Source of the DNA: Paracyclopina nana
Taxonomy: Eukaryota > Arthropoda > Copepoda > Cyclopoida > Cyclopettidae
Assembly: GCA_019096065.1 (NCBI GenBank)
Contig: JAGUCH010000005.1
Location: 992,001-1,056,000 of the forward strand
DNA: 64,000 nt
Direction: 5' to 3'
The position numbers were made by a program, and so were the translations under genes. A model generated the notes under the pieces. It was not told the origin of the DNA. It worked only from the letters and a program-made list of their open reading frames with translations, and ran no database searches. Shown piece by piece: positions 1 to 64,000 of this stretch. Within the stretch, counting starts at the first letter, position 1, and each line of letters begins with the position of its first letter.

Positions 1-2860
1 AAAAGTTTGGAAATCTACATCTCCTTTGTGAAGAAGGAGTTTGCCTTTTTTCTGCAAAATTGAGAACATTAGGCTGTAGTAGAAGTATCCTGGAAATCCA
101 ACAACTATCAAAGGCTCATCTCAGCAGCCCATTGCAGCTAGGAGAGGAACAAAAAGCTACTACTACTACTTTCAAATGGCGAAGGGTTCTTGGGGAATAC
201 AGAGCACTTATTTAGAATTTTCAGACACAAAACCGTATTGCTCTGCTGCTCCCACCAACACCACCACTTATACAACATACTACTTTTATACTGCAATAAG
301 AAGAAGTGTGAGGAGGCAATTTTACTGCATCCTTTTCTTAAAAGACCTGACAACTTCAGGGGGCAAAATCTGCTGTACCTGCAATTGCAAAAAATGTAGT
401 AGTATTCTGTTATCCTGCATATTCTGGGTAAGGATGCAATAAAAATAGGCTATGGGAGAGGCTGCTCAATTGTGCTGCCTAATTGTATTGCATTGTAAGC
501 TCTTCGGAGGGAATTTATTATTTACTTTATACAAGGAAATGCAACATTGGTTTCCTATACAAGACAAAAGCAGTAGCCTCAATTTGGTAGGCTGACAAGA
601 GAGGAATTTGCAACCCTCCCAAATATTTAAAGCTCAAGTTCGTACTATGTATGCTATATTATCTTTATCTGAAGGAGACATATTTTCCATCTAGTTGTCC
701 AGTAGGAGCAAGAAATGGTGGACAAGTTGGTAAAAGGAGGCCATCTTCTCGTTCTAGAGACTGATCCTGAAAAAACGACCCTACTTTTTTCATTTATATA
801 GTATCATCATGGCCTAAATAGTCTAAAGCTTTCCAAAATTGCATTCTTTGGCTTTTGATTTGTTTCTAAAAAAACTTGTTAAAATGAAAAAAGGACACAT
901 TCACAAATTGGAGATGCCTCAAAAGAAAGCCAAAAAGTATCAATCTTAATTACATGACATGAAAATTAATTTTCGAAAAAATAACTTTGATGAAATTCAA
1001 TTTTTTGCGGGGCAGACTCTGGTGTATTCCATGTATTGGCAGAGTTCAGTAGGCATTTCTATGAGTCAGCCATGTGTGCAGCCAGTGCCACTATGAACAC
1101 AGTGAATGCCATTGACAGTTACCTGTCAACAGCAGATGATGAGAGGAGGGACAAAGTTGCTCATTTTTGGCCTGATTTGCAAACAATGCTCTGGTTGCTC
1201 CTCCGCAAACAGATTTGACCTCTCCTTCCTCTTGATGTCAGAAAAGTCAATTTTCTGCACCAACAAATATCCAAGATAACTTCTAAAAAGGGACTTTTGA
1301 CGACGACGACTACGACAAAACTGGACGGAAAACTTTTTCCCAGCCAGCAGTAGCAGCAGCCACTCAAAGGCATAGAAGAGTGCATCACAGTTTTCTTTGT
1401 AATTATAAATCAAGTTTGGCAGAAAAGGAGAAAGTTGAGCAGGGAGAAAGGGGAAAAAAGGACGACTGCTGCTGATAACCTTTCACTTTTTTCTGAGTAA
1501 AGATAGCATGAAAAAAGCCAAAATACATTTTCAGCCCACTCTAAAGAAAGCCCTGCTCACCTGCTACAAATAAGACAAATTCAATCAAACGGCTTATTCG
1601 TTTTTGTCAAAATTGGCACAATTGAGCACAACAAACCAATTTATTCAAGCCAATTTCAGTCAGCAGTTTCAAAATATTTCGGCCAAAAAGTGCCAAAAAA
1701 AAGGCATTCCAATTTTTCAGCCTTATTACTATGCAGCTGAACAAAGCCATGAATTTCCAGCTAGAAATTGAAAGCAGTTGAAGATTTGGCTGTTTTCCTA
1801 ACTGCTAATTCCCACATATCCTGGAATGGCTTGTCATAATAATAAACCAAAGCTCTGGTTTATGATTGCATAAAGGACATGAATTCAAACTGGGGCTCTT
1901 CTCGGTAGAAGCTTTGAATTGGGATCTCTGATCTGACTTTGTAGGCATCTTATCTTAGCTTTGGGCTATGTGCGGTATGCACACAGCATGCCAATCACCA
2001 TTTACCTCCTTTTCTCGTGTTTCAAAGGGTGTTCAAGCACGTGGCCTTTTCCGCGACCTTTCTCGTCAATGCAAAATGGACAGCAAAAATCACAAGTTCA
2101 CCAAATACAGCTGTGTATTTGTGGGAGCCTCCATCAACTGGGGCTTAATTTCCGCAGACATGTATAACAAAGTTTCCAAACTTATTTCGCCATATTGATC
2201 TGCGAAAAACGAAAGCTTCCCCCCTAAACTATGCATAGAAATACATTGTGACAGATTGGAGATGGAAGCTGTTGTCAAAGAAAATAACCATTTCGGCTTA
2301 TCTACCATAGAGAACCTGGCAACTTTTGAAATTCGAGCTAGCTTTAGGTGTAGTTTTTTCCCCAAGAAAATGGACACTTTTGGTTGTAATACAACAACTT
2401 CATTTCGAGAGATCCTTATTTGATAGTAATTTTGCACATTCTGAAAGCAGGATGCTTCAAAGTTGGCCCAGTGTGAAAAGTTCATTTTCCTGCTTGTGCT
2501 ATTTTACATCAAAGTGTGCGTGTAAACAAGGCTGGTGATTTAGTGCAGATAGAAGTAAGCAATCATTTTTAATTAGGATGACACATGAAGTAAGTAACGG
2601 ATATGCTACTATGGAATCAGAAGCAGCAAGGAACGCGAGAAAGCATTTTTCCAGCTTTGATGATGCTAAAGGAAACTTTTACTACAACCCTAGCTCTAAT
2701 ATAGAGCTGGCCTTTGATCAGCAACTCATTTCCAAATCTTCACTCGCCCCTCATTCTCGAAATAAAAGGAAGCAGGAGCAACAACAGCAACAGCAGTGGT
2801 GTGAAAAAAGGGCCCTGTTCACCTGCTACATAAAATAAGATAGCTTTTCTATTTTGGTGG
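1..2860. other. Intergenic or intronic DNA, no gene recognised
   Basis: AT-rich sequence with frequent stops on both strands. The longest open frame is 131 codons on the minus strand (2090-2485). It has no recognisable domain and no splice or promoter context, so I do not call it a gene. I see no RNA gene or transposon end here. Confidence 0.5.
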
Positions 2861-2863
2861 AAA

Positions 2864-5372
2864 ACAGCAAATTCAAGCAAGTCGCAATTGACTATTTCAC
2901 ATTTATTTTTGGACCTAAATTGGCCTTACTGTGAGTCACCAGATAATCATAACGCACTTTCAAGCAAATTTTTATTTTTATTTTTTATTTATTTTATGTT
3001 CAAGTTGCTTATCTTAAAGTTAAAAAATTGTTATGAGGCAACAGAGTTTTGCTATCAAACCACTTAAGAAGGGCACCTCAACTAGTTGAACCAGGAATCG
3101 AGTTAACAAATTTAGGGCAAAATTCCGAAAAACTTTGATCATTTCAGCTGTTTCTTATAAGTTATAACTATGCAATTTTTGAGTTGGTTCAAATGAATTC
3201 GTGTGATACATATTGATTCAGAAGCAACCAGTTTGGCAATGAATTGGAAATAAACTTTTCAATAGTCTTAAAATTGACCCGTTTTTTTCAGCAGAAGTTG
3301 AATTATGTGTTTGTCATAAGACAATTTTTCTCATTTCCGAAAGGCGTTCGGCTCGCATTATCGCAAGGAATTTGAACGTTATATAAGCCTAAGTGATCAA
3401 CTGGTCCGCATTTTGGCCAACTTTTCCACAAGAACAGTAAATTCAAGCAAGTTTCAGCTTATGTTCTTAAATTGGCCCAAGGGTGTTGCAGCAATTAAGA
3501 TAATTATTAGTTCAAGCTACTAAGTTATTTTTTTTACATCTAGGTAAAAAGTCGTCAATATGCATTTTTTTAACATCACAAGAGCCTTAAAGGACCTGTT
3601 CACATTGACATCACTATTCAGGCGAAAAAATTTCAAACCCATAATTTTAAGCTATTCACAGCCCCAGAGACTTAAAGCCTTGTTAGGCTGAGTTTTGCTC
3701 AAAACAGCAAGTTCAATCAAGTCTCAATTGATTTTTCCACATTTTGTTGCTACACAAGTTGGCCTAACATTGTTGCAACATACAATCATATCGTACATTC
3801 AAGCAAATTTATCATATTCGTCAGATCAACATTCAGGCAAACTATCAAACCATAATATAAAGCTTTTTACAGCCCTAGAGACTTATGCTTTGTTTGGATG
3901 AATCTTGCTCAAAACAGGAAATTTTGAGCATGTCTCAGTTGATTTTTCCACCTTTTGTTTTTACCCAAATTGGCCTAACTGTGTCACAACGTATAATCCT
4001 GTCGTATGTCCGAGCAATTTGCACTATTTTATTCGAAGTTTGCCAAAAAACAGCAGATTCAAGCCCAGTTCAGCCAATGCTTTCAGCATTTTCTGACCAC
4101 TATCAGCCAAGATGCATTGCAACAGACGATCCTATCATACGTTCAAGCAACTTTAACATATTCATCACTTCAACAATCAGGCAAAGTATCAAACCGCTAA
4201 TATTAAGCTATTCATAGCCCTAGAGTCTAATAGGACCTGTTTGCATGGTTCACAATTTGCTGCATTTTTGCCCCCAAGTTTGCTTAAAAACAGCAGATTC
4301 AAGCCAAGTTCAGCCAATGTTTTCAACATTTCCTGACCACTTTCGGCCTAGATGCGTCGCGACAGACAATCCTATCGTACGTTCAAGCAAATTTAGCATA
4401 TTTGTCACATCTACATTCGGGCAAAATATCAAACCTCTAATATTAAGCTACTTGTAGCCCTAGAGTCTAATAGGACCTATTTACTTGGTCTGCATTTGCA
4501 CTATTTTTGTCGAAGTTTGCTGAAAAACAGCAGATTCAAGTCAAGTTCAGCCAATGTTTTCAACATTTTCTGACCACTTTCGGCCTAGATGCGTCGCAAC
4601 AGGCAATCCGATCGTTCGTTCAAGCAACTTTAACATATTTGTCACAACAACAATCAGGCAAAGTATCAAACTGCTAATATTAAGCTATTCATAGCCCTAG
4701 AGTATAATAGAGCCTAGCTGTATACTAGGTCCACAATTAGCACTATTTTTGTTGAAGTTAGCTAAAAAACAGCAGATTCAAGCCCAGTTCAAACAATGTT
4801 TTCTGACCACTTTCGGCCTAGATGCGTCGCAACTGACAATCCTATCGTATATTCAAGCAACTTTATCTTATTTGTCACATCAACAATCAGGCAAAATATC
4901 AAACCAATATCATTAAGCTATTCACAGCCCTATAGCCAAATAGGACCATGTATTTTTGTCAAAGTTTGCTTAAAAACAGCTGATTCAAGCCAGGTTCAAC
5001 CAATGTTTTCAACATTTTCTGACCACTTTCGGCCTAGATGCGTCGCGACAGACAATCCTATCGTACGTTCAAGCAACTTTATCATATTTGTCACATCAAC
5101 ATTCGGACAAAATATCAAACCACAAATATTAAGCTATTCATTGCGCCCTAGAGTCTAATAGGACCTATTTACTTGGTCTGCAATTTGCACTATTTTTGTC
5201 AAAGTTTGCTTAAAAACAGCAGATTCAAGCCAGGTTCAACCAATGTTTTCAACATTTTCTGACCACTTTCGGCCTAGATGCGTCGCGACAGACAATCCTA
5301 TCGTACGTTCAAGCAACATTATCATATTTGTCCCATCTACATTTTGCTCAACTATCGAACCATACAAAGCAC
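2864..5372. repeat. ~240-bp tandem satellite array
   Basis: The marker AGCAGATTCAAGC recurs at 4052, 4292, 4529, 4771, 4978 (one base changed) and 5218. Spacing is 237-242 bp, with one unit shortened to 207 bp. Each unit also carries CTGACCACTTTCGGCCTAGATG and a TAATATTAAGCTATTCATAGCCCTAGAG block. More diverged units begin near 2864, 3433, 3703 and 3911, so the array decays towards its left edge and is best conserved next to the exon at 5393. Short open frames inside it (up to 120 codons) come from the repeat and are not genes. Confidence 0.85.
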
Positions 5373-5392
5373 AGCCTTCAAAGTCCGCTTAC

Positions 5393-5611
5393 CGGCTGGT
5401 GGTAGTAGACGGTGCCGTTTTGAGCAACCTGTGCATGCACCCCTGGCGGGGCGGCGGTGGCCGTGGGCGGGGGCGCATGCACCCCACCCTGATGGGGCAT
5501 GAAGAAGGCAGCGTTGGTCCCCCACAGCTTGAAGCCGTAATTGGGCGGTTGCACTCCTCCAAAAAGGTGTGGGCGGGGTTCAAACTCCAGAATGTATAGC
5601 GTGTGACCGGC
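5393..5611 (-). CDS. Internal exon of an unidentified gene
   Basis: This is a 219-bp, GC-rich open segment of 73 codons with phase 0 at both ends. It is bounded by an acceptor (…GGCTCAG) at 5612 and a donor (CCG|GTAAGC) at 5392. It reads AGHTLYILEFEPRPHLFGG, continues with a motif YGFKLWGTNAAFF, then a Pro/Ala/His-rich stretch, and ends NGTVYYHQP. Composition differs sharply from the AT-rich surroundings, which argues for coding constraint. I do not recognise the family. Partner exons are not evident: the next exon to the left would lie beyond or within the satellite, and the exon at 9133-9322, which ends in phase 0, could be upstream in the same gene. No start or stop codon is claimed. Confidence 0.6.
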
Positions 5612-8600
5612 CTGAGCCGTGGCAGCAGCGAAAATAATACAACTTTTTGCAAATACGATGATGATATGTCTGGCTTGTCCAGCGGAGGCTCGACGACTGA
5701 CGACTCACAGTGCAAGATACGACTGACATCCAACTTTTCCGAAGTGAAGCGCGCGTGCTTTCTTCGCCTTCTCGCACAGTGGCCCCAGCAGCAGCTTTCT
5801 GCACCCATTTTTTACTACCGGCCTTTCACGAGGCCAGAGGCCGCTTGCTAAATGTCATCTGGTTTGCAACCAATTTACAGGTTCAATTAGAAGGAGACAC
5901 TCCCAAGGGACGATACTGCTGCTGCTGCTGCTGTCTGCAATATGCTACTACATATTGTGGTTTGAAAGCAGGACGTGCATGTATAATGCTGCATTTGTGG
6001 CATTTGCCGGATAACTTTAATGGTACATATATATTTATACGGGCAGGAAGAAGATTAATGCACAAATTGGGAAAGCAATATCATGCGTGAAAACACCCCT
6101 TATTTGCGAAGAACCGGACAAGGGGAATTGAAATTAATGCTAAATCGGTGCACTTTTTCGGCGCAAGAAAAAGCTACGACACACGAAGAAGAAATGCATT
6201 CCCAAGCAGAATACATCTTACTTCTGTGTAATCATAAAACCTTGTAAGCTGTAATGGCCGCTTTAGCGTCTGTAAAAGAGCAGCAGACGAATAAATTATA
6301 ATTGTTGGAAAAAGCCTAATCAGTGTAGCACCATCTACTGAATTTTGGGTCAACTTAAGTGCGTGGGTGTGGGCACTAAATGCTTTGCTTTTTTATATGC
6401 GACCCGTTCAAAGTAAATTGCATTCCTATCATTTTAAGGGCCAAATAATTTGTCTGCTCGCAGAGCTTTTTTAACAGATACTCCTTTGCCACTTTTCGTA
6501 TTAATAAGGCCGCTGTCAGGGGCCTGCTTTACACTTTATTTTTCATAATACAAGTAGAAGTTATGGAAATTGGCTGCTCGCTCACTTCAGAGCCTGGGAG
6601 GACAGGGAAAAAGCAAAACACGACCAAGGAAGTGCAATAATGCATTAAACGAATTTATGGCGGCAAAAAATGCATTTGAAATCCCTGTATGGCAATACAG
6701 CCGCAAAATCTCGCCAAATTGTGCAATTGAAGCCCACCCCAAAAACTTTTTACTTTTACCTTGATTTTGGGAGTCCTTTTTTTTAAAAGCGAAGAAGAAG
6801 AATAGTGCACTGTTGAAAAATATGGACCGGATGAGTTTAGCCTCAATTGGATGATTTACGTCCTCCTCTATTTGCTTGAGCGCGCAATTTCGCCATCACA
6901 AAAGCAAAAGAAGGCTTTGCTATTCATGAATTAAAAGGTCAAAACACACAGTGGTGACTTGCAAAAGCAGCAGCTTTCTTAGAAGCAACAAGCATGTTGA
7001 CGCATACTGTAGTACTGTAACCCCTGCTACTACTACTACTGCTTCTAGAATACAGCTGTAAAAGAAGATATGTGTGTGTGTGTGCTGCTGCTACTGCAGC
7101 AGCTATGTAGCACTAAACTAAAGCTGAACAAAGATAAACAAGAACTTTCAGAGGAGCTACTTCTATGTTGTAGTGGTGCTGGTGCTGATGCTGGCCTTCA
7201 ATGAGCAGCAGTGAGATCTTGAACTGATGCTGCTGGCTGCGAGCTGCACTGCATGCACCTGACAGTTCCAAAGAGAAAACAGAGCACGTAATTATTTTAA
7301 AATAATCATTTCCAGACTTGAAAGTTGGCGCTTTTAAGGTAGTTTAGAGTATTTTTGATTTGAGTGAAAAGGCCGAAATTGAACTAAAAGTCACAATATA
7401 ATGAAATCAGAGTAGAATTGATTATAAGAAATATATAATTAGACCTTTTTAAGTTTGCAGTTTGAAATGTATTGTCTAGATTTGGCTTTTTGAAGGAGGA
7501 TGACAGCTGTTTGTTTTGGTTTTGGCCAACCACGTGGCGCAAGCACAAAAGTAAACAAACAGCTGCCTTTCCAAGTAATTCATCAGCTAGCTCAACTTAA
7601 GCAAGCTAAAATTTGCTTACACCACGATTGGGTCCCTTAGCCTGTTCAAGCCCTAAAAACCGACACCTGACCGAAAATCCCTAATTTGTGAGTGTGTGTG
7701 TGCCACCACTTTTGTAATGAAACTTCTATTGCAGCGTCGGGGGATGTTAAGTCTTCCATGAAAAGCCTATTAGAGCTGCGGGATTTGAGTAAACTTTTTA
7801 AGCTACACGAAAAGCAACTTTATGAAGAAATTTCTCGTAGAGCTCGTCTCGTTCCTAAATTGCACTCGATTTTAGGCAGTGCATAAACTTAGCACCCGCC
7901 ACCGCGCCTCATTACTGCTATAAGCTAGGAAAGCATTCTTGGGTTTCCGCGGCTGGGCAAATCTCGCCGGTACAAAGTTGTCGAAGTTTTCTTTGAAATG
8001 ACCCCGATGAAATGTGCTGTCGAATTTGGACGAGCAAAAATGCTTTCCAACTCACCAACTTTCCACCACACACGCACAATCAATCAACAATGCCAAACTT
8101 CTTTCCTGATTTGCCGCGCTACTACTTTTCGCTAAAAAACGCATTAAAAAAAGGGCTTTCACTTTCAGCGTTTGCTTGTCTTTATCGCCAATTACACCTT
8201 TGAACTTCACACGCCGAAGACATAAAATGGGATTGTGCTTTACTGCCCATCGAGCGCATTCTCCCAAGGGCTTAACTTTGGAGGAGAGAAAAATTTCCAG
8301 GGATTTTTCTTAGCACAAAAAGGGTTAGAAAGCCCGGCAGATCAACTTATCGATACTAAAGAACACTTCATTCTTATCTGGTTGTTGGCCAAAAGCTAGG
8401 GGAGAAGTGGAAAAAGCTTAAAAAATATTGACCCGAATTTCCCTGATGAGTCTCTCCCTTTTTCATGCCAATTTGGCGGATAGTTAGGCTCTTTCAATGA
8501 CTTGTGCGCTGGGAATGTAAAAACTTTGCGAGGAGAGAAGCTCAACCCCAAAAACAACAACAACAACTACTACTACAACTGCAAGAAGAACTGGTAGGAG

Positions 8601-8850
8601 TCGTAAGAGTAATTCAATTTCACTACTCCTACTACAACTTGGTCGACTACTATCAACTAAGAAAGACCCCAATCAAGAAGTCTATTGACATATACAGCAA
8701 GAGCCGAGATTTCCCCGCGTCATTTCAACAAGCCATCGCGGGCCCATTTTCGCTATGTAGATTAGTAATTCGAGCGGAGCGACACTTCCGAAGGAGCCCT
8801 AAGTCCCTCAAACAGTCTTGGGCAACTTGAGTAGATCCAAAATGAATAAA
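5612..8850. other. Non-coding stretch with microsatellites
   Basis: I see no convincing complete gene. The stretch carries CTG runs near 5920, TACTAC/CTGCTG runs near 7020-7200 and a TG run near 7070. A candidate short exon at 7735-7886 is listed separately. Confidence 0.45.
7735..7886 (+). CDS. Possible short terminal exon, unknown protein
   Basis: An acceptor-like TTCTATTGCAG precedes an open frame that ends at TAA (7884-7886). From the only in-frame ATG (7758) it encodes 42 residues rich in Leu, Lys and Arg, containing LLELRDLSKLFKLHEKQLYE, a likely amphipathic helix. A donor-like GTGAGTG lies only about 50 bases upstream, so the ATG could be the start after a non-coding first exon. Alternatively this is the last exon of a gene whose other exons I cannot see. 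No family is recognised. Confidence 0.25.
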
Positions 8851-8852
8851 AA

Positions 8853-8973
8853 GGATTGGCCGGGACTCGAACTCGGCACCTCAATCAGAGAACTCCATTA
8901 TTCTGCCCGCTCGAATAATCCGAGACGGTATTGCCTAGCTCCGCCGCCTCGGACACCCAAGTTGCAACAATCC
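8853..8973 (-). repeat. tRNA-derived SINE-like or tRNA-like relic
   Basis: On the minus strand the sequence ends with GCCGAGTTCGAGTCCCGGC, which matches the T-arm (pol III B box) of a tRNA. About 50-80 bases upstream is an A-box-like GGCGGAGCTAGGCAATACC. The flanks GGATTG and CAATCC could pair as an acceptor stem. No ordinary anticodon arm folds and the body is too long for a normal tRNA, so a SINE head or decayed tRNA is more likely. A related segment (ATCCGAGTCGGTTAAGCATCACC…GGACACCTAA) occurs near 15,090. Confidence 0.4.
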
Positions 8974-9132
8974 AATAGTACCGTTCAATTTTTGATATGA
9001 GGTTTTTCCACCTTTTTTCCCCCAATGTGCGTTGTTCCAGCCGGCAGAACGAGTGAGAAATTAGAAACGCTTACCTGCAAATGAAGGGGAAAAGTTGAAA
9101 GTTTGGAAAGGTGGTGAAAAAAGTGTAATTAC

Positions 9133-9322
9133 CCAAATGTCCTGTTGAAGCGTGTCCCAATCCTGCTCGACGTCTGCTCGCAAAAGGAGCAATTTCAGAA
9201 GGCAAATTTCGTATTCTTCGGGATGAAATTCACGCACTTTTACGATAGCCCGTGGGCTCCATTTGAGTGGGCCGAAATGCACAGAAAGGCCCATGATCAC
9301 GGCTAAATATTCTACTTCTTCG
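9133..9322 (-). CDS. Possible internal exon, unidentified (weak nuclear-receptor LBD resemblance)
   Basis: The open frame is bounded on its 3' side by a good donor (ATTTGG|GTAATT) in phase 0; the acceptor chosen (GTGGAAAG at 9323) is uncertain. The peptide includes LAVIMGLSVHFGPLKW and then VREFHPEEYEICLLKLLLL. The second segment resembles the E-x-x-x-LK-x-hhhL pattern of helix 8 in nuclear receptor ligand-binding domains. That resemblance is weak and no DNA-binding domain is visible in the window. It may belong with the exon at 5393-5611. Confidence 0.3.
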
Positions 9323-9329
9323 CTTTCCA

Positions 9330-10810
9330 CGTCAATTAACGAAAAAAAGCGTTATCACTTAACGCAGCAGCAGAAAAAGCGAACGCGCCAGACAACTTGG
9401 CGCCAATTCGCGCTGCTGCTAGACTCACTGGCAGACGCGCGCCCAATTTAGCTGTAACTTGCGGCCCCTCGGCGCCGCGAGTCTGAACATTACCGTTACG
9501 CCAATTCTAAGGCATTTCATATATTAAATTCTTACTTTAAACAACCAAATTACTCATACTACAAATGAGTGTACACCGAGATACCTTTATTCAACCAGGT
9601 TCAACTTTAACGCGAAAATCGGCTCTCAAAAAAACGAATAGGATTTGGCTAGTTATTCGATCCGATTTTTCATTAAAAACGGGCCCGCTTTTATGCGTAC
9701 AAACTAGTTGAGCCGGCTCAGCTAATAAAACTCGTTTTCGGGAGATTGCCTCGGGCGCTGGAGGAAATAAAAGCTTTTGTGGGCAAAAAGTGTGTGTGGT
9801 TGTTGCTGTCATTCTTTCACACTCGACTCAAGGGATCGAAAGAGCTCAGAAAGCAAATCGCGGAACACACAGACACTCGCTGACGGACATCCACTCTTTA
9901 TAGGAAAAAAAGAGGCCCACTCACGAGAAATGTAATTTGCTACATATCCAGAAGAACAACAGTTGAACCAGGCTTGTGAAAAAACGTCCCCATCTGGTTG
10001 GTGGTGGTGCCTTAATTTAATTGCACCGCATAACTGCTCCCGCCGGTTCATTGCAGGTAGGTGGACAACTTTTTTGAAAGCCATTTTTCTTAGCCGCGCG
10101 AAATGAAAACATATGCCTTTTTCTAATTCATGGGTGAAGTTGCGGCCTTACGGAATTTGACCCAGGCTCTTGTAATAATGTCATTAGGAGCAGCAAAAGC
10201 TATAAAACTCGTTCGGCCATTCTAGAAAGCATTCCTGTGCGTCATAAAAAGCAGGAGAAAGGTTGCGTGATTTGTTGACTACATGTTGCGTTACGTAAGC
10301 AATGTTATTCTTAAACGTTGATTCTAACCACATAAGCCACCAAACTATCCAAAGATCAAAATTTGGGCTGATTTCAAGTCCGAAATGGTGTGACATTTAG
10401 GGTCGAATCTAATAGACTTTTAGATCGAATTAGGTTATAAGATCCAAAAATGAACGCATCGTGAATTTGCTTTAGGATTATAAAGGTATCGAAGTGTTTT
10501 ATATGCTTAGACGCAATTTGAGGCTGCCAATCTGAATCATATGAATCTTGAATCAGAGTAGTAGATTTTGATGAGAGTATCCCGTACTCAACTGAACTTT
10601 TTGTTCAGAAACTAAGGTACAGCTCAAACTTCAGCTCCGATCGGAACGAAAATTTTTGAGGTGTTCTTCTGTGCCCCATTGGAATCACAAGTTCATTTGA
10701 CAAACTAAAATATTCAGGAGAATAATCCAAGTTTGTAATCCAGAATTAAGTTAATTAAAAATTGAGTTATTTATGATTATCATGATAATTATTTAAAAAT
10801 AGCTGGTTTT
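9330..10810. other. Non-coding DNA, nothing recognised
   Basis: AT-rich with scattered stops in all frames. I see no coding exon, RNA gene or clear repeat structure. Confidence 0.45.
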
Positions 10811-10814
10811 ACAT

Positions 10815-12395
10815 TGACATTGACTTGAAGAAGGTCCTAACCCAAACTCATTACAACACTCAAAACATATACATTTTCTGAAAGCCTATGTTCTTAGGGT
10901 TCATTTGGTAGTAATTTCAAAATCCTAGCCTATGGCTTCCCATGACACAAAATTTTCAAAAACGTCTAGCACGTACACTTTATTGTTTTTGAGATTATTT
11001 ATAGCAATGACCCCCTCTGAAAAAAGAAGATCAAACTTTTTTATTTCTCCAGCAAGTCTGTAAAATGCACTCAAATTGAGCGCTCTATTGATATATAGAT
11101 CACAAAGATCATAAAGATCGTAAAGATCACTGATCTTTGTGATCTATAAATGGACATTTTTTGTTAATACTTAGATTATAGTGGTGGACGCGCTAGCAAA
11201 GTGATCTATGTATGGACATTTTCTATTTACAGAAAACAGAGATTCATATTTAGATCACAGTCAGTGTTTATGATCTGCACATTTTTTTCAAAAGTCTAGG
11301 GTAAACTAAGGCCTTGTTCACCTGCAATAATATTAACAAAATTAGGTGCGACATAATCTAATATTTGCAAATATGTGGTACTTATAAAATCATTTTTCAG
11401 ATTTTGACTTCGGAATTGGTCTTTTCCTATCAAAAGCCATCCAACACCAACATTAAAATTCTCAGTGTTTCAGTATTTCTCTCCAGTATTTTGACAAAAT
11501 AACAGCCATAATATGCAAGTGAACAGGCCCTTAATTGATTTATTTGAAAAGGCAGACTATTTCTCTGTTGGCTCTGGGATATTTTACTCATTTTATTTCA
11601 CATAGTTTGGTAAGGGAACAGGGTATTTAGCGCTCAGGTTGATGTGAGTTGCAATAAAAAAGAAAGGAACTAAAAGCCAACTAATACTGTATGAAATTGA
11701 AATTGCTCTTTGGCATTTTGTCTCCACTGTTCTGAAAGACTGAGTTTATGAAAAATATTAGTAATATTGACACCATTTTGATTTAAGACAGAATAATATT
11801 GCATTCTTCAGTCAAGTCTTGCATTTTTAAATAAATCAATGTAGCTTATCCTAGGCTAAGTAAAAAGCTGTGTAGAGTCTGCAATTAATGATCTTAAAAG
11901 GACCACTTATAGATCATTAACACTGATTGTGATCTAATTATGAATATCAGTTTTCACTAGCTAGAAAATGTCCATATATAGATAAGCTTAGCTAGCGCGT
12001 CTACCACAGTGATCTAAATATTTACAAAAAATGTCCATTTATAGATCACAAAGATCAGTGATCTTTACGATCTTTATGATCTTTGAGATCTATGTATGGA
12101 TGGAGCCCAAATTGAGATATTTGCTGCCAAACCTATTATACAAAACTAATCAAGTTGGCAGTAATCAACTTTTAGCATAGCGTTATCTCCATTTCTGTTG
12201 ATCCTAGCGATTTTACTATGAAGTAACTTTAAAAATTTTTTGTTATTGAAAGCGTTAGGCCAGGATTTTAATTTTATCACCAAAGGAACCCTTGGGACAT
12301 ACGCTTACAGAAAATATATAATTTTTGGGTGTTGTAAGTAGTTTGGGTTGAGTCCTTTGCCAAGTCATTGTGTTTAGTAAACTAAGAAATCATTA
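10815..12395. mobile_element. 1.6-kb foldback element (long inverted repeat)
   Basis: The two ends are imperfect inverted copies of each other for about 480 bases. The left arm has AACCCAAACTCATTACAACA, and the right arm, read in reverse, has AACCCAAACTACTTACAACA. The match continues through the AAGGGTTC-type block, the GATC-rich block (left 11,097-11,150; right 12,040-12,100) and GACGCGCTAGC (left 11,188). The loop (about 11,300-11,890) is AT-rich and has no open frame, so no transposase is encoded. It resembles foldback or MITE-like DNA. I cannot define a target-site duplication. Confidence 0.75.
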
Positions 12396-13119
12396 CTTTG
12401 ACGACATTTTTTAATGCTAGTTTTCGGACGCTCCGGAACCCACTGTGGTTTCCCCATGTCTATACTAAGTGAAAAAATATTTCAAGCACACATGTTTTCC
12501 ATTGGACATTTTATTATTCATGCAAAGCATTTGTGGCTTTTGTCCCAAGTGCAGGGCTACTCAGACAAGCTGTATCCTAATGCAATACATATATACACAT
12601 GTCTGGCTCAATTTACACTCACAGCACTGAGAGGGATCTGAGTGAGTGTGAGACAAACAGGTTTCTAATTGAGTAGTGTAATATGAAGGGAAAGCAATGA
12701 AAAAAGCTCATGTGAGTCTGGGTCCTTTTTTGCTCCCTGTCTGGTGGCGCAATCCATGCAGCTTTTTTTGTCAAGGAGCAGGCAGACATATTACAAAAAC
12801 GAAAGTAGTTTTCTCCCCACATATCGAGAAGAAGGGAAAGGAAAAGAGAGAAGCCAAGATGGCCGCCAGAGTGCGCCTCTGTTGCCCTTGAACTTGAGAG
12901 CGAGCAAGAGCGAGCAGCAGAGTCGTCACATGTAAGCAGAAAGCCATAGGCAAAAGCAAAGCTTCTATCGATCAACTTCTACTACTACTTCTACGGTTAT
13001 ACCATAGCTTAGAAAGCTGTCTGATGCACCCAGGGCTGTAGGAGAGTGCTCAAAAGGGCCACTTTGACACCCACTCGTGACCCTTCCACTCCTGGCATGG
13101 TTTTATATTGAAAACGCAC
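12396..13119. other. Non-coding stretch with an AAGATGGCCGCC motif
   Basis: No gene is recognised. At about 12,855 the sequence AAGATGGCCGCC resembles a YY1-type promoter element, but the ATG within it opens a frame of only ten codons and no TATA or initiator stands out. Confidence 0.35.
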
Positions 13120-13124
13120 CTGTG

Positions 13125-13589
13125 CACGGTGGATCAAAAAGCCGATTTTACGCGCACGAGAAATTGCGTCAAATCGCAGATTTCCGATTTTGGTACCAAT
13201 TTTCATCTTCTAATTTGAACAATTTCTAGACTATCAAGAGAGCTCAAACTAATGTAAATGACAGTTAAAGATTCAAATTTGGTGCAGAAAAAATAATTTT
13301 TGGGAAAAAGTTGATTTTGGCGAATTCAGTAAAACAGCAATTTTGCACAAATAGAGCAAAAATTGAATCTTCCATAACTTTTTATTCCAAACGAATCCAA
13401 TTGAGTGACCAAGTCAGGGAAGTCAAGCTTATGGCATACATTGATTATCCACCAGAATTGGCTGCTCTTACTTGCTCTCCCGGGTGCTGAGATGCAACAT
13501 TTTTAGCTTACGGACTATAAGAAAGAGGAGCCACGTTGATTTCGCGACTTTTTTCCGTGCGCGTGAAATCGGCAAATAAACCCACTGTG
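13125..13589. mobile_element. Transib-like non-autonomous transposon, copy 1
   Basis: The left end starts CACGGTGGATCAAAAAGCCG and the right end, read inward, starts CACAGTGGGTTTATTTGCCG. The arms agree at about 27 of 34 bases and share GCCGATTT.ACGCGCACG. Both ends begin with CAC(G/A)GTG, the terminal heptamer type of Transib transposons and of RAG recombination signals. A perfect 5-bp duplication, CTGTG, flanks the element (13,120-13,124 and 13,590-13,594), and 5 bp is the Transib size. There is no transposase frame, so it would be a MITE-like derivative. The family call is inference from ends and duplication length. Confidence 0.7.
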
Positions 13590-14266
13590 CTGTGGTAAAT
13601 TTGCCCTTGGGACTTTTTTCTCGGACTTTCACCACCATGTGCTCTCTCACGATACAAAGCTGCTTTCCAATGCAATGGCAACATATCCTGCTATCTAGCT
13701 GCTGCTGCTGCAAAGAAATGCTAATTTTCCCCACCATCCAAAGCTGGAGCTGAAGTTGGAGGATCTCTGATATGGATGAGCTAATTCAAAAAGAGAAGAT
13801 GTATTTGTGTAATTGTGCTTTCTTGTACTATGTACTACCAACGTTTCCTGCCATTAGAAAGCAAGCTTGGCGATGGTTGAAAGCTAGGAAGAGGCTGCTT
13901 TAGGCCTAGTAGAACCAGATCAATAATGCCTTTGCTTTTCTTGCTTGCTTGCGTGCGAGCCACCGCTATGTTGCTCAAGTCAGGCAACAATGCCAAGATA
14001 CATAACATAATGCTCCACTACAATAACCATAAACTGAGGTGACGTGAGGGGCATAATTATCAACGAGCCAATTTTTACGTGGATTTGCAACGTTGCTCAA
14101 TTATGGGCCTAATTCTGACTATATAAGCTTAATAATTTAGAGCGGAGCGAGCCGAGCCGCCGAATGTCCAAAATTTATTTTTTCGCCAAAACGCGACTTT
14201 TTAAAAACGAGGCAACTCTGCAATTGGAGTTTGTATCACTTCAAAAGCCACTGTGCACAGTGCAGC

Positions 14267-14437
14267 AAAAATGTAACAATACTGTCCTGATGACGAGTCC
14301 ATATAGGGTTTTTCGCTCATGAGTAGTCAAATGAAAGATCATCGAGTGGCGAAGCCACGAGTGATCTGGAATTTTACTACGAATGAGCGAAAAACCCTAT
14401 ATGGACGAGTCATCAGGACAGTATTGACATTTTTGTC
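14267..14437. repeat. 171-bp near-perfect hairpin element
   Basis: The first and last ~58 bases are inverted copies: AATACTGTCCTGATGAC…TCCATATAGGGTTTTTCGCTCAT at the left and its reverse complement at the right. The centre holds a second small hairpin (14,340-14,376, GAGTGGCGAAGCCACGAG). A decayed copy of the right end lies at about 14,665-14,745 (TGGACGAGTAATTAGGACAG…). No open frame is present. It is likely a short MITE. Confidence 0.7.
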
Positions 14438-14811
14438 AGCTTCGTGAGGGTTAAAAGTCCCAATAGTACTGTTAAATATTGAAAATTCATTAATTTATCA
14501 ATTAAATTGGCCTTAAAAACGATAGCTCGTTTGCAGGTAAAACTTTGCGGTCAATCGCGCGCGCGCGCATCTACAGGTTAGTAACACAAGATCTCAACAA
14601 TCATATGCAATGCTAAATGCGGTGTCATTTCAATAGATGGCACTTTTTCGTGCAACTTTAACTTTAATGGACGAGTAATTAGGACAGAATTGATATTTTG
14701 CCAGCTTTGTGAGGTCGCAAGTCTCAAAAGTACTTTTAAATGCTAAAAAAATATCAATTTAATTAAGACATTACTAATAATATATGCCAGAATAATTGAG
14801 GTAGTAAGTGT

Positions 14812-14887
14812 GTACTGATAGTACATTGGCATAGTGCAGACCTTTCACACAGAAGACCTGGGCTCGATTCCCGGTCAAGTCTTTTTT
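14812..14887 (+). tRNA. tRNA-Glu-like sequence, probably pseudogene or SINE head
   Basis: The sequence contains a T-arm CTGGGCTCGATTCCCGG, an anticodon-loop string CTTTCAC as in tRNA-Glu(UUC), a D-arm-like TAGTACATTGGCATAGTGC and a run of seven T after the 3' end (pol III terminator). The 5' acceptor strand does not pair well with TCAAGTC and the anticodon stem is mismatched. A functional tRNA is therefore doubtful; a pseudogene or tRNA-derived repeat is more likely. Confidence 0.4.
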
Positions 14888-15442
14888 TAAATTGAAGAAG
14901 GAACTCTCAAGTTGCCAACTGTACAATAATGGATATTATTTCTTCACATGTGACGAAAAAAAGTCATTATTGTACGGTAGATGCGAGCGCACGCCAAATC
15001 TCAGCAAAATACAGGGATTTTCACTTCACTGCCGTATGTAGTGAACCCACCGCCAAGTTGACAAAAATGCTGATTTCTGTAGCCGCTCAAATCATCCGAG
15101 TCGGTTAAGCATCACCTTGGACACCTAACTAGCTAAGTAGCTTCAAGGTTATTGAGCAGAATCCAGTTCTTGCGTGACTCGACTTGTGCAAAAGTAGCCA
15201 GGGAAAGTCGATCACGTTGATGAAGAAGATCCAAGGCTACCTACTACAGTAGCTCATTTCCACGTGATTATCTGCTAGTGCTACAACAACACTAACAAAG
15301 GTCAAAAACAGCCAAGTTGGCCTTCAATAAGCAGGAGCTCTAAGGAGCTCGAAAAACTTTTGATAGTGTCAAATGGGACATTTTCTTTGTAGCATAGACA
15401 CCTACGTCAAGTCCAGAAAAAGAGCTTTTAGCGTAAAAATAC

Positions 15443-15900
15443 AGGTTGCGGCTCCAAAATTGCAACAACCGCGCTACAGCCGATTCGGCCCATTTGTTTA
15501 CTTCTTCAGAGCAGCCCGCTGCTTGCATTTTTGGTGCCGCATTCTGTATTTATAAACTATAGCACAGGTTGCGGCTCCGAAATTGCAACAACCGCGCTTC
15601 AGCCGATTCGGCCCATTTGTTTACTTCTTCAGAGCAGCCCGCTGCTTGCATTTTTGGTGCCGCATTCTGTATTGATAAACTATAGCACAGGTTGCGGCTC
15701 CGAAATTGCAACAACCGCGCTACTGCCGATTCGGCCCATTTGTTTACTTCTTCAGAGCAGCCCGCTGCTTGCATTTTTGGTGCCACATTCTGTATTTATA
15801 AACTATAGCACAGGTTGCGGCTCCGAAATTGCAACAACCGCGCTTCAGCCGATTCGGCCCATTTGTTTACTTCTTCAGAGCAGCCCGCTGCAAGCTGCTT
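15443..15900. repeat. 123-bp minisatellite, four copies
   Basis: Units begin with AGGTTGCGGCTCC at 15,443, 15,566, 15,689 and 15,812, exactly 123 bp apart; the fourth is cut short. Copies are nearly identical apart from single-base changes (for example CGCTTCAG or CGCTACTG). Because 123 is a multiple of three, the array is open in one frame on each strand (132 codons plus, 78 codons minus). I treat these frames as by-products of the period, since no start context, signal or flanking exon supports a gene. Confidence 0.9.
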
Positions 15901-15904
15901 GCAT

Positions 15905-18214
15905 TTTCTGTATAGGGGTACAAAATTAGGAAACAATTAATGTGTTTTTTCGTTTATTTCGAAGAATCTGACAAAACTCATCCGTCTTCAATAATTGTGA
16001 GAGTTTTTGCTTTTTTGGGTAATTTTGCAAATGATGTGTGATGATGGCTGCTAGCTGCTAATATTAATATAGGGTGATTTTGCTCTACACTATTTTAGTA
16101 GTGGTGGTAGGTCGATCATATTCGTAGTGAGATGCTAAAATGTAGTATATAATAATGTTTTTTTGCCTCTTTGGGTGTCTTTTTATAAATATAGTATTGA
16201 TTACAGTATACAAGAAATGTTGTGTATAGAAAACTTGGGTTTCATGATACCAGCTCCACAAATAGCATATAGAATTAGTTTTAAACATGCTTCGTTTGAA
16301 CTCAAGGGTTGTGTAAAAAACAGGGAAAGAGCTGACAATTTCAGCTGACAACAGCAATTCTTCTCACATTTTCGTTTTTGCTTCTCTTTTACTCATTTAT
16401 ATATGGATATATAGGAAATAATGATGGTTGTTGCATCATCGATGATTTCTTGTTCTTTGGAGCAATTTTAACACATTCAGAGCAATTATTTAAAAAAACA
16501 GGCATTTTAAGTATACACATGAGTATTGTTGTAATAACGTGGCCAATTTGGATAAAACATGTGTTTTCATCGATCCTTTTTGTCAGCTGTTGTTGCGTAC
16601 ACGATTTTTCCCCCTTCTTTCAAGCTACAAAAGTGAAAAATAGTATTAAGGAGGAGCAGCGATGATTAAAGGTTGATTTTTTATTGATTTTTGCAAGTAC
16701 AAAACTCATATCATACTTTTGTTTTAGTTTTACTTGTAGAAGTATGGCAAAAATTGTTTTTTAACTTTTGCTTTCTCTTTTTTGGGATGTAGCTTTCTAG
16801 TTTTATACATAGTGATTTTAATAGATAAAGTACATATAGCACAAAATATGATTAGCTGTATTTTTTCTTCGGGTTTTTTTTCGGGTGGGATCAGCAGAAT
16901 TTCATGCGATTTTTGGGAGAAGCTCAATATTTCTCTTTTTTAACTATGCAACTTTTTGTAGAATAATTTTACGATTATGACGATGGAGGGAAATCTCTCA
17001 CACTTACAAATACGGTTGACGTAAATTGCGTCTAGGTAGTATTTCTGTTTAAATAGCTTAATTACCTCTTTCTGGTCGCGTACAGAATTGTTAGTAAAAA
17101 GCCGACAGTTTGTAGGATGTAGTATATTTAAAAAGTACAAAAACCATCAAATTGCAGCCTCACTGAAAAAATGCGTGGTTCGAATTAGAAAGCAATAGTT
17201 GCTTGAATTTTGACGGGAATTCCAGGCTCTATCCATTTTCCCATTTTACATCAAAAGTTGGGTACTTTTTAAAGTAATTGCCGCGGCTGCCAGGTTACAA
17301 GCAAAGTACAGGTATTTTTTTATTTTTTGGGACAGCCTCGAACAAGGTCGAATTATTTATCTGCTATAGGTGAATTAAAAAAAGGGTAGTAGTATTTTTA
17401 GACATTTTCTGATATGCGCGTTGGCCACCACCTTTCATCAAGTGTGTATATAGAAAGCGCGAAAAAACTGAAAAAAAACACTTTTTTGTACATTTTGATC
17501 ACTTCAAACCAGCTGTCATGTTAAAAAACCTTGATCATCATTGGGGCAGGGAAAACGGTGGCAAAATCATAGAAAATCCATCATACATTCGTACGCTATA
17601 TATGTAGATGTATTATTATTACAAAAAGGCTGCTGCAGTAGTAATAATTGTTTGAAAGAATAAATATTATGTTTGTTATATCTGATGTGCATAACATTGT
17701 AAATTGCAGTAGTATTGTCTTTTCTTCACTGGTCTCAAACTGGATTTTCCTGATCACTACAAAAGTGCAATACAAAGCATTTATGTTGTATCTTATAGTA
17801 AATATATATATATATAGATTTATATCTCAAAAAGATCCTTCTTTTTGGGCTGCTGGGCATCTAGGGCTAGATTAGATTTGAGGAGGATCAAAATGGGGGA
17901 ATTGTAGTATAGCTGTAAGTATATAAAGTATTTTCACCTAACGTTCACCATTCAGATGTAGAGACTATATAAAGTTAAAGTGGAAAAGTTGAGACGACTT
18001 CAAAATGATGCTGATGATGATGGAGGGCTAATAATTAGTATATGTATCCTACTACACTCACGTATTAATTATTATATTATAAGGAATGATTGTTACTTTA
18101 TCTTGCTAAAAAAGGGGCCGGGGAGTCAAAACGAAAATTTTCCTGCTTACAATATTTTTTCCTGCTCTGTTGCAGTATTTGGTAAAAAATAATATTGTTG
18201 AAAGAGTTGTGCTC
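15905..18214 (-). other. AU-rich stretch, probable Tob 3' UTR and downstream DNA
   Basis: This stretch directly follows the Tob stop codon on the minus strand. It is strongly AT-rich, without exons. On the minus strand, AATAAA signals occur at about 16,679-16,684 and 15,953-15,958. Tob mRNAs in other animals have long AU-rich 3' UTRs, so a 1.5-2.3 kb UTR is plausible. The true end is not visible from sequence alone. Confidence 0.4.
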
Positions 18215-19906
18215 TCAGTTAGCCACGAGGACTCGATTATTTCCGCCATTGCTCGCATTATTCGTCGTGGAGGCCGCCGAGGCTGCTGAGGCCACAACCG
18301 AGGCTGCCGACTTGCCTGATCCCACCACCCCGTTCAACGAGTCTTCGAGGCCATTGAAAAATGTACTGCTGTGGTTATGGTGGTGGCTTCTGCCCAAGTT
18401 GCCCCCACTTCCAGCCGAGGCGGAATTGAGGCTGCCAAAGCCGAGGCCGTTGAGCACGCCCAGTCCCAGTGAGGAAGAGTGCATGCTCGCTCCGGGGCCC
18501 AAGTCAGTGACAGCAGCTGCAGCGGCGTACTGGTCATTGTTGAACAGGTTCGTTCGGTTGTTGACAGCCTTGGCGTTGAGGCCGACCGTGAGAATATCCT
18601 GGAGGAACAAATCCGCGTCCGCGTCTCCAAACGACCACGGGTTATTCGAGGACGTGGACGAGCTCGAGGACGACCCTGAAGAGCCTGAGCCTCCTGGCGA
18701 CGGGAACATTTGCTGCTGGCCGTACCCAGGGCTATTATACTGAGGCTGTTGAGGCTGAGGCTGAGGGTGGCCTCGGTCCGGGAAGAGCGGATAGAAGTAA
18801 GGGTCGTGCTGCTGCTGCTGTTGTTGGCCGCCATGATGGATTCGCCCGCTGCCGCCACCGTAATTGAGGTTGCCGTGGTTGTGACCTCCGGTCGGGATGG
18901 ACCTCCCGTTAATGCTATTATTGTAGTTATTCCGGCCTCCACTCGTGCCATACTGCATGTTCATAGCCTGCTGCTGCCCTTGTGGGGGCGGGAGGGGCGG
19001 GGGTGGTGGGGGCGGGGCGGTGGGCGTGGTTGACCCTTGCTTCTGCATGGCCCGCTGCTTGATGTAGTTGGAGAACTCGGTGGGGCTCATCCTGTTCGTC
19101 TTCTTCGCGTTGGACTTCAGCTTGGTGGAGCCGAATTTGGTCTGGGCAAACGTGCCAGCCGTGTACGTGATGGGCTGGTGAGGCCGAGGCTGGAAGGGGG
19201 CAAACCCCGAGGGCGGCGAATTGGGGGACTTGGGCTGCTGCTGCTGCTGGGGTGGTGGCGGTGGCGGCGGCGGAATGGGCACCGAGGCCGGCTGGGGCTG
19301 CTGGGGCTGATTCTGAGGCTGCTGAGTGATGTTCGCGTTGCTGTTGAGGCTGAGGCCGCTCAGCGTCAAATTCAGGTTGTCCAAGGGCAAGAAGTTGTTG
19401 TGGTGGCCTCCGCCGCCAATGCTGCTGCGGCCGTTGTGAAAGGAGGCCGCGGCCGCGATTGCGGCTGCGGTTGCGGCCGCCACAGCCGCAGCCTCCGGAC
19501 TGGCCTCCGCCTCGGCGTTGGCCAGATGGTTGGCGCCGAAGAAGCTCGGGTCAAAGTTGCTCTCAGAATAGAGAATTTTGACGGAGCCCTTCTCGCCGAT
19601 GCGGTAGCTCACTTCTCCAGGATCGATCCATATGGCCAGGTCTGTGGGCAGGTTTTCCACGAGGTCACTCACAGGGTTGCCCGACTCCCTGGCCGCCCTG
19701 TTGAGCACGGGGTCGGCCGGGTCGGTCACTTTGAGGCACCTGAAGGCCGAGCCCTTGAACGGCTTGTCGGGATACCAGTGGTCGGAGAACTTGTCTCGCA
19801 GCGCGGCCTCCAGCTCCTCGCCAAACAGGTTAACCCTCCGCCGAGGCAGCTTGTTGTACAGGAAGTTGAGGACAAAGTGCTGGGCCACCTTAATCTCGAC
19901 ATGCAT
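18215..19906 (-). CDS. Tob: BTG/Tob family antiproliferative protein
   Basis: Tob proteins link the CCR4-NOT deadenylase to target mRNAs and restrain proliferation. This single-exon frame encodes 563 aa. The ATG at 19,906 gives MHVEIKVAQHFVLNFLYNKL, matching the usual Tob N-terminus; the frame is open upstream but has no earlier ATG. The BTG domain spans residues 1-115, with box A around 43-60 (HWYPDKPFKGSAFRCLKV) and box B around 86-107 (LPTDLAIWIDPGEVSYRIGE). A second conserved Tob block, ITYTAGTFAQTKFGSTKLK, is at 246-264, followed by EFSNYIKQRAMQK. The end, VLVAN, resembles the family end VMAN. The protein is longer than the ~345-aa vertebrate forms because of Ala, Pro/Gln, Gly/His and Ser runs. 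Antisense frames over this gene are shadows of its GC-rich codons. Confidence 0.93.
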   Translation of the reverse strand: MHVEIKVAQHFVLNFLYNKLPRRRVNLFGEELEAALRDKFSDHWYPDKPFKGSAFRCLKVTDPADPVLNRAARESGNPVSDLVENLPTDLAIWIDPGEVSYRIGEKGSVKILYSESNFDPSFFGANHLANAEAEASPEAAAVAAATAAAIAAAASFHNGRSSIGGGGHHNNFLPLDNLNLTLSGLSLNSNANITQQPQNQPQQPQPASVPIPPPPPPPPQQQQQPKSPNSPPSGFAPFQPRPHQPITYTAGTFAQTKFGSTKLKSNAKKTNRMSPTEFSNYIKQRAMQKQGSTTPTAPPPPPPPLPPPQGQQQAMNMQYGTSGGRNNYNNSINGRSIPTGGHNHGNLNYGGGSGRIHHGGQQQQQQHDPYFYPLFPDRGHPQPQPQQPQYNSPGYGQQQMFPSPGGSGSSGSSSSSSTSSNNPWSFGDADADLFLQDILTVGLNAKAVNNRTNLFNNDQYAAAAAVTDLGPGASMHSSSLGLGVLNGLGFGSLNSASAGSGGNLGRSHHHNHSSTFFNGLEDSLNGVVGSGKSAASVVASAASAASTTNNASNGGNNRVLVAN

Positions 19907-19954
19907 GGCGCGCTTCTGATCACAAATATTTTGCTTCTCCAATCCTGTATTCAC

Positions 19955-20005
19955 ATGTATTTTCAGTCTGCGTAGATGTATCCCAGCTGTATTTATACTG
20001 GTGGC
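19955..20005 (-). promoter_or_regulatory. Tob core promoter (TATA box)
   Basis: On the minus strand CCAGTATAAATACAGC lies about 30 bases before ACGCAGACTG, a plausible start near 19,966. This would leave a ~60-base leader before the ATG. Spacing fits a TATA promoter; the initiator is not a consensus TCAGT. Confidence 0.55.
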
Positions 20006-20009
20006 TTCT

Positions 20010-23000
20010 TCTTCTTCAGAAAGACTTGAGTGAAGACGACAATCGACAAGAGTAGTTGTTGTTGTGGGAGTTAAGGCAAAATTTACTATAACTGCAGAGG
20101 TGTCACAATCATGATCCTGCTTTTTTGGAAAACAAAGTATTTATGAAGTTATGGGAGAATGTATTTGGGATTCGGTCACCTTTTTCGTTCAGTTGCTCAG
20201 CTTTGGAGATGGAGCTGTCATTTGGGAGCTGGTTGCACAATTTTCGTAGTAGTAGTGAGTCCTACAACGTCTTCCGAGCGAGTGAGAGCTTTGAAAGAGA
20301 GAGCGAAACTTCGTTGACGTAGAAGTCGAGGCCGAGGCCGACTACGATATAAAGCGCGAGCTAGTACACTAGTAGCTCCGTAGAGCAGCTTTTCAGGCTG
20401 CTACTACTACAGACTACGATTTTATGTCATACTGCTGTCTGTTTCTGCTCCTGCTTTCACTTTTGCTGTATACTTCGCTGCTGTGAAAGCAGCTGCTGCC
20501 ACTGCAGCACGAGAGAGCCCTGTCAAACGGGTCCCGCGAAATGAGGCCTCTCCAGGGCCTGACAGCTGAGGCCGATCTGCTGGGGACACTGAACTTGGAA
20601 CCAAGTCCCGCCTCCTTGCCGCCTTTCTAATCCTCTATAGTCGTACAAGGAAGCTAGGCATTCTGCTGCCAGCTTTTGACAGAGCTGGCCCTGCTTCTAC
20701 AGCAGCGGCTCTGAAGCTAGCTGCCTGCCAGCCTACTTCTCGAGGGCAGGGTAGGCCTACCCTGCTGCTCTCAGGCCTGCTTACAGGGTTCTGCAAATAG
20801 ACTTTATTATAAATAAGTATAGTAGTTTTTATTTTTTAAGAATAATTGCTATGCGAGATTTGGCAGGTTCAAGCTGCGTGGAATCTATGCGCGCGCTTTT
20901 GTTTCGCAGAACGCTGCTTGATTTTAAAACAGCCAATCAGGAGATCCGGTCGATTTTTCCGCCAATCATAACACACGCTCGCGTCCGAGCCGGTACGGCG
21001 CCCGCGTGATGACCTGCAAATAAGAGAAATTAGCTGTCAAAACTGCAAAGAACCCTGTATTAAGGAACTACTTCACTGTACAATGAATACGTATACAGAT
21101 ACAGATAAGAGCTATTATAGAGTTTTTAAACCCAAAATACCTGAGGATGTCTCTTTTACAAGTTCTGACAGATGCTGGTATGCATAATTGTGGTACATAT
21201 TAGATAAACTACCACATATTGGCCTTGATGGGAAGTGCATCATATCCACCACCAAAGATTTTGCAATTTGGGCTGAATCTCTTGGCATCGTCAGCAGGGC
21301 TGAAAATCCATTTTCCATCTCTAGCAACCAAAATTGCCAGCCCAGCAAAGCATTAGCATTTGCCTTGAGGTGGCATCTTGAGTTCATCTCTTCAATTTAC
21401 CTTCTTCCATACGTATCTAGCTGCTACATATGGCATGGAAATATTCGATGCTAGAGAGCTGCTGCAGTATTTTCTTAGTATATGTATCTTACCACTTAAT
21501 GTCTACTCCCAGGTTTAGCTGGATTATAGCCTATTTTTAAAGCAATTTCTTCATATCTGATTAGATTATCATAAATAGCACCAAATGTGTGCATACATGC
21601 ATGCTGCGTCCGCGTGTGGTAAAAATGCGATAATTTCGTCTTAGTAATCACATAATACAAGCTTCATGGTTGCTTCACTCTACTTAAGGATCTGTTCACC
21701 TGAACCAAAAAAAGCAAAGTGTTTTTAGGAAAAAAGACTAATATAAAAAGTAAATTAGAACCAGTTTTCATTGACTTTTCACAATTGATTTCACCAAAGC
21801 AATAGTAATTTTTTATACATTTTATCAAGCAATTTCCATTTTGTTTTCAATAATATTTTTGCAAAATGTGTAGACCAAATGAGCACTTAGTAAATTCGAA
21901 ATGCCTGGAAAGCGTATTGAAGGCTTCCTTTTTTAACAGTTCAAGCCGCGCAGTTCACATGACAGATATGCTTGCGTAAGCCTTACATTTGTTGGGCTAA
22001 GGCCAACTTTTGCTTTCCATATCAACAAGCATCAGCTTGCAAAGCTGAAAAAAATTACTGCGCATCAATGACGACAAAAAATTGAGGAGTTCGCGGCCTG
22101 CATTTTTCAGCTTTAGCTTCTGAGCCTATTTACTGCACTTTTTACCTTTTCTTACGAATATGTCGTCATTAAATGCTCCTTTTTTGCTCTCATGTCTGGT
22201 CTTGGTTGTAGCTTTTTTGCTCCTATTTTTTGCTGTTCTCCATGTCTAGCAGGATACGTACAAATAAAGAATATGTGAGAATGCAACAGAGGACAATTCA
22301 TAATAATGGTAAGAAAAAGTGACTTAATCTAGCTAATAGCCCATTTTTTGAGGTGTGTGTATACTACGTTCCACTGCATTGCAGTACAATATCATGTGAG
22401 AGAACCAGCTACTGTTAAACTTTTTGGCTCAGAATTCATATTGTTTCCTATAAACAATCCATATTATTTATAAGTAACGAGTGAATTCAAGAATTGAGTC
22501 GTAATCCGCGAAAAAATATGATACTTTTAGTAGCTTTTTAGAAAGCAGTGAGCAGCAAAAATGAGAAAAGTAAAAGGTGAAACGTTCTAAGCCTAAAATA
22601 GCATTGAATAATTTAAAATGTATATTTGGCTGCTAAAAAGGCTGCCAAGGCCACATGAGCTAAGCATAGAAAAGGCTCTCTTATTTGCCGTTTTAGAAAG
22701 CCCTTGGAATACTACACATAATAATTGCTGAATACAGCCAAAGCTGGCTAGCTTTTCTTCGATTCAGTTGCATAACCAGAACAACAGCTTTGTTATACCA
22801 TACTATACCAGTATTCATGCAGCTGCAGGAAATGGCCTGTTTTTGAAGTGCGATATGTGGGTAATTAAGTGGGTTTCCATAAGAGCACTTTTTCATGCTG
22901 TGAAGTAACTAGCATTCACGCACAGCTTACGTACAAGAATACACTGTAAAAGAAGTGTAGGCGTTGCAGTAGGCATGAGAGCTTATCAAAAAGTAATAGA

Positions 23001-23780
23001 CCACCTACTTTGCTTTACATAAGCTATGATAGCAGTCAACTCGCACCAACAAGCCAGTTTTTCTAATGCTGCGCTCAAGCCAAAGTGTTATTGAATGTAA
23101 CCACTAAAAGTTGGCTTTTGACTTGTCTTTTCTCCAGACGTCGCACACTTTCCTCGGAACTTTCTGGAAATAAGGATATAGCTCTGTTCATCTAGAGAAT
23201 TTCTGAAATATGACATAACGAAATTTTGCAATGCTAGATCGGGTCTGGATGTGTTTCTTCTCTGGGAGATGAGAGAGGATTTAATTAATTTATGGATGAG
23301 CCGAGCTAGCTTAAAAAATGTAGCTAGAAGCTCAGTCAAAAATTACGCAGCTCGTAGACACGTTTCTAAGCAAGCTGTCTTGGCCAAACGTTTTTAAATG
23401 CCACGAGATTTTGGGGTGTCTGAATTAGGACAGTGAGGATGTGATTTTATTTTTAGAAAACACCAATCTAAATTAATTTATGCAAGCAGGGCAAGGTCAA
23501 TGTTAATCCACTTAAGTTGAACTTTCCTGCCATTGCCATGTAAAGCATGGAAGAGTGTTTTTTTCAGCTAAGTAACCTTATACATGATCAGCAAGAAGGA
23601 GCAAGCAATAAATTGGAAAAGCAAGGCCAAGGCAACGAAGCTCCCCTACAATAGAAGTGCGTTTCACATGCTAGCAAAAGTATATTATACTATAGAAGCT
23701 GGAAGCACAATCTTCGATTGCATTCAGCTTCATGCTACAAAAGGAAAAAATCAAATTTCCTCCAAGATTGCAAGCACATT
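20010..23780. other. Intergenic, no gene recognised
   Basis: The part nearest Tob (20,200-20,780) is less AT-rich and has a TATA-like GATATAAAGC at 20,347 on the plus strand, but no coding exon follows it. A 90-codon minus-strand frame at 21,115-21,387 has a protein-like composition and a possible donor (TCCTCAG|GTATTT), but no known domain. I do not call it. Confidence 0.4.
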
Positions 23781-23788
23781 TTCACAGG

Positions 23789-24135
23789 CACAGTGGGTCA
23801 AAAAGCCATTTTCACGCGCACGAGAAAATCCGCCAAATCGCCTGAATTCTCATTTAACCACCAATTTTCAAATTCTAATTGGGTTGACTTCTAGGCAATG
23901 ATAAGAGCCAAAAATAGTTTGAATTGACAGATTGGAATCGAATTGAATTGTTCTTTTATGACTGAGAGGTCAATCAGACCCCATTCAATGATTATTCATC
24001 AAAATTGGCTGCGGAAATTTGCGGACTTGGGAGCCCAGAATGTTAGTTTTTAGCTTACGGCCCTATGAAAATTGACTCCTACGATTTCGCGAGTTTTTTC
24101 CCGTGCGCGTCCAGAAGGCATTTTGAGCCACTGTG
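23789..24135. mobile_element. Transib-like non-autonomous transposon, copy 2
   Basis: This 347-bp relative of the element at 13,125 starts CACAGTGGGTCAAAAAGCC. Its right end, read inward, starts CACAGTGGCTCAAAATGCC. The inner GCGCACG motif is shared at both ends, as is the right-side block TTAGCTTACGG…TTTCGCGA.TTTTTTCC. The flanks (ACAGG and GCCAC) do not match, so no target-site duplication survives. No open frame is present. Confidence 0.65.
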
Positions 24136-24399
24136 GCCACCCTGTAATGTGTTCTACTAGGGCAGATCGAGCGTTTACAAGATTTTTCATTTCTGGGCCT
24201 AAAGTGCAATTTGCAAATGAAGCAGGATATTTTGTGTAGGGAAAACTTTGTGAGCTTAGTTAAAAAAGATTTCTGCGTTAAAATCTTGCAGTTGCATTTT
24301 AAGCTGCTCAAGCTCACGTAATTTAATGCATGCATTTGTACAGACTGCCCCACTAAATTTGAATACGCAGAGCCAAAAAAATTTTTAGGCATACTGCAT

Positions 24400-24535
24400 T
24401 TTAGAATTTATTTCTAGTCTTCTTGGGCCCAATTTCAATTATTGAAGCACCAAATTCGACTTTGAGCTGGATCTACAGCATTATATGATATATCAGTTTT
24501 CTGGAAAATTGTGGGACAGCCTGTATTCGTACTGT
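24400..24535. mobile_element. Fragment of a GTCCCAC-ended MITE family
   Basis: It ends with GGAAAATTGTGGGACAGCCTGTA, the inverted form of the terminus TACAGGCTGTCCC seen at 39,328. The body shares GAGCTGGATC-like sequence with the copies at 28,260 and 39,360. Only one end is clear. Confidence 0.45.
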
Positions 24536-24830
24536 ATCTTGGTAGAATGAAGTGGAACTCTCTATCAAGCGCATGCAGGTACAATAATAGAGCCAAAAAC
24601 AGCTTGCACAAACTCTTGGCACGAAGTGCACACTTCCACACATGCGAGGCCTAAAAGAAAGTAGAGACGAAACAATTACCAAACATCATCATCGTGTAAG
24701 CCCGATATTCGTTCTACTATAGTACAGGAAAACAGAGCTTTCTAAAAGTGAACTTCAAAAGCCATTAGGAAATCGACTTTTTTAAGCCACAATACTGCGG
24801 GGCCCACAAAAATTGCAGCCGTCAGATAAT

Positions 24831-25214
24831 AGCTTGTTCTCATAAACATTTCTGTAAGGTAAGCAAGGCACTTTGCGCGCTTATATCTCAGCATCTACTC
24901 GTCCGATTGGAACCAAAATTGGAGGAATTCATAAGGACATATTAAAGAATCTTCGTGCCAATATTCATCCGAATTGGAGGACGCTAAGGCCGCCTTACTG
25001 AAAGTGAGGCAAATCAGTTAAGCAAAGGAGAAAAATCAGCCACCTCCTTAGAGTTCTCCGATCCGGATGAAAATTGGCATGCAGATTCTTCATTACGCTG
25101 TTACGAATCCCTCCAAATTTGGTTCCAATCGGCTCAATACTTACTGAGTTATGAGCTTCCAAAGTGCCTTGCTTTGCTTACCGCCTGCCTTACTGAGTTT
25201 TATGAGAACAAGCT
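24831..25214. mobile_element. 384-bp foldback MITE, copy A
   Basis: Terminal inverted repeats are AGCTTGTTCTCATAAA at the left and TTTATGAGAACAAGCT at the right. The two halves are themselves imperfect inverted copies (CCGATTGGAACCAAAATTGG against CCAAATTTGGTTCCAATCGG). AAT flanks both sides, a possible 3-bp duplication. No coding capacity is seen. A near-identical copy of the same length lies in the opposite orientation at 33,895-34,278. Confidence 0.85.
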
Positions 25215-25794
25215 AATAGCATAAAAATTAGGGTAGCAACATGAAATGACAAGAAAAGTTCGGTTGACATTTGCCAAAAAGGAAAAGCTTTCCCTTATGA
25301 AAACTCCTTCGGTTTTTTAACGAGAACAATCCTGCTTTTCCAGGTTGTTTCACCCAAAATGGACCTCGTCGTGAGAGCCTTCCACTAATTTTTCCCAAAG
25401 TGTAGCAAGGTCAGAGCTCCTCCTTCTGCTATAGTATAATATGGCTGGCTATCTATCTATACATATATTCTAGATGGAAATGGCTTTTATATTTGCATTT
25501 CAAATCCATTTCCAGCTGGGATGAGAACTTGTGCTACTGTAGTATATGGCTATCGGTCTTAGATATACCGTCTCTATTCAGTCCATTGACTACATCATAC
25601 GTAGCATGTAGAGCTGAGAACCTGCAGATTTGCTATTTACAACTGTAGTTCATCGGGCTCGGTCCGTCGCAGCTTTTTTGACATTTCAGTCATTTCTAAA
25701 TGTCATAACCTAGTACATTTATTATTGGCATGTTTTCAGCAAAATGGCTATTTTAGGAATTAATAATTGTTGAGCACATTATTTACCAATGTGT

Positions 25795-26270
25795 AAAGTC
25801 GTCATACACCCATTTTTTTCAATTGACGCACTTTGCTCGGATTTGAGTTCGGTCTTTGATTTACTCCAAAACTTGTGGGACGGTCTGTAGGCCGTCCTCA
25901 TATTGCTGCAAAAAGCTTAACAAAGCTAAAAAAAAAGCTTAGCAAAACCTGGAATTAAGCAAAGCAAATCAGTTTCATTTTTTGACATTCAATAAAAGCA
26001 ACTTTCTCTAAATATCGGAACTGCTTTTCTTAGCTTGTTGCAATGTGTGAAAAAATCAATGCCAAGCTGAATGCATTAAGAAAAAATTGACAAGCTAAAG
26101 TACCGACCGGAGTTTGCTTAGCTATTTAGAGCTTTGCTTTGCTTTTTGCAGCAATATGACAACGGCCTCCAGTCTGTCACACAATTTTGGGAGTTCATCA
26201 AAGACCGAACTCAAATCCGAGCAGAGTATGTCAATTGAAAAAAATGGGTGCATGACGACTTTATAGATGA
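25795..26270. mobile_element. Imperfect palindromic element, ~475 bp
   Basis: The left arm (25,795-25,935) and right arm (26,120-26,270) are inverted copies. Examples are AAAGTCGTCATACACCCATT against AATGGGTGCATGACGACTTT, and GGATTTGAGTTCGGTCTTTG against its complement. The arms include GTGGGACGGTCTGTAGGCCG, recalling the GTCCCAC-ended MITEs. The loop is AT-rich with no open frame. Confidence 0.75.
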
Positions 26271-26449
26271 AACTCAAATCGGAAAAGAGTTTGTCAAAAA
26301 TGAAAATCGGGTACTTGACAACTATGCGAGTTACAAAATAATGTGCCTAAAAATTGAAATACGAGTTAATCAGAATTCTTCCTGACTCTGAAAGTCACAA
26401 GCAATTCTGCGTAACTGCTAAACAAAAGGCGACTGACCGAGCCTGCTGC

Positions 26450-28000
26450 GTTATACAAAACTAGGTCCACTTATGAAACTTTCATCTCTAGCTGCGGTGG
26501 AAGGATAAAAAAATGGAGCTGCAGTTGGTTCAATATATAGCAGTACAGCAGCTGAAGTGGAAAAAAGAAGAGCAAGCTGCAGCATGACAATGACTTTGAA
26601 GGCCAACCAACTTTCGTAGTGTTTTGGTGATGCCCTAGTAGTCCAGGAGAGAAAGGCCGCTTTCCGAGAGGCCTTTCTAGAAGAAGAAGAAGACTTGGTG
26701 GTCCTTTGTTCCCACAACTGATGCTGCCACTGCTAAGGAAAGGAGCTTAGCAACCAGCTCGTATATGGGCCCCTTCTTCCTGCTGCAGCACACAGTGTGA
26801 AAGTGCAAAACTCTCGTAGTAGCAAATGTCCTAAAACTTGGCCTTGAGCTGCAGTCAGCTGGCTGCTTTCAAGTTCAAGGCCAATGTTGGCAGCAGTGTG
26901 CTGATAAAGGCCTATCAAAGTAGAGGCAAAACTGCAATCTGCAACCGTCCTTTCCCTGGCTTTGCACACACTTTCACTACTTCTTCCAGTATGATATAAC
27001 TAAAGGCTTTATGCTCTGAGCTGCATTATTGCATTGCATGATTGGCCATGATTTTTCCCTGCCCTTTTTTTTCGAGGTGCAACGCAGTATATTTTTCGTG
27101 AGAGCTTAATTAACACATCTGGATTTGTGTGCCCATTTTCCCTCCAAGGATTCTTCTTTTGGCCTCTGTGGAGCAATTACGAGCCTGGAGTAGATCAAGG
27201 AATGTTTTTCTTTTGAGCATGAAAATACTTAAGTTTATTTTGATGCAAATCTTACAATTGCAGGGTAAAACTGCATCGATTTGGAAAAAGAAACTAAACA
27301 TTTTTGTCCAATATTGAGTTGGAATTTGTTAGAGGTTGCGTGAGTTTGCTATGAAAGTTCCGCTGAAAAAAAATTCCATTTTATTTACGCCCTTTTTTAT
27401 CGCTATATTGGTCAATGCACTTTCATTTACGAAAAAATCACCAAAATCTATTGAATTAATTTAAGCTATTGTAATAAGTTATAATTTTATGCGAAATTGC
27501 ATGTGTGAAACTGCATAAAAAGATTAGCAAAGACCCTTTGGAAATCTCCTTTTGTGCTATATTTACCCAGGATGCAAATTGCTTTCGCAATTATAAAAAT
27601 GGGTTTTAGTTAAGCATGCATTTTCCTAATTTCTGTAGTTATTACAATCTTTGCAAAGTTCCTCTGCAATAAATTATCCTACACTAAACACTTGTCAGAC
27701 AATGAGTGATATAGTAGTGGGCTCTTTAATAATATATTATATTTACCACGTTTTGTTGACATATTAATTTCATCCATGATTCATAGGTATCTCACACAAA
27801 CGAATGAAGCTGAACAAATAACCCTTCAGCATCTAAATGCAATTAAAGGCTTTTTTATTAAGAGGTTTTCTGCAGACAAAGATTAAACACAGAAAAAATC
27901 TAAGCTGAAAAAAAAAATTAATTTGCTCTTGCTATACATATCTGAGTTTCTGCTCAAAGTGATACAAGTGGATATCAACAAAATTAGATCAAGCTGCCAC
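26450..28000. other. Intergenic, no gene recognised
   Basis: There is a 44-codon frame with a hydrophobic start on the minus strand (26,451-26,585), but nothing else supports it. The rest is AT-rich with no recognised feature. Confidence 0.4.
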
Positions 28001-28039
28001 AACACTAATGGAAGTTGACTTGGCACCTTCAGGTCCAAC

Positions 28040-28555
28040 TACAGAGTACAGAATGGAGGCAATTAAGGCTAAAACTTGGAACTCAACTATGGCCATTTGG
28101 TGCATCTAACAATGCTAAAGTAACCACTAATTTCACCAAAATGTGGCAGACTCAATTTGAAAACAAAGAGGGATTTTTGCTAAATATACAAAAATACTAG
28201 CAACACACTAGAGGCTTTTCCTTTGGCTTAGCTGTCCACACCTCAGTGGACCACAAAAAGGAGCTTGCAGATTGTCCCACACAAATCATAGTTAACATAC
28301 CTTGGACATGATGAGATGCTAGCTCGGGCTCCAAGTCAAGCTGAGTACGGCTTTAGCTGCTACTTCTGCGTTGTTAGATGCACCAAATGGCCATAGTTGT
28401 ACACCAAGTTTTAGCCTTAATGGCCTCCATTATTCTGTAGTCTGATCTATAAAGTGCAGCCTAACACTGCCTGATAATATGCCCTAGAAATGTAGGCTCG
28501 GTTTATCTGAAGGCTTTTTTCTAGCTCCGAATAAGGTGGGACACTCTGCATCACC
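28040..28555. mobile_element. GTCCCAC-ended MITE with an internal inverted repeat
   Basis: CAGATTGTCCCACACAAAT (near 28,268) and GGTGGGACACTCTGCAT (near 28,535) are the two ends, matching the copy at 39,328. They share GGCTCCAAGTC and TAGCTCCGAAtAaGGTGGGAC. A second inverted pair joins about 28,040-28,110 (GGCTAAAACTTGGAACTCAACTATGGCCATTTGG) and 28,370-28,445, crossing the left boundary. The structure is therefore nested or rearranged. Confidence 0.55.
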
Positions 28556-28866
28556 TAGCATGCATCAGATTCAAACACATGATATGTACACGTAAAAACC
28601 ATCTTGTGAAGCAGATTTGCGTGCAGCAGCAAAGAGCGGCCTTTTCTCTCACACATGCGAGTCGTTCTTCTTCTTCGCAGCTTTCTCAAGTTCATGGCCG
28701 CGGTCGTGTGCGCATTTCAGTTTTATTCGGCCTTGGTGAAGGCCAAACCTAGGGTACCATATAACAATATAGCACCTTTCAAAAGTCTTCCTTCCCAAAT
28801 CCTAGTAGTTGTTTGCGTGGCCATTGACTTTCTATTTCTATGCTTCTGTAGCATAAAAGTGAGGCC

Positions 28867-30814
28867 ATGGGACAAAGTGAAAGCAGCTTTGGCAGTCGAC
28901 TGAGGTCACCCTCAGTGACTCCTTCCACGACACCTTCAAGGCAGCATTTGTCACCAGCCCATCTTCACCATCCTCCAATGGCCTCCAGCTCAGCTGGTGG
29001 AGGCTTGCTGGATGTGCCAAAGCCCAAGAAGGCCAATTCCAGTCGGAGGTCCAGTGATTTGGGTGATGACATCATACGAATGAGGAATCGCCAACGTAGC
29101 CCTTCACCACATAAATTGGCCTTGCCCAAAATGGACAATGTTCGCAGAAGATTGTCAGCTGATGAAAACTGTGGTGCTTCTTCAACTGTTGCTGGTGCCA
29201 TTTCGCGGAAGAATATCAAGCAGCAGGAGATTTTCGTCAATTTGCTCCTGCAGGACGAATTTAAGGGAGCCAAATCGAAGCAAAGGAGGAAATCGAAGGA
29301 TGCTTCAGCTGCCTTGCCATTAATGCATCTTCCAGCAGGGCTTATGGGCTCTAAAAGAAGCAGAATGCCTGTAAAATTAGAAGATTACTTCACCGTGCCT
29401 GAGGTATTATTAGATTCCTTGCAGTTAAGCTAAAACAAGGAAATTTGCTAGCTACAATTTTTTAGCTAGTGTGGCTAGAAAAAATCATCTTGGGAAAAAA
29501 AACTACACACATGCTCCTTGTTTTGGTTAGTTGAAACACGAAATAATGCCCACTAATAATGTTACGTAATCAACACACTTAGCATTTTATGATGATGGTT
29601 TTTAATTGCTATATTGGAATAATGATTTGCACTCACGCAATTCATACGTAATTCGTGTAATTTTTGGCTCGTGCCAAACTAGTATTACAAATTAAGCTTG
29701 ACAATAAGCCAGTCAAAATTCACTTTATTTTAACTGAAAAAACGCATATTACATAATTATGAGATGTTGAAAATAGTCATCATCAAACACTTTTGTTTTG
29801 AAATTAGAGTTTAAAATATAAGTTAAATATTGCTCTGAGGGTGCGTAAAAAATCCTGCTACACTTTCAGATTCCTGCAGAGGAGATCTTCAAACCATTCC
29901 AAGAGTCTGATGAAGAGGATGGAGATGATGCCACCAAAGCTCTGTTTCCAGGCCCATCAAGTTTGAATGCGAGGAGATCTCGTAGAAGAGCCACTTCCAT
30001 TAATCCCACGGTGGAAACGCAAAGGCAAATAGAGATGGCTGTGAAGAAGAGCAAAAGAAATCACCTCTTGGTGCCCACGGTGTTCAAATACCACTTCAAA
30101 AGCAGCAGCGTTGGAAGTGCTCTGAAGAATCCCCCTACACATGTCTACCTCGCAGGCTCGATGACCAATTGGCGAAGTCGCGAAATGGCAACGTTGAAAG
30201 ACGAGAGCTACTTCGTCTCCATCATTGATTGTCTGCCTGGCAAGTATTACTACAAATTCTGGGTGGATGGCAATTGGTGCCACGACGAGAGCCAGCCTCT
30301 CATCATCTCCAAGGATGAAGTGAAGGCCAACGTGATGACGGTGCGGATGGAAGATAGGGAAGTGTTTGAGGCTCTTGCATGCGACAGCTTTGCTACCAAA
30401 AAGCAGGAAGCTTGCAAATTTTCCTCAGTCGATGGTTGGAGCCAAGAGGAGCCCACTTATGAAGATATCGGACCGAGGCAATACAATCCGCCCTTTTTGC
30501 CACCGCATTTGTCGCAGAACAATGTACTCAATAAGTTGAGCATCACCAAAGCGGAACCGTGTTTGCTGCCAGAGCCTACATCACATGTCACCATGCATCA
30601 TTTGTATGCGCAGTCCATCAAGGAAAATCTCCTTGTGCTTGCAACAACCACGAGGTTCAAAAGAAATGTGTCACAATCATCTACTACAAGCCTATTGCCG
30701 ACTAACATGATTATTGTGATTGAAAATTATGAAGTAGCTCAAATAAATTTTAGCAATGTGAGAGACAGGCACATGAAAGATAGGGAAATGTTCAATGCTT
30801 TTGCATGCGACTAG
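28867..30814 (+). CDS. PRKAB: AMP-activated protein kinase beta subunit (C-terminus frameshifted)
   Basis: The beta subunit scaffolds AMPK and binds glycogen. There are two exons, 28,867-29,403 and 29,870-30,814, joined in phase 0 (GAG|GTATTA … TTTCAG|ATT), giving 493 aa as read. It starts MGQ, compatible with N-myristoylation. A long Ser/Arg-rich region extends to about residue 245. The carbohydrate-binding module follows (about 248-345), with VYLAGSMTNW, YKFWVDGNW and W280, K308, W315 and N333 at the usual sugar-contact positions. The ASC domain (about 374-445) includes PPFLPPHL and LLPEPTSHVTMHHLYA. After residue 443 the expected KxxVTTLLYKPI-type end is out of frame: it can be read from about 30,664 to a stop at 30,705 in another frame. 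The current frame runs on to 30,814. This may be a real divergence, a pseudogene or a sequence error. Confidence 0.85.
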
Positions 30815-31240
30815 TTCATTAAATAAAAGCAGGAAGCTTGTAAATTTTCCTCATTTGATGGTTGGAGCCAAGAGGAGCCCAACTTTGAAAATATCGAACC
30901 AAGGCAATACAATTTATCACGCAACAAAATAAGCCCAGTTCCATTAAAGAATATCAGCATAGTTCGAACCAGTTAAATCAAGTAAACTGTTGCATTATAA
31001 TGCGAACTAGTAAAGTTTCAGGCTAAGCTTAAACGTTCTATTCTCAGTGAAATGAGCATCACCAAAAAGCGTCTCTGTTTGCTGCCAGAGCCTACTTCAC
31101 ATGTCACCATGCATCATTTGTATGCACGGCCCATCAAGGAAAATCTCCTCGTGCTTGCAACAACCACGAGGTTCAAAGAGAAATGTGTCACAATCATCTA
31201 CTAAAAAGCTCATTATACCGACTAACATGATAATTGAAAA
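30775..31240 (+). pseudogene. Decayed partial copy of the AMPK beta C-terminal exon
   Basis: Bases 30,775-30,912 repeat 30,350-30,484 (GATAGGGAAaTGTT…TTTTGCATGCGAC, then AAAGCAGGAAGCTTG and TGGTTGGAGCCAAGAGGAGCCCA). Bases 31,049-31,240 repeat 30,538-30,745 (CTGCCAGAGCCTAC, ACCATGCATCATTTGTATGC, CAACAACCACGAGGTTCAAA). The repeat starts inside the last codons of the main gene. A TAG follows the first segment and the middle is degraded, so this is a tandem duplication remnant. It keeps AAAGAGAAATGT where the main copy has AAAAGAAATGT. Confidence 0.85.
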
Positions 31241-33890
31241 TTGAGAAGTAGCTCAAGTAAATTAGGATGTGTATGTGACACACGCGTATAATTAGGACCT
31301 AATGGCTTTATGTTCAGTTCAGAGTGGGAAAAGCAGGTTTTTCAACAATGATTCATTAGTTTAGAGGACATCATGGAAAATGTTGTATTTCTCTTTTATG
31401 AGACGTGGAATGCAAAATCACCAATTAGCACAGTGCATGACCCTATACTAAATCACGAAATTACATTCGACTCACTCACGTCTAGAAAAATGCTTTTTTA
31501 GTTAACCTGTCAGTGAGGCTGAGTATGTCCCTCATTTTTCTAAAATTACTCTTACATTTATCATTTTTGAACTCTAATTTAGATTTCTAAAAATCATTTT
31601 CATCAAATGGTCAAAAAGTATTTTTTATTTAGAAGCACCTTTCAAAAACTTTGTACTCAGTCAGCCTGAGGAGCATTTTGGTGTACCGTTTAGCCAGCTA
31701 GGTAATCAAGTACAGATCGAATAACTCTTTTCTCCTTCATTATTCCCACGTTGTTTTAAGGCAACGTGATGATGGCCTCTGAATGATTTTGGCACAAAAA
31801 TGAAAAAACCGTGTCATCTGCTAAGCGTAGTAAGCCCTCTGAGCCATCATCATCATTAGTAGGCTTGATCCCTACGCAGCAACTCACGTTTTATTTATCT
31901 CCACATAAAAAAGCATGAAAAAGTACAAAATGGCCTCTTAAAAGCCATCTAATTGACCATTATTAGAGTCATTAAAAAAACACAGCTAGCAACTTGGCTA
32001 TTCTGAAAAATCTACCAAAAAAGCTCGGTGTACAGAATGAGCCCAAAAATCGACCTGACCATGCAGCATTTTGTCAAATATCAACACCAACTGTTGTACG
32101 TTGTCCACAGCTGAGGATCAATCACGTTTCCCTGGATAAAACAACAATTCGATAACAGGCCAGGGAAGCACTTTTTTCGGTCCACGAAAAGCTCCCATGA
32201 AGCACAAAAATAGTTCAAAGCTGGTGCCAACCATGATATGTACGGCATCAGCTGCTATCTCCACAGCTCGTAAGTTGGCCAGAAATGAGGTGAGCGAAAT
32301 TCCCAGATCAGTGTGTTAGTTTTGCCAAAAGTAGTAGGACCTGCATCATCGCGGATCACACACCATCAAAGCGCCACCAGATCAACTCCTAGCGCACACT
32401 GGTCCGAATCTGGTGTCACATTTTTCCAAAAGGAGCGAGCGTCATTTTCAAGCCTTACTCACTTTCAAGCCAGCAGCCATTTAACAAGCATCTTTTGACA
32501 AATATTCACTACACGAGATATGGTGTTGAAGTGGTGACCGAAAATTAATTTTGAATCAGCTCAAGAGGAGGAAATTCGAAATAGGACAGCAGTTTTGGCC
32601 AAAAAGGTAAATATTGTTTGAAAATAGAAAATAGCGGATTTTATTAATGATGAATGATGATGCAGTGAAAGAAGCTGAAAAAGTGGCAAAAATACGCTAA
32701 TTTGATATGGATCGGTGCAATTAATCATGGAAAAAGGCTTGCGTCATAAAGCTTTTGCAAATGTCTGTTTTCCGTTTTTGCACGTAACGGTCAAGATCCT
32801 TTGATGTTTTGGGCCTTATCAGAGAATCGCAGTCACACAATTAAAAGTCTCCTTTTTTCCGCGTCGTCTTTTTGGCTACAATTGCTTTAATTAGCAAAAC
32901 TCCTTTTGTTCCTTATCAAAAGCATCAATCTCGAATACGGCTGATTATTTGTGTCCACTGTGCGGTGTTCATCTACTAAATGCTAAAAAAGTTAATTTTT
33001 ATTCTGCACAAAAAGTAAAAATAAAAGCGCGGAAATTAATGTGCGAAACATTTTAATCTTATCTTTGAAATTGAAGCTAGCTTCAAGAATCTCCTATAGG
33101 AACTTTAAAGAGTTTTTGGGAAAATAGTATGATTTAGGTGAACATCACATTATAAGCATATGTGGTCTCCAGTGAGACGTGTCAGCAGCAAGCTAACGAA
33201 GCCAACTCAGGATTTTGTAACTCGCCAGAATAAATCAAACAATTCGTTCTGCAAGTGCAACTTGGTTGAGCCTTGCCATTTTGAAACAAAAAACTAAGGC
33301 CTAAACAATGCCTTCATTTAGTTCGGTCTCGCACTTTCAGCAAAGTCACATAATTTATGCTCAAACACGAGCTAGGGCAAAAGCATTAAAAAAGTAAGAT
33401 GGATTGCTTTACTCAGCTGCGGTTAAGACACTTACGTGCATTTGCAGCATTTTGCGGTGACACTCGCACGTTTATCCTCTCAACTAGATTTTTGCAAGAC
33501 ATTTGTGTGGCTTTTTCAAGATGACAAAATGCAGCCCTAAATGGAATTCATAAATGACGAAAGTCAGCTCCAAAAAAGTAGTTTTTGAAATGGCTTTGTG
33601 TTCCTATGAGACGCAGAAATTAATCGGTTCAGAAATCTTTTTACTAATTGGTGTCCACATTCAATGTTGGGACCGACATATGTTGATCAGCTGATATGAT
33701 GTGCAACATAGCGGTGGTTGTTCTCAGAGTGGAAAAGTTGCCTTCAGCCGCATTTGGGTACCGTTTTCAAGATTATCTGGGTTACTGCACCAGTCAACCT
33801 CAACTTCTCTCCCTTTTAAAGAGGCCTCAATTAGGGCCTATATACTGTATGTAACAGCGCAGACGGAGCAGAAGTTTTAATGGCATGCCA
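31241..33890. other. Intergenic, no gene recognised
   Basis: AT-rich sequence with no open frame above 61 codons and no recognisable repeat structure or RNA gene. Confidence 0.45.
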
Positions 33891-33894
33891 TAAA

Positions 33895-34278
33895 AGCTTG
33901 TTCTCATAAAACTCAGTAAGGCAGGCAGTAAGCAAAGCAAGGCACTTTGGAAGCTCATAACTCAGTAAGTACTGAGCCGATTGGAAGCAAATTTGGAGGT
34001 ATTCGTTAGAGCATATTGAAGAATGTTCATGCCAATTTTCATCCGGATCGGAGAACTCAAAGGAGGTGGCTGATTTTTCTCCTTTGCTTAACTGATTTGC
34101 CTCACTTTCAGTAAGGCGGCCTTAACGTCCTCCAATCCGGATGAAAATTGGCATGAAGATTCTTTAACATGTCCTTATAAATTCCTCCAATTTTGGTTCC
34201 GATCGGACGAGTAGTTGCTGAGATGCAAGCGCGTAAAGTGCCTTGCTTACCTTATAGAAATGTTTATGAGAACAAGCT
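33895..34278. mobile_element. 384-bp foldback MITE, copy B
   Basis: It has the same length and ends (AGCTTGTTCTCATAAA … TTTATGAGAACAAGCT) as the element at 24,831 but in the opposite orientation. Long matching blocks such as CCGATCCGGATGAAAATTGG (in reverse) are shared. AAA flanks both sides, compatible with a 3-bp duplication. No open frame is present. Confidence 0.85.
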
Positions 34279-34356
34279 AAAGATGCTTTGATCTCGAAGC
34301 AAAATGTAAAAAACTGCCAATTGAGTCTGTGCTCTTATTAGATAATATGGTTTCCA

Positions 34357-34375
34357 TTTTTTTTTTTTTTTTTTT
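34357..34375. repeat. Poly-T tract
   Basis: Nineteen consecutive T. It could be the reverse of a retroposed poly(A) tail, but no element body is evident beside it. Confidence 0.8.
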
Positions 34376-34429
34376 CATTTCAAGCAAAATTAGTGTTTTG
34401 TTGGCATCTGAGTTAGTTGAGATAAATTA

Positions 34430-35065
34430 TGCTGAGAAAATTGAGAAACTGAGCATTCAAATGAGCTAATTGAGGTTCATTCAGCTTAGGTGATTGGCGA
34501 GTCTCAGATTTCAGCTGAGCTAGCATAGAAGCTGAGCATTGAGCTGAGTATTTTAGAAGCTGAGAATTCAGCTGATCTAAAAGAGAAGCTGAGAATTCAG
34601 CTGAGCTAGAATTGAAGCTGAGAATTCAGCTGAACTTGTATAGAAGCTGAGAATTCAGCTGATAAAATTGGGAAGCTGAGAATTCAGCTGATAAAATTGG
34701 GAAACTGAGCATTCAGCTGAGCTAGTATTGAAGCTAATAATTCAGCTAATGTAAAAGAGAAACTGAGAATTCAGCTGTTAAAATTGGGAAACTGAGAATT
34801 CAGCTGTTAAAATTGGGAAACTAAGAATGTAGCTGAGCTAGTATAGAAGCTAAGAATTCAGCTGATAAAATTGGGAAACTGAGCGATATGAGCAAGTATT
34901 GAAGCTGAGAATTCAGCTATTTAAAAGAGACACTAAGATTTCGGCTGATAAAATTTGGAAACTGAGAATATAGCTGAGCTATTTAAGGAGTATTAAACTT
35001 AGCTAACAGAAAAACTTAGAGTTATGCTGAGCCAACTGAGAAACATTCAGCTGAGCTAGATGAAA
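34430..35065. repeat. ~36-bp minisatellite (GAAGCTGAGAATTCAGCTGA)
   Basis: About 16 to 18 diverged units repeat GAAGCTGAGAATTCAGCTGA with spacers such as GCTAGTATA or TAAAATTGG. Unit length varies around 36 bp. Most units contain the palindromes GAATTC and CAGCTG. Confidence 0.85.
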
Positions 35066-35760
35066 TATTGAAATTCTAATCGAATTGAGTTGTTGAGAAA
35101 ATTACCGTCAATAAAGCATATAGTAAATAACTATAAATAACGAATGATAATTATTGAGTGAGTGCATTTCATCCAAAAAAAAAGAGAATTGATGAAAGTT
35201 GCTCAAGAGCCATAAACAAGTCTCAGCAAATGACAATAATCCGCGCTTAATTTATTTGATGGCCATGAAATCAATTTGCAATAAGAAAATTAGCCCTTCC
35301 CGCCATCATTTTTTTTTGTCCTGAGAAAAGTGTAATTGTCATTTATTGACCTTTCAAGGCCTGGATTTCTCGATATGAAAATTGGGTGCATTTTCAAGGC
35401 ATTTTTTCAATGGCACAGCTGTCAAAGATGTTTTTGTGTCAAAATTGAATTCATTATTCCCACTACTACATCACAATAAAATGCACTGATAATCGTCCAT
35501 TTTCGTTGTCAACATTTAATTATTTCTGAATTCTTCAATGCCAATCAAAAGCACTATTATAAATTCACACAAGAGAATGTCAAAGCCATGAATACTTAAA
35601 TTGATTTCCACACACAAAAACTTGCCACAGATGATGCTTGCTTAAAACTCCAAGTATATAGCTGCCTTGAAAGAATTCCTGCTAATGAATGGCTATGTGA
35701 TTAATTGCTACAAAATGGCTGAACAAGATCCAATATTTTTCTCCTCTTTACAGTAACAAA

Positions 35761-38700
35761 ATGGCTGTCATGGCCCAGTGGAAGTTGGCCTTTTTCATGA
35801 GCTGCCTACTCTGCTCAACTTTGGGCCACTCTGACCAAATTCTCGTGAGGAGTCATGGGCAAAATGCAAAATCAGCCTCTAATGCCCAAAGTTTCGAGGC
35901 TGTGCTCGGCCTCGATGTAGTGCCACGAAATGTCATTCGAGTGAGGGCTCGAAATAATCATGGTGACAATGATGACCTGATTGAAAATGAAGCTGTGAAA
36001 GCTGCCTTGGTGGAGAGCCAAAGGTCCAATGCAGGGGAAATTCCCCAGCAGCTAAAAAATCCAACTTATAGGGATTTGGACCCTGAAGAAAGCAGCCTTC
36101 AACCGGTAAGCTAACAAGAAAAAGCAGAGTTCATTGAGTTACAAAGTTGATGTCACTTTTAGAAGGCTCCATCATAATGGATTGAGCTCCTGGATCTAAA
36201 GCAATTTAAGCTACTCTTGAGCTTTGTAGTTTGTTGCCTAGACACAAATAGGTTTTTAGCAATTTTGTCATGACCTTCTTTTTTAGCAAGGCCTTATTAT
36301 CTTTTGTATTTTCTCCCCATAAAAGCAAAACTTCATCATTGCCTAAGAGATTTGTTAATCTGCCCTTTGTTTGTTGTTGTAAAAGTACAGAGTTACCAGA
36401 AATATTTTTCGAGAGGTAAAACAATTCATTTTAGGCATTTTGGGCTAATTTTTGGCCAATTTGGAGGGACTTGAATCTGGTTAATATCATTTTAAAATTG
36501 AGGGCTTTTTGAGTCCTCAATTTCTCTCTATCCAATTTTGAAAGATTACATGAGGAAAGACATTTTAATTTCCGCTTCTGCAAAGTAAACTTGGATCCTT
36601 ACTTGAAAAAGGGTGAAAAAAATTAAATATAACGAAATCGGCAAAGCGTGTCTAATGCTCCAGTGCACTATGGTGTAAAATTCCAATTTCTTCGTTTTAT
36701 GGACTATGTTCTACATATAGTATAAAAGTACATGTTCTATGGCTAATTCCAGCTTTTCACGGGTCATAAAGGCTGTAAAGTCATTGACCAATATACTAAA
36801 TTAATTGGTTCTTCTCACCTCTTGCTGTCTGGCTTCTGGTACATGAAAATATTTATTCTAGGTCCTCTATGGCCTCCGGTCTTCAACCTCAGTGCCTCTA
36901 GTGAGGTCAACAGCGGCCTCTTCAGACTATGTGGTAAGTAGCATAAGTTAAGCCAAAAACTTTCCCTGGGAAACTGGTCTTGAAAAGCCTTTTTTTTAAA
37001 TTGTAACACACAGCTTAGGTGGGCCTTTTAAAGAAAGCCTTTTGTCTGGAGAATGCTTCTTGATTTCCTATCCACGATTTTTTCCCATTCTATATCTAGC
37101 CAAATGCCAAGAGGAGGCCTTCAAGGGAAGCAGAGGCTCAGCACAGCAGCAGCCAGAATTCACCCAGGAGGAAATATGCAGGCAATGTCAGGCCTGAACC
37201 AAGGCCAGCAATTGACAACACCCGAAGGACCTTTCAAATTCTCGATGCAGGTGGAAGGCATGGCAATAATCGAGCACCTCCACCTCAGCCCAATAATAAC
37301 AATTTCACACCTTCTCCTTCCACAATTGTCCACTACTTCCAGCCCCAAGATTCCCTGGTGAAAAGCAGCAAAGCAGTAGATTCTTCTAGTAGCTATAGCA
37401 TGCCTGAAAATTCCCAGGAAGAAGAAGAAGATAGCCTAGCTTTGCCTAGCTCTTCAGGTGCAGGAGACTTCCAGCCCACCTACATCACCTACTCGAAAAA
37501 TAACCCACCTGCCTCAACACCTTACTCTTCTTCTTCTTCTCAGAGCTATCTCAAGCCCACCAATTCTGTGGTACAGAAAACGACCTTTCGCCCCGCTGGA
37601 ACCTACGACGCGGCCACAAATTCGCTGTACAGAGAAGAAACCTCGAAATTCCACTCTGCAAACCTAGAACATTTGCCCCAACACCAACAGGTGATGTTGC
37701 TACTGCACATTTCTCAATTATGACCTCAAGTTGACATGACGAGGAGACGAAATTGAAAACAAGAACCACGTGACAAAAAATGAGAGGAACTGGAAATAAC
37801 GCAGTCAGATGGAACGTAAACAAAAAACATGCTACTTATTTCAGATTGAAAAGGATGGCCAATATCTGGTTTTTCCTTCTTCTTTTCTCTCATTATCATT
37901 ACAAGGACAAATTACGTTTTCAAACACATTTGAAAGATCTTTATCAAACTTTGCTTCTCACTTCCTTGTAGTATATTTTTCATTGATTTCTTCCAAATCT
38001 GTCCATCTTCTTCCATCTGTTCCACTTCCTTGCTTCCATTTTTTACCCGAATTTTCCCATGCTTTGTGCACATTCATTTTGGGCCTTGCTACTATTTTTG
38101 CACCGATTTTTACAAGAAATGACACTTCTTGGGGGGAGGAAATTAACCGACAAACACACTCTATACTATATATAATAATAACTGGCTTCTTGACTTCTCT
38201 CTTTGGAAGTAGCTGAAATCCAAGTTTTTGCTCACATTTTCTGCCCTTTCCAGTCGAGTTCAACCTTTGGCGTTCCTCCAGTTGAAGTGGGTGAAGCAAG
38301 GCCCAGATTAAACGGAAATCGACCTCCTGTCTACGGTTATTATCCACCTTCAGAAAGGGTGATGCCACGTGTTAGCCGTAAGTATAGGACTTCCTCTTTA
38401 TTTATGCCTTGTTCATGTATCACGAATGCCTTAAGAGGAATGCAAAAAGTTGCCCTAAGGAAAAGTGAATCTGCCACTCTACGAGTTCAGCTTGGGGCCG
38501 AGCAGCGTTTTTAAGGGCATTTTTCGCTATTTTGTCTCATAGTTTTCAGCGTATTTCACAACAAATTAGCTCACTTCTAGTTTCTTTGATAAAAGATGAT
38601 ATTTAACTATTGATTTTGCTCAAAAGGACTAAAATAGGCAAAATTTGATTTGTTTACTCCCAAGTTGACTTAAAGCCGATCTGATTTTTTTGTGTATCAG

Positions 38701-41700
38701 CTAACGCTTGTCATGAGGCAATAATTTTTCTCCTTTCCTTGAGGAGTTTTTCGTGCATTTTCCTAAGGAGTTTGGGGCGTACATGAACAGGACATTTGTA
38801 ATACTGGCAAAAAGCGATGCATGAAATATGAGCTTAAAAGGAAGCCTTTCTTTTTTCCAGATATGGAAGCAGAATGCAGTGATGACGTCATGAAGCTGCG
38901 CGTTAAATTCAATGCCACTTTTTCGGGCCTGATTTACTCCGCAGGTAATAAAAAGTGATTCTTCATATGCTACCAAATAGTTTATTTCGGTAAAGTGCAT
39001 ACTATTATGCAATGTCAAACTGCAATTACCTGTAGATTAGACCGTGAAACAAATATGTCCATCAGCAGTCAAACAATTACGACCACTGCTGCACAGAAGT
39101 TGATCTATAGAAAATAAGTGGAAAAACAGCCCCATTAAAGATCATTTTTTCCCACTCTGCAAAAGAAGTAGGTTAATGTGTCTCCTCGTGTTTGATCTTG
39201 ACTTCAATTAATTTGGAAAATCGATTAAAAACCTAGCCAAGTTTGACACTAAAGAAGAAGTGTGAAAAATTCGCTGAGGCAGAAAAAAGCCATTAAACGA
39301 GATTCCCTTGCACGTGCACTAATTGTGTACAGGCTGTCCCTCATTTCTCGCAGCAAAATCAGCTGCTACAGAATGAGGGATCGAGCTCCAAGTCGAGCAG
39401 AGAGGCTCTTTTAAAATATCCGATTATGTGAAAAATTATATAGGCCTGAAAATTGTTGGCTCGGTTTGAGTGACATTTGGTTAGCTCCGAAAATGGTGGG
39501 ACAACCTGCATAAATAACGTTTTTGTGTGTACAGCGCGTAAGAAGTGCACACTTTCAAGGGTCATAATGGCAAAACGATCACATAACGATTTCCTCTCTG
39601 ATTTTTTAGGCTACTCCTACGACTCGGATTGCATCTATATTAACGGGACTGGAAGTGAAGAGTACGAGTTTTACATCCAGCTTAATCGGTGCGGAACTTT
39701 AGGGGGGTCAGACCACAACAAGAAACGGGATGCCAATTTCAAAAACACCGAACCAACTGTAAGTCACTCTCATGATAATGTTGTAATTATGCTGACATCA
39801 AATGTGAGATCACTCACTGTGCAGTTTTTATGGACCGTTCATATATCAGCTTTTCATAAAAGAAGGTTATATCAGCTGAAACACCAGTTAAGTACACTTT
39901 TCTGAACTAGTTGAGCCCAATACCGAGTCGGCGAGTTTAAGGCAAAATCAGAAAGAAATGTTCAATATTTTTGTTGGTATTCTTGTATAATCATGCTAAA
40001 ATTAATTTAGTTGCCTCATAATAATTATTTCTGCTGAATGTTGATGAGTTTTTTAAAGTTATATGCAGGTATGAGCTATGACTTATAAAGTGGACTTAAA
40101 TATTGACCTGTTACTTTGAAAAGAAAACTTCAGCAGAAGTTTAAAATTTCTATCCATTTTACCTAGTTTGTGTCATCAATTGTAAATTATAGTATATTTG
40201 AATACATGAACGGGACATTTTAACCCCCCTCTGCATATAATCATACGGATTTGCTCTGGTGCAAGTTGACCCCACCTCGACTTTGACCTTCACCAAAGAC
40301 TTTTGCATTTTTATAATATGATTATATAGAGTGAAAGTGTGGTTTGCTATTTTTTTTGCAGAAAAACTTCATGTGGAACACAGTGACAATTCAGTATAAC
40401 CCACTCATAGAAGAGGAATGGGATGAGCACTTCAAAGTCACTTGTGAATATGGCTACGATTTCTGGAAAACGGTCACATTTCCATTTCTTGATGTTGAGT
40501 AAGGCTTGCTTTTTTCACGAATCTTTGCCTAATTTTTATGATACTATATGAATAATATACCATTTTGACAACTTTTTCAAGCACGCAGCACAAAAAACGA
40601 ACGACCTTAAAAATGCAACTGATTTCCAATCTTCCTTATAACACTGATTTTCTCACGAGATTCGACAATAGCAGCATCTTCTTCTTCCTCTGCTTCGTTT
40701 GGTGGACGAATTCCCATGGCACAAAAATGTGGACTCTGATGCTCTGGAACCTTCACAAAAGTAGCCACTGCTGTCATGACACAAAAGGAACTACTCCATA
40801 AATCATTTCCCTCCTTTCTTTGGCAAAAAAGGGCTCTAGATCAGTTACTGGAACAAATTGCTTTAATGTCAAACGTAACAGGCAAAAAAAAAGTTCAGCC
40901 ACTGTAATTGTTTTAATTAATGCCTACATTTCTATTTTCCACTCTCTATCAGAGCCATTTGTCAAATTCTGGCACCATCCTTTGATTATTGCTACTACAA
41001 CGACTTTTTCACGTACTTTAGTAATTCTCATGCACTCTGCACTCTGATTGACAATTGCTCGTGATCCCCAACCAGAAATTTTCCTAAGTTTTCTGAAAGT
41101 TATTGTAACGTGTTAGCACTCCTTCGTTTTACCCAGGTTGAGTTTATGTCATTATGTAACATTAACTTCCATACCACCTAAGTAAAAAAATTGGAAACAA
41201 TCGAATGTGACAAGGAAAATGGGTGTTTTCGATTTTACCTAGGTATCAAGGCAGTTAATGTTACATAATGACTAAAACTCAATGTTGATAAAACGTGTAA
41301 GTTTTACTGAGAGTTTTTTTGGCGTATGAGGGCTCAGAATTTCTGGTTGGGGAGTAGTAATGAACGTTTTTCTCCAAATCACTCAGTTCTGCTTCATTTG
41401 ATGTGATACATCTCGTTATAGAGTAAACACAGCTGATCCCGTCCATTTCACGCTCACTCCGCCCGAATGTCACATGGAGATCAGAAATGGCTATGGCACC
41501 ACAGGATCACGTGTGACTGGACCAGTCCACGTGGGTGACCCTTTGACACTTCTCATTCTTATGAGAAGCCAATGGGGTGAGTTCTAATAAAGGATGAGCC
41601 GGCCTGAAAAAATGAGCTCTTTTTTAGCGGATTATTATTTTTTGCGGCCCATCCTCTACGTTTTGCAAACTTGGTCCAACTTTTATATTCTATAATAATT

Positions 41701-44029
41701 TATAAAGACATCTCTAAAATTGCACTTTTTTATGATGAGTTCATTTGAAAAAAAACTTTTTTTCTACCCTTAAATTACGTTTTTGTTTGGTTTCCAATTT
41801 TATTATTACCTTTTACATTCTATTGTAATTTAAAGATAAATTCACAATTGCACTTTTTATGCTGTGTTCATCTAAGAAAAAACAATTTTCTACACTTAAA
41901 TTACGTTTTCGTTTAGTTTCCAATTTTGTTATTACCTTTTACATTCTATTATAATTTAAAGACATCTTTAAAACTGCACTTTTTATGCTGTGTTCACCTA
42001 AGAAAAAACATTGCACTTTTTAAGCTGCGTTCACCTAAGAATTTTATTTTCCCTACCCTTAAATTGCGTTTCCGTTAAGTTTCCAATTTTATGATTACCG
42101 GGCATTTCAGCATGCAGTGCATGATTTTTTGGAAGCAAATGGCATTATTCGCCTGATTGGATCAACAACAAACCGCGATTGATTGCGTGGTACTAAGTGG
42201 TGAAATTAAGCTGTCATCATCTATTTTCAGACGGATTCGATGTAGTCGTCAACGACTGCTACGCTCATAATGGTGCCAACAAGAAGATCCAGCTGATTGA
42301 TCACCACGGCTGTCCCGTGGACGACAAGTTGATATCTCGCTTTCAAGGCACCTGGGGAACCACGAATGACATGTATGACACACTGGTCTACGCGCATATG
42401 AAGACGTTTCGTTTCACCGGAACTCCCGCGCTCTACATTGAATGTGACATTCGAATGTGTCACGGAAGATGTCCGGTAAAAATGCAATTACTACTTTTTC
42501 GATTCCAAAAAATTATGAGGCAATTTTCGCCGCGGCCTCGGGGAAGAAATATCTCTTTTTAAAATCTTTTTTAAAGGCGCGTAGCTGATGATACACTTGA
42601 TTAGTTTTCTGCGAGCTTTACAGTTACAGCAATGAAATTAGCCGAAAAAATCCGCCATCATCTCGTACTTTTTTAATTGTTCATTGGCAAATCAACTATG
42701 TAGTTTTCTTTGCAGTGATTGCAAGTGCCAATGTTTTTCCGAGCATTTTTTAAAATACAAAAAAATGGGAATTCGAACATCTTCACCACTTTTTAAATAT
42801 GGCTCTTCGCACATTTGTTAGGGTGGAGCTATTGGTGGTGGCAATTTGTCAGCAATGATGATATTTAGTAGGCCTTGATATCAAGTGGTGAGAGAATGCC
42901 TTGCGACATCTTCGAGTAACAAAGGTTAATTTTCCTATCAATTATGATATGACAGCTTTAGGACCAGTGTGCTGCTGCTGCTGCTGCTCTTTTGTCACAT
43001 TTCATGATTGGCATGAACTATTCTGCAATACGTTTTTTTTTTCCTCCATCCCAGACTCAATCTTGCAATTGGAGAAATCCGAAATCATCATCAGCCACTG
43101 TGCCCTCACCAAGCAGGAGGAAAAGAGATTTGCTCGAGGAATCTGACAGCAGAATCAGACCCGAAGATTTGCTGGCACTCAATAAGAGTCTGTCTGAATC
43201 TGTGAGCCTTTTTCAAGCCATCCATGTTGTCCAGTCTAATGAGGATGAAGTGAAGCAGAACGCAACGACCGCAGGTAATAAAAAGCTCATCCATATCCAT
43301 TATTTTCCACATCCTTGAAAGTCTTTCGGGCTTATGCAATATGTACACTTTTCACTATGTAACAACGCCCAGTCCCCAAAGGCAAAGAGCAATTTACTTA
43401 TTTATATTAAAGCAAACATGCAGCCCAAGAAGTTGCTGATTTGGCCGCTGCGAGAAGTGGCGCTTTTGCTTATTGAACGGGTTAAAAATGGAAAAAGTTA
43501 AATTATTACTTGAAACTTTGAAAAGCTAGTGTATATTCAAGACTCAGCCTGCTGCATTTTTTGTTTGTGATAACAACTAGTTCATAATTTTTGAACTTAT
43601 TTTGGCCGCTACAATTGAGTGGCGCTGCGTGTTTAGAAATGTAAACAAATCATGACATCTATAGCGTTAAAGGCGCTACTCGTAGTATTTTACTAATTTG
43701 TATGCCTTTCAGAGCCCTACTTTGATTTGGATACCGACTCAGTTTGCCTTGGGTCTGTGGTCTTTGCTGGAGTCATAGGCTCCCTGGCCTTTGTGGCCTT
43801 GATGTCAAGCCTGATTGTGTCTGTGCTATGTTTACGAATGCGGAGGTTCAAAGATACTGAGGCCACTGTGGATGCAAGGCTAGACGCCAAAAATATCCTG
43901 GTGCGAAGGGGAGGCTTCAATCCAGGATCGGGAACGAATTCAGTGGCCAGCCTCGAATCAAGCTTGAGGCCGAGGTCATCTATGGTCAAATCTGAATATG
44001 TCCACTCCGCGCAAGCCAGAATCCCTTGA
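35761..44029 (+). CDS. ZP-domain transmembrane protein of the apical extracellular matrix
   Basis: Eleven exons: 35761-36105, 36862-36933, 37100-37690, 38254-38377, 38861-38944, 39610-39758, 40362-40498, 41422-41576, 42231-42475, 43055-43274, 43713-44029. They join in frame to 812 aa. Residues 1-22 are a signal peptide (MAVMAQWKLAFFMSCLLCST). A Ser/Pro/Asn-rich region follows to about 375. The ZP module runs from about 380 (CSDDVMKLRVKFNATFSGLI) to 634 (CDIRMCHGRCP), with the regular cysteines. A furin-type site RRKR is at 655-658, a transmembrane helix at about 721-745, and the cytoplasmic tail is short and basic. Arthropod proteins of this layout (dusky, miniature, trynity and relatives) polymerise at the apical surface of epidermis under the cuticle. 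I cannot assign an orthologue. CCTCTTTACAG precedes the start codon, so the 5' leader may be spliced. Confidence 0.9.
39328..39513. mobile_element. GTCCCAC-ended MITE in a ZP-gene intron
   Basis: The 186-bp element lies in intron 5. It starts TACAGGCTGTCCCTCATTT and ends AAATGGTGGGACAACCTGCATAA, which are inverted copies. Relatives lie at 24,400, 28,268 and perhaps 25,880. No open frame is present. Confidence 0.65.
41066..41360. mobile_element. Foldback element in a ZP-gene intron
   Basis: The element lies in intron 7. Its ends are CCCCAACCAGAAATT and AATTTCTGGTTGGGG. Inner inverted matches include GAGTTTatGTCATTATGTAACATTAACT against its complement (41,140-41,170 and 41,249-41,283). It is about 295 bp with a short loop and no coding capacity. 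Confidence 0.75.
41640..42075. repeat. ~128-bp tandem repeat in a ZP-gene intron
   Basis: TCTACCCTTAAATTACG-type starts occur at about 41,762, 41,890 and 42,050, each followed by TTTCCAATTTT.TTATTACC and TTTACATTCTAT.TAATTTAAAGA. Three to four partial, diverged units lie in intron 8. Confidence 0.7.
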
Positions 44030-44176
44030 GCCAAAAAAAGGAGATTGTACAACTGTTAATTGTGTGTATTTGATTTTCTTTGATGATAATAGTCATTTCA
44101 GGTTTTCATCATCAGCAAACTTTGTTCGGTGTAACTTATTTTAAACTACTTTTGCAGCTTTGATTATGCTTCAAAA

Positions 44177-44189
44177 GGTATTTTAATAA
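44177..44189 (+). terminator. Poly(A) signal of the ZP gene
   Basis: TTTTAATAAAACACG lies about 150 bases after the ZP stop codon, the first AATAAA on the plus strand. Confidence 0.55.
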
Positions 44190-44397
44190 AACACGTATAT
44201 ACAGTGTGAGGTTATTATTAATTATTAGCTTGTACAGAGGAGAGTCACGAATGTAGATTTTTAGGGCATGGAAAGGTAGTATTTTTCTCCTTTGTTGCAC
44301 TCTCCTTTCAGCAATGTACTGACTACGTGATGAAAAGCCATTCTCACTGAGCTGCCATTGCTTTGATAGTGATGTACACCGATGGCCAACCTGAAAG

Positions 44398-44435
44398 TAT
44401 AAATAAGTCAACGCACGAGCCGACAATTCAGTTCG
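44398..44435 (+). promoter_or_regulatory. TATA plus TCAGT initiator, plus strand
   Basis: TATAAATA (44,398-44,405) is followed about 30 bases later by ATTCAGTTCG, the arthropod-type initiator. No plus-strand coding exon follows; the next gene runs on the opposite strand with its stop at 44,538. A non-coding or antisense transcript, or a distant spliced gene, would be needed to explain it. Confidence 0.45.
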
Positions 44436-44537
44436 AGCCTCCAAAGCTCGACGCGATTACTCGATCAGCCGTCTTTTTTCGAAAAACAAAACAAAGGATT
44501 TTTAACTGGTATTTTCTATCAAGTTAGCAAATGTAAT

Positions 44538-45473
44538 TCACCTTAGAACTGCAATAAGTGAAGTTGAAGGCCAATTTCGGTTATGGCTGCAAATGACAGA
44601 ATCCAGCCTGCTTTCATCATTTTCTTTTTCCAACATTTTGAGGTCGTGATGCAGTTTGAGCAATCCATAAATATCAGGCCAATCCAAGCTCCACAGAGAA
44701 TTTGACAAGCTCCTTCCTATTCCTGCGAAGGGAAACAAGCCTCCAAAAAGTGTGGTGCCCAAAGTAAGGCCAGTGGAGAGGATAGGAAAGGCTGCCAATG
44801 TTCCATTTGTGAATAGGAAATAGATCAAAGTGGGCTGGCTTGAAGTTGCATTTGAGGTAGATCCAGTTGAAGTTGTGGTAGCAGTTGATGTTGAATTGAC
44901 ATTTACAATTACGTTTGGTGTGGTAGTTGTAACAGCAGTTGAGGCTGATTGGCCAAGGCCAAGGCCAAGAAGAGTTCCCACAGCCAGAAAAAGTGGGAAA
45001 AAGGCCAAAAAGATGGGGGTAAAGTCCACATCCATCAGTGTCTTTTGTGGAAAGTGATTAGTGGAAGGGTAATAATAGGCTGGCCTTTCGTATTGGTTGT
45101 TGTCCAAATGAAGGCTTTTGGGGCTGCTGTACTGCTCAGCTCTAAACCACGAAGCAAGGTCATCAAGGCCAAATTGCCTAGCTGAGGCTTTTGCTAGTTG
45201 CACTTGTTTGAGCTCCTCCCTAAACTTTTCCATTTTTTCATGCACTTCCTTTTTGCTCAGTGTGAAAGGCCTCTGGCCTTTTATGGCCTTAAGGCCTCCT
45301 TCGATTTTGGAGAGCCTTTTCAGCAAACACTTGGAACAGTCACTGTCGTCGTGATCAGCCGAAAAAAGGCTCGTGCTAAAGCAGTTGCCACTGCACGGTG
45401 ATGATAGCAAAGGCCTTGTTTTTCGTGGTCTTAAATATGGCCTTAAATTAGCCCAGTCTGAGTACCACTCCAT
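44538..45473 (-). CDS. Unknown protein with coiled coil and hydrophobic C-terminal half
   Basis: The first in-frame ATG (45,473) gives 311 aa. Residues 47-105 are charged and heptad-like (KCLLKRLSKIEGGLKAIKGQ, then EVHEKMEKFREELKQVQLAK). A strongly hydrophobic helix, FTPIFLAFFPLFLAVGTLLG, follows near 150, then a Thr/Ser/Asn-rich linker with N-x-S/T sites and a second hydrophobic stretch (TLIYFLFTNGTLAAFPILST, GTTLFGGLFPF). It therefore looks membrane-associated. The frame extends a few codons above the ATG to TAG, which lies within an acceptor-like CCATTTTAG, so an upstream exon may exist. I do not recognise the family. Confidence 0.6.
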   Translation of the reverse strand: MEWYSDWANLRPYLRPRKTRPLLSSPCSGNCFSTSLFSADHDDSDCSKCLLKRLSKIEGGLKAIKGQRPFTLSKKEVHEKMEKFREELKQVQLAKASARQFGLDDLASWFRAEQYSSPKSLHLDNNQYERPAYYYPSTNHFPQKTLMDVDFTPIFLAFFPLFLAVGTLLGLGLGQSASTAVTTTTPNVIVNVNSTSTATTTSTGSTSNATSSQPTLIYFLFTNGTLAAFPILSTGLTLGTTLFGGLFPFAGIGRSLSNSLWSLDWPDIYGLLKLHHDLKMLEKENDESRLDSVICSHNRNWPSTSLIAVLR

Positions 45474-45654
45474 AGCAGAGAGAAGAGCCAACTAAAATGG
45501 CAAACTTGGTCATCCAAAGGAGAACAAAGAAAAAACATGATGACGATGGCAATTTCACCAAAGACTTTTGTGTGTGAGCTGTCAGTACTAGTCGATCAAA
45601 ATCACTTTCATAAGATACAGTTTACTCACAGCTGGCTGAGAGAAGCTGCAACCT

Positions 45655-45905
45655 CTAACAATTTGTTTTTCAATCTTGGATCCAATTTGGTTCCACTCGT
45701 CAATTTGAAAATATTTATGAAACTCAATCTTGGATGCTCAGTGGCATAAGAAACTGCATTGATGGCTGTTGTCGCACAAGCCAAGGAAATGTGCACTGGA
45801 CACACTTGCTCAGTTGCCATCAAGAAGCTGATTTCAGCTTTCGTCGCGCCTTAGTAAAATGTGAATTCACCCTCTTTCAACTTACCAGCAGTTGTGTCCT
45901 AAAGA
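45655..45905 (-). pseudogene. Decayed copy of the last exon of the PAN-like gene
   Basis: On the minus strand it matches 46,107-46,335 of the next gene closely (GCTGAAATCAGCTTCTTGATGGCAACTGAGCAAGTGTGT is shared). It carries an in-frame stop (TTTTACTAAGGC where the intact copy has TTTTTCAAAGGC) and lacks the flanking exons. It is a relic of a local duplication. Confidence 0.8.
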
Positions 45906-46042
45906 GATGCATAGGACAACAGATAGCATATCGTGTCCAATGCTGTTTTGTCACACCTCAGTGAGCTGAGAGATGCTACGAGCTAAGCATTGAATTGATT
46001 TGAAATCGTTGATGCTCGTTAAAATCAGTTTTTTTATTTGCT

Positions 46043-47337
46043 TTAGTATCCAGCTGGCAATGTAAGCTTGATTTCTTTCACAAAAATGTCCAATTTGAAT
46101 CCAGTCCTCAATTTGACTCCATTGAAAACACTGATGACATCCAACCTTAATTTATCAGTTGCAGAGGAAACTGCAGTAACGGCTGTTGTCGCACCAGACA
46201 GGTTAATGTGCACTGCACACACTTGCTCAGTTGCCATCAAGAAGCTGATTTCAGCTTTCGTGGCGCCTTTGAAAAATGTGAATTTGCCCTCCTTCAACTT
46301 GTCAACAGTTGTGTCCGTAGCTGATCTGACGATGATGCGTTTGACCTCTCGAGGGCCTCCAGCGAAGGTCATTTCGATGTATTTGACCATGTCACCAGCA
46401 TTGCTCCGGAACGGCTGACAGTGACATAATTGGATAATCAAATTGTCACAACACACAAGATGAATGCAAATTTAAAAATAGACTTACATTTTGATTGACA
46501 TAACTTTTCTGGAATGCCAAATCCAACAGAGCCTTGCTGGTGTCATTGTTGATGTTTGAGGTTGCCACTTTGCCCAACAATTCACACTGGAGGATTCGAT
46601 CTTCTCCCTCACATTTTGTGTCTGACAAGATTCCCACCGTGCCTATGTAGGTATTCTGCACCGCAGTGCAATTCCTGTAAGTTATCACGTCTGGTGAAAA
46701 GGCTGAGCAGTCTGTTGCACTTAACGTGTTGTAGTCTTGGTCACATGGAGGTTCCAGAGCATCTGGCCTTGGAACTGTCAGTGAGCCACCCACTTGCTGA
46801 ATTAGGGGAAAAATGCTTTTAGAAATTATAAAAAGATAGTGCACTAAAACAACATTGTATACCAAACTTCTACTTTGATGTCAGGTGAAAAAAGGGAAAG
46901 TATAACTTTTCCTAAACCCAGAAAACCCTTTTAGAGCTTAGAAAGCTTACAGTTTTCACGTAGTAGACAACTTGCATATCTTGACCATATCCAATCGTGC
47001 GATTGACTCCGGAGTTTTCGTTGACCAAATGGCATTCGGTGCCATCAGCTTCAGCTTTGATGTAGAATGCATCGCACTCGTTGCTAGAAATGGCACACCT
47101 ATTCGCACACACCTGAATAATTGTGTCTTCGCCATCCACATCGATGTCTCCAATATCCAGATGCTAAAAAATATCCAATAATATGATGAATTATGAAAAT
47201 CATAATGGTGTTACCTGATGATCTGTGCCATCGTTCCAGACATTTCTGTAGCCAGTGAATTTGAACTTGGACACAGTTATGTCCTGAGCCAAAATGGTGG
47301 CAGCCCAGGTGAAAATTAAGGCAATCCGGATCTTCAT
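46043..47337 (-). CDS. Secreted protein with PAN/apple-like N-terminal module
   Basis: Four exons, all joined in phase 0: 47215-47337, 46951-47163, 46488-46796, 46043-46414. Together they encode 338 aa. MKIRIALIFTWAATILAQ is a clear signal peptide. Residues ~19-112 carry the Cys pattern C-x3-C…C-x-A-F…C-x-L (VCANRCAISSNECDAFYIK, ECHLVNENSG) seen in PAN/apple modules; this match is by pattern only. The rest has four further cysteines at 129-182, four N-x-S/T sites and an even, beta-strand-like C-terminal domain ending TLPAGY that I cannot name. AATAAA lies just after the stop at about 46,033. A broken copy of the last exon sits downstream at 45,655. Confidence 0.75.
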
Positions 47338-47491
47338 AGCTGCTTTCTTATGCTGAAAGTTGACTGATATTCAGTAAGCCTTGGCTCGCGAGCCTTTCAA
47401 TAATGCAAAAGCTCCATATCTTGGCAACCTTGAAACTCAACGAAAACACACAAAAGGAATACTATCTCTACATACAAGTCAGATTTTTATT

Positions 47492-50400
47492 TTATTGTTG
47501 CCTCAACATTTTGTTCTTCATGTAAGGGTCTTCAAGGTCGTCAAACGGCAAACGAGTTTCCATATCTTGAGGCTTCAAATATGGAGGTTCTCGACCAACA
47601 TACGGCATTGGATTACTATCCTGCCCAGGATTGTTCGATTCTGATTCTGGACATGGGCCAGCATTGCAATCTTCCCTTTGCTCCTCCAGATCTTTTCCAC
47701 CACAAAATGCAAACTTGTCCTCCTTGGCATTGGCTTTGTTGGAGTTTTGGCAAGATCGTTTCCGAAGCACTTGAGCATTTCCACAAGACACTGGGCAATG
47801 CGTCCAACTCGTCCAATCACTCCACCCCACTATAGAAAAAAACAGCAACTTATAATTGTAATAAAGCATAAATTGATTGATTTTAAATATACCAGGTGGG
47901 CAAAAGCTGTCACATTTCATTTCCTCCGTTTTGGCCACTTTGACCATTCTCCCTTCGGAGTTGTAAATGAAGCTTTTTCTAATCCGGACTCCTCGTTTGC
48001 CACATGGTCCCTGGCAGTCTCCCCATTCGCTCCAGAATCCAGCATACATCAAAGGATCATCACATTTGGGAGGTTGGTTGGGATCCTTGAGCTTTTCAGG
48101 CGAATAGCAGGGGGCTTTCTCCTCACCATCCTTGTCATGGCAGTCCTGGCCTCCCCAAAGGCCATAATAATTATTGTCTTTTGGCATCCTGCTTCGAACC
48201 TTTTGAGTTGTGATCACTCTTTCTCTCGTCAATCCTTTTTTGATGCATCCAGGGCACATTCGTTCGTTCCAAACCTCCCACTCAGCCCACACACAATCCA
48301 CAGGGCAATAGTTGATCATTTTCTTGTCAGCTCGAGATTTCTCGCTCATATTCTTGACCTCTGCATGATCCACGTGGTAGCAAATGATTGTGTTGCTCTT
48401 TTCACCGCGACACGGTTTGCCACCAAATGCGGCTTCCTGGGCCACATTTCTGTAGCGAGATTGGCGACCTTCTCCAGGATTGCCGCAGGTGACTGAACAC
48501 GTGTTCCAAGGGCCCCATTCGGTATACTCGCAATTGACAGGGCAAGGCACGACATCCACGCATTCCCTGTATTCTTCAAAAGGGCCCTCGCAGTCTGCAC
48601 CTCCATTTTGTGGAATTGGATTGGCACAATATCGACGCCTTATTTGCTTGCCACCTTCTCCACAATCCACGTTGCATTCCTGCCATGGACCCCATTCGGT
48701 GAGACCACCAGCAACTGAAGGACAATAACATCAAGAAATTGCTTTTAAAAATGCCTTCATATCAGCTTATTTAACCTGGGCAATATTTTTCTTCGCACTT
48801 CACAAATCTTGTCCATTCTCCGTGGCATTCAAGTGCCAACGGGGTACCCTGCTCAATTGGCTCGTCAGTCCAGCTGTCAACGCATTCTCTCGTCAGGATC
48901 TTCCTACCTACTCCACAAGTGACACTGCAAGGTGCATCTGTCCAAGCTGTCCATTCCGGATCTGTGAAGAAATGATGGACTCCTACAAAATAGCTCTTCA
49001 CCCTTTTTTCGTTAATCTCTGACCTGGGCAAGGACAAGGATTGCAGTCTTTGGTTTCGATGTAAAGCTCACGATTCTCCCTCTTCTTTGGGCAAGGCTCA
49101 CTGCCCGGATTGCTTGAATCAGTGCAGGTTCTTTTTCTTACAGTCTTTCCTCCCCCGCAAGTGACTGTGCACGTTTCCCAACTTGACCATTCACTGAACT
49201 TGTAATCAGCTAGAATACGAAATGCTCATTAAATTAGGGCACATAATATGTTATAAGGCGGATGATTTACTAGGGCACTCCTTCTGGTTGCAATTTCTCA
49301 CTTCTTCCTTGAAAATTGAATATTTTCCACCCTTGTAGTTTCCATTGCAAGTCTCCTGCCCAGTTTTAACAGGACAATCTCGACTCCTTCTTTGCGTTCC
49401 GGAATCGCACGTTTTGGTACATTCGCTCCATGGTGTCCAATCACCCCACTGTGCAGGCGGATTTTTCTTGCAGCAGAATCTCACTTTGAAATCTTTGCAT
49501 CTGGTGCCGAACATCTCATTGTTCTTATTCAAGCATAGTGTTCCGAACCTTTAAAGTTAGAGCAACATCTGGTATTACTTCAAAAACAGATAGCAAAATG
49601 AAGAGCTATTTCTCTTTTGGACAACACTTTAGAAAGAAAAGTTAAGAGAGACTGAAAAATTTTGGGTTGACTACCTTGGGTGAAATTTCAGTGAGCTCGG
49701 AGTCAGTAACGTTACTTCAAATTAAAGTGGAAGTGCATCTCGTTTGGATAACGCTTTAGCATGAAAAGTGCTGCCAGGCTGGGCATTTTGAGATATTCCT
49801 CTAAATTGCGAGGAGTCTGTCACGTTACTTCAAAATAGATAGTGCTAAGAGGAAATTAACCTCTTTTGGATAACGCTTTAGCAAGAAAAGTGCTGCCAGA
49901 CTGGACATTTTGAGATATACCTATCCTAAATTGCGAGGAGTCTGTCACGTTACTTCAAAATAGATAGTGTAAAGAGGAAATTAACCTCTTTTGGATAACG
50001 CTTTAGCATGAAAAGTGCTGCCAGACTGGACATTTGGAGAATACCTATCCTAAATTGCGTGGAGTCTGTCACGTTACTTCAAAATAGATAGTGGTAAGAG
50101 GAAGTGCATCTCTTTTGGATAACGCTTTAGCATAAAAAGTGCTGCCAGGCTGGACATTTTGAGATATTCCTCTAAATTGCGAGGAGTCTGTCACATTACT
50201 TCAAAATAGATAGTGCTAAGAGGAAATTAACCTCTTTTGGATAACGCTTTAGCAAGAAAAGTGTTGCCAGTTAGGACATTCTGATACTCACGTGGGTGTG
50301 ATTTTAGTGAATTTTGAGTCCGTCTCGTGCCATGGTGTGTCATCATCCACTGTTCTAACGTCAATGTACATCGAGTCAACCACACTGCTTCCACACACGT

Positions 50401-51972
50401 GGTTCCTCAAGGCTGGAGTCCTGACAATTGTACCACGATCCTCAGCGTCCCAAGTGCCATTATCAGGTGTGGTGGTGTCCAAAAAAGGCTTCCACTCGCA
50501 CTCGTCAAAAAGTGTGGTAACACTTGGTGTCACGATTTTAATGGCATTGTCATCGCGCGCTCTGTTATTCATCTCGTTGCAGCCATACAAGCATCTGCAT
50601 TTATGCCTCATTTTGTAATCCCTGCACTTCACCTTTTTGTGAAACCAATAATGAGGCGGTGGAGGCGGTGGAAGTTCAGCCTTGTTTGTGCAAGTAATGA
50701 ACTCTTCGTCAGTGCTATAGTCAACATTCTTCTCTTTGGTCACTTCTAAATTCATGGTGGTTAGAAATTCCGGAAAGCCTCGATTTTTCTTGGCGCAGAA
50801 TCTGAAAGCGGCGGTTTCATTGAAATTGAGCACCCACATCAAATTCTGCTTTGCATTCTCGGTATCTCCAGCTAAGCAAGGCTCATCAATGTCGAACCAC
50901 TCGGTGAACAGATGCACTATTTAACGGGAAAAAAACACGTCAACTGGAAGTCAATAGAAATTCGTTAAGCATATACCATCATCATTGAAAAGTTGGCTGC
51001 AACTGCCCAATCCGATATGTGCAGTGACAACATCGGAGGCTTTTCCTTTATCCTTGTAAAACTCGCAAATATTGTCGTAGGTTTTTGCAAGCCCATTCAT
51101 AGCAATGCACACAGTTTTGTTGCAAACTTCATTCTGGCTGCACGCACTGCAATCACGTGGCACCGTTCCCCACTCAGCATCATGCAAATTGCCATCAACT
51201 AGGAGAAATCAGTTTAAATGTCCACAATTATGGTCGAATAAGGACAAAATTACTGGCATCAGCACAGTCTCCCTTTTGGATGTGCAGAATGCGAAAAAAC
51301 AGGCCGTTTTCCATATGCTGCACAAGCTTGCACATTGAGGAAAATCTCCAGGTTCTGGCATCAATAAGGGTGCAAATTGGGCGACCACAGCCCTCTGGCT
51401 CATTAGGGTCAATTTTCTCCTGATATGGATGCCTGTTGATTTTCCGTTGCAAATCCTTGGGTGGATTTTGTGAACCCTAGACGAAAAAATCCATGCAGTG
51501 CAGGAATCCGGATTTTCTGTACCTCAACAAAAGCCTTGATATTTTTACTTGTGGGCCTTCCCCGTCAATTTCGGGAACAGCAACTTCACTAATTATGGTA
51601 ACTATTTCATTTTTGCTTGGTGGCTTTTCCTGAGCCTCTGATTCCAGCTGATTGAATCCAGTCGTTGGACTCCAGCCAGCTTGACCAGCACCCTTTTTAC
51701 TTGCAGCTCTTCTATCTAATATATTAGTGATGGTAAGTTAACCGTTACTGGCATTAAAAACGATTGTATTACTCCTTATGTAATGATCCAGATCAAAATC
51801 GCTCCCTCTGGACGAGAGGAAAGCTTGATCCTCAATTCTAACCTCCATAAACCCACTAGCCAAGTAAGGCATTGACACCAGCACTGTAAACAATCATCTG
51901 TATCATGTACTTTTTTATATATAATTAGGAATTTTTTGTACCTGAGCATATCAAAGCTAGCTTCAGTTGCAT
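47492..51972 (-). CDS. Secreted Kazal-like / WxxW / multi-TSP1 matrix protein 1
   Basis: Eleven exons: 51942-51972, 51773-51883, 51549-51715, 51254-51476, 50977-51198, 50292-50916, 49271-49548, 49024-49209, 48776-48961, 47893-48714, 47492-47829. They join in frame to 1062 aa. The signal peptide ends near ASG (residue 20). Two Kazal-like modules follow (104-177 with CGRPICTLIDARTWRFSSMC; 178-251 with CNKTVCIAMNGLAKTYDNIC). A WxxW domain of the CILP/mucin type runs from about 252 (TEWFDIDEP) to about 490 (CKDFKVRFCC), with a PPPPPP insert. About eight TSP1 modules follow, for example WGDWTPWSECTKTCDSGTQR, WSSWETCTVTCGGG and WSDWTSWTHCPVSCGN; one or two are degenerate. It is probably an extracellular matrix protein. 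The stop TAA overlaps AATAAA. It is a paralogue of the next gene. Confidence 0.85.
49560..50291. repeat. ~124-bp minisatellite inside a WxxW intron
   Basis: GCGAGGAGTCTGTCACGTTACTTCAAAATAGATAG-type starts lie at about 49,810, 49,935, 50,059 and 50,181, with two diverged units before them. Each unit also has CTCTTTTGGATAACGCTTTAGCA. The array fills nearly the whole 743-bp intron 6, which splits the WxxW domain; other introns of this gene are 55-75 bp. Confidence 0.85.
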
Positions 51973-51991
51973 TTTGCGCAGACGAAGCCGA

Positions 51992-52034
51992 ACACTGATT
52001 AATTAGCTGAAGTTGTTCTGTTTATATTTATAGC
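51992..52034 (-). promoter_or_regulatory. Core promoter of the 1062-aa matrix gene
   Basis: On the minus strand GGGCTATAAATATAAAC is followed about 35 bases later by TAATCAGTGTTCGG, a TATA plus TCAGT initiator pair. The predicted leader to the ATG at 51,972 is about 25 bases. Confidence 0.65.
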
Positions 52035-52331
52035 CCTCGTTTCAATGATTGATAGGTAGAAGTAGTACATGTGTTTTAAAAATAGGCTATTTTTGGGAGA
52101 TACAATACAAGTAGTATGACGTCACACGAGCTTCATGTTAAGCTGGAGTGGCTTTTTTAAAGAGCTGAAATGGCTTTCTTTGCAAGCTATACAAAAGCTT
52201 CAGCTTTCAAGCCAAAAATGGTGTGATTCTTGCATAAGTCCCAAGGAAAGTAACTTTTAAAAGCTCTTGCCAAGAAAGTCTTTCCATCTTTCCATAGACG
52301 TTCTATTTTTATTGGCCAACAAATTATTAAA

Positions 52332-55300
52332 TTAATATTCTACATATTCGTTGTCTGATTCAGTTTCTTCTTCCTCATTTTCTGGTTCCTCTTTTTCACC
52401 TTCCTCAATGTTTTCTTCCTCTTCGATGATTTCATCTTCTTCCCCGGTTTCATCCTCGTTACTATCTTCAGCAGCTTCAACATCAGCTTCTTCTTCCACT
52501 GAGGATTCCTCTTCGGTTGGTGGCATCAACTCACCATGAGGAGAGTTCACCTCATAAGTCTCTTCTGGAGGAGCTTCAGTCACCATCATACCTTCAGAGC
52601 TGCTTCCACAAGGACCCAAGTCGCATTTTTCAATTTGTTCATCCTGCTTTCCACCATTTCCCACTACTTTGGTTCTCTTGAACTTTCCAACTCCACAAGT
52701 CACTGAGCAGGATGACCAGGCACCCCAAAAGTCTAAATTAACCACTCTTAAGAATTACATATGAAAAATGCTAATATTTTACCATCTTTGGTCAAAAGGA
52801 CTTTGGGCGTGCACTCTTCAGTTTCGACCAAATCCTGTCTTTTGCAAGGCTCGATGTAGCAGTGTCTCCTTCTAAGTCTCGTTCCTTTTTGCTTTGCCCC
52901 ATCATTGAATTTACGAGTACCACCAAATGATCTATCAACGCAATCTTTCCATTCACCCCAAGGCCCATGAGCAGCATTCGTATCCGTGCATCTCTCCTTT
53001 TGCTCAGCGCCAGAGCAAGGCTCTTCTTCTGATACAGTGCCAAAGACTTCCTTGCCATTTTCATCCTTGCATTTCTGGCCAAGAGCATTGGGAAATTGCT
53101 TGACGGTCCTATACCTATCTTTGACTCCGGTCAGCTTGGCTTTGTTTGAGCATTCACAGCCAGCCAGGTTCCAGGGTTCCCAGGGGCTAAGCTGACAGTC
53201 AACTGAAAGTATTGTTTTACCTTGTGTTATTCATGTATGGCAGCTAGGTGAAAGCAGGTAATATTACTTGGACACTCTTTGATGCAATTGGTCTGCTTGT
53301 CATCTTTTTCCTTTGAGCAGAAGGTGCAAGCTTCACTGTCCTCCAATGGAGGACAGCCCTTCAAATTTTCCAAGCCTTTTGTAGTGACATGCCTGAATCG
53401 AGTGCGAGACGCTGAAGTCTTGTCTGTGCCCAAGGGCACGCAGGTTAAGCTGCAGGGACCCCATTCTCCCCATTCGCTGACGTCACAGGATGCTGCAAAA
53501 ATGCTTGAAAATTAGCCTGCTCCAACAGGGCAAACTGGGCAATTACGTGGACAATTTTTGATTTCTTCACAGGGAGCTTCCTCTTTGGCCTTTCCAAGAG
53601 ATTTGCAATCCTTGCCTGTTCCTGCTGGTTTGGGGAAAGCACATTCACGAGTTCTTCGCTTGGTTCTACTTCCACATCTACAGGTTGTCCATTCGGACCA
53701 AGCAGAGTATCCCCCGTCAACTGGGCAGGGCTTCGGTTCAGGTGTGCAGGGTACGGAGTTTGAGAGTGGATTTACGGTCTTGTCTGTTTGGCAAAGGCTT
53801 TTAGCGACAATGCTACCACTCACTGTATCTTGGCACGTTCTGGTGCGAGTTTTCAATGCAGGTGAGCAAGTCCCAGAGCATTCGGACCATTCGGACCAAA
53901 TTGACAGGGCATACTCTGGATTGTTTGATTTTTAATACTACAATATTTGGTTAGGTGACAATTGTCATATGTTCACCTTTGCATGCTGTGGCAGTGCATG
54001 CCTTTCTTTCGACGTCTTGCGACTTCTCACATTTTTGCTCCTTGGAATTACACGTGCGTTTCCACCGAATAATTTCCCCTTGGCCACACGAAACTGAACA
54101 AGTGGACCATGGCATCCATGTTGATTCAGTTGCCTGTGAGCCAGCTTAAAAATAATAAAACCTACTTGAAAGTCTTCAAAAAAACACTGGCTATAGTACC
54201 TTGGCAGGGCTTGTGACATGGCATTTTATCCTCCAGGGCTATTTGATCTATGCAACAAAATTAGCATTTTTCTAAATATGCGCGCTCAAATTAGACTAGT
54301 TATTATTACCACACTGCTTTCTCTTTCCCCGACATTTCCGAGTCCTGACTTGGAAGTTTTCAGAGTTGCATTCTCCCTGGCATTGCGACCATTTACCCCA
54401 AGGGCTGGTGGCCATTTTGGTTTTGGAGCAGCACAGACGAAACTTGTAATCTGGGCAAGCTTTGTTATTGTTGTTTCGCCCATCACAGTAAACACCAAAG
54501 CTGTGAGAAACAATATAAAAGAGTCTAGCCCAGAAATGGGTTTAACTCACAAAGGTGACACTTTGTTGAGGAAGAATCCAGTCTGGTACCAAGGTGTCAT
54601 TTCTCCGTCCACAGTTCTCGCATCAATGTACAACGTTTGGGATTTCTCCAAATTGCACACATTTCGCTTGCTCCGTGAGTGGCTCGTAATTGTGTTAATA
54701 TCACTTTTGCCATATGTTGGATTGCTACGCGAAAACACAGGAATTTTGAAGGCTTAATCAAAATCTCGATTTTTCTGCAGAATTCACCTAAGAAATCCTC
54801 CCCATCTGCAGTCCTCGAAAAGTTCCCTCTTGAGGGGCATATCAACAAAAACATCAGTCTCGGTGATGGGCCTGCCAACAACCTTGAAGTTGGCTTTCTT
54901 GCTCAAGACAGCAAAGGAGGCCGGGGTGCCCCACATGTTTTCACAGCAGTATCGAATCTTCCAATCCCTGCAGGTCATGTTTTTCTCACTGCCAGGGATG
55001 TTCCAGGCGTAGGGCACCTTGAGCTCATCCTCGTTCTCAGCATTGACGCAGGTGAACTGATGCGGACTTTTGTCATATTTCTCAGCAGTCTTGGCCTGGC
55101 CCTCCAGAGTCCTGAACTCCACTGGGTAGTGGATGTAATTCATGGGGCAGGATCTGTGCACGTTTTTCCTGCTCAATCCAGTCAAGTAGTTGAACACACT
55201 TTTCACAGACTCTCGTTCAGTCTCATCAGACGGATCGTCCAAGTCGAACCATTCGGTATGTTGGCAATCTCATGAAGATAAAAAACAAATTTCTACAAAT

Positions 55301-56158
55301 CAAGTCTAGAATATGTGAAATTGTTTTTTTTTACTTGAGAAGAGAGATTTGCAATCTCCAAGGGAAATGGCGACGACTTTCCGCTTTCGCATTCCTGCTC
55401 TTCTCAGGTGTAAATAAGTGACAGCCTCGCACACATTATCGAACGTTTTGGCATGCCCATCATCGTTGACGCAAATTGGCATGCCTTTGCAGTATTCAAG
55501 CCCGTCGCAATACGAGCACTTATTTTCTCCTTTGCCCCACCCACGTCGGGCATTTTTGACCAACGCTCGCTTATTGCCCCAAACTAGCATCAATAATTAA
55601 AATTACTCGTTTCTATCCAAGATACGCTAATTCGCGCAGCTTACTCAGCGTTTCGCAGTTGCCACTTTGAATCTCGAAAATCTGCCTGTATTTGCTGTTT
55701 TCATTGGCCCACGCCACGAAATCGCACAGGCTGTCAAATGACCTCACACTTTGGTCCACCGTGGTGCAAATGGGGTGGCCACAGGGCTTTCGGCTTGCAC
55801 TGCGGCTCATGATTTCAGGCGGGCCCGTTTTGGGGTCTTTGCTCACGGCCTTTTTGTACTCGTCTAACTTGCTAGGCGTGAGTTTTGTCCGGTGCGATTT
55901 TACGAGCGGGTTATCGATGACCGGACGATACGTCTCGGCTTTCCCAGTTAATATGGAAACTGGCAAGTCATTGGGCAGCCCAAGGGATCCAGGCATTCGT
56001 TTTCGCATGTACACATCCTCGAAAGCCTTGCTGAAAGCCTCAAACAAATCTCGTGATGGGCTCTGTTGCCTCTGCCTCGATTTCTTCGCGGCGGCTGCGT
56101 AAGTCTCTAGCTGGTGCTGATGCAAAAGCAGGAGAACAAAAAAGAGGATTGTCGACAT
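52332..56158 (-). CDS. Secreted Kazal-like / WxxW / multi-TSP1 matrix protein 2
   Basis: Eleven exons: 55645-56158, 55335-55583, 54788-55268, 54551-54724, 54310-54500, 54200-54247, 53977-54144, 53547-53915, 53268-53492, 52783-53202, 52332-52732. They join in frame to 1079 aa. The first in-frame ATG (56,158) gives the signal peptide MSTILFFVLLLLHQHQLETY. Kazal-like modules lie at about 128-171 (CGHPICTTVDQSVRSFDSLC) and 200-254 (GMPICVNDDGHAKTFDNVC). The WxxW domain starts near 258 (TEWFDLDDPSDETERES), has CRDWKIRYCC and ends near 500 with CPDYKFRLCC; RSKR, a furin-type site, lies inside it. About eight TSP1 modules follow (for example WMPWSTCSVSCGQG, WSEWTTCRCGSR, WGAWSSCSVTCGVG). The last ~90 residues are extremely Glu-rich. 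AATAAA follows at about 52,310. It lies head-to-tail with its paralogue. Confidence 0.85.
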
Positions 56159-56765
56159 CGCAACCCCGGATTTCGACTTGACAAGATAATTAATCTTATT
56201 AAGGTACTCGTGTGGCAACAAACTAGTTCGAGGAAGATTGATGGCAAATATTTATGTTCATGTTTGCTCGCCTAACGTCGCATTCTATATAGGCCTTACT
56301 TATGCATATCTTCTCTGAAGAAGGAAATCGAGCTACTTACTTCTTATGCTTTTAGTATACGTACACACACTACGTATATGTTCTCATTGACTTTAAAAAT
56401 AAGGGAGGCAATTTTTTTCACAGAATGATTGATTTGACGCACCCCACCAGCAATCACAACGCTCCTATGATAAAAAACTAAAAAAAATTCTAGAGCTTTC
56501 TAAAACCTGAAATGAATCAGATATAGGAAAAACTAGCACGCTACTTTTGCGCCGTGATCACACAACCTTAACTGAGGTTAGTTAGCACAGCCTCAGCTAA
56601 ACTCTCAATCCAAGGGCAAAGTGTACTGACACAGTGATCTTTTCCACTACTTTAAAGATATGCATTCGATAATCATCAGGGGTCAGAGGAGACGCTAAAT
56701 TATTCCAGTTGACATTTTGATTAATGCAGTAAGTTATCTTAAGCAAATGAATAAGGTGTGCTTAC

Positions 56766-56804
56766 TATATAAAGGTCGGCTTTAGTTTGCCACGCTACTT
56801 CAGT
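56766..56804 (+). promoter_or_regulatory. Core promoter of the 291-aa secreted protein gene
   Basis: TATATAAAG (56,766-56,774) and TTCAGTAGC (initiator A at about 56,802) are 34-36 bases apart. The ATG lies only about nine bases after the predicted start, an unusually short leader. Confidence 0.7.
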
Positions 56805-56810
56805 AGCATC

Positions 56811-58022
56811 ATGAAGGTCCTTGCACTCGCTGTGCTAACTCTGGCTGTTGCCTCCAACGCTGACCAGTATTGGTACAACTTCAAGACCACGTGGTCATTC
56901 TTGCCATTGACAGGATTCTACGACAAACCTCGCACTGAAGCCGAAGCAAAGGCCGAAGGATGGAGACAAGTCTCGAATGATTGCTCCGAGGGTGCAACGT
57001 AAGATCGTATTTGAAAAAGTTTTTGCCAAATTAGGAAAAATGCACTTAATTGCAGCTTTTTTGGCAACCGCTACGCTCCACCTGAGGATAATCCCGAACT
57101 GATCATCATTTATGACGTCAATGGCTTCATCGCTGGCATGCACTCTGTGGTAGCCAAGAAGTTCACTGCCAATGATGCTTACTGGAGCTTCACCAAGTCC
57201 AGCTGGTACAGAGATGACGTCGTTTTTGGCGAAGACGTCTTCCTCACGACTGCTTACTTTGTCGACCCCGAGGTGATTTGCGGAGCTGGCAGAACTCAAA
57301 ATGACTTTGACGTTGATGGAACTGGCTACGTTTTGCACTTCCAAAATGGCCCAGCAGTGACTGACCTCTTAACAGCCCCGAATAACTTGGAAGAGGCTGA
57401 GGCTGATGTAAGCTCTTCTTTGGTTTTCTTGCACTATCCCACTTTCGCCCTAGTTGACCTCCAGAGATGAACAACTTTTTCCCTGATTCTGTAGACTTTG
57501 CGAGGCTCTATTGAACTTTGGTGTGGCTGGCCTTTTGAGCGAGTTACTCTGCCAAATACTACATTAAAAAGCCGGCTGCTGTTGGCTTCAGTAAGCCTAT
57601 ACCAAAGTTCAAATGTAATTAAGGGCCTATATTTATAACAGTATCTTTTGCCAAGCTGGATTGAGAAGTATTACTTTTTTTCGCAGTCTTTCTGGTTCAA
57701 ACACAAGTGCTTCGCTAACATGGGCCGTCACTACTTCAACTTGAACTACGACGTCAATGCGCCTTGCGATGACCTTGCACCTATCCAAGTTGTCTTCAGT
57801 GATGGCGTCTTGAATGCCTTCGTTTGGCAGCACATCGCTCCCCTCAAAGGAGGTGGCGATAGGTGGGAAAGTGTCAACAGTTTGGCCATCACTGGCATCG
57901 TCGAATCTGCCCCCAATTGCTTGTATGACTTGGTCGAATCACCCGGAGTCACCACCATGCATGTATACCTCAGAAATTACGAGACTCTCTGCATTATCGA
58001 TAAGGAGGCAGACAAACATTAA
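56811..58022 (+). CDS. Secreted protein of unrecognised family, 291 aa
   Basis: Three exons (56811-56998, 57056-57407, 57687-58022) join in phases 2 and 0. Residues 1-17 are a signal peptide (MKVLALAVLTLAVASNA). The mature part is rich in Tyr, Trp, Phe and Asp and has six cysteines. Features include WYNFKTTWSFLPLTGFYDKP, ELIIIYDVNGFIAGMHSVV, GTGYVLHFQNGP and WFKHKCFANMGRHYFNLNYD. No transmembrane helix or known catalytic motif is visible. AATAAA lies at 58,036, just after the stop. The promoter and tight leader suggest a strongly and simply expressed secreted product. I do not assign a function. Confidence 0.85.
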
Positions 58023-58049
58023 TACCCACTATTGCAATAAAAGTCAAGT

Positions 58050-58915
58050 TATTCCGAGGTGACAGCAGCACAAATTGACATTTTATGCTTATGATACTCG
58101 AATTATGTTGGTATGGTGATCTATTATCATTGGGTAAAACCTGAGCTTCTTGGTATAAGAAAAATGAGCAGATGCTCACCCCAGAATCGATCAATGAAGT
58201 GATCTCCTGGGAAGTTAGGCAATATCACGCAAAACGGAAATCAGGCGGTGAAAGCAACGCTGAAGAATACACTAGTGGATACATGATGAAATAAGCTAAT
58301 AATTCATTAGATCTCTTTGTATAGAGTACACACAGTAATTAAGCTATTATTAGCTACAACGTTTGATATTTGAGCTGGCTTAATAGATACTTTCGGTGGT
58401 ATATGATGATACCTCCATTCTTACAGCACACTTTTGGTCCCATTTTTTCACAATATTGGTATACGCGCGCGGTTGGTCGACACATGCGACGAATGTGACA
58501 AAAAATATTGCATTACACGAGCTGCTGAGAGGATTTCCTCGTAGCAGCAAAATCCTTGATGATAATAAAGTTATTGAATAGGATACGCAGAAGCAGCTAT
58601 TCTTTGAATAACACCAATTTCTTATATCGGCTTTGCGTTGTTTGATTTGTTATGTCAGCTACAAGCTCGATACACAGCTGTCAACGATTCAATAGGGAAT
58701 TCGCAGTACAGAAAGGTAATGATCACTGACATCTACGTGCCATTGGATTAGGATAAGGGACAGGATGTCAGCAGCCACAAAACTCTCCCGCTCTGTCCAA
58801 TAGAAGAAAAAAAAGCCAGCTTTAAAGTCGATTCTTCCAAGATGAAAACCATACGTGTATCAATTAGCTAAATATTGGAGCATTGGCTAAATTTTCTCCT
58901 CTGGCCACAGCCAAC
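58050..58915. other. Intergenic, no gene recognised
   Basis: AT-rich spacer between two TATA promoters on the plus strand. No open frame above 61 codons and no repeat structure was found. Confidence 0.45.
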
Positions 58916-58916
58916 T

Positions 58917-58952
58917 ATATAAAAGGCGAGCTCCTTTCTCTGCACGATGCAC
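58917..58952 (+). promoter_or_regulatory. TATA promoter of a small-exon gene
   Basis: TATATAAAAGG at 58,917-58,927 predicts a start near 58,948. A non-coding exon would end at GGTG|GTAAGT (58,965/58,966), then the exon described next. Confidence 0.55.
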
Positions 58953-59019
58953 TAAAAGAGCGGTGGTAAGTTACCTATGTGTATGCTCTTGAGTCGTCAG
59001 TCTCTGTGACAACGCGCAG

Positions 59020-59447
59020 TGCTTAACATATCCACTTTTTACAATGAAAACGGTAAGCATTAAAAAAAAAACTAATTTCTGAAACACATCAAATTTGAGA
59101 GCAGAGTGAACTTTTTCGGCTCTATAACTCAGTTTATAACTGAGTGAAAATCTGAGTTAATCACAGAGGCATCAAAGGGAAACAGCTCGCACGTGAAAAG
59201 TCCATAGAGGAAACGATGATGTATCCGAAATGCAATTAATTCTAACGGCTTGACTACAGCTACTGCAGAGGCTAACTTTCACAACAAGCAGCTATTTATT
59301 TTTTCCGCCGAAATCTTTGTAAAAGTAGTTGCTTCTGGCGGAATCCAACAATATACTGTGCTGTATAGAACTCGAAAGTTAGAGCTTGTTTGTGGAGCTG
59401 CCAAAGTTATCGAAGCCTGCATTTTGTGCGATTCATTGGAGCCTTAG
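59020..59447 (+). CDS. Start of a gene with a tiny MKT exon; second exon uncertain
   Basis: An exon 59,020-59,052 (AACGCGCAG acceptor, ACG|GTAAGC donor) holds ATG AAA ACG only, a common opening of signal peptides. An in-frame continuation is possible by splicing to GCAGAG|GCT at 59,271, giving 61 aa to the stop at 59,447 with KQLFIFSAEIFVKVVASGG. The acceptor and the weak hydrophobic core make that join uncertain, and the real next exon may lie further on. No family is recognised. Confidence 0.3.
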
Positions 59448-59449
59448 CA

Positions 59450-62200
59450 GGTTGACATTAAGTTGGAAGAACAATTATTTCTGTCACTTAACGAGTTCCA
59501 ATTTCCAAGAAGAATAAGACATCATAAGCCTTTTTTTGCATTGAGCCAACGACAATGGTGGAAGATTAGGCTTTAAAGCATTATCTGAGTCAGAGGACTT
59601 TTCATTCGAGTCAAAGGACACTTGGTAACAAAGCAGCACCACTCTAGCATCGTCATCATCATGAATTTGAATGGCGGGGAATAATCATTTATGCCACCAC
59701 TATAAGGGCCAGATCCTCACTTACATGATATGGCCCTCATACTCCGAGCAGAGAACTACTCGGAAACAATGCAGGAGTTGCTTAAAGGCCCAATTGGTAC
59801 GGTGTTAAAGGCACCCCATGCTATAACTTTAGGCCTTCCAAGTTCACGACCAAGTTCGAGCAAAGGCCAAATCTGAGAGGGCCTTTATTCCTCATTTGAA
59901 CTGACACTCCCATCACCAAGAAAGGTGGGCCTTAAAGAACAAGTCACCCCTAGTATTTAGCTGTTAAAGTAAACTACCCTTTACACACATATATATAGCT
60001 GCAAGTCCTTGATTTAGAGTCAATGCCATGTCGAAAATTGGCCTTAGAAGTTTATTGGCATGCTGCCGAGCCAAAAGGCCAGCAATAAATAGGCCCAGAA
60101 AAAATTGCCTCCCAAGATGGAATACCAAATGTCTCTAATAAATACAAGGTTGAAATATGGCGTTTTTAGCAGCCTTATTTGTCGTCAAAGGCTAATGAAA
60201 AATGCCTGAAATCCGTCATCCTTCTCAGTCCATCTTCATTAATGCACATTTTATGCTAGCCCAAAAACTCCATAAGAAAACGAGCCTTCAGCTGAGGCCA
60301 AAATCAAATTAAAAGTTAGCTTTCAAGTAAACAATATCAAGTTTCGCAAGTTTTTAACTTCAACCTACTTAGGGCTAGAAAGCATTGTAAAAAAATGAGG
60401 ATTTAGATGAGCAAAATTAGCCAAGCCCAACAAAATACTTCTCGCTCTCAAGCTAAATTCGTTGAGAGTAACGCCTTTTAGTAGTCCGCAAAAGATTCAC
60501 TTAAAAGTTTATTTAAAACTAAGGGAACTTTTCTTGTAATTTAAGGCATTCTAGATACACATTCCAAAGGAATCTTTCAAAAGCTAAATATATAAGCTGG
60601 ATTTCTTGCATGCAAAAGAATAAATCTTTAGAAGAAGCTGTGCAGTCCGATATTCAAATTTCTTCAGCTACCAACAACACTAAGTCACACTAAGCAGTAG
60701 TACGCGAGACGGCTCTACTGGTAAAAGGCTAAACGGTTAAAGGCAATTTGGTGTCAGGCTAATTGGCCAAAGGCTAGATTGGAGAAAGGCTACCAAAAAG
60801 TAAAGGCTAAATTGAAAATAATACAAGTGTACAAAAACATTGAATGACATCTATTTCGATCATTGAAGTTCCAGCATTGAAAATAAGTTACGTCCTAGCA
60901 AGTATGTTCGCTCATCTGCACCATGCTTTGATGGTTAATTGAAATATATGCGCTAAACTAATCTTTTTAATGTCTGGATTCAGAAATATCCCCAAAAGCT
61001 CCTTCAAACAGCCAGAAGTTTTGTAATTCTTAAGTAGAATTGTCTGTCAGGATTGCTCGGTAGAGATGGCCCTGGTCAAGCTAGCTTGCATGCTCAGCTT
61101 CATATAACTGGCTATCTGTTCTTTAAATACTTCACTGATTTGGAAAGGAACATTTAGGGAAGTTCCTTGGTGACTAAAGGATCAAATCTTGCTTATTCTT
61201 AACAATCTAAATCAGCTTGGTCAGCCAAGCCTTGACAAGTAAGTCTTGTTTGTAAAATGAAAAGTGGAGATATGTTGTCTACCAATCAAACACTATCACT
61301 AATGAAATATCTGCTATTTGCTTTTTTTTATATAGCCTTTTACCAATCTTGCCTTTGGCCGATTGGCTTTTTACCAATTAGCCTTTAACCTATTAGCCTT
61401 ACACCAAATAGCCTTCTACTGATTAGCCTTTAACCAGTATACCCCGCGAGACTCATCGAGGAACTTGGTAAAAACATGGCACAAAGTTAGTAGTATGCAA
61501 TCAGAGGAAGATATAACTATTGTTGATAGTTGATTGGAAGCTGGTGAATGCAGCAATTGATTTTTTTGCTATACGTGAATGCAAAAGGCTTCCTGCTGAG
61601 TTGAGCAATTTTTTATTGGAATTCTCGAGTGGCACACAAGGATGAAACATAATAGAGAGTGAAGTAGCGATCGAGTTATTAGAGAGTCTTTTATTGCACA
61701 AAACGACTGGCCTTTTGCATTGTCAAAAAGGCTCGGCTTTTTTGCCAGCTCAACTTGGCTGTCATTCGAGCAAAAGTGCTCTTCTTTACGAGAGCACCAC
61801 AAAAAATTACACTAATGGCTCAAGTGGAATTACACTTGTAGAATGTGTAAGTTGGGCATCAGTGCATTTTTGAACAATGCCACTCCAACTGAAGATGAAG
61901 AAGAAAAAGCATCTAAAAGATGCATTGTGCTTTCCCAAAGTTTGACTATTATCTGGCAAGGACGAAATGCGAGGAGCGAAATCATAATGTTCCAGTTAAA
62001 ATTAGCCTATTAGGCACAAAATCCCGTTGATTGCATGGCTCATTTGACGAGATTTAAGGGGGGACGACTCAAGTCTGTAGCAAAACTGCCTAAATCTTTT
62101 AAAATGCAGTCCACAATGGCGCGTGGCTACTTACAGACAATTGTGGGAGCAGAAAACTCCCTCGGGATTCAACTTCTTTTGATCAATGCAATGCAGTGAG
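59450..62200. other. Intergenic with one foldback element
   Basis: No gene is recognised. The only structured part is the inverted repeat listed at 60,715-61,442. Confidence 0.4.
60715..61442. mobile_element. Foldback element with short-repeat arms
   Basis: The left arm (60,715-60,815) has repeats of TAAAAGGCTAAACGGTTAAAGGC and AATTGGCCAAAGGCTA. The right arm (61,335-61,442) has the inverse, TAGCCTTTTACCAATCTTGCC and ACCAATTAGCCTTTAACC. Each arm is a chain of about 20-bp units built on AGGCTAATTGGT. The interior has no open frame. Confidence 0.75.
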
Positions 62201-62210
62201 GAAAAGTTAC

Positions 62211-62289
62211 CTTCGTCACATTCAATCTTCCGCCTTTCTGTCAAAGCCAGCAGCCTCTCAAAGTTTATGGTATTTTCCTGGCGATTGGT
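62211..62289 (-). CDS. Possible internal exon, unidentified
   Basis: It lies between an acceptor-like TTTTGGAAACAG and a donor GACGAAG|GTAACT, and encodes 26 codons (TNRQENTINFERLLALTERR followed by KIECDE) that read like a charged helix. The surrounding minus-strand frame is open for 107 codons. No partner exons are identified. Confidence 0.25.
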
Positions 62290-62909
62290 CTGTTTCCAAA
62301 ATATGCCAAAGTTTAACCTTGAGGTCGATATAATGCTGTTCGGGCTTGGAATTAGCAGGAGGAGGGGAATGTATGCAAATGAATTACAAGGAACTCTCCA
62401 TATGTTGGCATGACAATAGGTCGAGGTCTTTATTGAAAGGGCGAGAGCATTCATATACCAGAATTACCAGAGCAAAGTGGTGGCCTTACTTCGAATCAAA
62501 GAGGAAAATCAGCTCGAAAATTGCATTATGCTAACGCTCTGAACTGCGCATAATCGGCTAATGTTACCAGGTTATCAGGTATCTAAACTGGTATAAACGC
62601 TAACCTTTCGTGAAAGGTTATAACTAAAATATACCTTAACCAAAAGTGGAGACCTTTTGATCACTGTGTGTGTGCACTTTTGCTTGTGTGGCAAGGAAAT
62701 TGGTAACTTTTTTGGCTTTTACCCGATACTGCATGCACCTGCTTGCTGTGAGCAAACACAATTTTCTCCTCCTGCGCGAAATCCAATGCGAACATTGACT
62801 CAAGCGCGTTATTATTGGACCATGATGATTGGATGACATCATCTTCATCCGAGAGAGAGAGGAGGCAAAAAACGAGCCTAAAACTTCCGTGTCTTTATCT
62901 CCAGCCAAG

Positions 62910-63164
62910 ATGATGGCCTTTAGATACTACAAATGTCGTTTTCCACCTTTATATAGTTGTATAGGTTTTGGCACAACTTTTGGCATTATATTAGCTCTCA
63001 TCGTAGCATTGAAAGGTCAACATGTGTTGGAAGAAAGTTGCCCTAAGGCAAATAATGATAAGGACTTTTCCTTTCAAGTCTTCGAGTATCTTTTGACGGC
63101 TGGAAGTAAAAAAACCCTCTTTTTTGAAAAGTTGAGTCAGGTGCGAGAGGCCGACAACGGTTAA
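62910..63164 (+). CDS. Possible first coding exon of a single-pass membrane protein
   Basis: CCAAGATGATGG gives a good start context, directly after an acceptor-like CTTTATCTCCAG. The peptide begins MMAFRYYKCRFPPLYSCIGF, followed by TTFGIILALIVALK, a likely signal anchor. The lumenal side reads QHVLEESCPKANNDKDFSFQ. A donor CAG|GTGCGAG at 63,138 would keep the frame in phase 0; without splicing the frame ends at 63,164 (84 aa). The family is not recognised. Confidence 0.35.
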   Translation: MMAFRYYKCRFPPLYSCIGFGTTFGIILALIVALKGQHVLEESCPKANNDKDFSFQVFEYLLTAGSKKTLFFEKLSQVREADNG

Positions 63165-63169
63165 TGGCG

Positions 63170-64000
63170 AAATCTGGCGTTTTCTTCAAAGGCCACTTTC
63201 TAAGGCCCCGTTTGGCACTTTCAGCTTACTCAATCAGTCATTCAGTGAGGAAATGCGGTCATTCTTCTCATAATGTTCAAGGAAAAGTAACCCAAAATGG
63301 CTATTTTCCCGCTCTCTCTTTGCTATTCTAGCTTTTCTTTCAATTTAAGAATGACATTTTTCAGAATGTGCATCTAAGCAGGAAACGTGATTTGCACTAA
63401 TCCTGCATTGGCATGTCTGACTACAATTGCACCTAAACGAGTGAATGATTGAGAAAAAAAATTGGGAAATTGATCATTGGACTCACGCGCTCCCCTCTTA
63501 GCAATTAGTATTTGAAAAATGGAGACTTTCATTATTCCAGCCCCAGATTTTTCATTATTTGAACAAAAGGATTTTGCATTTCCAGCTCCACAGGAGAGTT
63601 TGCTGGAAAGGCGAAAATAAGTCAATAGCCAAAAGGCAAATTCGGCTCGAGTTTTCTGGCCTGCATCCAAACCAAACTTAAACTATCACACTCGCACAAA
63701 AATCTGGGAAAATCACTACATTAAGCAAAAGGCCCCTGGTGGAGAAAGACGGCAACTTAAGGCAGCAAAATTCCTGCTGTTCAGGATACTAGATTGAAAT
63801 TGGATGCACAAAGGGAGGAAAATCCGCTTAGTAAAAACCCAGACTCGCGAAGGATCTTGGTATAAACTATACCGTGTGGTTTTCGATCTGAGCGTGCAAA
63901 ATGGAAATGTGTTGCTTTCGTACTACAGCTGTATTGCTCGAGCCAACAAACAAACAACTACTAGCTGCTACTACTACTGGGACCTTTAATAAAAATTCCA
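63170..64000. other. Non-coding end of the window, nothing recognised
   Basis: AT-rich with short open frames only. If 62,910 is a real first exon, this may be intron. Confidence 0.4.

Follow-up and report, generated by a model that had tools for sequence, protein, structure and literature searches.

Two adjacent genes of Paracyclopina nana, designated here A and B, were found to be tandem paralogues whose products share one modular order: two Kazal-like modules, two CysD (WxxW-family) domains and about eight TSP1 modules. The Kazal-like/WxxW/TSP1 order and the tandem relationship, both proposed in the first-pass annotation of this DNA, are borne out, with the correction that the CysD domain is present twice in each protein and the case for the Kazal-like modules is weaker than had been stated. 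We consider it fairly probable that an old tandem duplication of a single gene gave rise to A and B, and that they encode secreted structural proteins, rich in disulfides, of an arthropod extracellular matrix or gel. Each of the modules is of a known kind, and the combination is the new part.

Results

Gene structure of the tandem pair

The window, that is, the whole analysed stretch of 64,000 nucleotides, contains gene A at 52332..56158 (minus strand; 11 exons, 1079 aa; ATG at 56158, stop at 52332) and gene B at 47492..51972 (minus strand; 11 exons, 1062 aa; reading from 51972 to 47492). Both are open frames without internal stops, and the two neighboring minus-strand genes of 1062 and 1079 aa proposed earlier are matched exactly in coordinates, strand and length. 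Splice sites were picked by eye from the minus-strand reading and the splice signals, with the frame kept. All 20 introns obey the GT-AG rule, and 19 of them are 50-72 bp long (50-66 bp in gene A, 55-72 bp for the short introns of gene B). Intron 6 of gene B, at 743 bp, is approximately ten times longer than the others because it contains an array of a 122-bp tandem repeat (49739-50284, 4.4 copies); a genome search with this array returned this intron only, together with two short partial matches elsewhere. Further tandem repeats of the window are located at 4015-5341 (240 bp), 15441-15891 (123 bp), 34506-34981 (29/58/87/116 bp) and 41680-42010 (126 bp).

Phase-1 introns predominate in both genes (8 of 10 in A and 8 of 10 in B) and are the only kind inside the TSP1 arrays (6/6 in A, 4/4 in B), which agrees with the earlier observation that most introns around the TSP1 modules are of this phase. 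The coding regions of A and B are separated by 359 bp. An AATAAA signal (52308..52313, minus strand) lies 19 nt past the stop of gene A, and a TATAAA box (52027..52032, minus strand), a putative element of B's own promoter, lies 60 nt 5' of the ATG of gene B; taken as sequence signals, the two fit separate transcription units.

The N-termini of both proteins are plausible signal peptides when judged by eye from the sequence, as the first-pass annotation had it. Past residue 40, the best 19-residue Kyte-Doolittle mean is 0.48 in A and 0.63 in B, which leaves no strongly hydrophobic stretch. Given such N-termini and no other strongly hydrophobic segment, both proteins, which contain 68 (A) and 71 (B) cysteines, are predicted to be secreted.

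Two secreted-looking neighbors, whose exons were likewise joined by eye, flank the pair: a downstream gene at 46446-47337 (minus strand), with a PAN/apple-like cysteine pattern by eye and no Pfam match, and a divergent upstream gene at 56811-58019 (plus strand), also with no Pfam match. Elsewhere in the window, a Tob-like gene of the BTG family (18218-20140, minus strand), whose product has long stretches rich in Q, P and S, coincides with the local GC maximum of 57%. An exon of an AMPK beta subunit is located at 29849-30811 (plus strand), and its CBM and interaction domains were recognised. Neither Rfam nor ARAGORN (bacterial code setting) gave a match within the window.

TSP1 arrays

The C-terminal half of each protein is an array of eight TSP1 modules with borders set by eye: aa 502-988 of A (52608..54415, minus strand; TSP1_spondin E 4.8e-26, TSP_1 E 3.8e-19) and aa 490-1011 of B (47648..49460, minus strand; TSP_1 E 2.3e-47). 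In scans of the whole proteins, Pfam TSP_1 (cut-off 21.6 bits) recognised 6 stretches in A (69.0 bits) and 7 in B (159.4 bits), and TSP1_spondin, which is the best-scoring family for whole A, recognised 7 in each. The identity of these modules, as read from the profiles, is certain. Scanned singly, one module of each protein was not recognised as TSP1, module 7 in A and one among modules 5-7 in B. As one module per protein thus escapes recognition on its own, the earlier count of about eight is the right wording, with eight in each by inspection and 6-7 picked up by Pfam.

A has 8 intact W..W motifs and B has 11 (overlaps counted); the C-x2/3-S/T-C-G motif occurs twice in A and four times in B. 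All of these motifs lie within TSP1 modules. In TSP1 proteins, the tryptophans of WxxW motifs are reported to undergo C-mannosylation, which aids TSP1 folding (PMC8433626, PMC6954052). The array is basic in A (net charge +13) and slightly acidic in B (-4). Gene A additionally encodes an acidic C-terminal tail (52335..52607, minus strand), in which 41 of 91 residues are D or E (net charge -40) and which has no Pfam match. In a search of the genome for TSP1, the densest cluster among the 94 matches listed (150 of 189 candidates scored) was located at G000:C1:9123127-9127329 and comprised 23 of them.

CysD domains

Between the Kazal-like modules and the TSP1 array, the first-pass annotation had placed one WxxW domain per protein; two were found in each. 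In A they occupy aa 256-363 (54943..55266, minus strand) and aa 408-497 (54428..54810, minus strand, spanning two introns), and in B aa 253-358 (50597..50914, minus strand) and aa 391-486 (49470..50500, minus strand, spanning intron 6). When the CysD region was excised as a pair, the Pfam model PF13330 (Mucin2_WxxW, cut-off 22.4 bits) matched two stretches in each protein, with 39.1 bits in A and 44.6 bits in B, so that the Pfam check proposed for the WxxW assignment came out in its favor and both pairs belong to the family by score. Of the domains excised singly, the second is above the cut-off in both proteins (A, E 8.4e-07, 30.0 bits; B, E 2.3e-09, 38.3 bits), and the first is below it in both while matching positions 2-88 of the 88 of the model (A, E 0.0015, 19.6 bits; B, E 0.011, 16.9 bits). 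Scanned whole, B gave PF13330 with 36.3 bits (best stretch 393-486), and A did not list the model at all. Since the whole-A scan missed PF13330, the proteins were also scanned in pieces, and the absence of other models from the listings is to be read with the same caution.

The residues at the WxxW position of the four copies are HTEW, FTEW, WGGF and WKPF. The motif is intact in none of them, the first W being gone from the first domain of each protein and the second W from the second domain. Judged by profile, the four copies are therefore members of the family that lack its name-giving motif. Searched against PDB, a profile built from just the four window domains had MUC5AC as its sole match (E 0.21); once two CysD domains from elsewhere in the genome were added, structures of MUC5B, MUC5AC and MUC2 were matched with a best E of 7.1e-08, a value that leans on the added rows. 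Fold prediction for the first CysD domain was unsuccessful (pLDDT 33).

A six-frame search of the genome with PF13330 gave only two matches, G000:C3:1006456-1006722 (L001) and G000:C4:2098073-2098330 (L002), which sit in other cysteine-rich proteins of repeated units (..PDCxDRTVYC..). In the single frame scanned of L002:1-2256, CysD was the only Pfam family above its cut-off.

Kazal-like modules

The first Kazal-like module (aa 126-168 of A, 55655..55783; aa 133-174 of B, 51264..51389; both minus strand) has four cysteines, and the second (aa 194-249 of A, 55351..55518; aa 194-244 of B, 50999..51151; both minus strand) has six. With E up to 10, the Pfam Kazal models PF00050 and PF07648 matched neither the four modules scanned apart nor whole A and B, and none of the 43 matches of a genome search with Kazal_2 falls in the window. 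In profile comparison with the Kazal domains of the genome, the four modules together scored better than all shuffles (0 of 200 as good). Module 2 is similar to these domains by profile; module 1, which is not recognised as Kazal alone, is related to module 2. A modest fold prediction for module 2 of A gave the order strand-strand-helix-strand. The termite Kazal inhibitor 2n17 was the top PDB match both by profile (E 0.065) and in Foldseek (E 1.3, probability 0.41). The earlier assignment of two Kazal-like modules per protein is suggested by a kinship of profiles, direct for module 2 and through module 2 for module 1, and fails as a Pfam match. Drawn from profile comparison and a modest fold prediction, this kinship is weaker than stated.

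The reactive loop of Kazal domains lies between the second and third cysteines, and their fifth cysteine closes the first disulfide. The comparison set of 20 aligned Kazal domains of this genome has a loop of 7 residues in 18 cases and 8 in the other 2, and retains the fifth cysteine in all 20, whereas the four modules of the window have a loop of 4-5 residues and lack the fifth cysteine without exception. The six-cysteine pattern with a C2-x7-C3 inhibitory loop is accordingly seen in neither module, the first having four cysteines and the second six in another spacing. An extra CxxC ahead of the core of module 2 may resemble the follistatin hairpin. With a shortened loop and one cysteine fewer, the Kazal-like modules are probably structural.

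History of the pair

In an alignment of 970 residues, A and B are 32% identical. Identical residues number 18/42 in Kazal-like module 1, 21/50 in module 2, 31/103 and 35/89 in the first and second CysD domains, 159/454 in the TSP1 array and 18/98 in the N-terminal linker. Among the 40,320 possible pairings of the TSP1 modules of A with those of B, the order-preserving one ranks 2nd (513.0, vs 516.5 for the best and a mean of 333.9), and the best one exchanges modules 1 and 7 but is otherwise the same. Of the 10 introns of A, 6 have a counterpart in B in position and phase: one before Kazal-like module 2, one before the first CysD domain (with a 2-residue offset), a phase-2 intron within the second CysD domain, and three within the TSP1 array, where the final one is offset by 4 residues.

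Both proteins have the layout 2+2+8 and are collinear. As they match module for module, the architecture is older than the duplication, and most likely, on these alignments, a 2+2+8 ancestor was duplicated whole. Phase-1 introns could in principle permit modules to be gained or lost, as had been suggested; no sign of such an event is seen between A and B. Open frames of approximately 3.2 kb maintained at 32% identity suggest that both copies have been held by selection.

No third copy was detected in the genome (91,952,342 bases in 10 contigs): among the best candidates scored, all 7 matches to the N-terminal half of A (E <= 0.01) and 9 of the 10 matches to that of B (E <= 10) fall in A or B. 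A match to B's N-terminal half on contig C9 (E 0.257), with a stop inside, was taken as chance. By tblastn, no relatives turned up in viral contigs, searched with the N-terminal part of A, or in bacterial and archaeal contigs, a result that says nothing about other arthropods. The genome itself gave 80 matches to Chitin_bind_4, a domain characteristic of arthropods, and 7 matches in a globin search.

Discussion

Comparison with known systems

The CysD family (PF13330) links A and B to the gel-forming mucins MUC2, MUC5AC and MUC5B. In contrast to these, neither protein has a listed von Willebrand D, C8 or other mucin model, PTS repeats were not seen by eye, and the WxxW motif is broken in all four copies. 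In CILP, a WxxW-family domain adjoins TSP1, and A and B resemble CILP1 and CILP2 in having TSP1 and in their predicted secretion. CILP2 is described as having TSP1 followed by an Ig C2 domain and by a C-terminal half that furin releases (PMC12839030); A and B differ by approximately eight TSP1 modules and by the Kazal-like modules, and no Ig or CILP model was listed for them. Membership in CILP is ruled out on these grounds, and the CILP-type kinship suggested in the first-pass annotation is not supported.

The TSP1 arrays are close to TSP1_spondin and in this respect of the spondin/papilin type. Two sources describe insect F-spondin and papilin homologues with inhibitor-type modules alongside TSP1 (PMC3278429; similarly PMC5309989). 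However, proteins of this type carry Kunitz, reeler, spondin_N or ADAM_spacer domains, none of which was listed for A or B. To the Kazal/follistatin type, module 2 is connected by its profile and its predicted strand-strand-helix-strand order, and it is set apart by the changed cysteine spacing, the missing fifth cysteine and the lack of a Pfam match. The remark that the order could not be matched to a described family agrees with the open-licence full texts, in the available portions of which no description of a Kazal-like/WxxW(CysD)/TSP1 order was found; public proteomes may well contain the architecture without a name.

Proposed function of A and B

In the simplest model, each protein would be a secreted rod whose head associates, and would act as a structural component of a matrix or gel. 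The rod, stiff and C-mannosylated, would consist of the eight TSP1 modules and bind partners. Molecules would self-associate weakly through the paired CysD domains, and the Kazal-like pair, having lost the geometry of protease inhibitors, would serve as rigid spacers or binding modules; calcium or basic proteins of the matrix may be bound by the acidic tail of A. For CysD domains, roles in adhesion in mucin assembly and possibly also in hydrogels are reported (PMC11765562). The loss of WxxW from all copies counts against a matrix or gel role, as mucin-like self-association may have been lost with it.

Other readings of the pair were weighed against this model. The proteins could be soluble regulators of signalling or guidance cues of a CILP- or spondin-like kind, which would bind receptors or growth factors through the TSP1 modules and be targeted by their N-terminal half. 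TSP1_spondin is indeed the best family for A, and CILP1 is reported to bind TGF-beta1 via a W(S/G)xW motif (PMC12839030), but no reeler, spondin_N, Ig or protease model was listed, although HMMER filters can miss weak matches, and we regard this role as unlikely. A role as secreted protease inhibitors or regulators, with the Kazal-like modules acting as inhibitors of serine proteases and the remainder anchoring the protein to the matrix, would be in line with the resemblance in profile between module 2 and the Kazal domains of the genome and with the first rank of 2n17 in both structure searches; it is quite improbable in view of the C2-C3 loop of 4-5 rather than 7-8 residues, the fifth cysteine gone from all four modules and the lack of a Pfam Kazal match. 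Finally, as the splice sites were picked by eye, neighboring genes could have been merged in the models, the N-terminal half then being transcribed separately from the TSP1 array. Against such an artefact, the end of the second CysD domain is joined to the start of the TSP1 array inside a single exon in both A (exon 5) and B (exon 7), and the phase-2 intron inside that domain is common to the two genes, which makes it very improbable indeed.

The structural matrix or gel protein remains the preferred reading, and a more specific form of it is put forward tentatively, as a possibility that we would not expect to hold: A and B may represent an undescribed arthropod matrix family of the formula Kazal-like(2)-CysD(2)-TSP1(8), whose strongly diverged tandem paralogues build one heteromeric apical gel or cuticle-associated network in which A pairs with B. 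The pairing of A, with its basic array and acidic tail, with B, with its slightly acidic array, is speculation.

Significance

The pair is in other respects an ordinary gene duplication with an unusual combination of modules, and the general view of extracellular protein function is unaffected by it. A and B provide a clean case of a 12-module architecture held module for module through a long divergence. If the proposed reading is true, the union of mucin-type CysD domains with a TSP1 array would bring gel-forming and adhesive modules together in one arthropod protein, and A and B would be candidates for a component of an arthropod matrix yet to be characterised.
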